Below are positions 1-64,000 of a stretch of DNA of 64,000 nucleotides, in pieces; within the stretch, counting starts at the first letter, position 1, and the number at the start of each line of letters is the position of its first letter. A program made the translations under genes and the position numbers. Below the pieces are notes generated by a model. It was not told the DNA's origin. It did no database searches and saw nothing but the letters and a program-made list of their open reading frames with translations. This stretch comes from Nitrospira sp. (lineage in GTDB: Bacteria; Nitrospirota; Nitrospiria; Nitrospirales; Nitrospiraceae): assembly GCA_030653545.1 (NCBI GenBank), contig JAURZE010000028.1, forward strand, positions 150,607 through 214,606. Direction: 5' to 3'.

Positions 1-312
1 GGTGTGCCGCCGGTTCCCGCTGATCGTGCGCAGGCTCTGCTGGAAGAATTGGGACGAGGTTGGACGCTGAACGGATCGGGGCATCTTGAACGGCTCTATA
101 CGTTCAAGGATTTTGCTCAGGCTTTGGCCTTTGTGAATAAAGTGAGCGCGATCGCCGAGGCCGAAGGCCATCATCCTGACCTCTACCTGGCTTGGGGGAA
201 GTGCAAGGTGGAGATCTGGACGCACAAGATCAACGGTTTGACGGAGAGCGATTTCTATCTCGCGGCAAAAGCCGACCGGGAGTTCGAGCCATTCCGAGCT
301 GCAGCATCCTAA
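1..312 (+). CDS. phhB: 4a-hydroxytetrahydrobiopterin dehydratase (pterin-4a-carbinolamine dehydratase), 5'-truncated by window
   Basis: Dehydrates 4a-hydroxytetrahydropterin and so recycles the pterin cofactor of aromatic amino acid hydroxylases; in many bacteria it has other, less clear roles. The family signature is visible: EGHHPDLYLAW with the paired catalytic histidines, followed by WTHKINGLTESDF near the C-terminus. The reading frame is open to base 1, and the first codons read G-V-P-P-V, which matches the internal 'GGVPP' stretch of family members with a Cys-rich N-terminus. The valine codon at 4 is therefore probably not the start, and some N-terminal residues lie outside the window. 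The gene sits 39 bp upstream of the radical SAM gene on the same strand. Confidence 0.88.
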   Translation, partial: GVPPVPADRAQALLEELGRGWTLNGSGHLERLYTFKDFAQALAFVNKVSAIAEAEGHHPDLYLAWGKCKVEIWTHKINGLTESDFYLAAKADREFEPFRAAAS

Positions 313-351
313 TTTTAGCAATCTTGCCATGCTGAACGTACGAGGCAACAG

Positions 352-2211
352 ATGAGCGATCAGGCGCAGGTGGCGCTCGTCAATATGCCGTTCAGTTATT
401 CGAAGTACCCGTCGATCCAACTGGGCACCCTCTCGGCGCTACTCAAGTCGAAGGGGGTCCCGGTCGACTGCCACCATTTGAATGTTCGTTTCGCCCACAA
501 GATCGGTGTCCCTCTCTATGAAATGATCTGCGAAAAGCGGGCGCTCTTCGGCGAGTGGCTCTTTTCCTATCTCCTGTTTCGTGACAACCCCAAGCGCGCG
601 GAATATCCGCGGGTCTTTAAGCCGGTCTTCGAGCAAGTGGCTCAGGAGAGCGGGCAGCCGATCTCATTTTTTGAAGACATGGCGATGAGGACGGCGCCGC
701 AGTTTCTCACCTGGGCGATGACGGCGATCGATTGGGGGCAGTACAAGCTCGTCGGCTTTACCTCGACATTCGATCAGAATGTCGCGAGCCTGACCTTGGC
801 AAAGATGATCAAAGATCTGTATCCGGAGGTGAAGATCGTCTTCGGCGGGGCGAACTATGACGGCGAGATGGGGATGGAATACTTCCGGGCGTTCCCCTTT
901 ATCGACTATGTCGTGGTGGGTGAAGGAGAGGAGGTGGTGCCTTCCCTCGTGCGCCATGTCCTAGAGGGGACGTCTGACGCGGTTCCGAATGGAGTGATCT
1001 TCCGAGAGCAGGATCAGATTCGGTTTACGCCGAATCCGGCGCTGTTTGCCGATTTCGCGAAGACCGGGCCTCCGGACTACGATGACTATTACCATCTGCT
1101 GGCCGAGCTCGGTGATGCGGCGCAGGGCCTGGACCGCATTCTCCTCTACGAAGGCTCGCGCGGTTGTTGGTGGGGGGAGAAGCACCATTGCACGTTCTGC
1201 GGCCTCAATGCTCAGAGTATGAAGTTCCGGGCGAAAGCGGCGGATCAGGCGGCGCGCGAGATGACGGCGCTCTCCAGCCGGTACGACACGACTCGGTTCA
1301 GGCTGGTTGATAACATCATCGACATGAAGTATGTCGAGAATCTGTTCGGGGAGTTTGCCGCGGCGCATTGCGATCTCGATGTGTTCATCGAAACTAAGAG
1401 TAATCTTCAGAAGAGTCAGATCCGCACGCTCGCGGTCGGGGGCGTGAAGTGCATGCAGCCGGGGCTGGAGAGTCTCAGTCTGTCGCAGCTCAAGGCGATG
1501 GACAAGGGCGTGACGCCCATGCAGAACATCCTGTGCCTGAAGTGGAGTAGCTACTACCGTGTTGCGGTGTCCTGGAATATTCTGCTCGGATTTCCAGGCG
1601 AGACGAACGAGGATTATCGGCGACAGATTGATCTGCTTCCCTCGCTCTTCCATTTGCAGGCGCCGGAGGCGACTGGGAAGTTCTGGCTGCAGCGGTTCAG
1701 CCCCTACTTTACGCGTCCGCATGATTATGGTGTGCGGATTACGGGGCCGGGGATGGCCTATGAGTATGTGTATGATGCGGCGCGCCTTGATTTGCTGAAG
1801 ATCGCCTATGATTTCGAGTATGAGCTGGATCACTGGCCGGTGGATCCGCATCTCTATCAGGAACTGGTCGGTCTCGTGGAGGAATGGCAGCGGCGGGCGC
1901 GCGGCAGCGACCGGCCGTTTTTGTATTATTCCAAATCGATGGATTATGTGACGGTCTACGACGGGCGGGATCCTCAGGTGCCGACGAGGCAGCGGTTTGA
2001 TTGGCCGGCCTCGGGCATCATTGAAGCCTGCAACGAGGCTGCGAAGAGTAGGGATCACATTCGCGCGGTATTGAAAGAAGCGAAGAGTGATCTGTCGTTG
2101 TCAGATGAAGAACTGAATGATGCCCTGAGTATTCTGACGAGCCGTCGTATTCTCTACGAAGAGCGTGGGAAGTATTTCACTCTGGCGATTCCAGAAAACC
2201 AATTTCTCTGA
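352..2211 (+). CDS. B12-binding radical SAM protein, RiPP-maturation radical SAM protein 1 type
   Basis: Cytoplasmic iron-sulfur radical enzyme of 619 aa. The N-terminal third is a cobalamin-binding-like Rossmann region (VGFTSTFDQNVASL, IVFGGANYDGEMG, VVVGEGEEVVPSL). The radical SAM core follows, with the cluster-binding motif GCWWGEKHHCTFCGL, a C-x7-C-x2-C spacing instead of the usual C-x3-C-x2-C. From memory, this spacing and the surrounding residues mark the family called RiPP maturation radical SAM protein 1, usually found beside Nif11- or nitrile-hydratase-leader precursor genes. Further core motifs are VDNIIDMKY, QPGLESLS, WNILLGFPGE and LQRFSPYF. A GAGG-like ribosome site precedes the ATG. 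No precursor peptide gene is visible nearby. The substrate is unknown. Confidence 0.85.
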   Translation: MSDQAQVALVNMPFSYSKYPSIQLGTLSALLKSKGVPVDCHHLNVRFAHKIGVPLYEMICEKRALFGEWLFSYLLFRDNPKRAEYPRVFKPVFEQVAQESGQPISFFEDMAMRTAPQFLTWAMTAIDWGQYKLVGFTSTFDQNVASLTLAKMIKDLYPEVKIVFGGANYDGEMGMEYFRAFPFIDYVVVGEGEEVVPSLVRHVLEGTSDAVPNGVIFREQDQIRFTPNPALFADFAKTGPPDYDDYYHLLAELGDAAQGLDRILLYEGSRGCWWGEKHHCTFCGLNAQSMKFRAKAADQAAREMTALSSRYDTTRFRLVDNIIDMKYVENLFGEFAAAHCDLDVFIETKSNLQKSQIRTLAVGGVKCMQPGLESLSLSQLKAMDKGVTPMQNILCLKWSSYYRVAVSWNILLGFPGETNEDYRRQIDLLPSLFHLQAPEATGKFWLQRFSPYFTRPHDYGVRITGPGMAYEYVYDAARLDLLKIAYDFEYELDHWPVDPHLYQELVGLVEEWQRRARGSDRPFLYYSKSMDYVTVYDGRDPQVPTRQRFDWPASGIIEACNEAAKSRDHIRAVLKEAKSDLSLSDEELNDALSILTSRRILYEERGKYFTLAIPENQFL

Positions 2212-2248
2212 ACTGCATCGGCCCGTCGTCAGTAACAACCGTCCGCTT

Positions 2249-2581
2249 CTACATCGACAATTTGTCGGCCACATTCCGCATCTGGACCCCGTGCACGAGT
2301 GACGCACCTCCCCTGATGGCGCAGGCCACGTGTACCGCTTCCGTCATTTCCTCAATATTCGATCCCTTCTCAAGCGATGCCTGCGTATAGGCGTCGATAC
2401 AATAGGGACATTGCACGGCATGCGCGACGGCCAAGGCGATCAGAGATTTCTCCCGCTCCGTGAGGGCCCCCTCCGCGAACACCGCACTGTAGTAGTTCAT
2501 GAACTTGTCCCAGAGCTCTTTGTTGCCCTTGCCCATGTCTCCGAACTTGCCGAGATCGTGTGAATGATAATATGAGTCCAT
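2249..2581 (-). CDS. AhpD/carboxymuconolactone decarboxylase-like protein, arsenosugar-biosynthesis-associated type
   Basis: Protein of 110 aa, the size of a single-domain carboxymuconolactone decarboxylase (AhpD-like) protein. The peroxidase-type CPYC motif lies in AVAHAVQCPYCIDAY, followed by the family stretch AVHVACAIRGGASLVHG. The whole sequence matches closely, from memory, the 'peroxidase-like' proteins found beside arsenosugar biosynthesis radical SAM genes. The two cysteines and nearby histidine would form the redox/proton relay. It is convergent with the radical SAM gene, with 37 bp between the stops. No arsenic methyltransferase or ArsS is present in this window, so the arsenic link is family knowledge only. 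Confidence 0.8.
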   Translation of the reverse strand: MDSYYHSHDLGKFGDMGKGNKELWDKFMNYYSAVFAEGALTEREKSLIALAVAHAVQCPYCIDAYTQASLEKGSNIEEMTEAVHVACAIRGGASLVHGVQMRNVADKLSM

Positions 2582-2648
2582 ACGAGCCTCCTGGTTGGTT
2601 CAAAGGTTCGGTAGAGATCGTCGAGAACGTTGTGGCGAACAGGTTCGC

Positions 2649-2933
2649 TCAGGCATGACCGGGAGGATCAGGTTCGACGTTCAGGAGGACTTCGGAGAAA
2701 CGAGTGCCGACGATATCAGTGACCTTGGCCATGAGGTCGGTCACTTCTTTCCATTCTTCTGGAAGCAGATCCTGCTTCAATTGGGGATGAATCGCCCATT
2801 GCGCATCGACCTGAGTTCCCTTCCGGCTCACGAGGACGCGCAACAGTTCCACGTCCCATGTCGCTTTGTCGTTTGGGCTTTCACCTGTCGGGGAGCTGCT
2901 CATTGGGCCTGAAGGAGGTGTTGATGTTGCCAT
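2649..2933 (-). CDS. conserved hypothetical small protein
   Basis: Protein of 94 aa beginning MATSTPPSGP. This start is chosen because a TGGAG ribosome site lies 9 nt upstream; an ATG 18 bp further out has no such site. The first 25 residues are Ser/Pro-rich and probably disordered. The rest (WDVELLRVLVSRKG to FSEVLLNVEPDPPGHA) looks like a small alpha/beta domain. No family is recognised. It lies 67 bp upstream of the AhpD-like gene on the same strand and could be co-transcribed with it. Confidence 0.55.
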   Translation of the reverse strand: MATSTPPSGPMSSSPTGESPNDKATWDVELLRVLVSRKGTQVDAQWAIHPQLKQDLLPEEWKEVTDLMAKVTDIVGTRFSEVLLNVEPDPPGHA

Positions 2934-3067
2934 GGTGATGTACTCCAGCAAGAATGTTGCGCAATTTTAGCGTACAGATCGGCTTGCTGTATACGGGGTG
3001 CCGTGTCGGCTTGGAAGAGGTGGCGGGCTCACCAGCAGGGGGTTTTCCCCCGAGATTGTTGGCGGGA

Positions 3068-3904
3068 TCATCCGAGAGATGGTGGTCTGCCGTCTTGGGA
3101 TTCCCGAATCACTGAGATCATAGAATCGTGGAGGTGGCCATTGCTTGCAACCAACTCCTGTCCGTAGAGTGAGTGGGATTGGCCACAAAAGTCCGTCACT
3201 CTTCCTCCAGCCTCGCGAAGGATTACTACACCTGCTGCCGTATCCCACGGGCTGAGTTTCACTTCCCAAAACCCGTCGAATCGTCCTGCCGCGACATAGC
3301 ATAGATCAAGGGCTGCTGATCCTGTGCGGCGGAGTCCTTGGGCTAGAAGTGCAAACCGAGCAAAGTGATCGAGGTTATTATTCGGAGTTTCGCGAATATT
3401 GTAAGCAAAGCCGGTTACCAGGAGGGCTTGGTCTAACTGTGCTGTTTGAGAGACGTGGAGCGGCTGCCCATTGACCCGTGCTCCGCCGCCACGCGTAGCG
3501 CTAAAGAGTTCATCACGAGTGGGATCGTACACCACACCAAGTACACACTGCTCCTTGTACTCAAGTCCAATGGATACGCAATATGTAGGAAAGCCATGTG
3601 TAAAGTTTGTGGTGCCGTCGAGGGGATCGATAATCCAGACGTAGGGTGACTGAGTCTGCCCAATGCGTCCCCGCTCTTCCGCGAGGAAGGCGTGATCGGG
3701 ATAGCTGGCCAGGATCACATCGATGACGCATTGCTCAGCGGCATGATCTGCCTCTGTGACAAGGTCGATAGCGCTCTTGTTCTCGACGCGGAAACCGTCT
3801 CGTACGTAACGCGAGAGGACCTTGCCTGCTTGTCTTGCCGCATGAACGGCTGTTTCCAAGAGCAAGGGAACAGGTGGTTCATTCGTGGGTGATGGTTCAA
3901 GCAT
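3068..3904 (-). CDS. suhB: inositol monophosphatase family protein
   Basis: Mg-dependent phosphatase fold of 278 aa, normal length for the family. Metal-site motifs are all present: AEERG (Glu76-Glu77), WIIDPLDGTTNF (Asp93, Asp96, the family signature 1) and LSPWDTAAGVVILREAGG (signature 2, with the third metal-binding Asp). Members hydrolyse myo-inositol 1-phosphate or related sugar phosphates, and bacterial SuhB can also act in rRNA transcription antitermination. Which role applies here cannot be told from sequence. It stands alone on the minus strand. Confidence 0.9.
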   Translation of the reverse strand: MLEPSPTNEPPVPLLLETAVHAARQAGKVLSRYVRDGFRVENKSAIDLVTEADHAAEQCVIDVILASYPDHAFLAEERGRIGQTQSPYVWIIDPLDGTTNFTHGFPTYCVSIGLEYKEQCVLGVVYDPTRDELFSATRGGGARVNGQPLHVSQTAQLDQALLVTGFAYNIRETPNNNLDHFARFALLAQGLRRTGSAALDLCYVAAGRFDGFWEVKLSPWDTAAGVVILREAGGRVTDFCGQSHSLYGQELVASNGHLHDSMISVIRESQDGRPPSLG

Positions 3905-4163
3905 GGCGAATCATAGCACAAGGCCTCATAAGGCCTACCTGCCATCTTCAAGCTTCTGAAGTCACAACGGTTGGCAGAGTGGCGTGTTGGCACATGCAAT
4001 TAATTCAAAGCATGGGAAGAAACAGATCGTAACCATCTATAAACGCAGAGATGGTAAGTTTCTATTCTGCGACGGACAAGCCTTGTCCATGTACTTGTCA
4101 CAGCTTTCTCTTCTGTAGGGAAAGCTACTTTATAATCATAGTATTTTAGTATGTCGTTGGTAG
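3905..4163. other. intergenic region upstream of the HARE-HTH gene
   Basis: No convincing gene. The region is AT-richer than its surroundings. It holds a 7-bp inverted repeat, AGCTTTC at 4102-4108 and GAAAGCT at 4120-4126, separated by 11 nt, and an isolated TATAAT at 4130-4135. The repeat lies about 40 bp upstream of the -35 box of the promoter at 4164-4192 and could be a regulator site. Confidence 0.3.
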
Positions 4164-4192
4164 TTGACAGCTCTTGTATGCAATGCTATAAA
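4164..4192 (+). promoter_or_regulatory. sigma-70-type promoter of the HARE-HTH gene
   Basis: TTGACA at 4164-4169, exactly 17 bp, then TATAAA at 4187-4192. The predicted start of transcription, near 4199, leaves a leader of about 20 nt to the GTG codon at 4219. This is one of the best promoter matches in the window. Confidence 0.75.
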
Positions 4193-4218
4193 GCAAGCAT
4201 GCTTCTGTTGGGGGTGTC

Positions 4219-4731
4219 GTGGAAGAACTAACAGATATTCTTGTAGGTCTTGAGCAGCGGATCCATGCCTACAAAAATAGGTTCCAGGAACTTGAGAAAA
4301 AGAAACGTCGACTCGATGACGAGATTGCGACGATCAAGAAGTACCTCGAACTTGCCGAGACGCTCTACCGAGTAGAAGCCGATAAAGCGAAGCTTGCCAG
4401 TCTCTCCAGTCAGATTATTACCGATGACAACAAGGGTGTGCGGACTCTTCCGGTCATGGACGTGACGGATCAGTCGCGCGAAATTCTCTTAGGTCGCAGC
4501 AAGTACGTCGGAAAGAGTGTTCCTGAAGCGACGTATGAGATCTTGCGTGAGTCCAACCGTGCCATGCATGCGAAGGAATTGCTGCAACGGCTTGCTGAAG
4601 GTGGACTGCAGATCAAAGGGAAAACGCCGTTGACCTCTGTGGCGACTTCACTGAAGCGGGATAAACGATTTAGGAAAGTCGGCCCGAATACGTTTGAGGC
4701 GCTCGAGGATGTGTTGGTTCAAGCAGTGTAG
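4219..4731 (+). CDS. coiled-coil protein with C-terminal HARE-HTH (winged helix) domain
   Basis: Protein of 170 aa with a GTG start. Residues about 5-60 form a charged heptad-rich coiled coil (ELEKKKRRLDDEI region). Residues about 95-165 (VPEATYEILRESNRAMHAKE to FRKVGPNTFEAL) match the HARE-HTH fold, a winged-helix module known from ASXL proteins, RNA polymerase delta subunits and restriction enzymes. The likely role is DNA or RNA-polymerase binding, but no target can be named. The gene has its own near-consensus promoter and ends shortly before a tiny lysine-rich reading frame and a terminator. Confidence 0.72.
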   Translation: MEELTDILVGLEQRIHAYKNRFQELEKKKRRLDDEIATIKKYLELAETLYRVEADKAKLASLSSQIITDDNKGVRTLPVMDVTDQSREILLGRSKYVGKSVPEATYEILRESNRAMHAKELLQRLAEGGLQIKGKTPLTSVATSLKRDKRFRKVGPNTFEALEDVLVQAV

Positions 4732-4760
4732 GTTGTCGTATTCCTTTAAAAGGGAGGGGG

Positions 4761-4811
4761 GTGAGACTCTTGGCAACGAAGAAAGCAGCAGCAAAGAAGA
4801 AGAAGAAGTAG
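4761..4811 (+). CDS. possible lysine-rich micropeptide (16 aa)
   Basis: A short frame GTG-AGA-CTC-TTG... encodes RLLATKKAAAKKKKK after the start. It is preceded by a purine-rich AGGGAGGGGG at 4751-4760, a strong ribosome-site-like run. The spacing of 3 nt to GTG is short; an internal TTG at 4770, giving MATKKAAAKKKKK, is spaced 12-13 nt. It lies 29 bp after the HARE-HTH gene and 16 bp before a perfect terminator stem, so it would be on the same transcript. Short basic Ala/Lys peptides resemble histone-like tails. This could also be a chance frame. Confidence 0.35.
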   Translation: MRLLATKKAAAKKKKK

Positions 4812-4827
4812 CCTGCCGAGTTTGACT

Positions 4828-4860
4828 CGCCGAGAGTGAGGCCACTCACTCTCGGCGTTT
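4828..4860 (+). terminator. intrinsic terminator after the HARE-HTH gene
   Basis: Perfect 13-bp stem (CGCCGAGAGTGAG at 4828-4840 and its complement at 4845-4857) with a 4-nt loop, followed by TTT. It closes the HARE-HTH transcription unit. The opposing lpxC gene ends at 4938, so the stem may serve both directions. Confidence 0.75.
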
Positions 4861-4937
4861 ACTCATGAGTGCGCCTTGTGAAGGCGAGCAACCCACTCCC
4901 ATCCAGTTCGAAATCACTCTGAAATAGAGACAAGTCG

Positions 4938-5867
4938 TTATGAGGCCTGAAGTGCTACGGCTGGTTGTGACCTGCTGATCGAAAGCGACTTCCTGGATTC
5001 AGCGGAAGCGGACTCTGTGTTGAGTAGAATCCATTTTTCAGGCTGTTCCAAGATTTGCTCGACAAGACGAGTGTGGAGCGCATGCCCCGACCGTTCGGCA
5101 ATGAGGTGGCCGATGAAAGGCATGCCAAGAAGTGAAAAGTCCCCAATCAGATCCAGGACCTTGTGGCGGACGAATTCGTTTGAGAAGCGAAGGCCGGATT
5201 CATTCATGATGCCGTTCTCTGAGAGTACCACGGTATTCTCGAGGCTTCCGCCTTGTCCGAGGCCGCGTGCCCAGAGGGCCTGTACCTCGCGCAAGAATCC
5301 GAATGTGCGGGCTTCTGCAATATCGTGCTCAAAGGTATCCGCGGAACAGTCGTGCGTATAGACCTGCGTCTTGATCATCGGATGATTGTAGTGAATGGTG
5401 TACGTAATTTTTGGCGTCGAGGACGGCTCGATGCGCACGCGCTTTTGGCCGTCGCACACTTCGATCGGGGCCATGATTTTCAAGTAGGGCTGGCGGCGAG
5501 ATTGTGATGTCAGGCCGACGGAATGGATTAAGCGAACAAACGGTGCGGCACTGCCGTCCATGACGGGGATTTCTCCGGCCGTGACGTCGATGTATACATT
5601 ATCAACTCCCAGTCCTGAGAGGGCGGCCAGCACATGCTCAATCGTCTTGACCTGAAATCCATTGCCGTTGATCGCAGTGCATAGTTCGGTTGGCACCAAA
5701 TGCTCGATAGATGCAGGGAGTGAGGCTCCTGACTTTCCATTCCGGTTCACGAAGACGACGCCCGTATTTACAGGTGCTGGTCTAAGGGTAATAGTTACGG
5801 GCTGGCCTGAGTGAAGCCCAATGCCAGAGCAGGTAATCGGAGCGGCTAGGGTTTGCTGATTCCTCAC
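4938..5867 (-). CDS. lpxC: UDP-3-O-acyl-N-acetylglucosamine deacetylase
   Basis: Zinc amidase that performs the committed step of lipid A synthesis in the cytoplasm. 309 aa, normal length. Zinc ligands are visible: His78 in KTIEHVLAALSGLG, and His235 and Asp239 in RHKVLDLIGDF; the catalytic histidine follows in RSGHALH (His262). The GTG at 5867 is chosen as start because GGAGG lies 5 nt upstream and the N-terminus (RNQQTLAAP to GIGLHSG) then has the family length. An ATG 33 bp further upstream lacks a ribosome site. It is last in a same-strand run rplI-glyA-nrdR-kinase-regulator-lpxC, 179 bp after the regulator gene. Shows that the organism has a lipopolysaccharide outer membrane. Confidence 0.95.
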   Translation of the reverse strand: MRNQQTLAAPITCSGIGLHSGQPVTITLRPAPVNTGVVFVNRNGKSGASLPASIEHLVPTELCTAINGNGFQVKTIEHVLAALSGLGVDNVYIDVTAGEIPVMDGSAAPFVRLIHSVGLTSQSRRQPYLKIMAPIEVCDGQKRVRIEPSSTPKITYTIHYNHPMIKTQVYTHDCSADTFEHDIAEARTFGFLREVQALWARGLGQGGSLENTVVLSENGIMNESGLRFSNEFVRHKVLDLIGDFSLLGMPFIGHLIAERSGHALHTRLVEQILEQPEKWILLNTESASAESRKSLSISRSQPAVALQAS

Positions 5868-5982
5868 GAGAGCCTCCAAATTCAAATGACGGTCTGTCAT
5901 TTAGCAAGAGGCTTGCCATGGATGACGTATCGCAAGGCATTGATAAAAGGACATAAATTGTTGCTTTAAGGAATTGCAATGT

Positions 5983-6001
5983 GTTGTAAAAAAGGTACAA
6001 C
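5983..6001. other. short inverted repeat between lpxC and the upstream regulator gene
   Basis: GTTGTA at 5983-5988 and TACAAC at 5996-6001 with a 7-nt A-rich loop. The 5868-6046 gap is AT-rich and likely carries the lpxC promoter. This repeat could be a weak hairpin or a protein site. Confidence 0.25.
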
Positions 6002-6046
6002 TGTGGATTTTCAAAAATAAAACTTGAACGGTGCTGTGGTGATCGT

Positions 6047-6718
6047 TCAGGGCCGTGGGTCCAGTTCAATCAATCCTTTCCGGATTGCAAGGATGGCCGC
6101 CTGGGTTCGATCATAGACCTGTAGCTTGTGGAAGATGTTGCGCACGTGATTTTTCACGGTTTTTTCACTAAGGTCCAGTGCGTTTGCGATCTCCTTGTTG
6201 GTCTTTCCGTCAGCCACTAACCGGAGAACCGTGATTTCGCGTTCGGTGAGGTCATGTTCCACCCACCCCGGCTTTTTGCCCTTCTTCTGCGCCATAAGGG
6301 AAAACTCAGCGAGAATTTTGCTGGCAACTGACGGGTGAATCAACGATTCGCCTCGGTAGATTGCGCGAATCGCCGCGACGATTTGGGAGGATTCGGAGTC
6401 TTTCAGGAGGTAGCCGGTGGCACCGGCACGAACCAGATCGAAAATGTACTGCTGTTCTTCGTACATCGTCAGCGCCACGATTCCGATGTGGGGAAACTCG
6501 CGTTTGATTTGTCTCGTGGCTTCGACGCCCCCCATGCGAGGCATGCTGACATCCATAAGAATGACATCGGGAACCAGCGCTTTGGCTTTTTCAACGGCTT
6601 CCATTCCATCCTGGGCTTCTCCCACGATATGGAGATCTTCTTTGGTTTTGAGAATGGCGGCCAGCCCTTCTCGAACGACCCGATGGTCATCGGCAATGAG
6701 GACTTTAATCTTGTCCAT
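6047..6718 (-). CDS. NarL/FixJ-family response regulator
   Basis: 223 aa: receiver domain (residues 1-120) with the phospho-acceptor Asp56 in VILMDVSMPRMGG, acidic pair in ADDHRVVREGL and the signature LLKDSESSQ, then a LuxR-type HTH (LTEREITVLRLVADGKTNKE, KTVKNHVRNIFHKL). It binds DNA as a phosphorylated dimer. It overlaps the upstream sensor kinase gene by 14 bp, so the two are translationally coupled and are almost certainly a cognate pair. Targets are unknown; the following gene lpxC is a candidate by position only. Confidence 0.93.
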   Translation of the reverse strand: MDKIKVLIADDHRVVREGLAAILKTKEDLHIVGEAQDGMEAVEKAKALVPDVILMDVSMPRMGGVEATRQIKREFPHIGIVALTMYEEQQYIFDLVRAGATGYLLKDSESSQIVAAIRAIYRGESLIHPSVASKILAEFSLMAQKKGKKPGWVEHDLTEREITVLRLVADGKTNKEIANALDLSEKTVKNHVRNIFHKLQVYDRTQAAILAIRKGLIELDPRP

Positions 6719-7814
6719 GTTCGCTAGTCTCCTTATTCATGAGGGGGACTTCGACTGTGATTGTCGTGCCTCTCCCCTGCTTGGAATCGATGTGTCCTTC
6801 GCCACCGACCAGTTTGGCCCTCTCAATAATACCTCGAATGCCAAAGTGATCCCATTTGTCCGGATCGCGCAACACGGCGTCCATATCGAATCCGATGCCA
6901 TTGTCTGAAATGGTCACCCGCAACATCTCCAGGTTGATCTCCAATTTGATCGAGACACGATCGGCCTTCGCATGCTTCTGGACGTTGCTCAAGGCTTCCT
7001 GAATAATCCGAAAGAGGAAGATCTTCGTTCGGGGAAACAAAATTTGTTCATCCCCGGTCACGGTGAACTGCGCTTTGATGCGGGCCTGAGTTTCGTAGGA
7101 CTTGAGGTAGTTGGTCAGCGCGGGAATCAGCTCCATTTTGTCATAGTGGAGTGGCCGTAAATTGAAGATGACTTGTCGGGCTTCCTGGATGGCGAGTTTC
7201 AGCTGGGCTTTGCTTTCCTTGATCGTGGCGAGGCTTGCTTTCGGGTTCTTGCGCACAAGTTGCTGGCACAAGTCGAGCTTGAAATTGACACCCGCAAGAC
7301 TTTGGACGAGCCCATCGTGGATTTCGCAGGCAATGCGTGTCCGTTCTTCAGTGACCGCCGCGCCGGTTTCTTTGACATATAGCCGGTAGAGAGACTGGTA
7401 CTTATTGAGCGTGTTCTCGATTTCTGCAGTGGCACGGATGCGCGCACCGATGAGCTCCCACATGAACTTGGCGCTGGCTCCGCCGATGATGGTGACGCCC
7501 ATCCGGTGAAAGTCCTGCAGGAATTGCCAGACTTCAGCATCGCCGGATACATCAATAACAAGGTCTACCCGCTCCATCGCTAAGAGTTTGCGATAGTCAC
7601 GCGTCACGGGAATCTGGAGTTGTTTTGCGAGCGTGACACCGGGCGCCTGCGTGTTGACCTCGGCAATTCCCACGATCTGCACGAGCGGATCGTTCGCGAA
7701 AATCTCCATGAGCGCGGTTCCCCCACGCCCGGCGCCGATAATAGCGACATTGGTGGCGCCAACCTTCGACGACTTACTCCGGACTTTGGTGGAACGGCGT
7801 TTCGTAGATGTCAT
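6705..7814 (-). CDS. NarX-type sensor histidine kinase with N-terminal Rossmann (dinucleotide-binding) domain
   Basis: 369 aa, no membrane segment. Residues about 22-120 are a Rossmann fold of the dehydrogenase type: NVAIIGAGRGGTALMEIF (GxGxxG at 27-32), VGIAEVN (acidic residue at the end of beta 2), VDLVIDVSG and TIIGGASAKFMWELI. A short helical linker leads to a HisKA_3 dimerisation domain with the phospho-acceptor His166 in RIACEIHDGLVQSLAGV. The HATPase domain follows (IIQEALSNVQKHAKA, SDNGIGFD, GIRGIIERA). The architecture suggests a cytoplasmic kinase sensing NAD(P)(H) or a related ligand; this is inference. It overlaps its response regulator gene by 14 bp. Confidence 0.88.
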   Translation of the reverse strand: MTSTKRRSTKVRSKSSKVGATNVAIIGAGRGGTALMEIFANDPLVQIVGIAEVNTQAPGVTLAKQLQIPVTRDYRKLLAMERVDLVIDVSGDAEVWQFLQDFHRMGVTIIGGASAKFMWELIGARIRATAEIENTLNKYQSLYRLYVKETGAAVTEERTRIACEIHDGLVQSLAGVNFKLDLCQQLVRKNPKASLATIKESKAQLKLAIQEARQVIFNLRPLHYDKMELIPALTNYLKSYETQARIKAQFTVTGDEQILFPRTKIFLFRIIQEALSNVQKHAKADRVSIKLEINLEMLRVTISDNGIGFDMDAVLRDPDKWDHFGIRGIIERAKLVGGEGHIDSKQGRGTTITVEVPLMNKETSEHGQD

Positions 7815-7925
7815 GGTTCTATGAACCAGTGTTGGTTGCCGGGGTACAAGTTGATTGCTGAGCTGAGAAATCGAAGGGAAGAGACGAAGGAGAGGAAGCA
7901 GAGCGAGGGGCTGAGGAGCCTGCCG

Positions 7926-8390
7926 TCACCGCTCTCGACGCTGCTGAGCCAGGGATTTGAGTTCGTCCATGAACTGATCAATGTCCTTGAACTCGCGATA
8001 GACAGACGCGAACCGGACATAGGCAACCTGGTCGAGTTGGTGCAACTCCTTCATGACTTCTTCGCCGACGATCCGACTTTCAATTTCACTTTCTCCCATC
8101 TCCTGGATCCGCTTCTCGATGCGATCCGTGACGTCCTCGATCGTGGCCGTGCTGATGGGTCTTTTCTCGCAGGCTTTCTTGAGGCCGGACAAGATTTTCG
8201 TGCGGTCGAACGACTCGCGCCGCCCGTCTTTCTTCACGACTACCGGGAGAATTTCTTCAACCCGCTCGTAGGTCGTATAGCGGCGTTTACAGCCGAGACA
8301 CTCGCGGCGCCGGCGAATGACCTCGCCTTCCTTGGCCATACGCGAGTCCACCACCTTGTCTTCGAGCTCGTCGCAGAACGGACATTTCAC
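7926..8390 (-). CDS. nrdR: transcriptional repressor NrdR
   Basis: 154 aa. N-terminal zinc ribbon with Cys3, Cys6, Cys31 and Cys34 ([32 protein letters not shown]), then an ATP-cone domain ([19 protein letters not shown]). NrdR reads the ATP/dATP balance and represses ribonucleotide reductase genes. It lies 30 bp downstream of glyA, a frequent arrangement. The sensor kinase starts 111 bp downstream. Confidence 0.96.
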
Positions 8391-8420
8391 TGGTGGCGAC
8401 CCTGCCCTTATGCCTGTGGG

Positions 8421-9683
8421 CTAGTAGGAGTGAAAAATAGGAAAGCGGTTGCACAACGCCTTCGCTTGAGCACGGACCTCTTCCAGGACGGTGGCATCGT
8501 GGCGGTGCTGTAGGACGCGGTCGATGAGGGCCACGATTTCTTTCATGTCTGCCTCTCGCATGCCGCGCGTGGAGACAATCGGCGTGCCAAGCCGGATGCC
8601 ACTGGCCACGGACGGGGGCTTTTCGTCATAAGGAACGGCATTTTTATTGACGATGATTCCTGCGGCGTCTAACGCGGCATCGGCCTCTTTCCCAGTAATG
8701 CCCTTGTTGGTGAGGTTTACCAGGAACAGATGGGTGTCGGTTCCGCCGGAGACAATCTTGTAGCCGCGATCGACGAGCCCCTGTGCAAGGGCACGGGCGT
8801 TCGCGACCACCTGCTGCTGATATTTTTTAAAGGAGGGCGACAAGGCCTCTTTGAAGGCCACGGCTTTGGCCGCGATCACATGCATCAAAGGTCCACCCTG
8901 AAGTCCCGGGAAGATAATCTTATCGACGGCCTTGGCGTGCTCGGCTTTGCACATTACGATACCGGCACGGGGACCACGGAGAGTCTTGTGGGTGGTCGTC
9001 GTGACGAAGTCGGCGAAGGGGACCGGGCTGGGATGGAGCCCCGCGGCGATCAGTCCAGCGATATGGGCGATATCCACCATAAGATAGGCACCGACTGATT
9101 TGGCGATCTGTTGGAAACGGGGAAAGTCGAGAACGCGCGCATACGCACTCGCACCGACGACGAGCATTCGTGGGCGGCATTCTTCCGCCAGTTTTTGCAC
9201 GGCATCGTAGTCGATCGTCTCAGTCTGTCGATCCACTCCGTACGCGAAGGCCTTGAAGATCATCCCCGAGAAACTTACTTTACTGCCGTGAGTCAGGTGG
9301 CCGCCATGGGCGAGGTCCATTCCGAGAATAGTGTCGCCAGGCTTGAGGACGGAGAGATAAGCCGCCATGTTTGCGGACGAACCGGAGTGTGGCTGAACGT
9401 TGACATGGTCTGCACCGAAGAGCTCTTTGGCACGCTGAATCGCCAGTGCTTCGACGGCGTCGACATGCTCGCATCCGCCGTAGTAGCGCTTGCCGGGATA
9501 ACCCTCAGCGTACTTATTGGTCATCAAGCTGCCTTGGGCAGCCAAGACAGCGGGGCTGGCAAAGTTCTCAGACGCGATCAACAAGAGTTTGTCACGTTGA
9601 CGGGTCTCTTCCGCTTCAATTGCGGCGTAGACATCCAGATCAGTTGATTTGAGAGCGTCTAGTGACCCGATCGCGTCGCGCAT
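8421..9683 (-). CDS. glyA: serine hydroxymethyltransferase
   Basis: PLP enzyme interconverting serine and glycine with transfer of a one-carbon unit to tetrahydrofolate. 420 aa, normal length. Motifs: [33 protein letters not shown], the PLP-lysine site [14 protein letters not shown] and SGIRLGTP near the C-terminus. The ATG at 9683 is used; a GTG codon directly before it is too close to the GGAGG at 9688-9692. It follows rplI by 23 bp and precedes nrdR, so the three form one operon. Confidence 0.96.
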
Positions 9684-9706
9684 CACCCCTCCACGGTGTA
9701 TCCCCG

Positions 9707-10177
9707 TTATGCTTCAGCAGCAGCTTCCTGTTCTTGCTTCTTAACCACACGGACGGTCACGGTGGCGGTTACTTCTCGTGGCATCTTGATCGGGACCGTG
9801 ACGGTACCCAGTTCCTTAATAGGCTGGGCCAGCTGGATCTTGCGCCGATCAATAGTAAACCCTTGTGCCGCCAAGGCTTCGGCTAAGTCTTTGGATGTCA
9901 CAGACCCGAACATCTTGTCGTCTTTTCCGACCTGTGCCTCAATGGTGAGGGTGACAGCAGAAACATTCTTGGCATGCACTTCAATTTCGAGCTTCTCTTT
10001 TTTCGCCTTCTCCGCTGCGACACGCTTCACGTGCTCGAATGCCTTGATACTGCGGCTGTTGGCCAAAACCGCTTTTTTGCGAGGCAACAGGAAGTTTCGG
10101 GCAAATCCGTCCCGAACATCGAGCAGATCGCCGAGATGGCCGACCCCATCCATCGTTTCTTGTAAAATGACTTTCAT
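9707..10177 (-). CDS. rplI: 50S ribosomal protein bL9
   Basis: 156 aa. The N-terminal RNA-binding domain shows the family signature ([21 protein letters not shown]-type start, [15 protein letters not shown]), followed by the long central helix and a C-terminal domain ([30 protein letters not shown]). The usual neighbours rpsF and rpsR are not adjacent here; rplI leads the operon with glyA and nrdR. AAGGAG lies upstream of the ATG. Confidence 0.96.
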
Positions 10178-10208
10178 AGCCCTAACTCCTTCTGTTGGAA
10201 AGGAAGTG

Positions 10209-10238
10209 AGGATACGGGGGATCAGGTTGAAAAGTCAA
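10209..10238 (-). promoter_or_regulatory. putative promoter of the rplI-glyA-nrdR operon
   Basis: Read on the minus strand: TTGACT at 10238-10233, 18-bp spacer, TATCCT at 10214-10209. This gives a leader of about 25 nt before the rplI ATG. Acceptable but not perfect boxes. Confidence 0.42.
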
Positions 10239-10335
10239 TTCTCTAATCCTTTTTCGGGTTGTGTTGGCGGCCTGGACAGGTGCCGAGGGGCCCCTATATC
10301 ATGGCCCACCGGTCGACGAGGGTGAGAGGAGCGAG

Positions 10336-11796
10336 ATGCAGTTAACAGCCAGAGCCTGTTTGGAAATGTGCGCCGCAAGCCTGGATCAAGAAGTCCTGCA
10401 AGCGAACGACGCCGGACTGGATATTCCTATTGTGGTGACCAGGGGACGGCTGGTTCATACAGTGGGAGGCCTTCACGTGTATGAATTCACCCTCCCGGCC
10501 GGATGTCTCCTGCCAATCGATCTTCCCCTGTCCATTGTTCCTGGAGACGAAATTGAAGCCACTGAGGGGGTGGTGCTGAGTTGTCAGGGTAATGTGGTGC
10601 TGGTGCAAGCGGTGGATGCCATTGGAGCCTCAGTTCCTTCCGCGACGCTCATTCCGGACCGCGCCGGGCACCTTGGTACCATCGCGACGCGGCTGCGAGA
10701 CATGATCAGCCAGGCGGATGCGTACAATCTCGGCCCGTCGGAGCGCCTGGTGCCGCTCTTGGTGTCGTCAGGTGATCCAAGCCAAGCCGCCCTCGGTTCT
10801 TCGGCGATCTTGACCACGGTATGGCTCGAAGATCAGGCCTTGCGTCGTCAGAAGATCGCCACGCTCGTGCTTGAGCTGATTCGCGCGAACAAACGGATTT
10901 TACTCATCGGTCCGGATCATCGCTCGTCTGATGAGATGGTCGGGACGATCGCGAAAGCCATGAAAGCCAGCGGATTGACCTACAAGACGTGGATCAGTCG
11001 CTACGAGATGAGCATCGTCTCTCAAACGAGCGGAATTTCCATCCATGAACTCGGGTTTGAGGCGCAGATGCATCAGTTTTATGCCAAGTCCAGGGCAGAT
11101 AAAGCCTCGCTTCGGCGAAAGTATGACCGGTTTCGCGAACTGACTCCCCTGCTGGCCTACAAAGGGCAGAAACAGAAGGATCTGGATGAAGTCCGTTTGC
11201 TGGAGTGGCGACTGTTGACCCAGTTGAGCGAGTTTCAGGCGAAGATCAAGGATGTCACGGCAATTCTGACGGAATACGAAAATCTCCCCCTCTGGCGCCG
11301 GATCGGCATGCAGACCGTTGGAAAGAACGTCGAATCGCTCCAGCAATATCGGGTGCTCTACGAGCAGCAGATCGGTGAACTGACCAAGGAGCTGGAGATC
11401 GCCAAGGTCCGTATCGACGAATTGGTTCCTGAAGCGGCCGTTCCGAAAGATTTGCGACCGGAATTTGATGACCTCAAAGAGGCCATCACGAAATTGGGCG
11501 GGACGAAGAAAATTCGCGAACTATTGGCGGCAGAAGAAAATACCAACCGACAAGCCTTTATCCAGAATCGTCGCCTGGTGATCTCCACGCCGGCGCGGAT
11601 TGCCAGTGATCCGCTGTTTGCGCGCGTGCGGTTCGATGTGCTCATCGTCGAGGACGCGCCGCAGATCGATGCGACCATGTTGCTGGCGGCGGCGGGGTTG
11701 GTGCGTGAGCGCATTGTGCTAAGTGGGGATCCTCGCGATCTTGCCGCAGGAGAAGGCTGGGCAATCCCCGGGATCGAATCCCCGGCGGTCGTTTAA
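10336..11796 (+). CDS. helicase-like protein resembling superfamily 1 DNA helicases but lacking Walker A
   Basis: 486 aa from the ATG at 10336, preceded by GAGAGGAG at a spacing of about 5 nt; a GTG 75 bp upstream is possible but unsupported. Residues about 60-120 form a small beta-rich region (IPIVVTRGRLVHTVGG, VVLSCQGNVVLVQAV). The middle (about 245-400) is a long coiled coil. The last 60 residues (RFDVLIVEDAPQIDATMLLA, ERIVLSGDPRDLA) match motifs II and III of UPF1/DNA2-like SF1 helicases. Where motif I should be there is ILLIGPDHRSSDEMV, without GKT, and the chain ends right after motif III, so the second RecA domain is missing. ATP hydrolysis is unlikely. Function unknown. Confidence 0.6.
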   Translation: MQLTARACLEMCAASLDQEVLQANDAGLDIPIVVTRGRLVHTVGGLHVYEFTLPAGCLLPIDLPLSIVPGDEIEATEGVVLSCQGNVVLVQAVDAIGASVPSATLIPDRAGHLGTIATRLRDMISQADAYNLGPSERLVPLLVSSGDPSQAALGSSAILTTVWLEDQALRRQKIATLVLELIRANKRILLIGPDHRSSDEMVGTIAKAMKASGLTYKTWISRYEMSIVSQTSGISIHELGFEAQMHQFYAKSRADKASLRRKYDRFRELTPLLAYKGQKQKDLDEVRLLEWRLLTQLSEFQAKIKDVTAILTEYENLPLWRRIGMQTVGKNVESLQQYRVLYEQQIGELTKELEIAKVRIDELVPEAAVPKDLRPEFDDLKEAITKLGGTKKIRELLAAEENTNRQAFIQNRRLVISTPARIASDPLFARVRFDVLIVEDAPQIDATMLLAAAGLVRERIVLSGDPRDLAAGEGWAIPGIESPAVV

Positions 11797-11814
11797 GGCT
11801 GCGCACATAGTTGC

Positions 11815-11844
11815 TTGACGCCGGTAGCGTGAATTCAGGATAAT
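11815..11844 (+). promoter_or_regulatory. promoter of tRNA-Leu
   Basis: TTGACG at 11815-11820, 18-bp spacer, GATAAT at 11839-11844. Transcription would start about 13 nt before the mature tRNA end. Confidence 0.6.
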
Positions 11845-11863
11845 CCTCCCCTCGACCCTTCTT

Positions 11864-11949
11864 GCCGAAGTGGTGGAATGGCAGACACACTGGTTTCAGG
11901 TACCAGCGACCGCAAGGTCATGCGGGTTCAACTCCCGCCTTCGGCACCA
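11864..11949 (+). tRNA. tRNA-Leu (anticodon CAG)
   Basis: Acceptor stem GCCGAAG pairs with CTTCGGC at 11939-11945, discriminator A, then an encoded CCA at 11947-11949. The anticodon stem CTGGT/ACCAG flanks the 7-nt loop TTCAGGT, with the anticodon CAG at 11897-11899. A class II variable arm (GACC-GCAA-GGTC) and the T arm GCGGGTTCAACTCCCGC are visible. Length 86 nt, right for tRNA-Leu. Confidence 0.97.
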
Positions 11950-11980
11950 TCCCCCCTCCAGGATTAATTCCCACTGTTGG

Positions 11981-12382
11981 CTAATGTTTCAAGTTGCAGG
12001 CGCCTACCGGGCAGGAATTCGAGCGACCGGTGAGTCGGAGGCGGTTTCGTGCAAACCATGCGTAGGCTCGCAAGACCATCGGCTCGAGAAGAGAAAGACG
12101 GCTTAGCCTCGCAAGCATTCCAAGACCGACAGCTTCCCACATGGCCCGGAACACCTCGACGCCGCTGATCACTCTCCCGTCAGCCCAACGGGCATGAATG
12201 ATTCTGCTCAGCTCTGCAGAGGAAACGTCGATGGATGCCGCGTCATAGTCAACCGCCGAGAAGTCGTTGAATTTCAGTTGTCGTTGCCGGTCTAATCGCG
12301 TCATGAACGCGATTTCTCGCGCGCAGATGGGACAGGCTCCGTCGAAAAAGACTGTGAGCGGGTAGGGTGCCATCTGTCCCAT
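11981..12382 (-). CDS. DCC-family thiol-disulfide oxidoreductase-like protein (DUF393)
   Basis: 133 aa. The family motif DGACPIC occurs near the N-terminus ([20 protein letters not shown]), and downstream family residues are present ([26 protein letters not shown]). Members have a thioredoxin-like fold with a CxxC pair; the physiological partner is not established. The gene starts 9 bp after the CarH-like regulator on the same strand, so the two share a transcript and light control. Confidence 0.85.
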
Positions 12383-12391
12383 TCCTTGTCG

Positions 12392-13309
12392 CTAGGTTCG
12401 GGATAAAGACTGCCGCGCCAATCGATCCAGCGTCATATCCAGTTCGGCGAAGCTCTCCACGATCTCAATATGAGCTTTCTCAAAGAGATCCCGCATGTCG
12501 AGCGCGCCATTTCCACCGACGGCCACGCGCGATGTCGGAGCCACTTCGCGCGTGAGGTTATCGACTAACTCCGCAGCGTTCGCATCGGACAGAGCGAGGG
12601 GAAATGAAATGAGCGTCAGATCGGGTTTCACCGTGCGGCAGAGATTGGCAAGGGACGCAATGGGCACATTGGCGCCCAGGTAGTAGACACGGCAGCCGCG
12701 AACACGACATCGATAAGCGACCGCCAGTGCGGCGATGTCGTGTTCTTCCCCTGGCGGGCACGCGACGACTACCTTGGCGCCGAATTCTGTCACCGGTAGC
12801 TGATTCATCGCTGAGAAAATCTTTTGTTGGATTTGCTTCGTCACGTAATGTTCGATGGCGATGTTCACGTGACCATCGTGCCAGAGCCGGCCGACCTGTT
12901 CCTGGAGCGGAAGCAGAATTCCGTGCAGTGCTTCCTCAAAGGGAACAACAGCGACAGCACCGTTCAAGCGCTTTTCGAAGGTGACGCGATCGAAGGGATC
13001 TAGTGTTGAGAGTAATTCACGAAGCAATCTGCTGAACGTATTATCGACGAACGACACTTGAGGCGCGCTGGCTCGCGCTCTTCTCAATAATTCGTCGCGA
13101 CCCAACTTCGACAGCTCTCCGATTGAACCTCCCGCATCGAGTTGCTCTTTGAGATATCTCAGTAACGAGACATCTTCATCAGAATAATTTCGGTATCGAT
13201 TGGCTCCCCTGGTCGGTTTTAGGAGGTCAAACCGACGCTCCCATACCCGTATGACGTCTTTTGAGAGCCCGGTGAGTTTTGCAACTCTATGAATTCTATG
13301 AGTATTCAT
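12392..13309 (-). CDS. CarH/LitR-like MerR-family transcriptional regulator with B12-binding domain
   Basis: 305 aa from the ATG at 13309. Residues 1-70 are a MerR winged helix (HRVAKLTGLSKDVIRVWERR, NRYRNYSDEDVSLLRYL). Residues about 90-170 are the four-helix bundle with the light-sensing signature W143-x9-E153-H154, whose Trp caps the adenosyl group in CarH. Residues about 178-300 are a Rossmann cobalamin domain with E188-x-H190 (PPGEEHDIAAL); the usual following Gly is Ala. Known CarH proteins bind DNA in the dark as AdoCbl tetramers and fall apart in light. It is divergent from the photolyase cluster, which it probably represses. The predicted transcript is almost leaderless. Sequence further upstream in the same frame has no family similarity. 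Confidence 0.9.
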   Translation of the reverse strand: MNTHRIHRVAKLTGLSKDVIRVWERRFDLLKPTRGANRYRNYSDEDVSLLRYLKEQLDAGGSIGELSKLGRDELLRRARASAPQVSFVDNTFSRLLRELLSTLDPFDRVTFEKRLNGAVAVVPFEEALHGILLPLQEQVGRLWHDGHVNIAIEHYVTKQIQQKIFSAMNQLPVTEFGAKVVVACPPGEEHDIAALAVAYRCRVRGCRVYYLGANVPIASLANLCRTVKPDLTLISFPLALSDANAAELVDNLTREVAPTSRVAVGGNGALDMRDLFEKAHIEIVESFAELDMTLDRLARQSLSRT

Positions 13310-13321
13310 TTTACTAAACGC

Positions 13322-13350
13322 ATTATATTTTAACGTCCAACGTTTGTCAA
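13322..13350 (-). promoter_or_regulatory. consensus promoter of the CarH-like gene
   Basis: On the minus strand TTGACA (13350-13345), 17 bp, TATAAT (13327-13322): a perfect sigma-70 consensus. The start of transcription would fall near 13315, only about 6 nt before the ATG, and there is no ribosome-binding sequence. A TTTGAC/TTGGAC pair in 11-bp register covers the -35 box and spacer, suggesting autoregulation. Confidence 0.85.
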
Positions 13351-13369
13351 ATAATTTACATTTTAACAC

Positions 13370-13398
13370 TTGACACATTGGACAAGATGGTTTATACA
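13370..13398 (+). promoter_or_regulatory. promoter of the light-response operon
   Basis: TTGACA at 13370-13375, exactly 17 bp, TATACA at 13393-13398. It points into the zinc-ribbon gene at 13447 and the long plus-strand cluster. The two divergent -35 boxes are 19 bp apart, so one bound repressor can cover both. Confidence 0.82.
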
Positions 13399-13431
13399 TT
13401 AGACATAGTTGATACAAACATTGAACAGCAA
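13399..13431 (+). promoter_or_regulatory. tandem 11-bp operator repeats, likely CarH-type binding sites
   Basis: Three head-to-tail units, TTAGACATAGT, TGATACAAACA and TTGAACAGCAA, share T-N3-ACA with ACA at 13403, 13414 and 13425, exactly 11 bp apart. They sit directly downstream of the -10 box, over the expected transcription start. A related TTGGACA occurs at 13378-13384 inside the spacer. From memory, Thermus CarH binds 11-bp direct repeats overlapping its promoter, so the arrangement fits. Confidence 0.65.
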
Positions 13432-13446
13432 CCTACGGAGGTGACC

Positions 13447-13749
13447 ATGGCAACAGCGAAGGCAGCGGGAGCGAGAGTGGGCCAGCTGGAAATTCGAGAA
13501 GTGTTTTCTGCGGCCAAGCAAGGATCAACGTGCAGCAGATGTGGCGGGCTCATGGTGAGTGACTTCTGTATGGATCTGCTGAACTGCACCGGTGAACTGG
13601 AGTTTGCCGCGACGCGTTGCGTGCAATGCGGCGAAGTTGTCGATCCGGTCATTGAGCGTAATCGTCACCTTCGGCAGGACGCCATGACGGTTCGATGTGT
13701 CGCGAGGCCGGTTCAGACAATTTCGAGGCTAAAGGATTACAATAATTAG
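13447..13749 (+). CDS. small zinc-ribbon protein (first of two paralogues)
   Basis: 100 aa from the ATG at 13447, which has GGAGG 5 nt upstream. A four-cysteine zinc ribbon is clear: CSRCGGLMVSDFCMDL, then about 20 residues, then RCVQCGEVVDPVIERNR. The N-terminal 45 residues are Ala-rich and basic. It is the first gene after the light-responsive promoter. The core matches the protein at 17542-17868 over its whole ribbon. Function unknown; a role as a small DNA/RNA-binding or adaptor protein is only a guess. Confidence 0.8.
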   Translation: MATAKAAGARVGQLEIREVFSAAKQGSTCSRCGGLMVSDFCMDLLNCTGELEFAATRCVQCGEVVDPVIERNRHLRQDAMTVRCVARPVQTISRLKDYNN

Positions 13750-13757
13750 TTAAACCA

Positions 13758-13775
13758 ACCAGGGGTGTTCCTGGT
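13758..13775 (+). other. intercistronic hairpin
   Basis: ACCAGG and CCTGGT with a 6-nt loop, between the zinc-ribbon gene and the first SUMF1 gene and just before its AAGGAGG ribosome site. No T-tract follows, so it is more likely an mRNA stability or attenuation element than a full terminator. Confidence 0.35.
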
Positions 13776-13799
13776 GTTTCCAAACCAAGGAGGTTTCTC

Positions 13800-14768
13800 A
13801 TGCGGAGTCAAACGGTTCTTCAGATCGGATTGGGGGTGGCGTTAGTGGCTGGGACCATATCCATGGCGGCGGCGGAATCGCCTACCGGCGACAAGGATAT
13901 GGTGTCGATCCCGAGAGGCGAGTTCACCATGGGGAGTCATGAACATTCCGATGAAGCGGCGCATCAAGTCGTCCTCGATGCTTACCTCATCGACAAGTAC
14001 GAAGCATCGAATGCGCGGTACAAGGAATTTATGAAGGGGAGCGGCCATCCAGCACCGGCTTACTGGGACGATCCCCGGCTCAGCAAGGCTAATCAGCCGG
14101 TCGTCGGCGTAAGCTGGACCGACGCGGAGGCGTTCTGCAAGTGGGATGGGAAGCGTCTGCCGACCGAAGCCGAATGGGAGCGGGCTGCCAAGGGGCCGAC
14201 AGGCGATAACCATTATCCCTGGGGCCACAAGCTCGATCCGAAGAAAGCCAACTATGGACAGAATGTGGGTCGCACGATGCCGGTCGATTCCTACCCTGAA
14301 GGCGTGAGCGGATTCGGGGTCTACAACATGGCCGGCAATGTATTCGAGTGGGTGAATGACTGGTATGACCCGAAGTCCTATAAGGACAGCCAGGCACTGA
14401 ATCCCAAAGGGCCGGACAAAGGCTACAACTTCGCTAACCAGGGTGCGGTCAGAGTGCTGCGCGGCGGTTCCTGGCTTGCTCCCGAAACGTCTCTGCATAC
14501 GAGCCACCGATTCTGGAATCAGCCGGAGAACAATTCCTACGGCGTGGGGCTCGGGTTCCGTTGCGCCAAGTCGGCTCAGACGGTTTCCGATGATGCCGTG
14601 CAGGCCGGTCGCGATGCTTTCATTCAAGCGTTAGTCGCGATGGGCGCGGAGAAGAATGCCGATGCGATGGCCTCCATCGAGAAGGCACTGGCTTCAGAAC
14701 CGGGCAACAAGGAGTACCTGGCTACCCGTGATCTGATCAAGAAGAGCATGGGCATGAAGAAGAAATAA
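13800..14768 (+). CDS. exported SUMF1/FGE-fold protein 1, non-catalytic
   Basis: 322 aa with AAGGAGG before the ATG. A signal peptide (about residues 1-25, ending near SMAAAES) indicates export. The SUMF1 (formylglycine-generating-enzyme-like) fold spans about 32-260: MVSIPRGEFTMGSHEHSDEA, KRLPTEAEWERAAKG, YNMAGNVFEWVNDWYD, VRVLRGGSWLAPE and GLGFRCAK. True FGEs carry two copper-binding cysteines just after GGSW; here that stretch reads APETSLHTSH, so sulfatase activation is not expected. Residues about 265-322 form a TPR-like helical tail ending in a Lys-rich stretch. Paralogues lie at 14837 and 16306. Confidence 0.88.
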   Translation: MRSQTVLQIGLGVALVAGTISMAAAESPTGDKDMVSIPRGEFTMGSHEHSDEAAHQVVLDAYLIDKYEASNARYKEFMKGSGHPAPAYWDDPRLSKANQPVVGVSWTDAEAFCKWDGKRLPTEAEWERAAKGPTGDNHYPWGHKLDPKKANYGQNVGRTMPVDSYPEGVSGFGVYNMAGNVFEWVNDWYDPKSYKDSQALNPKGPDKGYNFANQGAVRVLRGGSWLAPETSLHTSHRFWNQPENNSYGVGLGFRCAKSAQTVSDDAVQAGRDAFIQALVAMGAEKNADAMASIEKALASEPGNKEYLATRDLIKKSMGMKKK

Positions 14769-14782
14769 CCACATCGACTGAA

Positions 14783-14807
14783 AGGGGGGCGGCGTTGCCG
14801 CCCCCCT
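14783..14807 (+). other. strong intercistronic hairpin
   Basis: AGGGGGGCGGC (14783-14793) pairs perfectly with GCCGCCCCCCT (14797-14807) around a 3-nt loop, 15 bp after the first SUMF1 gene. There is no T-tract. It may reduce downstream expression or protect the upstream mRNA. Confidence 0.55.
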
Positions 14808-14836
14808 GGCACCGAGCGTCACGCGGGAGGTTAATG

Positions 14837-15889
14837 ATGAATCTTTCCAACACCATGACGGTAGCACTGTTTCTCACGGGGGCTCTGATACCCATCGGCG
14901 GAAGTGCGGCGGGAGAATCGTTGATTCCTCAGGATATGGTGTATGTCGCACACGGGCCTTCTGTGATGGGCATTGATAAAGAAGTGCCTGCGTCCAAGAA
15001 GTCCACCGCCTATGAGCGTCGAATGAACACGCCCTGGTCCGCCGATGCTTTGAACGATGAGGGGCCGGCCCACATGGTGTTTCTGGATTCGTATCTGATC
15101 GACAAGTATGAGGTGTCCAATAAGCAGTTTGGCGACTTCATGCGGGCGAAAGGCCATCCGGCCCCGGCCTACTGGGACGATCCCCGCCTTAACAAACCCG
15201 AGCAGCCGGTCGCCGGAGTGAATTGGGAGGATGCCAAGGACTTCTGTGAATATCGTGGCAAACGTCTTCCGACCGAGGCGGAATGGGAAAAAGCCGCTCG
15301 CGGACCCAAAGCCAATCTGTATCCCTGGGGGAATGAATTCGATCCGGCAAAAGCGAACTACGGCAAGAATCACGATGCCACGATGCCGGTGGATTCCTAT
15401 CCGGAGAGCGTGAGCTACTACGGTGTGTACAATATGGCCGGGAATGTTTTTGAGTGGGTCGCCGACTGGTATGACCCCCGCTATTACGGCCGGCTCGAAA
15501 CAATGGTGAATCCGACCGGTCCGGCTAAACCTATCTGGATGGGCGGGACAGGCACCTATGTGGATCGGTTGACGGTCGGAGAGAAGCGAGTCATTCGCGG
15601 TGGATCGTGGATCGCACCGGAGGGCACGGTCAAGGCCACCCACCGGTTCTGGAATCACCCGCTCAATAACAGCTATGGCGTGGGCCTGGGGTTCCGCTGT
15701 GCCAAGACCGCCCCGCCGGAAATCGAGCAGCAGATCAGGGACGCGTACATCACCGCACTTGTCGAGATGGGGCGCGAGCGGTTTTCGGACGCTCAGCAGG
15801 CCGTGGCGCGCGGCTTGGCTATTGACCCGAAGAATATCGAATTGTTGGAGCTCAGCCCGTTGATCGAGCAGTCGATGAAGAAGTCTTAA
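14837..15889 (+). CDS. exported SUMF1/FGE-fold protein 2, non-catalytic
   Basis: 350 aa from the second of two adjacent ATGs (14837), which is 6 nt from GGAGG; the ATG at 14834 is an alternative. Signal peptide up to about GGSAAGES. Same fold and order of motifs as protein 1: YLIDKYEVSNKQFGDFMRAK, GHPAPAYWDDPRLNKPEQPV, KRLPTEAEWEKAARG, YNMAGNVFEWVADWYDPRYY, VIRGGSWIAPEG and GLGFRCAK, and a TPR-like C-terminal tail. Like protein 1 it lacks the FGE cysteines. The DDPRL segment is almost identical to protein 1, so these two are the closer pair of the three. Confidence 0.88.
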   Translation: MNLSNTMTVALFLTGALIPIGGSAAGESLIPQDMVYVAHGPSVMGIDKEVPASKKSTAYERRMNTPWSADALNDEGPAHMVFLDSYLIDKYEVSNKQFGDFMRAKGHPAPAYWDDPRLNKPEQPVAGVNWEDAKDFCEYRGKRLPTEAEWEKAARGPKANLYPWGNEFDPAKANYGKNHDATMPVDSYPESVSYYGVYNMAGNVFEWVADWYDPRYYGRLETMVNPTGPAKPIWMGGTGTYVDRLTVGEKRVIRGGSWIAPEGTVKATHRFWNHPLNNSYGVGLGFRCAKTAPPEIEQQIRDAYITALVEMGRERFSDAQQAVARGLAIDPKNIELLELSPLIEQSMKKS

Positions 15890-15940
15890 ATGAATCGGCA
15901 CCGTCCGTCGTGACGGTGGGATCGAGACGGAGGCGTAGAC

Positions 15941-16309
15941 ATGACACGGTACACAAGGATAGTCCTCGGAATTTCATTCAGTGCGTTACTGGGAGCGGCA
16001 ACGGTCCAGGCCGGCCCTCTTGATCCGGCCCGCCATTCGCACCCGGACAGCGCCAAGGCGGTTCATGAAGCGGAACACGACGTGGATCACGCGTGGGAAA
16101 TTTACCATCGCGCAGCCCTCGGGGGCACGGTGGCGTCGCCCGCACTGCAGGCTGAAATTGAGGAGCATTTGCACGAGGCCAGGACCCTCGTCACTCAGGC
16201 GCAGGAAGCGGCTGAGCGGGGGGATAAGCGTCAGGTGGATCGCCTGGTCGGCCAAGTCAAAATCCATACGACCCACGCCATTGAGGGGAGCAAGGAGCAG
16301 AAGAAATGA
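15941..16309 (+). CDS. SmbP-like exported histidine-rich small protein
   Basis: 122 aa with a signal peptide (about 1-24, ending VQAGP). The mature part is an amphipathic helical pair rich in His, Glu and Ala (HSHPDSAKAVHEAEHDVDHA, IEEHLHEARTLVTQAQEAAE, IHTTHAIEG). This resembles the periplasmic small metal-binding protein SmbP first known from Nitrosomonas. Copper or other divalent metal binding is likely by family but not shown here. A hairpin (CACCGTC at 15899-15905 with its complement at 15912-15918) lies just upstream. Its stop overlaps the start of the third SUMF1 gene (ATGA), so the two are coupled. Confidence 0.72.
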   Translation: MTRYTRIVLGISFSALLGAATVQAGPLDPARHSHPDSAKAVHEAEHDVDHAWEIYHRAALGGTVASPALQAEIEEHLHEARTLVTQAQEAAERGDKRQVDRLVGQVKIHTTHAIEGSKEQKK

Positions 16310-17151
16310 CACCAGTTCTAGGCAGAAGAGGAGCAAGCCGGAGAGTCCTGGTGGGAATCATTGCCGTCGCTTGGGCGGTTATGCAATCGCCCGCTATGGC
16401 AGCGGCCCCGGCATCCAAGGAGCTTGACTCGGTTCCCATGGTGACGATTCCAGCCGGAGAATTCTTGATGGGCAATCCGGAAGGAAAAGGTCGAGCGGAT
16501 GAGTGGCCGCAGCGATCTGTCTATCTCGATGCGTTCGCCATCGATCAAGTGGAAGTGACGAATGAACGGTACCTGGCTTTCGTCGCGACCACGGGCCATC
16601 GCAATCCTCCGAATCCGTACGGCACCGGTACGCTCCAGTCTGCGAAGGGGATCGAGCAACTTCCCGTCGTGCAGACGACCTGGTACGACGCCAAGGCCTA
16701 CTGCAGTTGGGCCAAGAAACGCCTGCCGACCGAAGCGGAATGGGAAAAGGCCGCGCGTGGCACCGACGGCCGTCTCTTTCCCTGGGGTAATGAGCCGGCA
16801 ACCATCAAACGTGCCAACTTTGATCGTGAATGGGAAGAGGAGAAGACCTTGCACCCGGTGGGGTCAATGCCCGACGGCGACTCGCCCTACGGAGTGAAGG
16901 ATATGGCCGGCAATGCCCGGGAATGGGTGTCCGACTGGTATGACGCGGACTATTACAAACATGCGCCGGATCGGAATCCGCAAGGTCCTGACAAGAAGGG
17001 CGTGGTGCGCTCGATTCGCGGCGGCTCGTGGCACAGCCCGCTGGCCGACATCACGGCCTCAGCCAGAGGTCGCGGCGGATTTGCGCTGCAAACCCACGGC
17101 ACAGGCTTCCGCTGTGCGCGCGGGCTCGAGGGTGAAGGCCAACAGAAATAG
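16306..17151 (+). CDS. exported SUMF1/FGE-fold protein 3, non-catalytic
   Basis: 281 aa. A long signal peptide (about 1-34, ending SPAMAAAP) precedes the SUMF1 fold: MVTIPAGEFLMGNPEGKG, IDQVEVTNERYLAFV, KRLPTEAEWEKAARG, DMAGNAREWVSDWYDADYY, IRGGSWHSPLADI and GTGFRCARG. It has no TPR-like tail, unlike its two paralogues. The FGE copper-site cysteines are absent. ATGA overlap with the SmbP-like gene points to production in fixed ratio with it. Confidence 0.87.
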   Translation: MTPVLGRRGASRRVLVGIIAVAWAVMQSPAMAAAPASKELDSVPMVTIPAGEFLMGNPEGKGRADEWPQRSVYLDAFAIDQVEVTNERYLAFVATTGHRNPPNPYGTGTLQSAKGIEQLPVVQTTWYDAKAYCSWAKKRLPTEAEWEKAARGTDGRLFPWGNEPATIKRANFDREWEEEKTLHPVGSMPDGDSPYGVKDMAGNAREWVSDWYDADYYKHAPDRNPQGPDKKGVVRSIRGGSWHSPLADITASARGRGGFALQTHGTGFRCARGLEGEGQQK

Positions 17152-17373
17152 AAGGGTGAGGTGTTGCGTGAGCGAGCGAATCGATCAGCGGAGCGATGGA
17201 GAAATTCTGAGAGTGGTGTCTCTATCTTCTCAGAGCGGCGCCGCGACTCCGCACGGCGTCTCTCGCTGAGGTCGACAGGTCCCTCAATCCGGAGGGGCCT
17301 GTCCCCTCGGTCGGTAGCGGGGGCGGATTCACGGCACTGGCGCAGTCCCGTCGGGAGCCACGAGGAGCACAAC
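17152..17373 (+). other. gap with a 12-bp-stem hairpin at 17274-17303
   Basis: No confident gene in this 222-bp gap. GACAGGTCCCTC (17274-17285) pairs with GAGGGGCCTGTC (17292-17303), 11 Watson-Crick pairs and one G-T, around a 6-nt loop. No T-tract follows. It may partly terminate the SUMF1 block from the downstream genes. A GTG frame at 17168-17269 (33 aa) is too weak to call. Confidence 0.45.
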
Positions 17374-17499
17374 ATGATGACGATAATGATGTGGGTCATG
17401 ACAGTCGGTGTGTTGACGTGTCTGGGACAAGGCGCACAGCGGCGACCGATGGTTGTGCTTCGGCGGCAGACCGAAACGAGACGGCCCTGCGGGCACTGA
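17374..17499 (+). CDS. possible small membrane peptide (41 aa)
   Basis: ATG at 17374 with AGGAG 6 nt upstream. The first half (MMTIMMWVMTVGVLTCLGQG) is one hydrophobic segment, the second half is Arg-rich, so it would be a single-pass peptide with the basic end in the cytoplasm. It ends 42 bp before the second zinc-ribbon gene. No family is recognised; the good ribosome site is the main support. Confidence 0.4.
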   Translation: MMTIMMWVMTVGVLTCLGQGAQRRPMVVLRRQTETRRPCGH

Positions 17500-17541
17500 G
17501 CAACAGATGGGTGGCACCTTGTATTGGAATCGAGGGGTCCC

Positions 17542-17868
17542 ATGGAATCCGATGGGAGACCAAACCAGCATCCAGTCTCTCTACACTCCGTCGACGACTA
17601 CTGTGCGCGTTGCGGGGGGTTGATGGTTGTGGAGCACTACATCGACTTGCAGGACGACACGGGGCAGATCGGCTTGACCGCGTGGCGCTGCATGAGTTGC
17701 GGGGAAGTCATCGACCCCGTCATTCTTCAGAATCGTGAGAGACCGGCGCCGAATCTTTTGTATGGCACGAAGCAGCGAAAGTACGCGCAGCCAGTCGATC
17801 AGGGGGAATCTGATGGCTCCGGCAACCGGGAAGGCGACGACAGCGGGGGAGCATCCCGGCACAATTGA
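17542..17868 (+). CDS. small zinc-ribbon protein (second paralogue)
   Basis: 108 aa from the ATG at 17542 (GAGGGG upstream). The core YCARCGGLMVVEHYIDLQDD, then WRCMSCGEVIDPVILQNR, aligns without gaps to the protein at 13447-13749, including CGGLMV and the CGEV(V/I)DPVI-x-x-NR end. The C-terminal 35 residues are polar and disordered. Together the two paralogues bracket the SUMF1/SmbP block. Confidence 0.8.
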   Translation: MESDGRPNQHPVSLHSVDDYCARCGGLMVVEHYIDLQDDTGQIGLTAWRCMSCGEVIDPVILQNRERPAPNLLYGTKQRKYAQPVDQGESDGSGNREGDDSGGASRHN

Positions 17869-17915
17869 TCCGCTCAGTTGTCAGGCGTGTTTCTGTGAAT
17901 AAGGAGAAGGCGACC

Positions 17916-18833
17916 ATGAACGTGGTGGTGACAGGCGGCACGGGATTCATCGGTCGGCCCTTGTGTCTGGCACTTTGCCGGGACGGTCATGCCGTCACGC
18001 TGCTGACACGCCGGCCGCCGGAAGCCCATCAGGTATTCGGTAGCGCAGTTACCGTTGTGGGGTGGAATAGTCGTGAGGGGGGAGCCTGGGAGAAGACCCT
18101 TGAGGCGGCCGATGCCGTGATCAACCTGGCCGGCGCCCCGATTGCCGATGCCCGCTGGACCACTGCGCGGAAGCGCCTGCTCACCGACAGCCGGGTGTCG
18201 ACGACGCGCCTGTTGGTCGAAGCCCTGTCCCGCCGGCCCTTCAAACCCCGCACCCTGATCAGCGCTTCAGGCATCGGCTACTACGGTGCGAGCGACAATC
18301 GCATCTTGGAAGAGGGGGCCGCGCGCGGTGAGGGATTTCTGGCCGACCTCTGCCTTGAGTGGGAAGCGGCGGCGTTGGCGGCGGCATCGTTCGGGACTCG
18401 CGTGGTGATCGTGCGGACCGGAATGGTGCTCGAACAAGACGGCGGTGCGTTGCCCAAGATGGTGCTGCCCTTCCGGCTGTTCGCGGGCGGTCCGATCCTG
18501 CCGGGTACGCAGTGGGTGTCGTGGATTCATCGGCGCGATCACATAGGATTGATTCAGTGGGTGCTTGCGACGTCGAGCATTTCCGGTCCCGTCAATGCCG
18601 TCGCTCCCGGCGCTGTGACGATGGAGACGTTCTGCGATGCGCTCGGACAGGTGCTTCATCGTCCCTCCTGGCTGCCGGTGCCGGGGTTCGCGCTCAAAGC
18701 GGCTCTGGGGGAATTGGGGACATTGATGACGACCGGACAGCGGGTCAGCCCCGCCAAAGCGCTCGCGGGCGGCTATACGTTTCAGTATCCAACATTGGAT
18801 CCGGCGTTGCGCGCGATTCTCACGAAGGCATGA
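17916..18833 (+). CDS. TIGR01777-family SDR epimerase (YfcH-like)
   Basis: 305 aa from the ATG at 17916, with AAGGAG upstream. N-terminal NAD(P)-binding GGTGFIG (MNVVVTGGTGFIGRPL), then NLAGAPIADARWT, LISASGIGYYGASD, the family stretch VVIVRTGMVLEQDGGALPKM, WISWIH-like VSWIHRRD and a C-terminal DUF1731 region (PSWLPVPGFALKAALGELG, ALAGGYTFQYPTL). The substrate is unknown for the whole family. It recurs in light- and singlet-oxygen-responsive clusters of other bacteria. Confidence 0.9.
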   Translation: MNVVVTGGTGFIGRPLCLALCRDGHAVTLLTRRPPEAHQVFGSAVTVVGWNSREGGAWEKTLEAADAVINLAGAPIADARWTTARKRLLTDSRVSTTRLLVEALSRRPFKPRTLISASGIGYYGASDNRILEEGAARGEGFLADLCLEWEAAALAAASFGTRVVIVRTGMVLEQDGGALPKMVLPFRLFAGGPILPGTQWVSWIHRRDHIGLIQWVLATSSISGPVNAVAPGAVTMETFCDALGQVLHRPSWLPVPGFALKAALGELGTLMTTGQRVSPAKALAGGYTFQYPTLDPALRAILTKA

Positions 18834-18846
18834 AGGAGGACGGATC

Positions 18847-19311
18847 ATGGATACCCTCATCCAGTTTGTCCATGCGTTAGCGGTGGCTATTCTGGTCGGC
18901 AAAGTGGTGCTCTTGTCCTTCGTGGTGGCGCCTATCCTGGCCAAGAATCTCGACCGGGAACCGTTCGGGAAAGTCGTGCGGCAGTTGTTTCCGGCCTATT
19001 ACGGGTTGGGGATGGGGACCGCGGTTGCCGGGTTCATCGCGGTGAACGGACTGGTGGCGATGCATTCGAGCAGTGCAAGGTTGCTTATCGCCGGTGGGCT
19101 CTGGATCCTGGTGCTGGTGACCGAAGCCTATTGCCGCTCGACGTTGACGCCTCAGAGTAATGCCATACGGGATCGGCTGAAGGAACAGGAGTCGCAAGGA
19201 GCGATCGATCCGGTCCTTCAGGCCTCCTGGCAGCGGGTGCATCAACGGTCCGTTTATTTGAATTCCAGCGTGCTCCTTGCGGGCTGTGCCTTGATAGCGC
19301 TGATTCGTTAG
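18847..19311 (+). CDS. DUF4149/TMEM205-like membrane protein
   Basis: 154 aa with about four membrane segments: residues about 8-30 (LAVAILVGKVVLLSFVVAPI), 52-70 (YYGLGMGTAVAGFIAVNGL), 80-98 (LLIAGGLWILVLVTEAYC) and 135-153 at the C-terminus. The N-terminal pattern and the TPQSNAIRDRL loop fit the DUF4149 family. Function not known. GGAGG precedes the ATG; 13 bp after the epimerase gene. Confidence 0.75.
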   Translation: MDTLIQFVHALAVAILVGKVVLLSFVVAPILAKNLDREPFGKVVRQLFPAYYGLGMGTAVAGFIAVNGLVAMHSSSARLLIAGGLWILVLVTEAYCRSTLTPQSNAIRDRLKEQESQGAIDPVLQASWQRVHQRSVYLNSSVLLAGCALIALIR

Positions 19312-19339
19312 TGATGATCAAATTAGAAGGAGGGACAAC

Positions 19340-19792
19340 ATGAACATGAGAACAGCATATCTGGCCGGATGTGTGATGTTGGGGCTGCTGTGCAGCATGG
19401 AGGTGCGCGCGGCGGAAAGCTCGGCGACGCCCTCCCCGTACGCCCATGGAGACGAAGCAGCGCTGCCGAACGGTGTCGTCGGGGTCTCGTTGCAGGTCGG
19501 GGCTGAGCGGATCGGCGATCCGGCGGTGCTCTATGTCGGTATGGTGCATCCGGAAGGCCCGGCCCATCAGGCGGGTTTGGCGCACGGAGACGAGATTGTG
19601 GCGGTGGATGGAACGGCTACGACCGGCAAAAGCTATGAGCAGGTGGTGAAGATGATACGCGGCACAGTCGGTACCGTGGTCAAGCTGGGCGTGAAGGGCG
19701 AGGGAGGCATGCGGGAACTGTCGATTACCCGCGTCGCCGGTGACAAACTTCCGAAGGGCCCGTCCGGATCGCACGGCGGTCCATCGAAATAG
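19340..19792 (+). CDS. exported single-PDZ-domain protein
   Basis: 150 aa. Signal peptide about 1-25 (CVMLGLLCSMEVRAAES). Residues about 48-135 form a PDZ domain (VVGVSLQVGAERIGDP, VHPEGPAHQAGLAHGDEIVA, TGKSYEQVVKMIRGTVGTVV) with the usual ligand-groove glycine stretch altered to GVVGVSL. No protease domain is attached, so it is likely a periplasmic adaptor. Strong AGGAGG ribosome site. Confidence 0.8.
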   Translation: MNMRTAYLAGCVMLGLLCSMEVRAAESSATPSPYAHGDEAALPNGVVGVSLQVGAERIGDPAVLYVGMVHPEGPAHQAGLAHGDEIVAVDGTATTGKSYEQVVKMIRGTVGTVVKLGVKGEGGMRELSITRVAGDKLPKGPSGSHGGPSK

Positions 19793-19801
19793 GAGTCGAT
19801 C

Positions 19802-20335
19802 ATGGTCTGTCGCAGGACGTGCATGGCCCTGTTTGCGTTGCTGGTGTTCCTGGGTCACGGGCCGGTGTCGGCCGAATCCGGAAGAGGGAGTGCTGTTACG
19901 ATGCAGCCTACTCTCACAAAGGCGAATCTCTTTTTGGCAGCCGGCGATTATCGTCGTGCGCTCGAAGCCTGCCAGCGAGCTATCGATGACGATCCGTCGG
20001 CAGCCCATTACATCCACCTGACCTATGTGTATCAGGCGATCGATGCCTATTTGGAACATCTGTCGCAGGAAGAGCGATGGATGGCGGTCGAGCATCTCTA
20101 CCTGAACCTGGCCTATCGCGACACCGAGGACCTAGTCGATCCTCCGGGAGGACTGGCCCGCATGGCCAAGGAAATGATCCAGGCCAGCGTGCGGCAACAG
20201 TCCGACGTGAGTGCGTCGATGGCCAATCGTCTGGATAAGGCCGAGTCGGACCGTCTCTGGGTGGAACAGACGCAGTGGCGGGCCGCGAATCCGAAAACCT
20301 GGTGGCAGGGAATGCCCGCCGCCTGGATGCGATAG
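19802..20335 (+). CDS. exported protein with a TPR-like repeat
   Basis: 177 aa with signal peptide (about 1-24, LLVFLGHGPVSAES). Residues about 37-75 (ANLFLAAGDYRRALEACQRA and onward) look like one TPR unit; the rest is helical and acidic, ending KTWWQGMPAAWMR. No named family. It lies 9 bp after the PDZ gene, so the two may act together in the periplasm. Confidence 0.68.
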   Translation: MVCRRTCMALFALLVFLGHGPVSAESGRGSAVTMQPTLTKANLFLAAGDYRRALEACQRAIDDDPSAAHYIHLTYVYQAIDAYLEHLSQEERWMAVEHLYLNLAYRDTEDLVDPPGGLARMAKEMIQASVRQQSDVSASMANRLDKAESDRLWVEQTQWRAANPKTWWQGMPAAWMR

Positions 20336-20344
20336 GAGGGAAGG

Positions 20345-20767
20345 ATGCGCGCACAGCCGGCGGGAGTGGATATCAAAATATGGGGCGGGTTGTTCCTGAT
20401 CGTCGGCACGATGGATCTGATTGTCATTGTGCTATTCCCCGCCTATGCGCTCAAGCTGTTCGGGGCCAGTGTGTCGGGGCCGGCCTCGTTTCTGATCAAG
20501 CTCCACTCCCCTGCCGTGCATCTGTTGATCGGGTACGGGTTTCTTTGGCTGCGCCCGTGGGCCTGGGGATTGGGTTTGGCGTATGCCGGGTTTGGCATCG
20601 TCAGCGAGGTGATGAACCAGCTCGCGTTCGGATTCCATGTCGTGCGTTCCGGGTTCATCGCAACGACCCTTCTGTTTGCCTTCTATCTCATCTGGCGGCG
20701 TTCTGTCTTTGTCGATGAACCGATATCCGACAACAAACCGAAACGGGCCTCACAGGAGCTGCTCTGA
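20345..20767 (+). CDS. four-helix integral membrane protein, unknown function
   Basis: 140 aa, with membrane segments at about 12-35, 50-68, 70-92 and 98-118 (IWGGLFLIVGTMDLIVIVLF, LLIGYGFLWLRPWAWGLGLA, IATTLLFAFYLIWRRSVFVD). AGGAGGG precedes the ATG, and the stop overlaps the photolyase start by one base (TGATG), so the two are coupled. No family recognised with confidence. Confidence 0.7.
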   Translation: MRAQPAGVDIKIWGGLFLIVGTMDLIVIVLFPAYALKLFGASVSGPASFLIKLHSPAVHLLIGYGFLWLRPWAWGLGLAYAGFGIVSEVMNQLAFGFHVVRSGFIATTLLFAFYLIWRRSVFVDEPISDNKPKRASQELL

Positions 20768-22212
20768 TGCGCGGCATCGTCTGGCTCAGGCGGGATCTCC
20801 GACTGCATGATCAACCGGCGCTGACGGCGGCCTGCCAGGAGTGCGATGAGGTCCTGCCGCTCTTTGTGTTTGATGAGCCGCTGCTCCGGTCCCGTGAGTT
20901 CGGTTCCGCCTGCGTCAACTTCATGCTGGGTTGCCTCCAGGAACTGTCGGCATCACTGGCCGGCCGGGGACTCGCGCTGCAGTGGCGATTGGGCGAGCCA
21001 GTGGAAGCAGTCCTGCAGTCCGCGCGCGAATGGAAGGCCGACGTCGTCTATTGGAATCGCGACTATGAGCCTGTGGCGATCGAACGTGACCGCCGGGTGC
21101 AGCTGGCGCTTGCCGAGCTGGGCATCCGCACCAGGACCTTCAAAGACCATGTGGTCTTTGAGGCGGAGGAGATTCGGGGCGCCACAGGAGACCCGTTGCA
21201 ACGGTATAGTGCCTATCGTGCTCGCTGGTGGGCCAAGTGGCAGGCTTCGAAACCGGCACCTCTGGCGAGCCCCAGGTCCAAGGTATCGACCGCGGTTTCA
21301 TCGCCATCCGCCACGCGTCCCCTTCCGTCTCCGGTAGAACTGGGGTACGACCGGGTCGTCCCATGGATCATTCCGGGCGAGCGGCAGGCGAGGTTACGGC
21401 TGCAGGAGTTTCTCGGGGAATCTGTCCACACGTATGGTGACGGGAGAAACCGGCCAGGTACGGACGGGAGCTCGCGTCTCTCTCCGCATTTCCGTTTCGG
21501 CACATTGTCGGTCCGCACCGCCGTTCATGAGGCCCTGGCTGCTCTCGCGAAAGGCGGACGCGTGTCGAGGGCGGACGTACTCATTTGGATCGACGAACTG
21601 GTCTGGAGAGAATTCTTTCAGCAGGTGCTCTCGGCTTTTCCGCGGGTGGCGAAGGGTCCGTTCCGTGACGTAGCCGTTCCCCCGGTCCGCGCACCGGGGC
21701 TCGAACGGGACCGGTTGTTTCAGGCCTGGTGTCAGGGGAAGACCGGGTTTCCGATCGTGGATGCGGGCATGCGGCAGTTGCATCAGACTGGCTGGATGCA
21801 CAATCGGGTGCGGATGATCGTGGCCTCGTTCCTCATCAAAGATCTGCGCCTCGACTGGCAAAGCGGCGAGCGGTATTTCATGCAACAGCTGCTGGACGCC
21901 GATGTGGCGGCGAACAATGGAAACTGGCAGTGGTGCGCGGCAACCGGGACGGACGCAATGCGCGGGTATCGCATTTTCAATCCGGCGCTGCAAAGCAAGA
22001 AGTTCGATCCGGACGGCCACTACATCCGTGCGTACGTCCCGGAGCTGGCGCACGTGACGGGCAAGTGGATTCATGAGCCGCATCTGATGACGCCCGATGA
22101 GCAGGTTCGGGCGGGGTGCCGGATCGGCGTCGAGTATCCCTCGCCTCTTGTGGATCATGCGCAGGCCCGCCGGGAGTATTTGGATCTCGGCAAACACACG
22201 GTGACGACATGA
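20767..22212 (+). CDS. phrB: deoxyribodipyrimidine photolyase
   Basis: Blue-light-driven repair of cyclobutane pyrimidine dimers. 481 aa, class I length. N-terminal antenna domain (GIVWLRRDLRLHDQPALTAA, VVYWNRDYEP). The FAD-binding domain carries SSRLSPHFRFGTLS, WIDELVWREFFQQVL, FPIVDAGMRQLHQTGWMHNR, RMIVASFLIKDL, the dimer-binding NNGNWQWCAATGTDA, and FNPALQSKKFDPDG. All key residues look intact, so an active enzyme is expected. Placement in the CarH-controlled operon matches light-induced repair. Confidence 0.95.
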   Translation: MRGIVWLRRDLRLHDQPALTAACQECDEVLPLFVFDEPLLRSREFGSACVNFMLGCLQELSASLAGRGLALQWRLGEPVEAVLQSAREWKADVVYWNRDYEPVAIERDRRVQLALAELGIRTRTFKDHVVFEAEEIRGATGDPLQRYSAYRARWWAKWQASKPAPLASPRSKVSTAVSSPSATRPLPSPVELGYDRVVPWIIPGERQARLRLQEFLGESVHTYGDGRNRPGTDGSSRLSPHFRFGTLSVRTAVHEALAALAKGGRVSRADVLIWIDELVWREFFQQVLSAFPRVAKGPFRDVAVPPVRAPGLERDRLFQAWCQGKTGFPIVDAGMRQLHQTGWMHNRVRMIVASFLIKDLRLDWQSGERYFMQQLLDADVAANNGNWQWCAATGTDAMRGYRIFNPALQSKKFDPDGHYIRAYVPELAHVTGKWIHEPHLMTPDEQVRAGCRIGVEYPSPLVDHAQARREYLDLGKHTVTT

Positions 22213-23162
22213 CGACCGGACCGCTCCGTCTCGGGATCAGCCGCTGTCTCCTCGGAGACGAAGTCCGGTTCGACGGAGGGCATAAGCGCGACAATTTTCT
22301 GACCGATGTGCTCGGCCCCTACGTGGAGTGGGTCCCGGTCTGTCCGGAAGTCGAGGCGGGACTGGGGACTCCTCGCGAGGCGATGCGGCTGGTGGGCGAT
22401 CCGGCGCATCCCCGCCTTCTGACCATCAAGAGTGGCCGAGACCATACGCGGGCGCTGGAAAAGATGACCACGGGCCGCCTCGCGGACCTCGGAAATCTTG
22501 ATTTATCCGGCTACGTCTTCAAGAGAGGTTCGCCGAGCTGCGGGGTCGAGCGGGTGCGAGTCTATACGGAACAGGCGATGCCGAGCCACAACGGCGTCGG
22601 GATATTTGCACGGGCTTTCATCGAGCACTTCCCGCTGATTCCGGTCGAGGAGGAAGGGCGGCTCTGTGATGCGCCGTTGAGAGAGAATTTTATCGAACGA
22701 GTGTTTTGCTATCGCCGCTATCAGGATCTGCTTCAGAACGGAGTCACGAGACAGGCGGTGGTGCGATTTCACACGATCCACAAGTATCTCCTGCTGGCCC
22801 ATAGCGCACAGCACTATCAATTCCTCGGCCGCCTGGTCGGCCAGGCGGAGGATCATCGGCCCAAAGAGCTGGCCATCAAGTATGGGGAGCTGTTCATGAA
22901 GGCGTTAGCCGTGAAGGCGACGGTTCGCAAACATGTCAATGTGCTGCAGCACATTCTGGGCTACTTCAAGACGCAATTGGGGGCCTCGCAAAAAGCAGAG
23001 CTGTTGGGGGTGATCAGTGACTACCATCAGGGTCTGACGCCGCTGATTGTGCCGCTCACGCTGATCAAGCACTACGTGCATCTCTTCGACGTCGGCTATA
23101 TCCGAGATCAGGTCTATCTCAATCCGCATCCGAAAGAACTCATGTTGCGTAATCATGTGTAG
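22209..23162 (+). CDS. DUF523 and DUF1722 fusion protein (YbgA-like)
   Basis: 317 aa. It starts at the ATGA overlap with photolyase. Residues about 5-145 are DUF523 with its conserved cysteines (GISRCLLGDEVRFDGGHKRD, VPVCPEVEAGLGTPREAM, VFKRGSPSCGVERV). Residues about 185-310 are DUF1722 (VRFHTIHKYLLLAHSAQHYQ, HVNVLQHILGYFKTQL, VPLTLIKHYV). The same fusion sits beside photolyase in many bacteria. Its biochemical role is unsettled. Confidence 0.9.
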   Translation: MTTGPLRLGISRCLLGDEVRFDGGHKRDNFLTDVLGPYVEWVPVCPEVEAGLGTPREAMRLVGDPAHPRLLTIKSGRDHTRALEKMTTGRLADLGNLDLSGYVFKRGSPSCGVERVRVYTEQAMPSHNGVGIFARAFIEHFPLIPVEEEGRLCDAPLRENFIERVFCYRRYQDLLQNGVTRQAVVRFHTIHKYLLLAHSAQHYQFLGRLVGQAEDHRPKELAIKYGELFMKALAVKATVRKHVNVLQHILGYFKTQLGASQKAELLGVISDYHQGLTPLIVPLTLIKHYVHLFDVGYIRDQVYLNPHPKELMLRNHV

Positions 23163-23174
23163 AGAGGAGCCATC

Positions 23175-23546
23175 ATGCCGCATGTCGTCATAGAAGAAGC
23201 CGGAGATCTACAGGGGCTTTATCAGGCCTTCGTTCCGATGATGCATCGGGCGGGAACCGACATCCTGAAAGTGCAGGAGTTCTATGTGGGCCGGAGCGGG
23301 AAGGAAGCCTTGCTGGAGTCGGTGGCGATTGAACAGGGCGTCGCGCGCAGTTTCTTTGTCCAGCTCAAGCGGCACGAGCGCTCCATTACCGTCCGTCTCT
23401 TGCCGGCCACCGACCCTGAAAAGACTCCGGCGGTGAAGCAGGTGATGGCATTAATTGCCGGATTCATTCGGACCGTGTACCCGGCGAGTCACTATGGGAA
23501 GACCAATCTTCAAGAGTACTTGAGTGTGACGACAGGCTCGAACTGA
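23175..23546 (+). CDS. conserved hypothetical protein
   Basis: 123 aa, predicted soluble alpha/beta (MPHVVIEEAGDLQGLYQAFV, RSFFVQLKRHERSITVRLLP, VKQVMALIAGFIRTVYPASH). GAGAGGAG precedes the ATG and the gene starts 12 bp after the DUF1722 gene. I do not recognise a family. Confidence 0.65.
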   Translation: MPHVVIEEAGDLQGLYQAFVPMMHRAGTDILKVQEFYVGRSGKEALLESVAIEQGVARSFFVQLKRHERSITVRLLPATDPEKTPAVKQVMALIAGFIRTVYPASHYGKTNLQEYLSVTTGSN

Positions 23547-23575
23547 GCAATAGAATCAACCGGAGGAGTGATGAC

Positions 23576-24085
23576 ATGACGGTCGCAAGACGCGGTGTAA
23601 TTTTAGTGGGTCACGGTGGCATCCCCAAAGGATGCCCGCAGGAATTGGTCACGAAACTAAAGCGGCTGGAGGGTCAGCGGCGCGCGGCGAAGCTGCCGCC
23701 GTCGGCCGAAGAGATCGAGTTGGATACCACGATTCGTCAGATGCCGAGGACGCCGGAGACGGATCCGTATCAATCAGGACTTGAAGCGGTCGCCGCTCAG
23801 TTGCGGGCTAACTTAGGGGATGTCTTGTTCGCCGTGGCGTACAACGAGTTTTGTGCACCGACGTTGGAAGCGTCGGTGGAGGAACTTGTCAAGAAGGGCG
23901 CGACCCACATTACCGTCACCACCACGATGTTTACGCCGGGCGGGTCGCATTCGGAAGTGGAGATTCCGGAAATTCTCGATCATCTGCGGCCGCAATATAC
24001 CGGCGTCGAACTGCGATATGCCTGGCCGTTCGATCTACAGCTCGTCGCGAGCACGTTGGCGGAGCAGGTGAAGCGGTTTTCATGA
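23576..24085 (+). CDS. CbiX/SirB-like chelatase family protein
   Basis: 169 aa. The N-terminus RGVILVGHGGIPKGCPQEL carries the first histidine of the sirohydrochlorin cobalto/ferrochelatase fold; a second conserved segment is TTTMFTPGGSHSEVEIPEIL. Family members insert cobalt, iron or nickel into tetrapyrroles. Presence in a B12-photoreceptor cluster suggests a link to cobalamin or haem, but the insertion at residues 14-60 (Lys/Arg-rich) is unusual, so the substrate is open. Confidence 0.78.
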   Translation: MTVARRGVILVGHGGIPKGCPQELVTKLKRLEGQRRAAKLPPSAEEIELDTTIRQMPRTPETDPYQSGLEAVAAQLRANLGDVLFAVAYNEFCAPTLEASVEELVKKGATHITVTTTMFTPGGSHSEVEIPEILDHLRPQYTGVELRYAWPFDLQLVASTLAEQVKRFS

Positions 24086-24136
24086 CGATGGCTAAGGCGG
24101 CATCCGGGTGCGCGCCTCTGCTTGGAGACTAAGCCT

Positions 24137-25201
24137 ATGCAATATCTCACTCGTCTTGCCTTGAACCTGGCCGAACAGGGGCTGTTACCAGACGTAACGA
24201 TCCGATGGGGGATTCGGCAGTTGCTCAAACAGCGCCTCCAGGAGATCCGGTCAGGTGACGCTGCAGCAGCAGCACGGCAGGAAATGCGATTTATAGAGGA
24301 GATACGCCGTTCGCCCATCGCCGTGGTACCGGAAAAAGCCAATGATCAGCACTACGAGATTCCGGCCGAGTTCTTCCGGCAGGTCCTCGGGCCTCACCTG
24401 AAATACAGCAGCGCGTTCTGGCCGGCCGGCGCGACAACCTTAGCCCAAGCGGAAGCCGCCGGTCTGCGTGAAACCTGCCTGCATGCTGGTCTGATGAATG
24501 GGCAGACGATTCTGGAGCTCGGATGCGGCTGGGGCTCCCTTACGTTGTGGATGGCTGAGCACTACCCTGACAGCCGTATCACGGCGGTTTCCAATTCCCG
24601 CTCGCAGCGGACTTACATCGAGGCCCAGGCCAGAGAACGCGGCTTACAGAGCCGGGTTCGGGTGGTGACCTGCGACATGAACCGGTTCGAGATCGACCCC
24701 GGGCAATTCGATCGGGTGGTGTCGGTGGAAATGTTCGAACACATGCGTAACTGGCCTGATCTCTTTGCGCGCGTCCGACGATGGCTGAGACCGGGCGGCC
24801 AGTTCTTCATGCACGTGTTCGTGCATCGCGCGACTTCGTACCTGTTCGAAGACCGGGGGCCCGCCGACTGGATGAGTCGTCAGTTTTTCACGGGCGGGAT
24901 GATGCCCAGCGATAGCCTGCCGCTGGCCTGTCAGGACCAACTCGCCTGTGTGGCCCGCTGGCGGTGGGACGGCACGCACTATGAGAAGACGGCCAACTCC
25001 TGGCTGACCAATATGGATGCCGCCCGCGAGACACTCTGGCCCGTGATCGAGCGTGTCTACGGCAAGACCCAGGCGCGAGCCTGGTGGGGACGGTGGCGTA
25101 TCTTCTTTATGGCCTGTGCCGAGCTGTTCGGCTATGAAGAGGGCCGGCAATGGGGGGTCAGTCACTATCTCTTCGAAAAACCGGCGGCGAGTGCTTCATG
25201 A
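24137..25201 (+). CDS. SAM-dependent methyltransferase, cyclopropane-fatty-acid-synthase family (copy 1)
   Basis: 354 aa from the ATG at 24137, with GGAG 9 nt upstream. SAM-binding motif ILELGCGWGSLTLWMAEHYP, family segments NDQHYEIPAEFF, LKYSSAFWPAG, SNSRSQRTYIEA and VSVEMFEHMRNW, and WLRPGGQFFMHVFVHR. It resembles the shorter plant-like/coclaurine-methyltransferase branch rather than classical Cfa. The likely substrate is a phospholipid acyl chain or other lipid. ATGA overlap joins it to the next gene. Confidence 0.88.
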   Translation: MQYLTRLALNLAEQGLLPDVTIRWGIRQLLKQRLQEIRSGDAAAAARQEMRFIEEIRRSPIAVVPEKANDQHYEIPAEFFRQVLGPHLKYSSAFWPAGATTLAQAEAAGLRETCLHAGLMNGQTILELGCGWGSLTLWMAEHYPDSRITAVSNSRSQRTYIEAQARERGLQSRVRVVTCDMNRFEIDPGQFDRVVSVEMFEHMRNWPDLFARVRRWLRPGGQFFMHVFVHRATSYLFEDRGPADWMSRQFFTGGMMPSDSLPLACQDQLACVARWRWDGTHYEKTANSWLTNMDAARETLWPVIERVYGKTQARAWWGRWRIFFMACAELFGYEEGRQWGVSHYLFEKPAASAS

Positions 25202-25749
25202 AGATGAGCACCACAATGATCGTGAGCAACTTTGTGCTCTTTCAAATCGGCTGGTTTGCGTGTGTGTGGAGCGCCGCGGCGCACCAGCCCTGGATCGGCG
25301 TGCTCGTGACGACGGGGGTGGTGGTCGTGCATGTGCTCCGCGCTCCCCTGCCAATGGCGGAGCTCACACTGGTATTCCTGGCACTCGCCTTGGGACTTGT
25401 CTTCGATAGTCTGTTGGTATGGCAGGGCTGGCTGCAGTACTCCTCGGGAATCGTGCTCCCGAACGTTGCCCCGTATTGGATCGTGGCGTTGTGGGGGCTC
25501 TTCGCAACCCTCTTGAATGTTTCGTTGCGTTGGATGAGGGGGCGCTGGGTCATCGCGGTTGTGTTTGGAGCTGCCGGGGGTCCTGCCGCCTACTATGGCG
25601 GCCTCCGCCTGGGCGCGCTGGAATTCGGCAATATGCCCGCGGGTCTGTTGGCTCTGGCCCTCGGCTGGGCGGTGCTGACGCCGCTGCTGCTGGCGTTGTC
25701 AGCTCGCTTTGATGGCTATGCCGGCCTGCTGGAGAAGAAGACGTCATGA
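25198..25749 (+). CDS. DUF2878 membrane protein
   Basis: 183 aa, mostly hydrophobic, with about six membrane segments (VSNFVLFQIGWFACVWSAAA, ELTLVFLALALGLVFDSLLV, WIVALWGLFATLLNVSLRWM, LLALALGWAVLTPLLLALSA). From memory this pattern is DUF2878, a family that recurs next to CFA-type methyltransferases in light-response clusters. It overlaps both neighbours by ATGA junctions. Confidence 0.82.
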   Translation: MKMSTTMIVSNFVLFQIGWFACVWSAAAHQPWIGVLVTTGVVVVHVLRAPLPMAELTLVFLALALGLVFDSLLVWQGWLQYSSGIVLPNVAPYWIVALWGLFATLLNVSLRWMRGRWVIAVVFGAAGGPAAYYGGLRLGALEFGNMPAGLLALALGWAVLTPLLLALSARFDGYAGLLEKKTS

Positions 25750-26555
25750 GTCTATCGCTCTATTTCTTAGGACTGGTTTCAACGATGGGTCTGGCGACGC
25801 TGACATGGGTGGTCAGCGTCCTTAAACGCGATGTGAGCATCGTGGACGGCGTGTGGGCCTTGATGCTCCTCGCCGCCGCGACGGTGTACGCCACCGGTGC
25901 GGAGCCCTATGCGGGACGGACGACGCTCATCCTGACGCTGGTTGTGCTGTGGGCCGTGCGTCTGTCAGGTCATATCATCCGTCGCAACTGGGGTGAGCCC
26001 GAGGACCGGCGTTATCGAGACATCCGCCAGAAATATGAACCGAATTTCGCCCTGAAGAGTCTTGGACTCATCTTCTGGTTTCAGGCAGGACTGGCATGGG
26101 TCATTTCCATACCCCTGTGGCCAGCTCTCACCGTACCGGTCGATGGAGGGGCATGGGATGTACTGGCGGTGACGGTATGGACCGTCGGCATGATCTTCGA
26201 AGGTGTCGGAGATTGGCAGCTGTCACAGTTCAAGGCCGATCCGGCGAACCACGGCAAGGTGATGGACTGCGGACTCTGGCGCTACACCCGTCATCCCAAC
26301 TACTTCGGCGAGTGCCTGATCTGGTGGGGCTTCTTCCTCTTTGCGCTGCCGGCCGGGGCCTGGTGGACGGTCGCGGGGCCCCTGCTCCTCACCTACATGC
26401 TCTTGAAATTCTCGGGCGTAACTTTGGTGGAGCAGACCATCGTCGAGCGGCGACCGGCGTATCGAGAGTACATCGCAAGGACCAATGCCTTCATTCCCGG
26501 TCCGCCGAAACAAAGTGTGCAGGCCTCCATTCCAGGAGACAGAGGTCATGCTTAG
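25746..26555 (+). CDS. DUF1295 membrane protein (steroid 5-alpha-reductase/ICMT-like)
   Basis: 269 aa with about six membrane segments. The C-terminal signature RYTRHPNYFGECLIWWGFFL identifies the DUF1295 branch of the membrane-bound reductase/methyltransferase superfamily, which uses NAD(P)H or SAM on lipid substrates. Central segment: NWGEPEDRRYRDIRQKYEPN. Likely to modify a membrane lipid together with the adjacent methyltransferases. ATGA overlap with DUF2878. Confidence 0.88.
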   Translation: MSLSLYFLGLVSTMGLATLTWVVSVLKRDVSIVDGVWALMLLAAATVYATGAEPYAGRTTLILTLVVLWAVRLSGHIIRRNWGEPEDRRYRDIRQKYEPNFALKSLGLIFWFQAGLAWVISIPLWPALTVPVDGGAWDVLAVTVWTVGMIFEGVGDWQLSQFKADPANHGKVMDCGLWRYTRHPNYFGECLIWWGFFLFALPAGAWWTVAGPLLLTYMLLKFSGVTLVEQTIVERRPAYREYIARTNAFIPGPPKQSVQASIPGDRGHA

Positions 26556-27219
26556 CGTGTGTTCCATGACCAGCGGGTTTCGTATCGCGGTGGCTCTTCT
26601 CGGGTTCCTGACGTGCCTTGGAAGCGCCTCCCAACAGGCGTGGAGTGCCAGCTCGCAGACCTATGACTTCAAGGTCTTCCTCGGCAAGGATGAAATCGGA
26701 CGCCAGCGTTTTGATGTCTCATCGGAAGGCGACCGGACCCAGGTCCGGGTAGATGCGCAGTTCAAGGTCAAGTTCCTGTACATCACGGTCTATACCTATC
26801 GGCATACCAACGTCGAAACATGGGAGGGAACGTGCCTGCGCGAGATTCACGCGGAGACTGATGATAACGGTGATTCTTTCTTTGTGAACGGAATCTTTCG
26901 GAACGGACAGTTACAGGTGCAGACACAGGCCGGGAACTGGATCGGCGAGGGATGTATCAAGACCTTTGCCTACTGGAACCCTGAGTGGATCAAGGGTGAG
27001 CGATTGCTAAATTCGCAGACCGGCGAACATCAGCCGGTGTCTATTCTCGCGGTGGGTGAAGAGACGATTCCCGTGCAGGGAGTCCCGACGCGAGCGATCC
27101 ACCGCCGGATCGTGACGGATAAGTTTGCGGTCGATCTCTGGTACACCTTGAACGGCAGATGGGTCGCACTCCAATCCACCACGAAGAAGGGCGATACCCT
27201 TCGCTATACGCTCCAGTGA
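26548..27219 (+). CDS. exported DUF6134-like protein
   Basis: 223 aa from the ATG at 26548 (AGAGG upstream); an upstream in-frame ATG at 26485 lies inside the DUF1295 gene and gives no signal peptide at the N-terminus. Signal peptide about 5-35 (IAVALLGFLTCLGSASQQAW). The mature part is beta-rich (TYDFKVFLGKDEIGRQRFDV, FKVKFLYITVYTYRHTNVET, DLWYTLNGRWVALQSTTKKG), like a lipid-handling barrel/lipocalin-like family. It overlaps DUF1295 by 8 bp. Confidence 0.78.
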   Translation: MLSVCSMTSGFRIAVALLGFLTCLGSASQQAWSASSQTYDFKVFLGKDEIGRQRFDVSSEGDRTQVRVDAQFKVKFLYITVYTYRHTNVETWEGTCLREIHAETDDNGDSFFVNGIFRNGQLQVQTQAGNWIGEGCIKTFAYWNPEWIKGERLLNSQTGEHQPVSILAVGEETIPVQGVPTRAIHRRIVTDKFAVDLWYTLNGRWVALQSTTKKGDTLRYTLQ

Positions 27220-27226
27220 GGTACAC

Positions 27227-27757
27227 ATGTCATCTATGAGACTGTCATTCTTGATGCCCGTTGTGCTGCTCGTACTCGCAGCCTGCAGCAGCCCCCCACC
27301 CATTCACACTGCGACGGCCGTGGACTTGGAGCGGTTCATGGGGGACTGGTATGTCATCGCCAATATTCCAACTTTTATTGAGACGAACGCCTACAACGCC
27401 ATGGAGTCCTATCGCCTAGCCGGGGATGGCACCGTGGCCACGACCTTCAGTTTCCGCGAGGGCGGATTTGAGGGCGCGCGCAAGACCTATCATCCGACCG
27501 GCTACATTATCGATACGCAATCGAATGCCGTCTGGGGTATGCAATTCATCTGGCCCATCCAAGCCGACTATCGCATCATCTTTGTAGACGATTCGTACAG
27601 TCAGACGGTCATTGGAAGAGCTGCGCGTGATTATGTCTGGTTGATGGCGCGAACCGCTCAGATTTCTGATCCAGACTATCAGCGGTTTCTCACGCTCATC
27701 GCCCAGGAAGGCTACGATGTTTCCAAGGTCCGTAGGGTCCCGCATAGGTGGAACTAG
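27227..27757 (+). CDS. blc: bacterial lipocalin (Blc-type lipoprotein)
   Basis: 176 aa. Lipoprotein signal with lipobox VLAACSS (lipidated Cys around residue 21). Lipocalin fold motifs: DLERFMGDWYVIANIPTFIE (the GxW signature), KTYHPTGYIIDTQSNAVWGM, FIWPIQADYRIIFVD and YVWLMARTAQISDPDY. Outer-membrane-anchored binder of lysophospholipid or oxidised lipid by family. In the operon it fits membrane lipid damage handling. GAGG ribosome site. Confidence 0.92.
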   Translation: MSSMRLSFLMPVVLLVLAACSSPPPIHTATAVDLERFMGDWYVIANIPTFIETNAYNAMESYRLAGDGTVATTFSFREGGFEGARKTYHPTGYIIDTQSNAVWGMQFIWPIQADYRIIFVDDSYSQTVIGRAARDYVWLMARTAQISDPDYQRFLTLIAQEGYDVSKVRRVPHRWN

Positions 27758-27861
27758 CGTAGGCCAGGAAGTAATGGAATCATACCGGGCGTCGATGTTG
27801 TGGCGGCTTATTTTCCGATCTGGCCTGGTCCGGACCTGATCAACGAGGCGCTGAAGATCGT
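27758..27861 (+). other. inter-gene segment with an open frame coupled to the next gene
   Basis: After the lipocalin TAG the same frame stays open for 35 codons and ends at a TGA (27863-27865) that overlaps the ATG of the FAD oxidoreductase gene (ATGA). The end of this frame reads VAAYFPIWPGPDLINEALKI. A GTG at 27800 could start a 21-aa peptide but lacks a clear ribosome site. It may be a leader peptide, a gene remnant or chance. Confidence 0.25.
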
Positions 27862-29124
27862 ATGAAGATCGCGATTGTCGGTACAGGCATCTCCGGAATG
27901 GTCGCGGCCTACCTGCTTCACCGGGATCATGAGCTCACCGTCTTCGAGGCCGCTGGGTACATCGGAGGCCACACCAATACCATTGACGTAGAGAGGGATG
28001 GGCGGACCTTCGCAGTCGATACGGGATTTATCGTCTTCAACGACTGGACGTATCCCAACTTCATTGCGCTGCTGGACAAGCTCGGGGTGGAATCGCAAGC
28101 GAGCGATATGAGTTTCAGCGTGAAGTGCGAGCGCACCGGATTGGAGTACAACGGGACGTCTCTCAATACCCTCTTTGCCCAGCGACGCAATCTCCTGCGC
28201 CCTTCGTTTTATCGCATGATCCGCGATATCCTCCGATTCAATCGTGACTCGCTGACCCTGCTTGAAGAGCCGGAGCCGGGGCCCTCGCTCGGTTCGTACC
28301 TCACCGCGAAGAGCTACTCCAGGGAGTTTATCGAGCAGTACATTGTTCCGATGGGAGCGGCGATCTGGTCGGCAGATCATGCGACGATGCAGGAGTTCCC
28401 GGCGCGCTATCTGGTGCAGTTTTTCAAGAACCACGGCATGCTTTCTGTCGATCAACGCCCGACTTGGCGCGTGGTCAGGGGCGGGTCTCGGCGCTATCTG
28501 GACAAGCTGGTGGCGCCGTTTCTAGATCGGATTCAGTTGAATGCGCCGGTTGAGTCCATTACCCGTCAGCCGGGCTCCGTGGAGATCGGGGTGACCGTTC
28601 ACGGGCGGCAAACTCCATCGAGGCGATTCGACCACGTCATTCTTGCCACTCATAGCGACCAGGCGCTCGCGATGCTGGCCGATCCCTCGCCCGCGGAGAG
28701 AGAGATTCTAGGCGCAATCCCCTATCAAGATAATGAAGCGGTCCTCCATACCGATGCGTCGCTCCTTCCCCGTCGAAAACTGGCCTGGGCCGCGTGGAAC
28801 TATCATCTGATCCGGAATCAGCCGGATCGCGCGGTGGTGACCTATCATATGAACCGCCTGCAGGGCCTGACGGCATCCCATGAGTTCTGCGTCACGTTGA
28901 ATCATACGCAGGCGATCGATCCTCAGAAGATCATTCGGCGAATCACCTATCACCATCCCGTCTATTCCCCTGCCGCCGTTGGGGCGCAGAAACGGCACGG
29001 GGACATCAGCGGCGTGAACCGGACATCCTATTGCGGGGCCTATTGGGGGTTCGGGTTCCACGAGGACGGGGTCAAGAGCGCCCTGGCGGTTTGCAAGCCG
29101 TTCGGCAAGGATCTGTCGTCATGA
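27862..29124 (+). CDS. FAD-dependent amine-oxidase-like oxidoreductase
   Basis: 420 aa. N-terminal dinucleotide motif KIAIVGTGISGMVAAYLLH, then TVFEAAGYIGGHTNTIDV, DTGFIVFNDWTYPNF, RGGSRRYLDKLV, ILATHSDQALAML and a C-terminal FAD contact SYCGAYWGFGFHEDG. This is the family nearly always paired with DUF1365 and a CFA-type methyltransferase. Relatives have been linked to desaturation or oxidation of methylated fatty acids, so the likely substrate is an acyl chain. Coupled to DUF1365 by ATGA. Confidence 0.92.
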   Translation: MKIAIVGTGISGMVAAYLLHRDHELTVFEAAGYIGGHTNTIDVERDGRTFAVDTGFIVFNDWTYPNFIALLDKLGVESQASDMSFSVKCERTGLEYNGTSLNTLFAQRRNLLRPSFYRMIRDILRFNRDSLTLLEEPEPGPSLGSYLTAKSYSREFIEQYIVPMGAAIWSADHATMQEFPARYLVQFFKNHGMLSVDQRPTWRVVRGGSRRYLDKLVAPFLDRIQLNAPVESITRQPGSVEIGVTVHGRQTPSRRFDHVILATHSDQALAMLADPSPAEREILGAIPYQDNEAVLHTDASLLPRRKLAWAAWNYHLIRNQPDRAVVTYHMNRLQGLTASHEFCVTLNHTQAIDPQKIIRRITYHHPVYSPAAVGAQKRHGDISGVNRTSYCGAYWGFGFHEDGVKSALAVCKPFGKDLSS

Positions 29125-29912
29125 ACAGTTGTATCTACTCAGGACATGTCCGGCATCGCCGCTTCAGGCCCGTGTCCCATGCGTTTACCTACCGGCTGTT
29201 CATGATGTTTCTGGATCTGGAAGAACTCCCGATCGTCTTCACCGACCGCTGGCTCTGGTCTGTTGGGCGAGGGAATCTCGCTTCGTTTCAGCGGACTGAT
29301 CATGTCGGCGATCCTGCGATTCCGCTGGATCAGTCGATCCGCCAACTGGTCGAGGCTCGTACTGGCCGGAGGCCGACCGGTCCCATCAGGCTGCTCACCC
29401 ATTGCCGCTATTTCGGCTATGTCTTCAATCCGGTGAGTTTCTTCTATTGTTACGACGGGACGGGGGAACACGTCGAGGCGATCGTGGCGGAGATTACGAA
29501 TACCCCGTGGGGCGAACGTCATTGTTATGTACTCGGCGAAAGGGACAATCTTGCGGCCGGTTCGCGCAAGCGGTTTCATCTCAATAAAGAGTTTCATATC
29601 TCTCCCTTCATCGGCATGGACGTGGCCTATGACTGGCGGTTCACGGCGCCGACGAGACAACTGGCGATTCATATGGAGAATCTGCGCGATGGGCATCCCT
29701 TCTTTGACGCGACGATGGTGTTGCAGAGGAAGGAGCTGTCCGGGAGCGCGTTGGCGCAGGTGCTGGTGCAGTACCCACTGATGACGGCCAAGGTTATCGG
29801 TGCGATTCATTGGCAGGCCTTGAAGCTCTGGTTGAAGGGGGTGCCATTTCTTTCACATCCGAAGAAACGGAAGGAGGCGTCGCCTGCGGCGACGAGTCAT
29901 CTACACTCATGA
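29121..29912 (+). CDS. DUF1365 protein
   Basis: 263 aa starting at the ATGA overlap. Family segments: SCIYSGHVRHRRFRPVSHAF, TYRLFMMFLDLEEL, RLLTHCRYFGYVFNPVSFFY, EITNTPWGERHCYVL and FHISPFIGMDVAYDWRF. DUF1365 always travels with the preceding oxidoreductase and the following CFA-type enzyme. In Rhodobacter such trios belong to the singlet-oxygen regulon that makes furan fatty acids (from memory). The exact reaction is not certain. Confidence 0.93.
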   Translation: MNSCIYSGHVRHRRFRPVSHAFTYRLFMMFLDLEELPIVFTDRWLWSVGRGNLASFQRTDHVGDPAIPLDQSIRQLVEARTGRRPTGPIRLLTHCRYFGYVFNPVSFFYCYDGTGEHVEAIVAEITNTPWGERHCYVLGERDNLAAGSRKRFHLNKEFHISPFIGMDVAYDWRFTAPTRQLAIHMENLRDGHPFFDATMVLQRKELSGSALAQVLVQYPLMTAKVIGAIHWQALKLWLKGVPFLSHPKKRKEASPAATSHLHS

Positions 29913-31213
29913 ATGAAACCATGATTCCCTCAGATGTGATGATCGAACAGGTATCGGGTCCAGTCTCCCCGCCTTCACGTGTGCTGGCGCAATTGTACCG
30001 GCTTGCCCGACGAGCGGTCTTTGCCCGGCTGGGATCTCTCCGTCATGGTTCAGTCAGCGTGGTCGACGGCCACGAGCGGCATACCTTTGGTCAGGTGACC
30101 CCGGTCTGTCCGCTCCAGGCGACGATCACGATCCGTGATCCTCATACCTATGCCGATGTCGCACTGGGCGGGACGATCGGGGTCGCCGATGCCTATCGGC
30201 GTGGATTCTGGGGCTGTGACGATCTCACGACATTGGTTCGTATCTTTGTCCTCAATCGCGAGTTGCTGGACGGTGTGGAAGGCGGCCTCGCGACGCTGAC
30301 TCGCCCTTTACTCACGGCCATGCACTGGCTCAATCGCAATACGAAAACGGGCAGCCGAAAGAACATCGCCGCCCATTACGACCTGGGCAATGAATTTTTC
30401 CGCCTCGTACTTGATGAGACGATGATGTATTCCTGCGCGTACTTCGAACGTCCGGATGCCACGCTGGCGGAAGCGTCGCGCGCCAAGAACGACCGGATTT
30501 GCCGGAAGTTGCAGCTGTCCGCGAGCGATCATGTGCTGGAGATCGGCACCGGCTGGGGTGGGTTCGCCATTCATGCGGCCTCGCAGTACGGATGTCGTGT
30601 GACGACAACAACGATCTCTCGACAGCAGTTCGATCTGGCGGTGCAGCGTGTGGATGCAGCGGGCCTGCGGGATCGGGTGACGATCATTCAGACCGACTAT
30701 CGCGACCTCCCTCAGTTGAACGTGCGCTTCGACAAGCTGGTCTCCATCGAGATGATCGAGGCGGTCGGCCATCACTATTTCGATGCCTACTTTAACGTCT
30801 GCAATCGGATGTTGAAATCAGGCGGACTGATGCTTCTGCAGGGCATCACGATCGACGAGCAGCTCTACGAGCGGGCCAAACGGTCCGTCGACTTTATCAA
30901 GCATTTCATGTTTCCCGGCAGTTGTATTCCTTCGGTCAGTGCGCTGATCTCTGCATCGGCGAGGAGCGGAGGGCTCAACCTCGTGCAGTTGGAAGACATC
31001 GGGGCGCACTACGTTCCGACGCTTCAAGCGTGGCGCAAGAATGCGGCTCAGGCGCTTACGGCCATCACGGCACTCGGGTATCCGCCGGACTTTGTGCGGC
31101 TGTGGGAGTTCTATCTCAGCTATTGCGAAGGAGGGTTTGCAGAACGCTCGATCAGCAATGTTCATCTGCTCCTGGCCAAAGCAGGCTGGCGCGGCGTCCC
31201 TCTCGTATGCTGA
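29909..31213 (+). CDS. cfa: cyclopropane-fatty-acyl-phospholipid synthase family methyltransferase (copy 2)
   Basis: 434 aa from the ATG at 29909 (ATGA overlap). N-terminal lipid-binding domain (FGQVTPVCPLQATITIRDPH, GVADAYRRGFWGCDDLTTLV), then the catalytic domain: NIAAHYDLGNEFFRLVLDET, MMYSCAYFERPDATL, SAM motif VLEIGTGWGGFAIHAA, SIEMIEAVGHHYFDAYF, LLQGITIDEQLY and FIKHFMFPGSCIPS. Full classical Cfa architecture, unlike copy 1. Methylates unsaturated acyl chains of phospholipids. Last gene of the plus-strand cluster. Confidence 0.93.
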   Translation: MNETMIPSDVMIEQVSGPVSPPSRVLAQLYRLARRAVFARLGSLRHGSVSVVDGHERHTFGQVTPVCPLQATITIRDPHTYADVALGGTIGVADAYRRGFWGCDDLTTLVRIFVLNRELLDGVEGGLATLTRPLLTAMHWLNRNTKTGSRKNIAAHYDLGNEFFRLVLDETMMYSCAYFERPDATLAEASRAKNDRICRKLQLSASDHVLEIGTGWGGFAIHAASQYGCRVTTTTISRQQFDLAVQRVDAAGLRDRVTIIQTDYRDLPQLNVRFDKLVSIEMIEAVGHHYFDAYFNVCNRMLKSGGLMLLQGITIDEQLYERAKRSVDFIKHFMFPGSCIPSVSALISASARSGGLNLVQLEDIGAHYVPTLQAWRKNAAQALTAITALGYPPDFVRLWEFYLSYCEGGFAERSISNVHLLLAKAGWRGVPLVC

Positions 31214-31432
31214 GCAAGGTGGCCAACGTTGCGGCCTTTTAACTCGCCTGGTGGGCCGCGGTGCTAGGGGCGGCTTCTTCGAAGGGATGGATCGGGCCGG
31301 CGGTGGCCGCCTGTATCTTGCCGCTCACGTTTCATGTGGACAGCTACCTTGCTCCAGCGGGTGCTGCCTTCCGTCGGTCAACCGTGTAGAATAGCGCTCC
31401 AGTGTTTATTCACGTTGGCCAAGGGAGGTTCC

Positions 31433-32005
31433 GTGCGCGAGCGATTGGCAACAGCGTTTCACGAGACCCACTCTTTTAAGTGGGATCCCCAGGGCGGGTT
31501 CAAGCTGGCATCGGGGCTCACGAGTCCTTTCTATGTGGATTGTCGTGTGCTTATGGCACACCCGGGCGCGCGGCGGTTGGTCGGGCAACTAGCCTATGAC
31601 GCACTCCGGGACATTCAGCTGGATTGTCTGGGCGGGTTGGAGATCGGGGCAATCTCCATTGCCACGACAATCTCCGACTATGCCTATGTTGCACAGCCAT
31701 TCCGTGATTGGCGGACTTTCGTGGTTCGCAAACAGGCCAAGGACCATGGGCTGGGGAAGCTGATCGAAGGGGCCTACAAGCCCGGCGAGCGAGCGCTCAT
31801 CGTGGATGATGTGCTGACCAGCGGCGGATCGTTGCTGAAGGCGGTCGCGGCGGCACGAGGTGCTGGATTGACCGTCACCCATGCATTGGTCATTGTCGAT
31901 CGGCAGGAGCAGGACGGACGTAAGAAAGTGGAAGCGGAAGAGGTCACGCTGGTGAGTCTTCTGACGATCGACGATCTGACCAGGGCCAACGGTGCTCAGC
32001 GCTGA
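31433..32005 (+). CDS. pyrE: orotate phosphoribosyltransferase
   Basis: 190 aa. The GTG at 31433 has GGGAGG 4 nt upstream. The PRPP-binding motif RALIVDDVLTSGGSLLKA, the substrate loop RKQAKDHGLGKLIEG and FKLASGLTSPFYVDCR fit PyrE. Pyrimidine synthesis: orotate plus PRPP gives OMP. The 219-bp gap before it holds no gene; a possible weak hairpin lies around 31218-31240. The gene is probably outside the light operon. Confidence 0.9.
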   Translation: MRERLATAFHETHSFKWDPQGGFKLASGLTSPFYVDCRVLMAHPGARRLVGQLAYDALRDIQLDCLGGLEIGAISIATTISDYAYVAQPFRDWRTFVVRKQAKDHGLGKLIEGAYKPGERALIVDDVLTSGGSLLKAVAAARGAGLTVTHALVIVDRQEQDGRKKVEAEEVTLVSLLTIDDLTRANGAQR

Positions 32006-32018
32006 GGTTGACGCCTTC

Positions 32019-32354
32019 CTACTTGCACTGAAAGTGAATCCCCCAGCGGCGTTCTTGAACGATTTCTTGTGCCCCTTCGACGGGGCCCGCTACTCGGACT
32101 CGGCCTTTGGTTTCTCCCTCCCGGATGATCGAGTAGGCCCCGCCGCATTTCTCCTTCATGATGGCCAATGCATCTGATCTGAACGAGGCCAACATGGCGC
32201 CCTGCTCGCCTTTGAACGGATAGACGACGACCCCGCCGCGATCGGACTCTTGCAGCAAGGTTGCGCTCTCACCACAGCCGGTCAGTAAGAGGGACAGAAG
32301 GAGCAACAGGGCGCTTGACCAATTTTGTAACTTCTTTTTATGATCAGCCAGCAT
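32019..32354 (-). CDS. small lipoprotein
   Basis: 111 aa from the ATG at 32354. Lipoprotein signal with lipobox LLLTGCG after a Leu-rich core. The mature part (RGGVVVYPFKGEQGAMLASF, ALAIMKEKCGGAYSIIREG, VQERRWGIHFQCK) has two further cysteines that could pair. No family named. Divergent from the rhodanese gene with only 43 bp between starts. Confidence 0.7.
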   Translation of the reverse strand: MLADHKKKLQNWSSALLLLLSLLLTGCGESATLLQESDRGGVVVYPFKGEQGAMLASFRSDALAIMKEKCGGAYSIIREGETKGRVRVAGPVEGAQEIVQERRWGIHFQCK

Positions 32355-32397
32355 GATGTTCGACTCAAAAACGTATTGCGAACCATGAGGAGGTCTT

Positions 32398-32823
32398 ATG
32401 CAACGGTGGAAATGGGGACTCCTGGGTGCTCTTCTGTTGAGTAGCCTCGCTGTCACCAGCCAGGTGTGGTCATACCATTCCTACCTGCTGACCGTCCAGC
32501 AGCTGCAGGCGGGGTTGGCCAAAGCATCGACTCCCGACAAGAAGGGATTTGTGTTGGTTGATGTCAGAAGTCCGGAAGAGCACCGGACCGGCATGATACC
32601 CGGTACGGACCTGAACATTGATTTCCGAGAGATGAAAGCCAGGCATCGTGAGCTCGGGGCTCAGTTAGACGAGCACATTGTCGTGTATTGCCAGTCGGGC
32701 CACCGCAGCAACATTGCCGCCGAGACGTTGGCCGACCTCGGCTACCGCCATGTCTACAATGTGTCGGGAAGCATGAATGCCTGGACGGAAGCGGGATTCC
32801 CTGTCGCGCGTCCGGGACGCTAG
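32398..32823 (+). CDS. exported or membrane-anchored rhodanese-domain protein
   Basis: 141 aa, GAGGAGG upstream. A hydrophobic N-terminal segment (about 7-24) anchors or exports it. Rhodanese domain: FVLVDVRSPEEHRTGMIPGT, active-site loop VVYCQSGHRSNIAAETLADL with catalytic Cys, and VSGSMNAWTEAGFPV. Sulfur transfer to a thiol acceptor in the periplasm is likely. Its 3' end overlaps the convergent gene by 4 bp. Confidence 0.88.
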   Translation: MQRWKWGLLGALLLSSLAVTSQVWSYHSYLLTVQQLQAGLAKASTPDKKGFVLVDVRSPEEHRTGMIPGTDLNIDFREMKARHRELGAQLDEHIVVYCQSGHRSNIAAETLADLGYRHVYNVSGSMNAWTEAGFPVARPGR

Positions 32824-33746
32824 GGTTGCGGTGAGGGTTTGACGGGGCCCGTGCTGCTCTCGCGAAGACTGAGGCCGATGATCGCCGGCAGCGGAATATG
32901 TGCGGTTGACCGGCCGGTGAACAGGTCCTTCCAACTGGCCTTGGCGTCTGAGGGTTCCCGGTCTTTCCAGAGGGACTCTGAGACGACGAGATCAGACGAC
33001 GATCCTCCGTCCATGGCCATGGCGAGCCTGATTGATGGGAATGTATCCCGCAGGCATTGGCCGAGCCCATGTAAGGTGACCAGACCGAGACTTTTCAGAA
33101 TGAGAATGTGCCCGTCTTTTTCTTCTGCCACCACGGTTTGGTATGCCCGCTTCCCGGTCTGCCGCACGCGTATGGTTCCCTTCCGATCAAGCAGCATCAG
33201 CGACTGGGCGGCTTCCAGATAGGCGGGCGCCTCTTCATGAAAGACATCGTTGGCCAGATCCAGTACGCCTGCTTTGGGTGCTGAGAGCGGAGGTTGGGGT
33301 TCTGCGACGAACAGTCCTTGCCATATGCTATGGCGTCGACTGCCAAGTGACTTCCCGCCTTTAAAGAGCAGGCCGAGGTACGCGAAGTTCTCTCTGAACA
33401 GCCCCGCGTTGAACACAATCTCATGACTGGTTCGTTTCTGCCATTCGTCAATACTAGGGGGATGCAGCAGACCTTCCTGAGCAAAGTGATGTACTGAAAA
33501 GCGATGGAGGGCTGGATTGACCTTGATGACCAACAATCGGTCCATGTCGGGACATCGCTCATCCGGTTGCCAGATCGAGGCGGTCAGCCCTGGGCGGAGA
33601 GGTTCCCATAGCGGTTCTTGCGCGAGCGCCGGTGTTGTTGACCAGAGCAGGAGTGAAATAAAGAACGTGCGTGGGATGCGGCAGGAACGGTGCGGGGTCT
33701 GCGTCGTCTGAAGGTCCATGAGGTCTATCCATGGTAACGCCGTCAT
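32820..33746 (-). CDS. exported phosphodiester glycosidase (NAGPA-like) family protein
   Basis: 308 aa. Signal peptide in the first 45 residues (FFISLLLWSTTPALAQEP); in-frame ATGs at 33746 and 33719 are both possible starts. Family motifs: EIVFNAGLFRENFAYLGLLF, GKSLGSRRHSIWQGLFVAEP and the active-site segment AMAMDGGSSSDLVVSE (DGGSS). Members cleave phosphodiester-linked sugars, as in lysosomal uncovering enzyme or cell-wall turnover. It sits 16 bp downstream of the hybrid kinase gene on the same strand. Confidence 0.82.
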   Translation of the reverse strand: MTALPWIDLMDLQTTQTPHRSCRIPRTFFISLLLWSTTPALAQEPLWEPLRPGLTASIWQPDERCPDMDRLLVIKVNPALHRFSVHHFAQEGLLHPPSIDEWQKRTSHEIVFNAGLFRENFAYLGLLFKGGKSLGSRRHSIWQGLFVAEPQPPLSAPKAGVLDLANDVFHEEAPAYLEAAQSLMLLDRKGTIRVRQTGKRAYQTVVAEEKDGHILILKSLGLVTLHGLGQCLRDTFPSIRLAMAMDGGSSSDLVVSESLWKDREPSDAKASWKDLFTGRSTAHIPLPAIIGLSLRESSTGPVKPSPQP

Positions 33747-33762
33747 GCGGCGACCTGCGCGA

Positions 33763-35379
33763 TTACGATAAGTGAGAGGTGGAGGCTTCCTTCCGCGGCG
33801 AACCGTTCTGTGGGAGTGGCACTAGATCGAGGAGCTGGCGAATCCGTTGGCTCAAGGCTTCCGGCGTAAACGGCTTCTGGAGGTAGTCGCTCAGCTGATC
33901 AGTCGCACCGATGCCGACATCGTCGGCATACCCCGAGATGAAGAGAATCCTGAGGTCGGGCTTGAGGATGCGCAGATGTTGTGCCAGTTCGGTCCCGTTC
34001 ATGCCGGGCATGACCACATCGGTAAGCAGCAGCTGATAATTGCCGATCTGCTGTGTGGCAACCAGGCAGGCTTCCAGTCCGTTCTTGGATTCCAATACGC
34101 GATAGCCGAGTTTCTTGAGCTCGTCCCGGACGAGGTCGCGCACGGAGGCATCGTCTTCTACGAGGAGGATGGTTTCACGCCCCCGGTGTGATGAACGAGG
34201 AGCTTGGGCGGACGCGGTCGGATCGAGATTGGATCGGACGCTGGGGAAATAGACGTCGAAGCGACTGCCTTGTCCAATCCGGCTGGTCACATCGAGGCCC
34301 CCTCCACTCTGGGTGACAATTCCAAACACGGTCGACAGACCCAGGCCGGTGCCTTTCCCTTCCTCTTTCGTGGTGAAAAACGGTTCGAAGATATGGGTGA
34401 GGGTATCGGGTGACATCCCGCTTCCGGTATCAGAGACGCTGAGTTTGACGAATGTGCCGAGCGCGGGAAGCTGGGCATGATACATGGGTGTTCTGGTCAG
34501 CTCGACCTGTGCGGTCTCGATCCTCAGCCTCCCGCCTTTGGGCATCGCATCCCGCGCATTGACGACGAGGTTCATGAGGACTTGTTCAATCTGGGCGGGA
34601 TCAGCGCTGATGCGGAGATCCTGAGGTGCCAGGGCGAGGGTGAGTTCCAGATCTTCGCCAATCAGCCGGCGCATCATGGTTTCAAAATTGGTGATCAGGG
34701 GATTCACGCTCAGCACTTTTGGGGTCGACGGTTGCTTACGGCTGAAGGTGAGAAGCTGACGGATCAGCGTCGCGGCCCGATCGCCGGCCTTCTGCATTTC
34801 TTCGACTTTGGTTCGGAAGGGATGTTCCGTCTCCATCTCGTTGAGCAGGACCTGGGCATGGCCCATGATGACGGTGAGGAGGTTGTTAAAATCGTGGGCG
34901 AGCCCTCCGGCCAGGCGGCCGACGGCTTCCATCTTCTGGGCCTGCCGAAGCTGCTTCTCGCTCTGTCGAAGGGCTTCTTCCACGCGGGCGCGCTCCTGCC
35001 GTTCCTGGAGTTCCCTGATGGCGCGTTGGAGTGACGGCACAAGCCGTCCGAGGCGCTGTTTCAAAATATAATCGGTGGCGCCGCGATGCATGGCGTCGAT
35101 GGCCAATTCCTCGCCGAGAGTTCCGGAGACGAAGATGAAGGGGATGTCGGGCCTGAGTTGTTGCGCGAGCGAGAGGGCGGTGATCCCATCGAATCCGGGA
35201 AGAGAATAATCCGCGAGGATCAGGTCGATCTTCCCTGCTTTCAAGGCGTCGACAAAGGTGTCTCGCCGGTCGACCCGGCTGGTCTCACAGGGAATACCAC
35301 CCTCGTTGAGGGTCGCCAGGATCAATTCGGCGTCGACGGTGTTGTCCTCCAGCTGGAGGAGTCTTAGCGGGGTCGTCAC
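33763..35379 (-). CDS. hybrid histidine kinase, REC-HisKA-HATPase-REC
   Basis: 538 aa, soluble. Receiver 1 (about 5-125) with Asp57 in [13 protein letters not shown]. HisKA with His162 in [20 protein letters not shown]. HATPase ([51 protein letters not shown]). C-terminal receiver ([36 protein letters not shown]). No sensory domain of its own, so input probably comes through receiver 1 from the adjacent kinase at 35853. It is the last of three same-strand signalling genes. Confidence 0.92.
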
Positions 35380-35400
35380 AGAGCCTCGGGGTGGGTCATA

Positions 35401-35856
35401 TTAGTTAGTGGACGCCGATCCTTCGGGGGGTGGTTCATTGATCACGCCCCAGAACGTGCCCAATTCTCTCACGGCCGTGAGAAACTGGTGAAATTCGACG
35501 GGCTTCACGACGTAGGCATTGGCACCCAGGGCATAGCTTTCTGCCAGGTCTTTTTCCTCCCGGGAAGAGGTCAGCATGACGACGGGAATCGGACGAAGGC
35601 TGATGTCGGACTTAATGGTGCGGAGCACCTCAAGGCCATTGACCTTGGGCATCTTGAGATCCAGAAAGACGACAGCGGGATTGCCCTTGAGGCGAGACTT
35701 GAATTGTCCGCGGCAATAGAGATAGTCCAAGACTTCGGCGCCGTCGTGGCACAGGACAACCTTATCGGAGATATGCTCTTCTTCCATGGCCGCGAGCGCG
35801 AGTTCCGCATCCCGGGGGTTGTCTTCGGCCAGTAAGATGGGTTTTGCAGCCGTCAT
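35401..35856 (-). CDS. single-domain response regulator (Rcp1-like)
   Basis: 151 aa, receiver only. Acidic pair in LLAEDNPRDAELA, phospho-acceptor Asp66 in AVVFLDLKMPKVNGLEVL, Lys in YVVKPVEFHQF. The inserted CRGQFKSRLKGNPA loop is typical of Rcp1-type regulators of phytochrome-like kinases. The start overlaps the stop of the CHASE3 kinase (ATGA), so it is the likely first phosphate acceptor. Confidence 0.92.
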   Translation of the reverse strand: MTAAKPILLAEDNPRDAELALAAMEEEHISDKVVLCHDGAEVLDYLYCRGQFKSRLKGNPAVVFLDLKMPKVNGLEVLRTIKSDISLRPIPVVMLTSSREEKDLAESYALGANAYVVKPVEFHQFLTAVRELGTFWGVINEPPPEGSASTN

Positions 35857-37349
35857 GTTCGAGGTCTCCTGGTTGGGAGTGTGACAAAGAACGTCGCGCC
35901 TTGATCGGGGATGCCTTCAGCCCACACCCGCCCTCCGTGGCGATGGACGATGCGACGCACATTGGCGAGGCCGATGCCGGTCCCTTCAAATTCATCTGCT
36001 CGGTGCAGCCGTTGGAAGACGCCGAACAGCTTGTCGAGATATTGCATATCGAATCCCACGCCGTTATCGCGGACAAACACGGTGATCTCCCCTGCGCTCT
36101 TCCGTTCAAGCCCGATGGCGATCTTCGCGATGGGCCGGGTTCCGGTAAACTTGATCGCGTTCGAAATCAGATTCACAAACACCTGTCGAAGCATGGCGGG
36201 GTCGCCCGGCACTTCCGGCAGTGTGTCGATTGTCCAGGATATTTCCCGTCCTTGCAAGTCAAGACGTAAATCGTAAAGGATGGTCTTAATGAGCTGGTCG
36301 AGATTGACCGTGGTATGGAGCATTTCCTGGCGTCCCATGCGGGAAAACACGAGCAGGTCGTCAATCAATTGGCCCATCTGTTTGGCCGAGTCGGAAATCG
36401 TTTGGAGGTAGCGTTTGGCTTTCTCATTCAAGGTGTCGCCGACTGATTTACTGAGGAGCGAGGCATAGCCATCAATGTGGCGAAGCGGCGCACGGAGGTC
36501 GTGCGAGACCGAATAGCTGAATGCCTCAAGCTCTTTATTGGCCGCCTCGAGGAGTTCTCCGCGAAGTTGCAGTTCCGCTGCGACTTTTCGACGCGCGGTA
36601 ATATCGTGCCGTATGAGGTAATAGACAGAGGCGAGGAGTACCAGTTGAAGGAGGGCGCCCAGGGCGAGCAGCACGATGGTATTGGTTGTGCTGAGGGTCG
36701 ATTCGCTGAGGCGACGGCGTAAACTCTGACGCTCCTCAACTTCCATTTCTCCGATGATGCGGTGAATGGCCGCGAGCTCGCGTTTCGCGGCGCCTTCAAG
36801 CGCGATGCGACGGACGGCTTCGAATCCCCCTCCATCCCGTTTGGCGATCGCCCCGGTTTCCGCATTGATTTGCTGTTCGATCAGTTTCTGGAGTGTGTCG
36901 ACTCGACTTTCTTGCAGCGGGAGCCCTGTGGTGAGGTCTTTCAGATACTTCAGATAGGTTGGCTTCTGTTCCGTGAGTGACCGGAAGCTCTTCAGGTAGA
37001 CGACTTCTCCGGTGACGAGATAACGGCGATGGTTATTTTCCGCCTCATCCATCGCCACGTCCACGTTATTCAACAGCTGGAGGAGATCATGGCTCCTTGT
37101 GTCCAGGCGGCTGTTCTCGATCAGAATGGTCGTATTGCGGTAGGACACGGCGCCGATAATGAGGATGCCGATAAAGACCAGACTAAACCCTGCCAGGATC
37201 CGGCGTTCAATGGTCAGTTCGCGGAATCGCATGACGAGTGTCCGCTTGGCCGGTTGTGGCGGACTGAGAGCCGGGGTGGCGCCTGTTTCCGGGGTGGGAT
37301 CTCCGGCGATCGGAGGCAGCGGCGGTCGATCGCTCGTCACTGTGTCCAT
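35853..37349 (-). CDS. membrane sensor histidine kinase with CHASE3 domain
   Basis: 498 aa. TM1 about 52-72 (ILAGFSLVFIGILIIGAVSY), periplasmic CHASE3 domain about 75-225 (NNHRRYLVTGEVVYLKSFRS, IALEGAAKRELAAIHRIIGE), TM2 about 228-250 (TNTIVLLALGALLQLVLLAS), then HisKA (SYSVSHDLRAPLRHIDGYAS) and HATPase (FVNLISNAIKFTGTRPIAKI, VRDNGVGFDMQYLDKLFGVF, GTGIGLANVRRIVHRHGG). Proposed chain: this kinase to the small receiver to the hybrid kinase. Confidence 0.92.
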   Translation of the reverse strand: MDTVTSDRPPLPPIAGDPTPETGATPALSPPQPAKRTLVMRFRELTIERRILAGFSLVFIGILIIGAVSYRNTTILIENSRLDTRSHDLLQLLNNVDVAMDEAENNHRRYLVTGEVVYLKSFRSLTEQKPTYLKYLKDLTTGLPLQESRVDTLQKLIEQQINAETGAIAKRDGGGFEAVRRIALEGAAKRELAAIHRIIGEMEVEERQSLRRRLSESTLSTTNTIVLLALGALLQLVLLASVYYLIRHDITARRKVAAELQLRGELLEAANKELEAFSYSVSHDLRAPLRHIDGYASLLSKSVGDTLNEKAKRYLQTISDSAKQMGQLIDDLLVFSRMGRQEMLHTTVNLDQLIKTILYDLRLDLQGREISWTIDTLPEVPGDPAMLRQVFVNLISNAIKFTGTRPIAKIAIGLERKSAGEITVFVRDNGVGFDMQYLDKLFGVFQRLHRADEFEGTGIGLANVRRIVHRHGGRVWAEGIPDQGATFFVTLPTRRPRT

Positions 37350-37400
37350 GGAAAGAAACCGCGTTGAAAGGTGTAGGGAAAACTTTGGGCACTCTACTCT

Positions 37401-37440
37401 CGGCCGTTCACAGGCCGCAAGATCTATTTTAGCAGATCTT
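37401..37440. other. two adjacent hairpins between the nuo operon and the CHASE3 kinase
   Basis: CGGCC/GGCCG (37401-37405 and 37413-37417) and AAGATCT/AGATCTT (37419-37425 and 37434-37440). They sit just downstream of nuoN on the minus strand and upstream of the kinase gene. No T-tract follows, so they are only a weak terminator candidate. Confidence 0.35.
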
Positions 37441-37457
37441 CAACGGATGCTAGATGG

Positions 37458-38954
37458 CTAGCCGCCGAGAGGGGGGACGGGGGGAAGACCGGTCGTGGCA
37501 GGTGCCGGGAGATGGGAGAACATCATCGTTGCCGAGACCACCCAGTCGATGAAGGGTTGGGGATAGATACCGATCAACAGCGTTCCGGCAAGGCCGACAT
37601 ATACCACAGCCTTCATCGGACCGGAAATCCGAATGGGTGATGGGTCAATCGGTTCGGCAATGTACATCTTCTTGACGACGATCAGATAATAGTACATCGA
37701 AATCACAATGTTCACAAGCCCGACGGTAATAAGGGTATACAACCCTTCCTTAATGGCCGCCACAAAGATGTAGATCTTGCCGATAAACCCGGCTAAGGGC
37801 GGCACGCCGGCCAGCGAGAGGAGGAACAGCAGCATGGAAAAAGCCAGAAACGGCGATCGGCGATTGAGTCCGCTGTAATCGTTGATCTCTTCGCTGCCAA
37901 TGGCCTGGCTCATCGCGATCACAACCGCGAAGGCGCCGATATTGGCGAACAGATAGGTGAGAAGATAAAACAGGATCGCATCATTCCCCATCTTCGTGCC
38001 CGCTGCCATTCCGATGAGGACGTTTCCGATTTGGGCAATGCCGGAATAGGCCAGGAGGCGCTTAATATTCGTTTGGGCGATGGCCACGATGTTCGCGTAG
38101 GTCATCGATAAGACGGAGACCGCTGCGAGCAGGAGCACCCACATCGGTTTAAAGGTGAACAGGGCAACGAAGAACAACCGGAGCAGGATGGCGATGGCTG
38201 CGCCCTTCGGGGCAATGGAGAGAAACGCTGTGACGGGGGTGGGCGCACCGTGATAGGTGTCCGGAATCCAGGAGTGGAACGGGACTGCGCCGATTTTGAA
38301 ACCGAGCGCCGCGAAGATCAACAGGAAGCCGATGATCAAACCCGGCGTAGCCGGCGCAGAGGCCATGTCTGAAAAGACCAGCTTGCCGGTTTCCCCGTAG
38401 ACCAAGCTGATTCCGTAGGCGAGGAGACCCGCGGCAAAGACCCCGAGGATAAAAAACTTGAGCCCCGCTTCGTTTGACGCGAGGTCTTCGCGCAGGTAGG
38501 CGACGAGCACATAGAATCCGAAGGTGGAAAATTCCAGCGTGACGAACAGGGACAGTAAATCGTTGGCCGAGGCCATAAACATCATGCCGAGCGCAGACAT
38601 GACGATGAGGAAGTAATACTCCCCCCTGAAAAAGGCAAAGCGGTTGACATATTCGATGGAGGCGAGGATCACGAGAATGCTTGCGCCGACGATGAACATC
38701 TTAAAGAAGATGGACATGCGATCGAGCACAAACATGTTTCCGAATAGGGCTCCGGAAATATGCGTCAGGTCGAACCAGGCGAGGCAGCCCAGGGTGACGA
38801 CGAGACCCACGACGCTCAAGTAGGCCAGCTGTTCCTTAGGCAGTCGGGGAAAGGCAAAGTCGACTATCAAGACCAGGCAGAGCCACAGCGTCAGAAAGAT
38901 CTCCGGCAGGAGAAACAGGAGATCGGCAATCGTCATATTGAGTTCAAAGTTCAT
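37458..38954 (-). CDS. nuoN: NADH-quinone oxidoreductase subunit N
   Basis: 498 aa antiporter-like membrane subunit of complex I. Channel residues are intact: Glu in LFVTLEFSTFGFYVL, Lys in ALGFKIGAVPFHSWIPDTYH and Lys in SIAPKGAAIAILLRL. The ATG at 38954 is used; an in-frame ATG at 39008 would run into nuoM, and another ATG lies 18 bp inside. It is the last gene of the nuo operon, 16 bp after the first NuoM-type gene. Confidence 0.93.
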   Translation of the reverse strand: MNFELNMTIADLLFLLPEIFLTLWLCLVLIVDFAFPRLPKEQLAYLSVVGLVVTLGCLAWFDLTHISGALFGNMFVLDRMSIFFKMFIVGASILVILASIEYVNRFAFFRGEYYFLIVMSALGMMFMASANDLLSLFVTLEFSTFGFYVLVAYLREDLASNEAGLKFFILGVFAAGLLAYGISLVYGETGKLVFSDMASAPATPGLIIGFLLIFAALGFKIGAVPFHSWIPDTYHGAPTPVTAFLSIAPKGAAIAILLRLFFVALFTFKPMWVLLLAAVSVLSMTYANIVAIAQTNIKRLLAYSGIAQIGNVLIGMAAGTKMGNDAILFYLLTYLFANIGAFAVVIAMSQAIGSEEINDYSGLNRRSPFLAFSMLLFLLSLAGVPPLAGFIGKIYIFVAAIKEGLYTLITVGLVNIVISMYYYLIVVKKMYIAEPIDPSPIRISGPMKAVVYVGLAGTLLIGIYPQPFIDWVVSATMMFSHLPAPATTGLPPVPPLGG

Positions 38955-38970
38955 AGTGTCGACTGGTACC

Positions 38971-40647
38971 CTATTGAGCCACGGGCGAAGCAGGGAGCTG
39001 GGCGCCACGGGCCGCTAACTGTTCGTGCAGTGATGTACCCGGTCCCTCCGGAGTCTGAAGCTCGGCGACGGGCACGACGTGCGTAATCTTCGCGATGAGC
39101 GGATCGACTCCTGAGCGAACCACGTTATATAGGTGCATGGGGAAGAGTCCAAATCCCACGCTGACGGAAATCATGATTAAGAGCGGGAGACGGTCGACGA
39201 ACGCCACCGCATCGTGCGAGTGACTGTACTTCTGGTCCATCGGGCCGTAGAACAGGCTCCGCATCATCTTAAACAGGTAGGCCATCGTCAGCACGATCCC
39301 GAGCACGGCCACAATCACTTGGAGTGGATATTTGTTCCAGCTGCCCACGATGATCATAACTTCAGCGATGAAATTGATCGTCCCCGGCATGCCGATGGAG
39401 GCCATGCATCCCACCACGAAGCAGGCGGAGATAAAGGGCATTTTGTTCGACAGTCCCCCGAGTGACGGAATATCGCGGGTGTGGGTTTGATCGTAGACCC
39501 ACCCGGCCATCGAGAAGAGCATGCCCGTGGCCATCGCGTGGGCGAACATGTAAATCACCGCGCCGCTGAGACTGATGTAATCCAGTGCCGCCATGCCGAG
39601 AAACACATAGCCCATGTGACTTGAACTGGAATACCCGATGACGTATTTCGTGTCTTTCGCGTAGTACGCGACGAACCCGCCATAGACGATACTGAACATG
39701 CAGAGCACGGCCGCCATCGGCATCAATTCGCGCGTGGTCTCAGGGAGAATCTCATAGGCGACTCTGATAATTGAGAAATGTCCGAGCTTCATGAGGACGC
39801 CGGCGTGCAACATGCTGGTGGCAGCCGGAGCGGCCGCGTGTCCTACAGGCGACCAGGAATGCAATGGCCACAGAGGAGCAATGGAGGCGAATCCGAAGAA
39901 AATCAACACCCAGATGATCTTATCCAGCGTCGTGCCCAGCACGGGAATGTTCATGAGATTGGCATGTTCCCGGAGGACCAGAATATCAAACGTGTTCAAG
40001 CCTGAATATTTGTAGATCAGGAGAATACCCATGAAGGCCGCGACGGCAAAGGCGGAGAGGAACAGCACCAGCTTCATGGCGGCGTATTCTTTGCTGTTCG
40101 ATCCGAAATTGAAGATGAAGCCGACTGAATCGCGTTGTTTGACGCCTTCCGGATCGGTCATTTCCAGATACTTCTTGGTATGGCTGCCCCACATACCCAG
40201 TAGGAGGTACATCGGAATGACCGACATTTCGTAGAAGAAATAGAGGAAGAAGAGGTCCAGCGACATGAAGACGCCGATGGTCGCGGCCGCGAGAATCAGA
40301 ATCCAGATGTAAAACTCTTTTGCACGATCTTTGATGTGCCAGGAGACAAAAATACCCGCGAATAACAAGATCGACGAGGCCAGGACCAGAGGCGTGCCGA
40401 TGCCGTCGACGCCAAGGTAGAGCGAGATGCCGAGCTGTCGCGACCATTCAAACCGTTGGATGAACTGGAATCCCCCTCTGACAGGGTCGTACGAATAGAA
40501 CAAATAGAGGGACGCCATGAGCGAAATAAACGCTGATCCGGCGGCAATCCCGCGCACGAGGAGCGCCTGGCGGTTGGAGACGAAGATCAATGCGAGCGCG
40601 CCGAAGAACGGAGCGAAGAGAATGTAGAGTAATGCGTATTCACCCAT
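38971..40647 (-). CDS. nuoM: NADH-quinone oxidoreductase subunit M, divergent copy next to nuoN
   Basis: 558 aa. The NuoM fold and Glu140 (LYFFYEMSVIPMYLLLG), Lys192 and Lys287 (MLHAGVLMKLGHF) are present. The mid-channel lysine of antiporter subunits (E. coli NuoM Lys234, FAVKMPMVPFHTW) is replaced: here FGFASIAPLWPLHSWSPVGH puts Ile256 at that position, and the LPDAH segment is also changed. A polar insertion of about 30 residues (155-187) lies between helices. The copy just upstream (40653-42212) is canonical. Proton pumping by this subunit is doubtful; it may be structural or use another path. Confidence 0.9.
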   Translation of the reverse strand: MGEYALLYILFAPFFGALALIFVSNRQALLVRGIAAGSAFISLMASLYLFYSYDPVRGGFQFIQRFEWSRQLGISLYLGVDGIGTPLVLASSILLFAGIFVSWHIKDRAKEFYIWILILAAATIGVFMSLDLFFLYFFYEMSVIPMYLLLGMWGSHTKKYLEMTDPEGVKQRDSVGFIFNFGSNSKEYAAMKLVLFLSAFAVAAFMGILLIYKYSGLNTFDILVLREHANLMNIPVLGTTLDKIIWVLIFFGFASIAPLWPLHSWSPVGHAAAPAATSMLHAGVLMKLGHFSIIRVAYEILPETTRELMPMAAVLCMFSIVYGGFVAYYAKDTKYVIGYSSSSHMGYVFLGMAALDYISLSGAVIYMFAHAMATGMLFSMAGWVYDQTHTRDIPSLGGLSNKMPFISACFVVGCMASIGMPGTINFIAEVMIIVGSWNKYPLQVIVAVLGIVLTMAYLFKMMRSLFYGPMDQKYSHSHDAVAFVDRLPLLIMISVSVGFGLFPMHLYNVVRSGVDPLIAKITHVVPVAELQTPEGPGTSLHEQLAARGAQLPASPVAQ

Positions 40648-40652
40648 GGGTC

Positions 40653-42212
40653 TTAGTGATCCAATCGTTGAACTGGTTCAGTCAGCACGGCGACGGTTCC
40701 ATGATCGAGACGGTCTACCAGCGCCTGGATCGAGCCGTTCATGATGTGGAGGAAGGGGGACGGATAGAGCCCGATCCAGAGAATCATGACGGAAAGCGAC
40801 ACGGCAATAACCATTTCTCGTAACTGCAAATCAGCCATCGTACTCTTCACGGCTTTTCCGAGAGGGCCCAGTATCGCCCGTTCGTAGTACCACAGAAAAT
40901 AGGCCGCACCGAAGACGACTCCGGTGACGGCGAAGGCGCCGAACACCCAATTGGCTTTAAACGTGCCGAGGAGAATCAGAAATTCTCCGACGAAACCGTT
41001 GGTGCCGGGCAGGCCGATTGATGCCAGTCCGATCAGTAAAAAGAATGACGCGAGGAGCGGTACCTGTTGGGCCATCCCGCCGAATGCCGACAGGTGAGTG
41101 GTTTGCTGTCGCGAGTAGAGGAACCCGGCGATAAAGAAAAGTCCCGCCGTGCTGAATCCGAGATTAATCATCGTCAGGAGGCTGCCCTGGAGACCCTGGT
41201 AGTTGAGCGCGAAGAGCCCCATCATCACAAAGCCCAAATGGCTGATGCTGCTGAACGCCAGAAGTCTGCGGAAATCCGGCTGGATCAGGGCCATGATGGC
41301 GCCATACGTAATCGCGGCAATTCCCAGGCACATGATAACCGTCACGACGGTGTGGCTCTTCGATGCCTCTGGCAGCAAGGGAATGCTGAAGCGGATAAAG
41401 CCAAATGTCCCGAGCTTGAGTCCGGCGAGAACCACGGCCATCCCGATCGGCCCTTCGAGCAGGGCGTCAGGCAGCCACGTGTGGAATGGAAACACCGGGG
41501 CTTTGAAGGCAAACCCCATGAACATCAGCCAGAAAATTAGGATTTGCTGATCGACCGGAATGGGGACAGCCAACAGATCGAGGAGGTCAAAGGAGTAGAG
41601 CTGATCGGTATGCCGGAGGACCGCCCAATGATGAAAGTTCAGATCCAGAAGCGCAATGCCCACGAGCATGAAGACGCTGCCCAAGAGGGTGTAAAGCACA
41701 TACTTCAAGGCGGCATGATGACGTTCGGCCCCGCCACCCCAGAGCTTGATCAGAAAATAGCTCGGGATCAGCATCAATTCCCAAAAGACGAAGAAGAGAA
41801 TGAGGTCCAGCGAGACGAAGACGCCCATGGTCGTCGTTTCGAGGGCCAGGAGACACATCATGTAGAGTTTCACCTGGTGGCGAATGGTGTCCCAGGAATA
41901 CACAATCACGAGGACCGTCAGGAACGCGGTCAACCCGACAAAGAGCACGCTGATGCCGTCGACTGCCAGGTGATAGCTGATCCCCAAGGCGGGAATCCAT
42001 CGAACGTGTTCGGCAAATTGCATGGCAGCGGAATCGGGAACAAAGCGAAGCAGGACGAAGACGGCCAGCGCCAGTTCGACCAGGCTGATCGTCAGGGCGG
42101 AGGTCCGAACCATATCCTCATCATCCACGAGCCAGAGCACGGCGGCTCCGACAAACGGGAGAAAGAGGAGGCAGGACAAGATGGGAAAACCAGCTGCGAG
42201 TTCTTCTAACAT
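40653..42212 (-). CDS. nuoM: NADH-quinone oxidoreductase subunit M, canonical copy
   Basis: 519 aa. All antiporter-channel residues are present: Glu in FFVFWELMLIPSYFLI, Lys in ALKYVLYTLLG, Lys in FAFKAPVFPFHTWLPDAL and Lys in VVLAGLKLGTFGFIRF. It lies between nuoL and the divergent NuoM gene with 5 bp to the latter. Two NuoM genes in one operon correspond to the two-NuoM ('2M') complex I reported for Nitrospira. Confidence 0.94.
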   Translation of the reverse strand: MLEELAAGFPILSCLLFLPFVGAAVLWLVDDEDMVRTSALTISLVELALAVFVLLRFVPDSAAMQFAEHVRWIPALGISYHLAVDGISVLFVGLTAFLTVLVIVYSWDTIRHQVKLYMMCLLALETTTMGVFVSLDLILFFVFWELMLIPSYFLIKLWGGGAERHHAALKYVLYTLLGSVFMLVGIALLDLNFHHWAVLRHTDQLYSFDLLDLLAVPIPVDQQILIFWLMFMGFAFKAPVFPFHTWLPDALLEGPIGMAVVLAGLKLGTFGFIRFSIPLLPEASKSHTVVTVIMCLGIAAITYGAIMALIQPDFRRLLAFSSISHLGFVMMGLFALNYQGLQGSLLTMINLGFSTAGLFFIAGFLYSRQQTTHLSAFGGMAQQVPLLASFFLLIGLASIGLPGTNGFVGEFLILLGTFKANWVFGAFAVTGVVFGAAYFLWYYERAILGPLGKAVKSTMADLQLREMVIAVSLSVMILWIGLYPSPFLHIMNGSIQALVDRLDHGTVAVLTEPVQRLDH

Positions 42213-42249
42213 AATCGTTGCACGACTCCGACGATCCCTCGATCGTGAC

Positions 42250-44226
42250 TTACTTTTGGACGATCAGTTGTACGACTAACGCCAGCAAGAAGAGACCGGC
42301 GACAATGATCGCCGCATAGTGATGGACCATGCCGCTTTGGAGCTTGCGCCCCTGGCGAGCGGCCAGATGGTTGCCGAGTCCAATCACATTGAGGCCGGCA
42401 TAGACCACGTATTTTTCGACCCAGGTCGATCCGGCCGATCCCCATTCGGCCATCTGTGCGACGCCGTTGACGAGACCATCGATCACAGTCCGATCAAACC
42501 AATCCAGGAATTCCCCCAACCGTTTGGTCGGCTCGACAAACAGGAAGTCATAGAGCTCGTCTACGTAATACTTGTTCAAGAGAGTTGTGTAGACGCCTTG
42601 GAATTTGATTGACCAGTTGTCCGCGGTTGAAGGACTTAAACTATAGAGAAAATGAGCCAGGCCCCATCCGAGCAGCGCAATGCCGGTGGCTGTTCCCATA
42701 AGAAGCAGGGTGGTCGCAACACTGGTTTCGTGTCCGCCGGCAGCGCCTGCAACGGGGGCCAGGAACCCATGGAGCCACCCATGTTCCGGTGGAAATCCCA
42801 AGATGAGTCCGCCGAAGACTGATAACACGCCGAGCGCCATCAGAGGTCCGACCATCACCATGGGCGACTCATGGACATGCTCTTCTGTGTGATGGTCCAT
42901 GCGAGAGGCGCCGTAGAAGGTCAGGTACGTCAGCCGGAACATATAAAAAGACGTGAGGAACGCACCGATCGCCGCCAGTCCATAGAAGAGGAACTGGTGA
43001 TTCACGAAGGCGTGGCCCATGATCTCGTCTTTACTCCAGAACCCGGCCAACGGGGGGATGCCTGCGATCGCAATGGTACCGATGAGGAAGAGCCGATAGG
43101 TCCAGGGTATCTTCTTGCTAAGCCCGCCCATTTTACGGATGTCCTGTTCCCCTGACAGCGCATGGATGACCGAACCAGCGGATAAGAACAAGAGAGCTTT
43201 GAAGAAGGCATGGGTCATGACATGGAAGACGGCGGCAGTATAGGCACCGATTCCGCACGCGAGAAACATGTAGCCGAGTTGGCTGACGGTCGAGTAAGCC
43301 AGCACACGTTTAATGTCGGTTTGCACCAGTCCGATGGTCGCTGCAAATAAGGCGGTGCAGCCACCGACGATTGCGACGGTCTCCATGGCAATGGGAGAGA
43401 GGTCGAAAATGGCATGGTTTCGGACGATCATATAGACCCCTGCCGTAACCATGGTGGCGGCATGGATCAGCGCACTGACCGGTGTGGGCCCTTCCATCGC
43501 ATCCGGCAACCAGGTGTACAGAGGAAGCTGGGCGGATTTCCCGACCGCGCCGACTAACAGGCAGAGGGCGATAGCGGTGGCCATGTCGGGCGAGAGTTGC
43601 CCCAGCTGGGCAAACACCTTTGTGTAGTCGAGTGTTTTAAAATTGATGAAGATCAGGAAGATGGCCAACAGGAACCCGGCATCACCGATACGGTTAACGA
43701 CGAACGCTTTGGAGGCGGCTTTGGCGGCAGAGACTTTATCGTAGTAGTAGCCGATGAGCAGATAGGAGCAGAGTCCGACCCCCTCCCACCCGATGAACAG
43801 GACCGCATAGTTGTTGCCCATGACGAGCAGCAGCATCGAAACCATAAATAGGTTCATGTAGGTGAAGAAGCGCGTGAAGCCTGCTTCACCGTGCATGTAG
43901 CCGACAGAGTAGACGTGAATCAGGAATCCCACACCGGTGACGACCAAGAGCCAGACGCAGGTCAGGGGGTCGACCAGATAGGCCAGGTTAATGGTGAGGT
44001 CGCCGCCGAAGATCCATTGATAGGCTACAACTTCATGCGTGGCTCCGGTGCGCAGGACATCCGCGAAGACGCCGATGACACAGAGGAATGAGAGCCCCAC
44101 CGATCCCCAGGCGAGACGATGGGCGACCTCATGGGAGTACCGGCTGCCAAGGAGACCGTTGGCAATGACGGCCAGGAGGGGGAATACCGGAATCAGTTTA
44201 ATAAGCAGATCAGTTAAGTCGAACAC
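42250..44226 (-). CDS. nuoL: NADH-quinone oxidoreductase subunit L
   Basis: 658 aa, distal antiporter-like subunit with the long lateral helix at the C-terminus. Key residues: Glu in LFIGWEGVGLCSYLLIGYYY, Lys in LVGAVGKSAQLPLYTWLPDA, His in ALIHAATMVTAGVYM. It begins 1 bp after nuoK. In a two-NuoM complex the lateral helix must span one more subunit; the length and C-terminal region are compatible but an alignment is needed. Confidence 0.95.
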   Translation of the reverse strand: MFDLTDLLIKLIPVFPLLAVIANGLLGSRYSHEVAHRLAWGSVGLSFLCVIGVFADVLRTGATHEVVAYQWIFGGDLTINLAYLVDPLTCVWLLVVTGVGFLIHVYSVGYMHGEAGFTRFFTYMNLFMVSMLLLVMGNNYAVLFIGWEGVGLCSYLLIGYYYDKVSAAKAASKAFVVNRIGDAGFLLAIFLIFINFKTLDYTKVFAQLGQLSPDMATAIALCLLVGAVGKSAQLPLYTWLPDAMEGPTPVSALIHAATMVTAGVYMIVRNHAIFDLSPIAMETVAIVGGCTALFAATIGLVQTDIKRVLAYSTVSQLGYMFLACGIGAYTAAVFHVMTHAFFKALLFLSAGSVIHALSGEQDIRKMGGLSKKIPWTYRLFLIGTIAIAGIPPLAGFWSKDEIMGHAFVNHQFLFYGLAAIGAFLTSFYMFRLTYLTFYGASRMDHHTEEHVHESPMVMVGPLMALGVLSVFGGLILGFPPEHGWLHGFLAPVAGAAGGHETSVATTLLLMGTATGIALLGWGLAHFLYSLSPSTADNWSIKFQGVYTTLLNKYYVDELYDFLFVEPTKRLGEFLDWFDRTVIDGLVNGVAQMAEWGSAGSTWVEKYVVYAGLNVIGLGNHLAARQGRKLQSGMVHHYAAIIVAGLFLLALVVQLIVQK

Positions 44227-44227
44227 G

Positions 44228-44530
44228 TTACCACTTCAAGAGGTTCATTTCATCGACGTTGGTTGAGAGCTTTCCGCGGAACACAACAATGATAATGGCT
44301 AAGCCGATGGCCGCTTCTCCTGCGGCGATCGCAATGATGAACAGAGCCACCAACTGGCCGGCCATGGATTCAAGATAATAAGAAAAAGCCACGAGGTTGA
44401 TATTGGCGGCGTTGAGCATAATCTCGACGGACATCAGCACGATAATAAAATTGCGTCTGATCAGGACGCCGAGCAGTCCGATGACGAACAGGATTGCACT
44501 GACTGCCACATAGGCGGCTAACGGAAGCAT
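44228..44530 (-). CDS. nuoK: NADH-quinone oxidoreductase subunit K
   Basis: 100 aa with three membrane helices. Conserved Glu in VLMSVEIMLNAANINLVAF and in IAIAAGEAAIGLAIIIVVF, both needed for coupling in other bacteria. Complete. Confidence 0.96.
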   Translation of the reverse strand: MLPLAAYVAVSAILFVIGLLGVLIRRNFIIVLMSVEIMLNAANINLVAFSYYLESMAGQLVALFIIAIAAGEAAIGLAIIIVVFRGKLSTNVDEMNLLKW

Positions 44531-44533
44531 GCG

Positions 44534-45055
44534 TCAGTCTTTCCTCAAGTTGAGCGGCTTGGGTGTTTTCGCCAGCACGATCGCGCCGATAATGGCACCC
44601 AACAAGAAGACCCCCACGATTTCAAATTGCAAGAGATAGTCGCTGAACATCTTGATCCCGATCGCGGCCGTGTCCCCGTCCTGCAAGACGGCGACGGCGG
44701 GTGCATCGCCTTTCGCTCCGGCAAAAGGCGAGTGGAGCAAGAGATATATCACGTAGAGGGATCCCAGAACGGCCGGGGTCAAAAAATACAGATAGGTGGA
44801 GTGAAAATAGCGCTCGTCCGTTTTGAGATTCAGGAGCATCAGGACGAAGAGATAGAGCACGAGGATGGCTCCGGCGTAGACGATGACCTGGACAGCCCAG
44901 AGAAACTCCGCATTGAGCAGGACGAAAAAGCCCGAGACGTGCAGGAGGAGGGCCAGCAAAGCCAAGCCGCAGTGGACGGGATTTTTGAGCGCGACCGTCA
45001 TGACGGCGGCCGCAATACTCATCAGCGCAAAATACGAAAAGAAGACAGCAATCAT
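44534..45055 (-). CDS. nuoJ: NADH-quinone oxidoreductase subunit J
   Basis: 173 aa with five membrane helices; the conserved helix 3 region AVQVIVYAGAILVLYLFVLM contains the pi-bulge tyrosine. Lies between nuoI (9 bp) and nuoK (3 bp). Confidence 0.95.
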   Translation of the reverse strand: MIAVFFSYFALMSIAAAVMTVALKNPVHCGLALLALLLHVSGFFVLLNAEFLWAVQVIVYAGAILVLYLFVLMLLNLKTDERYFHSTYLYFLTPAVLGSLYVIYLLLHSPFAGAKGDAPAVAVLQDGDTAAIGIKMFSDYLLQFEIVGVFLLGAIIGAIVLAKTPKPLNLRKD

Positions 45056-45064
45056 CGGGATGTC

Positions 45065-45652
45065 TCAGCTCAAATGTTTGGGAGTCGATTGCGTTGCTTT
45101 GAGGACCGACTGGGGGAAATAGTATCGGTACTCACGACTCTCCTCGACATTTTTCTCCTGGTTATGGGCGTACAGATATTTTTTCGCGTCACTGAGATGA
45201 CGCTCACCAATGTCGTAGAGCCGCTTCTTGTCGAAGAGGAGGGTGCGCTTGTCGTGCGTGGAGAATTCGTACATCTTGGTCATGGCCAGCGCATTGACGG
45301 GGCAGGCTTCCACACAGTAGCCGCAGAACACACACTTCGTGATGTCGATGTAAAACTCCGTGGCATAGCGCTGGAGAGGCCGGGCTGGGTCCTCCGCACT
45401 GATCACCTTGATGCAACGGGACGGACAGGCGGCCTCACAGAGATCGCATCCCACGCAGCGTTCGCGGCCGTCGTCGTAGCGCAGCAGTGATAATGCGCCC
45501 CGATGGGTGTCTGGCAGGGTCCGCTGTTCGCGCGGGTACTGAAACGTGATCGGGCGATGGAACATATGGCGAAACGTCACCTTCATAGCATCCCAGATCT
45601 CATAGAACAGGGCTGCATGCAGAATCTTTTTTGTCAGTGTGGCAACGCTCAT
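45065..45652 (-). CDS. nuoI: NADH-quinone oxidoreductase subunit I
   Basis: 195 aa from the ATG at 45652; an upstream ATG at 45751 would overlap nuoG and has no family similarity. Two 4Fe-4S motifs: CVGCDLCEAACPSRCIKV and CVFCGYCVEACPVNALAM (clusters N6a and N6b). It follows nuoG directly with 40 bp between, where nuoH would normally be. Confidence 0.94.
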   Translation of the reverse strand: MSVATLTKKILHAALFYEIWDAMKVTFRHMFHRPITFQYPREQRTLPDTHRGALSLLRYDDGRERCVGCDLCEAACPSRCIKVISAEDPARPLQRYATEFYIDITKCVFCGYCVEACPVNALAMTKMYEFSTHDKRTLLFDKKRLYDIGERHLSDAKKYLYAHNQEKNVEESREYRYYFPQSVLKATQSTPKHLS

Positions 45653-45692
45653 CGTCGGCTCCCGCCCATTGATACGAAGATCGGTATTACTG

Positions 45693-48386
45693 TTAAGCCT
45701 TTTCGATACTGACCCACGTGTGCTTGAAGGATGGCACGCCGGTGACGGCATCCACCTGTACGGCCATCAAGTCTTTGACCGGGGGTTCATTGAAATGCTC
45801 CGGGAAGAAGCAGGTGTTCGGTGCCTGCGCAATATCGGGCTGTACGCCCAGTTGGAGCGAACCCCGTTCAGAGGTCACGCGAACCTTTGTGCCTTCCTGG
45901 AGTCCCAGTCGTTGCATATCGCCTGCGTTCATCCGAAGCTTTCCGGTGTTTGGCGCAATGTTGATCAGTCCCGGTGCCTCTGTCGACATCTTGCCTGAAT
46001 GGGCGAGCAATTGTCCCATCACTAGCGCGAAGGGCCGTTTGGAATCGGTGACCGGTGCCGCGGGGCGATAGCGAGTCTTCACTTCGGTGGCGTAACCGTT
46101 TGTCAGGTACTGATCGGGAGCCGGCGTCACTTTACGCGGCTGGCCGAGGTTGTAGTACCCAGGCAAGAGTTTCATAATCTCGCTTTGAATGTCGTTGGCC
46201 GATTCGTATCCCCACTGGGCTCCCAGTGCATTGGCCAGCGCTGTCATAATGTGCCAGTCCGGCAGGCTTTCTCCGACGGGATCCATGGCCTGGCGCACAC
46301 GCAGCACGCGCCCCTCCAGATTTGTAAATGTCCCCTCTTTCTCCGCATACGTGCAAGCAGGCAGGACAAAATGCGCCTGACGACCGGTGTCGGTCAAGAA
46401 GGGATCTTGCACAACCAGCAGCTCGAGGCGTTCGAGCGCACTGCGGACTTCAACCGAGGCCGGGAGTGTGGCCAAGGGATTTTCGCCGATGACATACAAG
46501 GCCTTGATCTGACCGCTCTTGCAGCGCTTCAAAATTTCGATCAGGTTGGCGCCGGTTGTAGTGGCGGGTAATGTGGCCTCCCACGCTTTGCTGAATCGTT
46601 CCCGTGCCGCCGTATCGTCGTAACGGCTCTGGCCTGGCAGGAATTCAGGCGCAACGCCCATGTCGACAGCGCCCTGCTCGTTCGGCTCCTCGGTTAGGGT
46701 GTTGACGCCGCAACCGGGCTGGCCGAGTTTGCCGGTAATCCAGGCCAGGTCAATGAGCTTGAGCACGTTTTGATAGCCATCAGGCCGCCGCACGATGCCT
46801 TCCGCGCACAAGAAAATCGAGCGCGGAGCTTCGGCCATGATGGCGGCGATGTCTCGATAGGCGTCGACGGTAATCCCGGTGTACGTGGCAATCTGTTCGA
46901 GTGACAGAGTGGCTATGGCGGCTTTCAATGCCTCAAAGGCTTTCGGATAGCGGGCGACCGCGGTTTCGTCTACCAGATCTTGCTCGAGCGTGGCTTTCAC
47001 GAGCCCATCAATGACCCATCCCTCCGTGCCGGGCTTGATGAGAAATGGATGGGAGGCCAGCTTTCCGATATTCGTGACGGTCGAATCGAGCACGATCACC
47101 TGGGCTTTGTAGACCCGAATGGCTTCCTTGATACGGACGGCAGTCAAGGGATTGGTCTCGGTGATGTTGGAGCCGAGCACCAGAATGGCTTTGGCTTTGG
47201 TGAGGTCTTCCCAGTCGTTAGGGGTCCGGCCGAAGCCCAGAGCATGGCGCGAGGCATGGACGAAATTCATATGTCCGTAGCGGGCGCTGCTGTCGAGATG
47301 ATTGCTGCCGAACACGGTCCGCATGAGCTTTTGGAAGAGATAGAGCTCTTCGTTTGTGCAACGGGCGGTAATCAATCCGGCAATCGCGTCCGAGCCGTGT
47401 TTCTGCTTCACTTCGGCGAAACGGTCGACGACCTGGTGCATCGCTTCGAGCCAGGGCTTGGGCACGAGCTGATTGCCCTCGCGCACGAGCGGCTGAGTGA
47501 GCCGAGTCTTGCTGTCGAGATACTCGAATCCGAATCGTCCCCGCACGCAGAGTCCACCGTGTCCCTTGGCGGTTTCCTCGCGATCGCCCCATTTGTTTTT
47601 CCAGGACAGCGGGGACGTCACACGGATGACTTCGGAGTCTTTGGTTTCCAGGTAGAGCTGGCAGCCGTCGCCGCAATAGTTGCACGTACTGGCGGTCTTC
47701 TTCATCTGCCAGGGCTTGTAGAGATATTTCGAATATTTGTTCGTGATCGCGCCGACGGGGCATACGGCAAGACAATCACCGCAGAATTCGCAAGACAGCG
47801 GGAGATCGCCTTTCGCGACGACCTGGTTGAATCCGCCCTTTTTCATGAATTGCAAGGCATCGATCATCAGCACGTCTTTACAGACGTTGATGCATTCGGC
47901 GCAGGCGATACAGCGGTTCATGTTGAAGTCGAGGACCAGGCTGCGGGTGTCTTCCGGAATAAATTTCTGTTTTGCGCTGGCCAGATTAGTCACACCGTGC
48001 TGAAACGCCATGTCCTGGAGTTCACAGTGACCGTCGGCGTCACAGACCGGACAATCCAGCGGATGGACCGAGAGATGTTTTTCGACGGCTTTCTTTCGCG
48101 CGAGGAAGAGGTCCTCGCCTTCCGTGCGGATCACCATTCCTGCGGTGGCTTTGGCCGTGCAAGAGCGAACCGGAGCTTTCTTCCCTTCCTGCATGACGAG
48201 GCACATACCGCACGAGCCGAAGGGGTCAAATGTATAGTGATAGCACATGGCCGGGATGATCTTGCCCGTGCTGGAAATGACGTCATACAGCGAGACGCCG
48301 TCTTTGGCGGAGACCGTCTTCCCGTCGATGCTGAGCTCGATCGACGTCGCTTCGACATCCGGATTGGTGGCTGGCTTCAAGCCCAT
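45693..48386 (-). CDS. nuoG: NADH-quinone oxidoreductase subunit G
   Basis: 897 aa. Iron-sulfur N-terminus: 2Fe-2S ligands in FDPFGSCGMCLVMQ and VRSCTAKA, the His-Cys3 cluster in HPLDCPVCDADGHCELQD, and paired 4Fe-4S motifs CIACAECINVCKD and CEFCGDCLAVCPVGAIT. A further four-Cys motif CNYCGDGCQLYLE opens the molybdopterin-oxidoreductase-like part, which fills the rest. The electron path inside NuoG is complete although nuoE and nuoF are not in the operon. The electron donor is therefore uncertain (NADH via distant genes, ferredoxin, or reverse flow). Confidence 0.94.
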   Translation of the reverse strand: MGLKPATNPDVEATSIELSIDGKTVSAKDGVSLYDVISSTGKIIPAMCYHYTFDPFGSCGMCLVMQEGKKAPVRSCTAKATAGMVIRTEGEDLFLARKKAVEKHLSVHPLDCPVCDADGHCELQDMAFQHGVTNLASAKQKFIPEDTRSLVLDFNMNRCIACAECINVCKDVLMIDALQFMKKGGFNQVVAKGDLPLSCEFCGDCLAVCPVGAITNKYSKYLYKPWQMKKTASTCNYCGDGCQLYLETKDSEVIRVTSPLSWKNKWGDREETAKGHGGLCVRGRFGFEYLDSKTRLTQPLVREGNQLVPKPWLEAMHQVVDRFAEVKQKHGSDAIAGLITARCTNEELYLFQKLMRTVFGSNHLDSSARYGHMNFVHASRHALGFGRTPNDWEDLTKAKAILVLGSNITETNPLTAVRIKEAIRVYKAQVIVLDSTVTNIGKLASHPFLIKPGTEGWVIDGLVKATLEQDLVDETAVARYPKAFEALKAAIATLSLEQIATYTGITVDAYRDIAAIMAEAPRSIFLCAEGIVRRPDGYQNVLKLIDLAWITGKLGQPGCGVNTLTEEPNEQGAVDMGVAPEFLPGQSRYDDTAARERFSKAWEATLPATTTGANLIEILKRCKSGQIKALYVIGENPLATLPASVEVRSALERLELLVVQDPFLTDTGRQAHFVLPACTYAEKEGTFTNLEGRVLRVRQAMDPVGESLPDWHIMTALANALGAQWGYESANDIQSEIMKLLPGYYNLGQPRKVTPAPDQYLTNGYATEVKTRYRPAAPVTDSKRPFALVMGQLLAHSGKMSTEAPGLINIAPNTGKLRMNAGDMQRLGLQEGTKVRVTSERGSLQLGVQPDIAQAPNTCFFPEHFNEPPVKDLMAVQVDAVTGVPSFKHTWVSIEKA

Positions 48387-48411
48387 AGTTCGGATCCTTG
48401 CCTCTCTCTGG

Positions 48412-49656
48412 CTACCGGTCGCATTCGCCCATGACGATATCGTACGTGCCGAACAACGTAATGGCGTCGGCGATCATATACCCGCGTGACATGTAATCAA
48501 ATGCGCCCATATGGATGAAGGAAGGGGCGCGGATTTTCAGGCGATAAGGTTTTCCGCCGCCCGTACTGACAATGTGGAAGCCCAACTCACCCTTATGCGC
48601 TTCCGTTCCGCAGTAGATTTCCCCTGGAGGTGCGTTAAAACCCTGGGAGAACAGTTTGAACTGCTGGATCATGGCCTCGAGATTCGTAAAGACGCGTTCT
48701 TTCGGCGGCAGCGTGACGCTCGGGACGTCCGCCATAATCGGACCTTCCTGCATTTGCTCGAGACATTGCCGGATGATTTTTACGCTCTCGTAGAGTTCCA
48801 TGACCCGAATCCAATAGCGATCGTACGTGTCGCCGTTTTTTCCCACGGGAACGCTGAATTCGCATTTGGGATAGGCCGAATAAGGCTCGTACTTACGCAG
48901 ATCATAGTCGACGCCAGATCCGCGCAAGGTCGGGCCGCTGAGGCCGAAGCTGACGGCATCTTCCGCCGAGATGACGGCGACGCCTTTAGTGCGTGCAACC
49001 CAGATACGGTTTGTCTCCAGGAAGACGATGTACTCATCGATCTTGGGCGGAAAGTAGTCGAGAAACTTCTTGAGTTTGTCGAGTAAGGACGGCGTGAAAT
49101 CGCGTTCGACCCCGCCGATCCGGTACCAGCTCGTCGTTAGACGAGCTCCGCAGAGTTCATCGAACCAGTCCAACAGGATTTCCCGGTCGCGGAAACAATA
49201 GAAGAACACGGTCATGGCGCCGATGTCGAGCGCTTGGGTTCCCAGCCAGAACTGATGGCCGATGATGCGCTGAACTTCGGCGACGATGGTACGGAGGTAC
49301 TCAGCCCGATCGGGCACTTGGAGATTCAGGAGTTTCTCGACGGCGCGGCAATAGGCGAAGTTGTTGTACATCGCGCAGACATAATCGAGCCGGTCCGTAT
49401 GGGGAATGAATTGATGATAGGTGCCGTCCTCAGCCAGTTTTTCTACGCCGCGGTGGAGGAATCCTAGGACCGGCGTGGATTTTACGAGCCGTTCCCCTTC
49501 TAATTCCAAGATGACCTTGAGGACGCCATGGGTGCTGGGATGCTGAGGCCCCATGTTGAGGAGCAGTTCTTCGGTGCGAAGCGTCGGCAGCGACTCGCTC
49601 TCCGGATGTTCCGGGTCGACTTTATAGACGGTGGTTCTCTGATCTTCAAACGCCAT
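48412..49656 (-). CDS. nuoD: NADH-quinone oxidoreductase subunit D
   Basis: 414 aa, separate from nuoC. Quinone-site motifs: MGPQHPSTHGVLKVILELEG, GFLHRGVEKLAED, RLDYVCAMYNN, and the C-terminal FDYMSRGYMIADAI-like stretch with TLFGTYDIVMGECDR. Forms the quinone-binding pocket with NuoB. Confidence 0.96.
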   Translation of the reverse strand: MAFEDQRTTVYKVDPEHPESESLPTLRTEELLLNMGPQHPSTHGVLKVILELEGERLVKSTPVLGFLHRGVEKLAEDGTYHQFIPHTDRLDYVCAMYNNFAYCRAVEKLLNLQVPDRAEYLRTIVAEVQRIIGHQFWLGTQALDIGAMTVFFYCFRDREILLDWFDELCGARLTTSWYRIGGVERDFTPSLLDKLKKFLDYFPPKIDEYIVFLETNRIWVARTKGVAVISAEDAVSFGLSGPTLRGSGVDYDLRKYEPYSAYPKCEFSVPVGKNGDTYDRYWIRVMELYESVKIIRQCLEQMQEGPIMADVPSVTLPPKERVFTNLEAMIQQFKLFSQGFNAPPGEIYCGTEAHKGELGFHIVSTGGGKPYRLKIRAPSFIHMGAFDYMSRGYMIADAITLFGTYDIVMGECDR

Positions 49657-49671
49657 GAGCCAATCCCGTTC

Positions 49672-50169
49672 CTATCGCGGCACTTCGTCGAGGAAATCAA
49701 ACGTGTCTCGCCAGCCTTTGCCGCGGAGCGGAAAATCTTTCCGCAGCGGATAGCCTTCGGTGTAATCGTCGGGCATGAGGATGCGGCGCAGGTCCGGATG
49801 GTTGCGGAAGCGGATCCCCATCATGTCGTACACTTCGCGCTCCATGAAGTCGGCACCTTTCCAGATGTCGGTCAGGGAGTCGACGATACAATCCGATTCC
49901 GGGACTCGGGTCTTGAGTCTGATGCGCTGACGCTTCCGGATCGCATAGAATTCCCAGACCACTTCAAAACGCTCTTCGTCATCGGGCCAGTCCACGGAAC
50001 TGACATGGACGATATAGTCAAAGTCCATCCCAGGATCATCGTGCAGGAACTGAGCGACTTCGTGCACTGTGTCTCTCGTGACGGTGACGGAGATATCGCC
50101 GCGCCATTCCGTCGATGACAGGAAGCCCACGGGAAAGGTGTCTTGAACTCGTTGTGCCAGTTGATGCAT
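49672..50169 (-). CDS. nuoC: NADH-quinone oxidoreductase subunit C
   Basis: 165 aa. Family signature DFMEREVYDMMGIRFRNHPD followed by RRILMPDDYTEGYPLRKDF. Upstream region DYIVHVSSVDWPDDEERFEV. Ten bp after nuoB and 15 bp before nuoD. Confidence 0.96.
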   Translation of the reverse strand: MHQLAQRVQDTFPVGFLSSTEWRGDISVTVTRDTVHEVAQFLHDDPGMDFDYIVHVSSVDWPDDEERFEVVWEFYAIRKRQRIRLKTRVPESDCIVDSLTDIWKGADFMEREVYDMMGIRFRNHPDLRRILMPDDYTEGYPLRKDFPLRGKGWRDTFDFLDEVPR

Positions 50170-50179
50170 CGCGCGGTTC

Positions 50180-50707
50180 CTAGACCTTCACGCTTGGTTT
50201 GACCTGGTCGGGCTGTGTGACAAACACACGCTTTTGCATGATCCGCTCTTGCAGTTTCAGGATGCCGTCGAACAGCGCCTCTGGCGTGGGAGGGCAACCC
50301 GGGACATAGATATCGACGGGAACGAATCGATCGACACCCTGGACGACGCTATAGCTGTCATAGATATTGCCGGAGGTAGCGCAGGATCCCATGGCGATGA
50401 CGTATTTGGGTTCGGGCATCTGATCGTAAATTTTACGGATCACAGGGGCCATGCGGCGACAGACCGTTCCAGCAACAATCATCAAGTCGGACTGTCTGGG
50501 GGACGCACGAAAGACACCGGCTCCGTAGCGATCCATGTCATAGCGGGATGACACCGCGGCGATCATTTCGATCGCACAGCAGGCCAGGCCGAAGGTCATG
50601 GGCCAGAGCGAGCCTTTGCGTGCCCAGTTCACAGCTTTTTCGACAGTCGTCGTAATGACATCGGGAGAGCCGTCCTTGTCCGGCCGTCCCAGTTGGATCA
50701 GTCCCAT
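50180..50707 (-). CDS. nuoB: NADH-quinone oxidoreductase subunit B
   Basis: 175 aa. The N2 cluster cysteines are present: the adjacent pair in [13 protein letters not shown], one in [23 protein letters not shown] region and one in [11 protein letters not shown]. It overlaps nuoA by 10 bp. Confidence 0.96.
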
Positions 50708-51090
50708 TCAAGTGCCCCTTTTCTCCAGGCATAGACATACGCGACCAGGAACAGCGCGATAAACACCATCATTTCAACCAACCCAATGATCCCGAGCTTT
50801 TCGAATACGATGGCCCAGGGATAGAGAAAGATGACTTCAATGTCGAAGATCACAAAGAGCATCGCAAAGACGTAATACCGGACGGGAAACGGCATGCGAG
50901 CGTCTGAAAACGGTTCGGATCCGCACTCATAGGTCGATAGCTTTTCCGGCTCAGGGTACCGTGGTTGTACGAAATAACTGATCACCAGTGTGACGACCCC
51001 AAAGGCCAGAGCAATGAATATGAATAGAAGTATCGGGAAATACCTGGTGAGATACTCGAGCAGAAGATCAAAGCCGGTCATCGTTCCCAT
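50698..51090 (-). CDS. nuoA: NADH-quinone oxidoreductase subunit A
   Basis: About 130 aa, three membrane helices. Signature [20 protein letters not shown] followed by [20 protein letters not shown]. The ATG at 51090 (or 51081) is chosen; the frame reaches 51162 but the added residues are not family-like. First gene of the nuo operon. No convincing promoter was found in the roughly 200 bp upstream. Confidence 0.93.
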
Positions 51091-51321
51091 CTCGCAAGAT
51101 GTTGAACTGGAAAGAAGAGTCGAAATCTTAGTTCTGCGGTCTGGGGGATAGCAAGTGGACAAAGGACCTACGGTTAGCGACCCGAAAGCCCTAGCCTGTC
51201 CTGCTAGGAATCGTTCATGGTGAAAAGCGGAAGCTTCCCGTATTTACGATTCTTCAGTATGAGACCCAAGCCCGAGAGGTTAAGACAATCTATGCCTCAA
51301 GAGCCTGTGGGAAGGAGTTGG

Positions 51322-51516
51322 TTACGGCTTCTTTGAGTCAGGTTTGAGTTGAGGAGCGCGGACTGTCCTAAGTTGGGTTGGAGGAGTCCCTTGAGCGATA
51401 TCCCATTCTGCTTCGAGAGGGGAGAAGGCCTTCGCCTTCCGGCGTCGGTGGATTTGGGTTTCGATCCGTGGTTGTTTCTTCGGATCCGGATTGTAGGCTG
51501 ATTTGGGGGGTGTCAT
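51322..51516 (-). CDS. possible small basic protein, weak support
   Basis: 64 aa from the ATG at 51516 (longer forms start at 51549 or 51606). Pro/Lys/Arg-rich (TPPKSAYNPDPKKQPRIETQ, RRRKAKAFSPLEAEWDIAQ). No good ribosome site and no family. Without this gene the stretch 51091-51685 holds no coding region. Confidence 0.27.
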   Translation of the reverse strand: MTPPKSAYNPDPKKQPRIETQIHRRRKAKAFSPLEAEWDIAQGTPPTQLRTVRAPQLKPDSKKP

Positions 51517-51524
51517 AACTTTTG

Positions 51525-51564
51525 ATACAAATTCTCTTGGAGGGAACATTGATACGATTTGTAT
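51525..51564. repeat. 8-bp inverted repeat upstream of the OmpA-type gene
   Basis: ATACAAAT at 51525-51532 and ATTTGTAT at 51557-51564, 24 nt apart, about 55-95 bp upstream of the promoter at 51620. Could be an operator; no regulator is suggested by sequence. Confidence 0.3.
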
Positions 51565-51619
51565 ACGGTAGCACCTTGTAAAAAGGTCCGTCAAACGACC
51601 GTACAATCAGGAGAAATTC

Positions 51620-51647
51620 TTGACAATACCCTATTATTTGCTATGGT
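51620..51647 (+). promoter_or_regulatory. promoter of the OmpA-type gene
   Basis: TTGACA at 51620-51625, 16-bp spacer, TATGGT at 51642-51647; transcription would start about 30 bp before the ATG at 51686. Confidence 0.6.
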
Positions 51648-51685
51648 TTGCGAGGATCCACTCGCCTCAACCAAGGACAACATTT

Positions 51686-53257
51686 ATGAAAACGACTACT
51701 TCTCTCCTCTTGGCCCTGGCATTGTGTGTGGTCGCGGCGCCGGCTGGAGCCCAGCCGGTTGATACGAGCACCATACGATTTGGGGAAGGTGCCTTGGCAT
51801 TTGCTGAGGGGGCGATTCAAAAAACGACGCCTCGTGATGGCATCGTGAACCTCATCACCGGTGACAATCAGTCGACCGGCGATCGAATGATTTTGGGACA
51901 AAATGATGCGCTGTATCTCAAGCTCGATAATCCGCATGACGTCGCGCCGGGGGATCTCTATACCGTCTATCGTCGAGTGCGGAAAGTCTTTCACCCGGCC
52001 ACGGGCGAATATCTTGGGTTTGTCATAATCCGGCTGGCGGTCGTGCAGGCGACGCAAGTGGATCATGCCTTAACGACGGTTCAGGTTGTTCGGAGTTACG
52101 GGGTCGTCGCGCCCGGCGATCCCGTGATGCGCTTTGTGCCGCCGGCTTCTGCGGAAGAGCCCAGCCAAGTGAGTGAAGTGGCGGAACTTCGGGGAATGAT
52201 TGTTGAGCTCCAGGCCGATAAGCCTATGACGCTGGTCTCGCAGTTCGATGTGGTCTATCTCGACCGTGGGAGGGGAGATGGCCTCAGGAGCGGAGACATT
52301 CTGGAGTTGCATCGCCACAGCCAGGGACTCCCGCCGCGGAAGATCGGACTATTGAAAGTGATCGCGACAGAGGATCGGACGGCGACCGCCATGATCCAGG
52401 GCGCCACGACTAGAGTCATGAAAGGAGATCGATTCAAACTCGCAGGGCATTCGGCGCCGGCGGTTTTACCCGTCGAGACTCCTGTTCAGCCGCTGTCTCA
52501 GCCCAAGCCCCTTCAGATGGAGAAGACGGTGGCAGCCGTTCCACCTGACCTCGTTGCGAGGAAGTTGAAGGTGCAAGATGCTTCGGGAGAAAGCCGGTTG
52601 AATCTTGGCGAAATCACGAATTTTCTCCGATACGATTCAGGAGAGGCTTCAATCAGGCCGGAAGGATACAAAATCCTGGATCAATTGATCGAGTATTTGC
52701 GCACCAGTGGGGATGCACGAATGATCCGGGTCGAGGGGCATGCAGACAATGTCGAGATCGGTCCGACCTTGAAGTCGCGCTATCCGAGCAATTGGGAGCT
52801 GTCCAAGGCCCGCGCGAGCGGTGTCCTTCGGTATCTGGTCGAAAAAGGCGGATTGGATTCGGCTCGCCTGGCTTCCGTCGGGTATGGGGATGGCCGTCCG
52901 GTCGCGACGAACGCAACGGAAGAGGGCCGGACCAGCAATCGGCGTGTGGAGGTTCTGCTCTACGCTCCTACCTCAACGGAGGCCAATCCTCCACAGCCGG
53001 CGATGCCCAAGACGGCAGATAAGCCGGATAGCGATCCTGCCAGTCTCAGTGCGAAAGGCGCTCACGGCTCGTCATCCGTCCCTGCGGCATCGGATGCCGC
53101 GGGAGGCCCATCTGACTCTTCAGTAATCGGACAGGATGCTCTTCCGGCGGACCATGGGCCAGGGACTCTCAGCCTCCCTGACTCTTCAGGGCCGGTCGGG
53201 CTCTCAGATCCGACCGCGCAAGATCCGGCTGTACCCACTGGTCGGCCCTTAGAGTAA
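51686..53257 (+). CDS. exported OmpA-domain protein
   Basis: 523 aa from the ATG at 51686 (AAGGA upstream). Signal peptide about 1-22 (LLLALALCVVAAPAGAQP). The middle (about 40-270) has repeated beta-rich units (PGDLYTVYRRVRKVFHP, SGDILELHRHSQGLPPRKIG), like a surface-layer or LysM-flanked envelope module. An OmpA peptidoglycan-binding domain covers about 315-430 (LRYDSGEASIRPEGYKILDQ, IRVEGHADNVEIG, LSKARASGVLRYLVEKGG, GYGDGRPVATNATEEGRTSN, RRVEVLL). A Pro/Ser-rich disordered tail of about 85 aa follows. Likely anchors the outer membrane to the cell wall. Confidence 0.88.
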   Translation: MKTTTSLLLALALCVVAAPAGAQPVDTSTIRFGEGALAFAEGAIQKTTPRDGIVNLITGDNQSTGDRMILGQNDALYLKLDNPHDVAPGDLYTVYRRVRKVFHPATGEYLGFVIIRLAVVQATQVDHALTTVQVVRSYGVVAPGDPVMRFVPPASAEEPSQVSEVAELRGMIVELQADKPMTLVSQFDVVYLDRGRGDGLRSGDILELHRHSQGLPPRKIGLLKVIATEDRTATAMIQGATTRVMKGDRFKLAGHSAPAVLPVETPVQPLSQPKPLQMEKTVAAVPPDLVARKLKVQDASGESRLNLGEITNFLRYDSGEASIRPEGYKILDQLIEYLRTSGDARMIRVEGHADNVEIGPTLKSRYPSNWELSKARASGVLRYLVEKGGLDSARLASVGYGDGRPVATNATEEGRTSNRRVEVLLYAPTSTEANPPQPAMPKTADKPDSDPASLSAKGAHGSSSVPAASDAAGGPSDSSVIGQDALPADHGPGTLSLPDSSGPVGLSDPTAQDPAVPTGRPLE

Positions 53258-53266
53258 GCTTCGCAT

Positions 53267-53307
53267 TTCAATGGGCGGATGCATGTCTCATGCATCCGCC
53301 CATTGAA
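53267..53307. terminator. perfect 19-bp hairpin after the OmpA-type gene
   Basis: Arms at 53267-53285 and 53289-53307 are exact complements (start TTCAATGGGCGGATGCATG) with a 3-nt loop TCT, 9 bp after the stop codon. No long T-tract, but the stem is the strongest in the window. Confidence 0.7.
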
Positions 53308-53384
53308 CAGTTCTTCGGCGGTCATTCTCCCCTCCCCTCCTTCTCTTCGTTGTTCTGGCTTTCGGCTCGCTGCTAGAATGCCGG

Positions 53385-55688
53385 ATGCCTATCGATTCTC
53401 GTCCACGTATCGATTGTCCGAATGGACCCATGTTTGCCGACGTGATTGTTCCTCGGCATCTGGCGAAAACCTTCACCTATCTGATTCCGCCCTCGCTGGT
53501 GAGCCGGGTTGGAGTGGGCCAGCGGGTGGTCGTGCCATTTGGGCGGACGACGTTGGAGGGGGCCGTTATAGGACTGACGCGCGATTTGCCCAGCGGGGTG
53601 AAGGTCTCCCAACTCAAGGCCATTGCTGCGGTATCAGATGGCGACGGTCTGACAGGGTTTGCTCCCGGGATGTTCGAGCTCTCGCGGCAGGTCGCCGAAG
53701 AATATATCGCTCCATGGGGGCAGTGTTTACGGCTTGTGGCGCCGTCGGCTCGCGCGGTTCCTCAACCCAAATGGTCCTATGTGGCCACTTCACAGGGACG
53801 GCTGGCCTTGGAGCAAGGCACTTGCCCGGATGTGCATCTTCCACTACTCCAACGAATCGCGCGCAGGACGAAGGGTCTCTCTGCTTCGACCATTCAGTTG
53901 TCTCGACGGAATAGCGACCGTCAGGCGCTTAGGTTTCTCGAAGCTCAGCAATGGATTCTCCGGAGCGAGGGGACTCTCTCCATTCGCCCGTCTCGCATCC
54001 GCCGGAGCGAGCCCGAAAGGGAACTCCCGATCCATGCATTTGTGCCACTCACTCCAGCGGTAGAAGTGCTGCAGCGGGTCCAGGGCCTCATGCAGGCTTG
54101 CCCGACAAGGGTACTGATCGACGGGGCCTTGGACTATCGAGTCGGGATCATGGCAAGGGCGGCCCAATTTGTCCTGGACCAAGGGCGCTCCGTGCTCATT
54201 ATTATCGGTGAAGTCCTGCGCGCTCAGTGGTTGGCTCAGGTCCTTCAAGAAGCCACCCTATACCCCGTCACGTTTCAGCCCCGGGGAGTGCCGGGAGTTG
54301 ATGGCGAGCTGAATGGGAAGGGCGCTCCGCAGATTGTGGTAGGGACCCGTTCAGCCATATTTTATCCTCTTCGATCGATCGGATTGATCTGGGTTGATGG
54401 GGAAGAAGACTCCGCCCTGAAAGAGCCTCAGGAGCCGCACTATCATGCACGAGAGGTCGCCTGGATGCGGGCGCAGCACGAGTCTGCCCTATTGGTGTAT
54501 GGATCTGCCCATCCGTCTCTGGAAGTGAGGAGCGTGGGCGAGATCGAACGGGTGGCTCAACACAAAGAGCCAGAGAGTCTTCCCCACATCGAACTGGTGG
54601 ATATGAGCCGGGAGTTCGGCGGAGCGCCATTCAGCTCCACCCTCACGGCTGCCCTGCGAGCTACCGTGGCGCAACAAGATCGCGCGATCTTATTTCTCAA
54701 CCGCCGGGGGTATGCCGGGGCGCTTGTCTGTCGCGACTGCGGATGGGTGCCGCGCTGTCCGTCATGTGCCGTTGCGTTGGTGTATTACCGGGAGTCCGCA
54801 CGCCTCGCCTGTCGCTATTGCGGACGTAAAGAATCGCTGCCTGAAATCTGCGGAGCCTGTGGAGCGTCACGCTTGAGTCCGATTGGGGAAGGGACGGAAC
54901 GGATCGAGCAGGAAGTCCACCGGCTTTGTCCGGGGTCACGGATTCTCCGAATTGATCGCGATACGACTCGTGGGGTGGTGTCCGCTCGTCGATTGTGGCA
55001 GCAAGTCCATGCCCGTACCTGGGACATCTTGATCGGGACGCAGGCCTTGTTTCAACGGGAGCCTATTCTGCCGGTTGGTCTCGTTGGAATCGTCGATGCC
55101 GATTCCGGACTGCACCTCCCGGATTTTCGTGCGGCTGAACGGACCCATCAGTTGTTGGTTGATGCGGTGAATCTCGCGCGGTCGGCCCCCTCCGGCGGGC
55201 GGGTCATCTTGCAAACCTCGTTGCCGATGCATCACGTCATGCAAGCGGTCGCCGCCCATGATCCGGCGAGATTTTACGCTGAGGAGATGCAGGCGCGTCG
55301 CTTGTTGGGGTACCCGCCGGTCCAGCGCCTCATCTATCTGACGGTGTCAGGGAAAGATCGGCGGCTGACCGAGGTGGCGGCGCAGAGGTGGGTGAGTGAA
55401 TTACACAAGACCCTATCCGTTCGGCAGCCTGCGGCATCATCTGGAATGGCATCGTCACAGCAGAGTCTATCGGCTGATCCACAGAGCCAGGGGATCGTCG
55501 TACTTGGACCGGTGGCGGCGACTGGGGTTGGATCCAGTGGGACATTGGGGTGGCACATCATGGTGAAAGGTGGAGATCGCACGGCGATGCGGGACGGAGT
55601 CCGCCGATCGCTCGAGACTATGGAGCGAGCGTATCCTGGTCGTATCTTCAAGTTCAGTGTGGATGTCGATCCGGTCGATATGGGGTAG
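53385..55688 (+). CDS. priA: PriA-like primosomal protein with degenerate helicase motifs
   Basis: 767 aa; an ATG at 53430 (MFADVIVPRHL) matches the usual PriA N-terminus better, but neither start has a clear ribosome site. The 3' DNA-binding domain (TFTYLIPPSLVSRVGVGQRV) and the eight zinc cysteines (449, 452, 458, 461, 476, 479, 489, 492) are intact. The motor is not: Walker A GxxGSGKT is replaced by LIDGALDYRVGIM (245-256), the DEEH box by VDGEEDSALKE (337-), and motif VI GRAGR by NLARS (596-600). Motifs IV-V-like GTQALFQREPI and DADSGLHLPDFRAAER are retained. It probably works as a helicase-dead replication-restart scaffold. Confidence 0.88.
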   Translation: MPIDSRPRIDCPNGPMFADVIVPRHLAKTFTYLIPPSLVSRVGVGQRVVVPFGRTTLEGAVIGLTRDLPSGVKVSQLKAIAAVSDGDGLTGFAPGMFELSRQVAEEYIAPWGQCLRLVAPSARAVPQPKWSYVATSQGRLALEQGTCPDVHLPLLQRIARRTKGLSASTIQLSRRNSDRQALRFLEAQQWILRSEGTLSIRPSRIRRSEPERELPIHAFVPLTPAVEVLQRVQGLMQACPTRVLIDGALDYRVGIMARAAQFVLDQGRSVLIIIGEVLRAQWLAQVLQEATLYPVTFQPRGVPGVDGELNGKGAPQIVVGTRSAIFYPLRSIGLIWVDGEEDSALKEPQEPHYHAREVAWMRAQHESALLVYGSAHPSLEVRSVGEIERVAQHKEPESLPHIELVDMSREFGGAPFSSTLTAALRATVAQQDRAILFLNRRGYAGALVCRDCGWVPRCPSCAVALVYYRESARLACRYCGRKESLPEICGACGASRLSPIGEGTERIEQEVHRLCPGSRILRIDRDTTRGVVSARRLWQQVHARTWDILIGTQALFQREPILPVGLVGIVDADSGLHLPDFRAAERTHQLLVDAVNLARSAPSGGRVILQTSLPMHHVMQAVAAHDPARFYAEEMQARRLLGYPPVQRLIYLTVSGKDRRLTEVAAQRWVSELHKTLSVRQPAASSGMASSQQSLSADPQSQGIVVLGPVAATGVGSSGTLGWHIMVKGGDRTAMRDGVRRSLETMERAYPGRIFKFSVDVDPVDMG

Positions 55689-55692
55689 CAGG

Positions 55693-56130
55693 TTATCGCT
55701 TTTTCTGGCGTGAGGGCCGTTTGGCGGGCTCAGGTGTGGAGAGGGTGGTTGAGGGTGCCGGTGTTTCTGGCTTTCGTTTGAACAGGCCGTAGGAAAAGGA
55801 CATCCAAAAGACCGATGAGAACAGACCAAGCACCACCGCGGAGAGGATCGTACCCATTTCTTCATCGGAGGGTCCCGCTGGAACTGATTTGAGCTGTATC
55901 ATCAGTTGCAGCGGCCAGGCAAAACTCTCGAGCCCGAGCAACAACGTGGACCAGGCCCAAATCTCCGTGATGGTGCGGCACTTCCAATATAAAAACGAAC
56001 CGACCAACGCGACCCACAGGGCGACTACCCCGGGCATCAGCGTGCCCCAGAGCAGCCAGAATCCTATGGCCACGACGAGTGTGCCGAGGCTGATATTCAG
56101 CAGCATGATTCTGTGAGTAGCTGGAGGCAT
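55693..56130 (-). CDS. small integral membrane protein
   Basis: 145 aa from the ATG at 56130; a TTG at 56169 and an ATG at 56106 are alternatives, and none has a good ribosome site. Four hydrophobic helices (LGTLVVAIGFWLLWGTLMPG, VALWVALVGSFLYW, WAWSTLLLGLESFAWPLQLM, TILSAVVLGLFSSVFWMSFS) and a Pro/Lys-rich basic tail. No family recognised. Convergent with priA, 4 bp apart. Confidence 0.65.
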   Translation of the reverse strand: MPPATHRIMLLNISLGTLVVAIGFWLLWGTLMPGVVALWVALVGSFLYWKCRTITEIWAWSTLLLGLESFAWPLQLMIQLKSVPAGPSDEEMGTILSAVVLGLFSSVFWMSFSYGLFKRKPETPAPSTTLSTPEPAKRPSRQKKR

Positions 56131-56195
56131 GGAGGCGGCAGTGTGCCGGGCAGGATGCTGTGATGTCAACGTGGAGTGAGGGCTGTGGGCGTGAG

Positions 56196-56567
56196 CTAGT
56201 GGTTGAGTTCTGATTGGGCCGCATCCAGAAGGGTCTGCATATCGAACGGCTTCTGAAGGGTTCGTCGGGCGCCAAGCATTTTGGCCACATCGAGAAAATT
56301 CAAGATGCCGATCATGTCACTGCCACCGGTAATGGCAATCACGCGCGAGGCCGGGAACTCACGGCGCAGGGTCATGATGCTTTCGAGCCCGTCTTGATCG
56401 GGCATCAGAATGTCCATGATCACGAGATCCGCGGGCTTGGTCCGATACCGCTCCAGGCCCTGCTTCCCGTTGCTGGCTTCCTGTACGTCGTACCCCGCCT
56501 GCTCCAGGGTCTCTCGGATCAGCTGGCGGATTTGATCTTCGTCGTCAACGACTAGGACTGATGGCAT
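56196..56567 (-). CDS. single-domain response regulator
   Basis: 123 aa from the ATG at 56567 (GAGGAA upstream). Receiver only: VLVVDDEDQIRQLIRETLEQ, Asp52 in LVIMDILMPDQDGLESIM, Lys in RTLQKPFDMQTLL. It overlaps the 3' end of the large hybrid kinase gene by 23 bp, so it is its likely partner. Confidence 0.9.
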   Translation of the reverse strand: MPSVLVVDDEDQIRQLIRETLEQAGYDVQEASNGKQGLERYRTKPADLVIMDILMPDQDGLESIMTLRREFPASRVIAITGGSDMIGILNFLDVAKMLGARRTLQKPFDMQTLLDAAQSELNH

Positions 56568-59500
56568 CGTGTTCCTCAACAAGTTCGCGGGCGAGTTCAC
56601 GGTATCGCTGATGGGGGGACGGAGTCTCCGAGGCTGCTTGGTCCAGCACCTGCCTGATGGTGCGAGCCACATCCTGTAGCATCAGCGGTTTTAAGACGCA
56701 TTTGGTCAAGCCTTGGACTTGCTTGGCCTCTACGGACAGCGTGTGTTCCGATCCAGAGCAGAGAATAATCGGAAGATCGGGACGTAATAGGCGACAGTCT
56801 TTCGCGAGCGCAATGCCGCTCATGTTCGGCATCGTGACGTCGGTGATCAGAAGGTCGAACCGCTGAGGGGCCATGCGGAACGCCTGCAAGGCTTCCGACG
56901 CACTCATACGCACCACTGCATAGTACCCGAGCGACTCTAGCATCTCCCCTCCAAAACGGGCAAGGGATTCCTCATCGTCGACAAAGAGGACGCATTCATG
57001 CCCTTGCGGGAGCGGCTCTTCGGCGTTGGGAGAAACGGACGTGGCGTTCTGGGTGAGGATAATCGGCAAGTAGACCTCGACGGTCGTGCCGGTACCCGGG
57101 GCGCTGTCCACAAAAATAGTTCCGCCATGGGCGGTGATGATGCCATGCACGACGGCGAGACCCATGCCGCGCCCTGTGCCAAGGTCCTTTGTAGTAAAGA
57201 AGGGATCGAAGATGCGCTCTTGAACATCAGGCGGCATCCCTTCCCCCGTGTCCTGGACCATCAGTCGCGCGTAGGCGCCGGGCTCCAAGCGCGCCTGGGG
57301 GCCGACTCGCAGTTGTGTAACCTGGGCTTCCTCCAGCGCGACGGTGAGTGTTCCGCCCGTTTTCTGCATGGCGTGCAAGGCGTTTTCCACGAGATTGAGC
57401 AGCATCTGATGCATCTGGGAGGAATCGGCCGATACCGGCGGCGTCGGCACGTGGATGCGTTCGTTGAGCTGAACCCAGGAGGGGACCAGCGGCCGGAGCA
57501 GCTTCAGGGATTCCTTGGTGAGGATGTGCAACGAGAGCGGGCGTTTGAGATGGCGCCCTTGCTGGCTGAATGTAAGAAGCTGATGGACCAGATCGCGGGA
57601 CTTTCGTCCTGCGGCAATGATCTGATCGAGGTGTCGCCGGACCTTGTGATCCTTGGCGATGGCTTTGATGGCCAGTTCGCTGAATCCAAGAACGGCGGTC
57701 AGGCTATTATTGAATTCATGTGCGATCCCGCCGGCCAAGGTCCCGATCGCTTGCATCTTTTGGAGATGTTGCGTTTGCGTAAGGAGGTGTTCTCGTTCTT
57801 GCTCCGCCAGCTTGCGGGCCGAGATCTCTTCGTGGGTGACGACGAGTCCGTCCCAGGGTCCGTGAAGCGGCATGACGGTCATGGCAAACCACCGCGCCTC
57901 AGTGGGTGTCTGGCAGGGATATTCGAGAGAAAACCGCTCACGGGTCCCTGCCCGGACGGCCTCGATCCCTTCAAGCGCGCATTGCGCAGTGGCATCCCCT
58001 CCGTGGGCTGCGTTCTTAAGGCTGACAAGGTAGTTGTGTCCCGGGGAGATCGGTGCCGCCTCGCCGGTTCCCGTCAGTCCGAATTGCCGCCACGCGGTGT
58101 TGACGGCCGTGATCTGGCCGGCCTGATCGAGCACGGCGACTTCCGCGGTCAGTGAATCGAGTACGGCTTGATTCAAGGCGTCCTTCTCACGCAGCAGTTC
58201 GTTCAGGGCTTTGCGAGCGGAGATATCCACGATGGTGGCGAGAACATGCGTTCCGGTCGACGTGCGCAGCGGGGCGAGTCCGATTTCAACGGAGATCTCC
58301 TTCCCATCCTTTCTTCGCGCGAGAAACTCACGGCCGGCGCCCATCGGTCGGGAGACCGGCGCAGCGAAGAAGATTCGGCGCTGATCGGCGTGGCTGGACT
58401 TGAATTCATTCGGCACCAGGATGTCGACCGAGTGGCCGATGAGTTCGCCGTGACCGTACCCGAAGATCTTTTCGAGGGTCGCATTTGCTAGCGTGATGGT
58501 TCCGTCCTCGGACGTCAGGAGGATGCCGTTGGGGGCCGATTCCACAACCATCTTGAATTGTTCATCCCGATCGTGCGCGATCTGCTCCATCATCACGTGC
58601 GGAGTGAGATCTTGCAGTGTGCCGGCTACGCGGATCGGCTGATTCGTCGTGTCTCTGACAATCGCTTCTCCGAGGCAGTGCACGTGGCGAACGGTGCCAT
58701 TCGGCTGCACAATACGGCAGCTCACATCCAGCGGTGTGTCGCTCTCAAGATACTGAGTCAGGGCCGTATGGAGACGATCTCGATCGTCCGGATGGAACGA
58801 GGACAGGAACCGGTTATGGCTGGGAGCAACCGTGTCCTGTGGATGGCCCAAAATACGGTACAGCTCTTTTGACCACTGCGCGGTATGGTCTCCAGGATTC
58901 CATTCCCAGCTTCCAAGGTGAGCCGCGGTCTCCGCTGACGTCAATTGTTGCTCGAGGCGTTGGGTGGTCGAGCGGGCCTGTTGTTCTGCGGTCAGATCCG
59001 AACAGGAGAACAGCGTCGCAGCCCTCCCCTTCCAGAGCACGGGTGAGGCGGAGACCATGACCGTGACGACTTTGTGCAGCGTGTGCGAATCCAAACAGAC
59101 GAATCGCTCTTCGAAACAGGTGCGTGGATCCCCTGAGCCGCGCAGGTGCTGCAGGCGTTGCCGCGCGGCCTCCTGCCGGTCAGGAGGCAGGATCGCCGCC
59201 AGGGGATTGCCAATGAGTTGTTCCGGAGACGTGGCGCCAAGGAGTCGAATTCCGGCGGCATTGACGTAGACAATGCGGTTATCTTCGCCGATCACCAGAA
59301 TGGTTTCGGCCGTGAGCTCTGCCAAGAGGTGCGAAGGGTCGTGCGTGTGTTTCAAGGCTTCTTCGGCCTGCTGCCGTTGGGTGACATCATTCATCACCCA
59401 GATAAACTGGATCACGGTCCCCGCCCGATTCTTGACGGGGGAGAGTGTGACTTCGTTCCAGAAGGGAGTGCCGTTTTTCCGATAATGACGGACGGTGACG

Positions 59501-59814
59501 CGACAGGCCCGACTGTCCTGAAGAGCCAGCCCGATTTTCTCAACCGCCGTTCGGTCGGTGTGGGCTCCATTCAGAAGGTGAGTCGATTGTCCCAAGACTT
59601 CGCTCTCCGCGTATCCGGTCAGGAGCCGGAATGCCGGATTCGCCTGGATGATCGGATGGCGGGGGACGGAGGCATCGGTGACCAGCACGCCGGAGTTGGT
59701 GGCGGCGATCACCCTCGATTGAAGGAAGTTGCGCCGTCGTTCACGGACGAAGGCCCAGAGAGCGGCTCCAGAGAGAAGGGCGCTGCCGAACAAGAGGTTC
59801 TCGGTTACATCCAT
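56545..59814 (-). CDS. multi-PAS hybrid sensor histidine kinase with C-terminal receiver
   Basis: 1089 aa. N-terminal membrane segment about 5-25 (LLFGSALLSGAALWAFV). Several PAS/PAC units follow (about 35-155, 165-280, 290-405, 415-535, 545-665; e.g. ITLANATLEKIFGYGHGELI). HisKA with His in AIGTLAGGIAHEFNNSLTAV, HATPase (LNLVENALHAMQKTGGTLTV, VQDTGEGMPPDV, GTGRGMGLAVVHGIITAHGG) and receiver (CVLFVDDEESLARFGGEMLE, LLITDVTMPNMSGIAL). The third PAS carries an NPGDHTAQWSKELYRILGHP start typical of PAS_3. Ligands cannot be inferred. Confidence 0.92.
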   Translation of the reverse strand: MDVTENLLFGSALLSGAALWAFVRERRRNFLQSRVIAATNSGVLVTDASVPRHPIIQANPAFRLLTGYAESEVLGQSTHLLNGAHTDRTAVEKIGLALQDSRACRVTVRHYRKNGTPFWNEVTLSPVKNRAGTVIQFIWVMNDVTQRQQAEEALKHTHDPSHLLAELTAETILVIGEDNRIVYVNAAGIRLLGATSPEQLIGNPLAAILPPDRQEAARQRLQHLRGSGDPRTCFEERFVCLDSHTLHKVVTVMVSASPVLWKGRAATLFSCSDLTAEQQARSTTQRLEQQLTSAETAAHLGSWEWNPGDHTAQWSKELYRILGHPQDTVAPSHNRFLSSFHPDDRDRLHTALTQYLESDTPLDVSCRIVQPNGTVRHVHCLGEAIVRDTTNQPIRVAGTLQDLTPHVMMEQIAHDRDEQFKMVVESAPNGILLTSEDGTITLANATLEKIFGYGHGELIGHSVDILVPNEFKSSHADQRRIFFAAPVSRPMGAGREFLARRKDGKEISVEIGLAPLRTSTGTHVLATIVDISARKALNELLREKDALNQAVLDSLTAEVAVLDQAGQITAVNTAWRQFGLTGTGEAAPISPGHNYLVSLKNAAHGGDATAQCALEGIEAVRAGTRERFSLEYPCQTPTEARWFAMTVMPLHGPWDGLVVTHEEISARKLAEQEREHLLTQTQHLQKMQAIGTLAGGIAHEFNNSLTAVLGFSELAIKAIAKDHKVRRHLDQIIAAGRKSRDLVHQLLTFSQQGRHLKRPLSLHILTKESLKLLRPLVPSWVQLNERIHVPTPPVSADSSQMHQMLLNLVENALHAMQKTGGTLTVALEEAQVTQLRVGPQARLEPGAYARLMVQDTGEGMPPDVQERIFDPFFTTKDLGTGRGMGLAVVHGIITAHGGTIFVDSAPGTGTTVEVYLPIILTQNATSVSPNAEEPLPQGHECVLFVDDEESLARFGGEMLESLGYYAVVRMSASEALQAFRMAPQRFDLLITDVTMPNMSGIALAKDCRLLRPDLPIILCSGSEHTLSVEAKQVQGLTKCVLKPLMLQDVARTIRQVLDQAASETPSPHQRYRELARELVEEHDAISPSR

Positions 59815-60060
59815 GCCGAACTCCCAGACGCCGCCAGCTTCGGCATGTGGCGCTTGTCGAGAACGTGTTCACGGTCCGACCGTGGCTCGGTGTTCAGGCC
59901 TGGCGTTTGTCCCAAGCAGAGGGGAGGCAATTGATACAGAAAAGGGCCAAACAGCATCACATGGGAACAGCCGCGAGGGATAGGTGCACAACACGCCATA
60001 GGTTACGGATAAGTATAAAGAAACTCATGCGAATAGCCTAGAGGTAGACGCGTGGGCGTG

Positions 60061-60105
60061 AAATAAAAATAGGACCTACTGAAGTAGAGCCGTCCGACTC
60101 CGGCT
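60061..60105 (-). terminator. composite terminator after the NarL-type regulator gene
   Basis: Read on the minus strand: an AGCCG/CGGCT stem overlapping the stop codon, then a CTACT/AGTAG stem, then the T-rich ATTTTTATTT at 60070-60061. The rest of the gap 59815-60060 shows no gene. Confidence 0.5.
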
Positions 60106-60760
60106 ATTGTTTCCTCTTCGCGAAAAAAGCAGCGGCTTGGGCCCGCCGCGTCACGCGCAGCTTCTGAAAGACATTAGCTAAGTAATTTTTGACCGTCTTA
60201 TCGCTAAGGTTCAGGGCGGTGGCGATTTCCTTGTTGGTTTGACCTTCTGCCACGAGGGCCAGGACCCGCTCTTCTTGTGGAGACAACGGCTCGGTTCCCG
60301 GTGGGGCGGAGCCCTTGCTGAGGCCTCGCAGCCATGTGAGGGCCCGTTCTGTGACACTGGGATCGAGGATGGAATGCCCTTCTGCCACGGCATGCACCGC
60401 ACGGAGCAGCGCGGAGGAGTCGATTTCTTTCAGCACATATCCGTGCGCGCCAGCCAATACCGCCGCGAGGACTGAATCATCGTCGGCGTACGAGGTGAGG
60501 AAAATGACACGTATGTCGGGGTGGGCCGCCAGAATCTCCCGGCAGGCATCCACGCCGGATCCGTCCGGCAGTCGCACGTCCATGAGAATGACGTCCGGTT
60601 TCAGCCGTGCGGCATCGCGCACCGCATCGGCGACGGTCGAGGATTCCCCGATGACCGCGACGTGCTCGTGCTGGGTGAGGACGGTACGAAGCCCGACCCG
60701 GACGACCTCGTGATCATCGACGAGCAGCAGTCGAACCGTGTTCGCTTTCACTTTCTGCAT
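60104..60760 (-). CDS. NarL/FixJ-family response regulator
   Basis: 218 aa. Receiver with acidic pair in LLLVDDHEVVRVGL and Asp61 in VILMDVRLPDGSGV; LuxR HTH with LSPQEERVLALVAEGQTNKE and KTVKNYLANVFQKL. It overlaps the upstream kinase gene by 13 bp and is its cognate regulator. About the same design as the regulator at 6047, but a distinct sequence. Confidence 0.93.
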   Translation of the reverse strand: MQKVKANTVRLLLVDDHEVVRVGLRTVLTQHEHVAVIGESSTVADAVRDAARLKPDVILMDVRLPDGSGVDACREILAAHPDIRVIFLTSYADDDSVLAAVLAGAHGYVLKEIDSSALLRAVHAVAEGHSILDPSVTERALTWLRGLSKGSAPPGTEPLSPQEERVLALVAEGQTNKEIATALNLSDKTVKNYLANVFQKLRVTRRAQAAAFFAKRKQ

Positions 60761-63700
60761 GGCGAGTCTCCTTCGGTAGATCGCTTCGGTAAATCAATGG
60801 TGATGCGGGTGCCGTGTTGTGGAACGGACCTAATCGCGAACCGTCCGCCGACTTTCCGGGCTCGGGCCTCCATGTTCGTCAGGCCGTGTCCGGCTCCGTG
60901 CATACTGGCGTGATTGAAGCCCCTCCCGTTGTCGGCGATCGTCAGGCGGATGGAACGGGACAGCGATTTCAAGGACACCGTCGTTTTTGTGGCCTCCGAG
61001 TGGCGGAGGCTGTTGCTGAGAGCTTCACGTACCACGTTTAGTAGGTGAAGGGCCTGTTCAGTGGAAAACGTGTCGGCCAGGCACTCATCGATCGTGAGGG
61101 TGCAGGGAATCGGATGGTTTGCGGTGAGCGTCTGGACCATGGTTCGCAATGCCATCGGGAAAGTGCTTCCCTGGAGGATCTGGGATTCCAACCCGGCGAT
61201 GAAGTTCCGCACCTCGCTCATGACGTGATTTAAGTGTCCGATCGCGCGGTCCATCGACGCGGCGGCTTTCTTATAATGCCGTTGGGTCATGAGGGGCTTG
61301 CAGGCCTCAAGCCCGAGTCCGACGGCATAGAGGGACTGAAGAATGCCGTCGTGAAGATCCTGACTGATACGTTCCCGTTCATCGAGCGCCGTGCGAAGGT
61401 CGCGTTCCCGTTGCCGAAGCGTTTCCTCGATCCGCTTTCGTTCGGTGATATCGGTGGAGGCGCCGAGCACCATGGTTGCCAGGCCTGATTCATCCAGGAT
61501 GGGGCGTTTGACGGTTTGGAGCCAGCGGGTGTGTCCTGCCGCGTCCGTGATCATTTCTTCGCCAATAAACTGTTCGCGGAGCGAGTTCAATACCTCGAGA
61601 TCTTTTTTTCTGAAGAATTCGAGTTCCTGCGTATTGGAATTGAAGTCCGCATCGGTTTTCCCGATGAGCTGCTCCACCGAGGTGCCGTAGGCCTCGGCGA
61701 CGGCCTTGTTCACGAGCGTGAAGCGTCCTTCGCGGTCTTTGGCGAAAATAAAATTCGGGTTGGTATCGATAATTTGCCTGATGAATGCATGAGAACGCCG
61801 CAGGTCTTCTTCAGACTGTTTGATCTGCGAGATATCGTGGGCGACCCCTATGATGCCGATCATGTTTCCTGCGGCATCGCGGTAGGGGGCCTTGGTGGTG
61901 AGGTACGTGATGCGCTTCCCATTGGCGATCGTGCTCTCCTCCATAGTCTGCGCGGAGCCGGTCGACAGGATCAGCCGATCGGCTTCTTTGCAACAGGCCA
62001 CGAGATCGGGCGGCCAAATGGCGTCGTCATCTTTTCCGACCACCTCCTGAGGAGACAGCCCGACCACCCGGGCTCCGGCGGGGTTCATATGCAGATAGTG
62101 TCCATCGAGATCCTTCACGAAAATGATATCCATCGTGGTATTCATGATGGCCGAGAGCAGCGAGTGCTGTTCGCGCAGGGCTTCTTCGGCTCGTATTCGT
62201 TCGGTGATGTCGTTTCCGACCGTGATGAGGCACTTCATGCCGTTCATCTCCACGAGGTCAGACGATACCAAGACATGACGACGGTTTCCGGATTTTGTGT
62301 TGAAGGTCATTTCCTCATTATGCATTGCCCCGGATGATTGCAATCGCGAGATCAACATGTCCCGGTCTTTTGGGTTTGGCCAGATGCCAAGCATGAGGGT
62401 GGTTTGTCCGACGACTTCTTCGCGGGAGAACCCAAGGAGATCCAAGCAGGCCTGGTTAGTGTCGATGCATCGACCGGTGGCCACTTCCGTGATACCGATG
62501 GGATTCGGGCTAGCCCGAAACGCCTTGGCAAAGAGTTGTTCGCTGGCACGCAGGGCCTCTTCGGCTTGCTTCCGCTCGGTAATGTCGCGGGCCACTCCGA
62601 TGACTCCGATGATCTGCCCTTCCGCGTTACGATAGGGCGCTTTGGTCGTGAGATAGATTGTCGTCACGCCGTCGCACACCGAGGTTTCTTCCACCGTGAC
62701 CGGCTCCCCGGTTTCGAGCACGCGGCGATCGGCGAGCTGGCAGGAGGCGGCGAGGTCGGATGGCCAGATGGCATAGTCGTTCCATCCGATCACCTCCTCG
62801 ACGGGCATCCCAAGGGCGCGAGCGCCGGCCCGGTTGATATGGATGTATCGACCCTCCAGATCCTTGACGAAAATAATGTCGGTTGCAGCATCCATGACGG
62901 CCATCAGGAGGGCATGTTCCTGGTGCAGCGCTTTTTCAGCACGGATCCGGTCGGTAATATCCTCGTTGAGTACGATCGCCCCGAGCATTTCCCCTGCATC
63001 GCCTTTCACCGGGACGGCGGAATTCCGAATCGTTCTGCATTCTCCCGCGCGCGTTTCGATGGCGAGGGTTTCGTTCTGCACGTCGTGCCCGCGCGCGAGT
63101 ACCGTGCCGACCGCCCAACGGTGAGGCGCTTCCGGTTGTGCAATCGTTTCCCACCAAAGCCCGTCGCCCCCTGGCTGGGGAAGCCCAACCCGGGCGGCCT
63201 CTGCCCAGATGCGATGGCCCACCGGGTTGCCGTACAAGACGTGTCCCTTCTCATCGGTGAACCACACGCCGATGGGTAAGGTGTCCAGCACCGTCCTCAG
63301 CTGCTGTTCGCTTCGGCGGAGCGCTTCTTCGGCCTGTTTACGTTCGGTGATATCGCGGACGATAGCACAATCGATTTCCTGGCCGTTATGGAGCAGGTAG
63401 TTGGCGGTGACTTCCACCGGATAGATCTCGCCCGATTTGCTGCAATGCTTGGTCTCAAGATGGACGAGTTTCGTCCGCTTGAACTCCTCCCAAAAGCTAT
63501 CCCACACTGCAGGAAGAAAATCCGGGTCGATATCCATCACGGACATCGTGAGCAATTCTTCCTTCGTGTAGCCCAGGCGCCGGCAGGCCGATTCATTCAC
63601 GTCCAGGAAATACCCGTTGTCGCCGATGAAAAAGATGCTGTCCGCGGCATGATCAACCGCATATTGAGTGGTACGCAGCCGGTCTTCCATCTGCTTGCGT

Positions 63701-64000
63701 TCCGTAATGTCGGAGAAGAACCCCTGAATGGCCGGTGTGCCGTTCCACGTGATCCGCACGGCTTCGACTTGGACGTGAAGGGGGGTGCCGTCCATCTTGA
63801 GATACACGCGCTCCGCCCGATGCACGGTGGCCTCGCCGGCCAAGACGCGGCGGAGGTTCTGTGTGACGTCCTCATGGTAGTCGGGATGAATGAACTCGAA
63901 GGGGGAACGCGCAAGAATATCGTTCGGCTCCGTGGCGCCGAGCAGGGTCATGGCCATGGAGTTGACGTAGACGGTTCGCCCTTCACTGAACACAAAGACG
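60748..64000 (-). CDS. multi-PAS NarX/DegS-type sensor histidine kinase, 5' end outside window
   Basis: At least 1081 aa are visible; the frame is open to the window edge, so the N-terminus is missing. At least six PAS/PAC units are seen, many ending in DITERKQAEEAL. Two of them (HALLMAVMDAATDIIFVKDL and HSLLSAIMNTTMDIIFVKDL blocks) are near-duplicates. The C-terminus has HisKA_3 with the phospho-His in ERISQDLHDGILQSLYAVG and a HATPase (NVVREALSNSLRHSEATKT, IADNGRGFNHASMHGAGHGL). No membrane segment is visible in this part. Confidence 0.92.
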   Translation of the reverse strand, partial: VFVFSEGRTVYVNSMAMTLLGATEPNDILARSPFEFIHPDYHEDVTQNLRRVLAGEATVHRAERVYLKMDGTPLHVQVEAVRITWNGTPAIQGFFSDITERKQMEDRLRTTQYAVDHAADSIFFIGDNGYFLDVNESACRRLGYTKEELLTMSVMDIDPDFLPAVWDSFWEEFKRTKLVHLETKHCSKSGEIYPVEVTANYLLHNGQEIDCAIVRDITERKQAEEALRRSEQQLRTVLDTLPIGVWFTDEKGHVLYGNPVGHRIWAEAARVGLPQPGGDGLWWETIAQPEAPHRWAVGTVLARGHDVQNETLAIETRAGECRTIRNSAVPVKGDAGEMLGAIVLNEDITDRIRAEKALHQEHALLMAVMDAATDIIFVKDLEGRYIHINRAGARALGMPVEEVIGWNDYAIWPSDLAASCQLADRRVLETGEPVTVEETSVCDGVTTIYLTTKAPYRNAEGQIIGVIGVARDITERKQAEEALRASEQLFAKAFRASPNPIGITEVATGRCIDTNQACLDLLGFSREEVVGQTTLMLGIWPNPKDRDMLISRLQSSGAMHNEEMTFNTKSGNRRHVLVSSDLVEMNGMKCLITVGNDITERIRAEEALREQHSLLSAIMNTTMDIIFVKDLDGHYLHMNPAGARVVGLSPQEVVGKDDDAIWPPDLVACCKEADRLILSTGSAQTMEESTIANGKRITYLTTKAPYRDAAGNMIGIIGVAHDISQIKQSEEDLRRSHAFIRQIIDTNPNFIFAKDREGRFTLVNKAVAEAYGTSVEQLIGKTDADFNSNTQELEFFRKKDLEVLNSLREQFIGEEMITDAAGHTRWLQTVKRPILDESGLATMVLGASTDITERKRIEETLRQRERDLRTALDERERISQDLHDGILQSLYAVGLGLEACKPLMTQRHYKKAAASMDRAIGHLNHVMSEVRNFIAGLESQILQGSTFPMALRTMVQTLTANHPIPCTLTIDECLADTFSTEQALHLLNVVREALSNSLRHSEATKTTVSLKSLSRSIRLTIADNGRGFNHASMHGAGHGLTNMEARARKVGGRFAIRSVPQHGTRITIDLPKRSTEGDSPCRK

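Follow-up and report, generated by a model that had tools for sequence, protein, structure and literature searches.

A conserved divergent operator-promoter region probably places a photolyase operon of Nitrospira under a CarH-type, B12-based light switch

Between a carH-like gene and a long operon in Nitrospira lies a 137-bp region (positions 13310 to 13446 of the 64-kb stretch of contig DNA that we analyzed, here called the window), and its layout raises the question of whether one repressor could control transcription in both directions. The GC content of this region is 33%, versus 57% for the window, and the region contains two divergent promoters placed back to back, with -35 boxes 19 bp apart. 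The carH promoter (13322 to 13350, minus strand) is composed of the -35 box TTGACA (13350 to 13345), a 17-bp spacer, and the -10 box TATAAT (13327 to 13322). It had been pointed out in a sequence-only reading of this DNA and was found to match the consensus at 12 of 12 positions, being the sole perfect TTGACA-16..18-TATAAT combination in the window. For the operon promoter (13370 to 13398, plus strand), the same reading had proposed TTGACA-17-TATACA. The boxes and their spacing are indeed present, with a perfect -35 box at 13370 to 13375 and a -10-like TATACA at 13393 to 13398, but the latter matches the consensus at only 4 of 6 positions and lacks the final T, which is why a strict promoter scan missed this promoter. 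The sequence also contains a GGAGG ribosome-binding site for the first operon gene (13437 to 13441, plus strand). Among relatives, the operon -35 box is invariant, with TATACA or a similar sequence 16 to 18 bp away in most of them, and the -10 box of the carH promoter scores 5 to 6 out of 6 in 30 of 52 nonredundant relatives. Most relatives also preserve the 17-bp length of both spacers and the distance of 19 bp between the -35 boxes, the latter correctly described before.

We then looked at the repeats overlapping these promoters. Three T-N3-ACA units begin at 13399, 13410, and 13421, with a pitch of exactly 11 bp, as originally claimed. The scan for other such triplets that had been suggested was run across the 64-kb window and found none besides this one, and dinucleotide shuffling of the 137-bp sequence produced a triple in only 0.08% of cases (P = 0.0008). 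A longer unit, ACATTnnACA, occurs at 13375, 13396, and 13418, and three copies of it were seen in 0 of 5,000 shuffles. The published CarH repeat is nnnnTnnACAn (PMC9304148). Read in that register, the downstream units become TAGACA, GATACA, and TGAACA, that is, a full repeat, a pseudorepeat, and a full repeat, and this array resembles those bound by known CarH proteins (PMC9304148).

The putative operator can be divided into three modules. Module 1 (13334 to 13350, minus strand), TTGACA-AACGT-TGGACG, consists of two units starting at 13350 and 13339, 11 bp apart, and covers the carH -35 box and spacer. This pair had also been noticed earlier; it is present and kept in relatives as TTGACAAACATTGGACA, but one such pair alone is unremarkable (shuffle P = 0.11). 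Module 2 (13370 to 13384, plus strand), TTGACACATTGGACA, covers the operon -35 box, and its units are 9 bp apart in Nitrospira, versus 11 bp (e.g., TTGACAAACATTGAACA) in the deeper-branching Nitrospirota loci L058, L064, L068, and L027. Module 3 (13400 to 13427, plus strand), TAGACA-GATACA-TGAACA, has three units at an 11-bp pitch and covers the likely start site and the leader. The region thus harbors tandem 11-bp nnnnTnnACAn repeats overlapping promoter elements, as in CarH operators, with module 2 deviating by its 9-bp spacing.

To place these modules in a wider context, we compared the DNA upstream of about 95 CarH relatives and reduced it to a nonredundant set of 52 regions (<85% identical). 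In these 52 regions, which are related to each other so that the counts are not independent, we found 416 TnnACR units, whereas shuffles gave 222, and units were most often 11 bp apart (72 versus 3.5 in shuffles). The alignment showed the same three modules at the carH -35 box, at the operon -35 box, and across the leader and likely start site of the operon, deeper-branching Nitrospirota included, while the stretches between and outside the modules diverge, indicating that conservation is local. The switch DNA is nearly unchanged across dozens of related species, and conservation in about 80 related loci removes doubt that the arrangement of the repeats is beyond chance. The nearest named locus is that of Nitrospira sp. 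S2bin.15 (L031), 92.8% identical over 12.9 kb. Near-identical loci filed under a Pyrinomonadaceae MAG (a 3.2-kb contig) and under Nitrosospira (L032, L045, and L056) are probably misbinned or misnamed Nitrospira.

Within the genome, ACATTNGACA is present in 15 copies, and only within 13310 to 13446 do several of them cluster and coincide with a promoter. The 13 further copies genome-wide are all single and lie mostly in GC-rich coding-like DNA, so that no second regulon target was identified among them. A search of the genome for ACAAACRTTRRAC gave one exact additional copy. One additional exact ACAAACGTTGAAC is located at G000:C22:506582-506594 (L131), in the genome whose contig 28 holds the window (G000), and is a possible second CarH site.

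The carH-like gene itself (12392 to 13309, minus strand) encodes a 305-amino-acid protein with a MerR helix-turn-helix (HTH), a four-helix bundle, and a B12-binding domain, in which Pfam detects MerR_1, B12-binding, and B12-binding_2. Its best match in the PDB is Thermus CarH/LitR (E = 5e-27). Residues W143, H144, E153, H154, and H190 correspond to W131, H132, E141, H142, and H177 of the Thermus thermophilus (Tt) protein, all five thus being present, and the light signature of class I LitR/CarH, GxxW, EH, GxxH, and GxxxP (PMC11796333), is complete (GRLW, EH, GEEH, and GANVP). When the AlphaFold2 model (pLDDT 88) was submitted to Foldseek, full-length CarH structures (5c8d-5c8f) ranked first, and CarH B12 domains gave TMt values of about 0.8 to 0.87. 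The best NCBIfam family is CarH NF052513, with 122 bits and an equivalog cutoff of 400 that is not reached; since this cutoff is meant for close equivalogs, the score limits the name of the protein and not its kind. Homology, signature residues, and predicted fold support the assignment of the protein as a class I CarH/LitR relative, in agreement with the initial naming of the gene as CarH-like. Tt R176 and D201 are replaced by E and N. These positions lie at a subunit interface in the Thermus structure, and the oligomer formed by the Nitrospira protein may thus differ.

On the other side of the region, the first operon gene (13447 to 13749, plus strand, as are all genes that follow) encodes a small CxxC...CxxC (zinc-ribbon-like) protein with a paralogue at 17524 to 17868. 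Neither of the two gave a Pfam or NCBIfam match, and the pair is conserved beside carH in most loci. Three FGE-sulfatase-domain proteins (PF03781; 13800 to 14768, 14837 to 15889, and 16306 to 17151) and a small protein encoded between them (15941 to 16309) come next, in an order conserved beside carH, and the leader block of CxxC and FGE-domain genes is conserved across loci. A photolyase with a conserved trio of FGE-sulfatase-domain proteins in its presumed light-regulon operon is an unusual association. The stretch from 17524 to 20767 encodes the second CxxC protein, an SDR (DUF1731), DUF4149, PDZ, and TPR proteins, and unknown proteins. It is followed by a class I-type DNA photolyase (20767 to 22212; PF00875/PF03441), which matches TIGR03556 (photolyase, 8-HDF type) with an E value of 8e-127, under the cutoff, and by RudS (22203 to 23162; PF04463 and PF08349), a TudS/DUF523-DUF1722 fusion of the tRNA 4-thiouridine desulfidase family, whose link to light operons has been described (PMC11417400). 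The remaining genes (23175 to 31213) encode an unknown protein, CbiX-like, CFA-like methyltransferase, DUF2878, DUF1295, lipocalin-like, FAD oxidoreductase, and DUF1365-like proteins, and a second CFA-like protein, the last five names being taken partly from reading the sequence. From strand and close spacing, we infer that this roughly 18-kb same-strand gene run forms one transcript. Photolyase, RudS, and CFA-like genes are tied to LitR light regulons elsewhere (PMC9758184, PMC11417400), and the same set is found here beside a LitR-type gene. A second CarH-like gene, about 31% identical, is present in sister-family genomes (G072 [L144:2308-3117], G067, G070, G073, and G075) and in G072 sits between the CbiX-like and RudS genes of the same cluster.

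Concerning the cofactor, the genome encodes BtuR, a PduO-type adenosyltransferase, and CobS and contains two cobalamin riboswitches; judged by gene content, it can make AdoCbl. The host, taken in the sequence-only reading for a likely chemolithoautotroph, is a relative of the nitrite-oxidizing Nitrospira and has cobalamin adenosyltransferases. N. marina, for its part, must import vitamin B12 (PMC8115632).

We propose that carH and the operon share these 137 bp as a divergent operator-promoter under the control of a CarH (class I LitR) repressor. CarH oligomers loaded with AdoCbl would, in the dark, occupy the tandem T-N2-ACA repeats at the carH -35 box, the operon -35 box, and the operon start site and would silence the operon as well as carH itself (autoregulation). 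In light, or when AdoCbl is lacking, CarH would come off the DNA, leaving RNA polymerase, with its housekeeping sigma factor, free to transcribe the photolyase/RudS/stress operon and carH. The sequence-only reading had likewise inferred one repressor for both directions and a B12- and light-dependent switch, and our computational results support it. The repeats, their pitch and conservation, the co-occurrence with carH, the signature residues, the fold, and the AdoCbl capacity were computed, and we infer the start sites and the repression. By analogy with the CarH family, from which binding and the dependence on light and B12 are deduced, we consider it likely that a dark, AdoCbl-dependent CarH repressor shuts both promoters and releases them in light.

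A protein repressing from these repeats without B12 light sensing, be it B12 independent, a sensor of B12 or of redox state, or relieved by a partner protein, is unlikely, although Myxococcus CarA and class II LitR do repress without AdoCbl (PMC9304148, PMC9758184). The sensor domains of two CarH types found at this site, A and B, are strongly different, and the position of H132 is occupied by R in one Nitrospira relative and by Y in another. However, the window protein carries the full AdoCbl/light signature, equivalents of W131, E141, H142, and H177 are found in every relative whose residues at these positions were inspected, the target genes are light related, and AdoCbl synthesis is encoded in the genome.

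We regard it as very unlikely that the repeats combine two sigma-70 promoters with binding sites for some other, unlinked regulator, with carH not being their reader. MerR-family genes can be bystanders, and CarH binding to this DNA is a prediction, but in four genomes the operator has been lost along with carH. More broadly, and in favor of the proposed CarH switch, carH and the photolyase co-occur among 46 genomes of the genus, a photolyase gene being found in 23 of the 25 with carH and in 6 of the 21 that lack it (P = 1e-5 by Fisher's test, with no correction for kinship). The four genomes with the loss (G022, G025, G037, and G043) belong to these six; they have kept photolyase and RudS and lack the operon front, and no operator motif was found in them. 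An unlinked regulator is also disfavored since the repeats fit the CarH consensus, and HTH residues 1 to 24 are 95 to 98% identical wherever the operator is kept. Remnants of carH were also encountered. G045 (L142:1-480) has a broken carH with an intact operator, and L072 (3200 to 3440), L075, and L087 harbor a carH-A remnant with the middle deleted, intact operon-side operator modules, and an intact carH-B about 2.5 kb away. The -35 box of the dead carH-A gene is gone in L072; as the carH-side site is still present in G045, L075, and L087, selection on single modules is not cleanly separable.

The MerR-family HTH could also belong to a classical MerR-type activator twisting a long spacer, a highly improbable reading that we rejected since both spacers are 17 bp and not 19 to 20 bp and since direct repeats lie over the -35 box and the start site, with no dyad in the spacer. 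That low-GC intergenic DNA with promoter boxes happened to repeat by chance is refuted by the shuffle tests and by the conservation of the 11-bp pitch in the 52 nonredundant relatives, leaving this explanation a negligible probability.

The proposed CarH switch has features of several known systems. Thermus thermophilus CarH/LitR (PDB 5c8d-f) has the same MerR HTH, helix bundle, and B12 domain with W131, H132, E141, H142, and H177, and its operator likewise places 11-bp TnnACA repeats in tandem on a -35 box. Identity to the Thermus protein is nevertheless only 28%, the R176 and D201 positions are changed, and the Nitrospira locus, unlike the Thermus operator, has three separate modules, one of them beyond the start site, with no carotenoid genes recognized in the operon. 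The divergent crt-carH loci of Sorangiineae similarly combine divergent promoters with a mixture of full 11-bp repeats and pseudorepeats that overlap promoter elements (PMC9304148). The targets of myxobacterial CarH/CarA are, in contrast, carotenoid genes, and the operators of these proteins vary between suborders, whereas the Nitrospira layout is nearly fixed across the genus. As for the target genes, Pseudomonas class II LitR (PplR/PmlR2) represses photolyase genes, including one operon with RudS (PMC9758184, PMC11417400), from two operators, one over the -35 box and the other downstream of the start site but ahead of the start codon, similar to the arrangement here. In class II LitR, the B12 domain is reduced to its helix-bundle half, PmlR2 works with a LOV partner, and the operator is TGTACA-N12-TGTACA; with its complete B12-binding domain and different repeats, the Nitrospira system was not assigned to class II.

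We finally compared the two CarH types, which are about 52% identical and share one site beside the same operon; loci where this was noticed include L057, L079, L016, L074, L077, and L145. Type A, to which the window protein belongs, is accompanied by a gene for a DCC1-like thiol-disulfide oxidoreductase (11981 to 12382, minus strand; PF04134), located after carH in nearly all type-A loci, and type B mostly lacks it. L057 matches the window at 94% identity over 6063 to 11949 and at 88% over 13238 to 19307, with the carH-DCC1 stretch replaced by a CarH that is 52% identical; the same swap is seen, on the operon side, in L079 and L016. In the CarH tree, type A forms one clade (support 100/99), while 7 changes of the A/B label are required on the tree of the neighboring FGE1, with well-supported branches forcing at least 6 of them. 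Misassembly of MAGs may affect single cases but cannot explain a pattern recurring in many. HTH residues 1 to 24 are 98% identical between the types, compared to 26 to 67% for the remainder. Gene conversion of this segment was not supported, as the first 72 nt of type B are about equally close to type A and to other type B genes, so that amino acid constraint suffices to explain the identical HTH. Both types stand in tandem in L074 and in G034, every copy having an operator of its own, and this suggests a route of duplication, exchange between operator repeats, and loss. In G034 (L145), three carH copies lie within 8 kb, and a separate divergent operator accompanies each of them. Our tentative and rather speculative view is that the sensor is a plug-in part, CarH types being repeatedly swapped on one fixed operator and possibly tuning nitrifiers to different light, redox, or B12 regimes.

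Photoinhibition and photolyases are already known for Nitrospira. Light inhibits members of the genus, comammox species among them, and the recovery of N. inopinata has been suggested to involve gene regulation, with no regulator named (PMC9797979). Our literature search, with most subscription papers outside its reach, found no report of CarH in Nitrospira. The locus adds to the CarH/LitR family a system with a noncarotenoid target in nitrifiers, together with an unusual record of sensor exchange, and the sensor alleles, swapped repeatedly over an unchanging operator, form a natural series in which the photoreceptor evolves and its DNA target stays. For Nitrospira, it provides a concrete candidate regulator and operator for the light response. 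These nitrifiers probably switch on their sun protection through a B12-based light switch, which would tie photoprotection to vitamin B12: in species with the switch, the operon should also come on in the dark when B12 is short.
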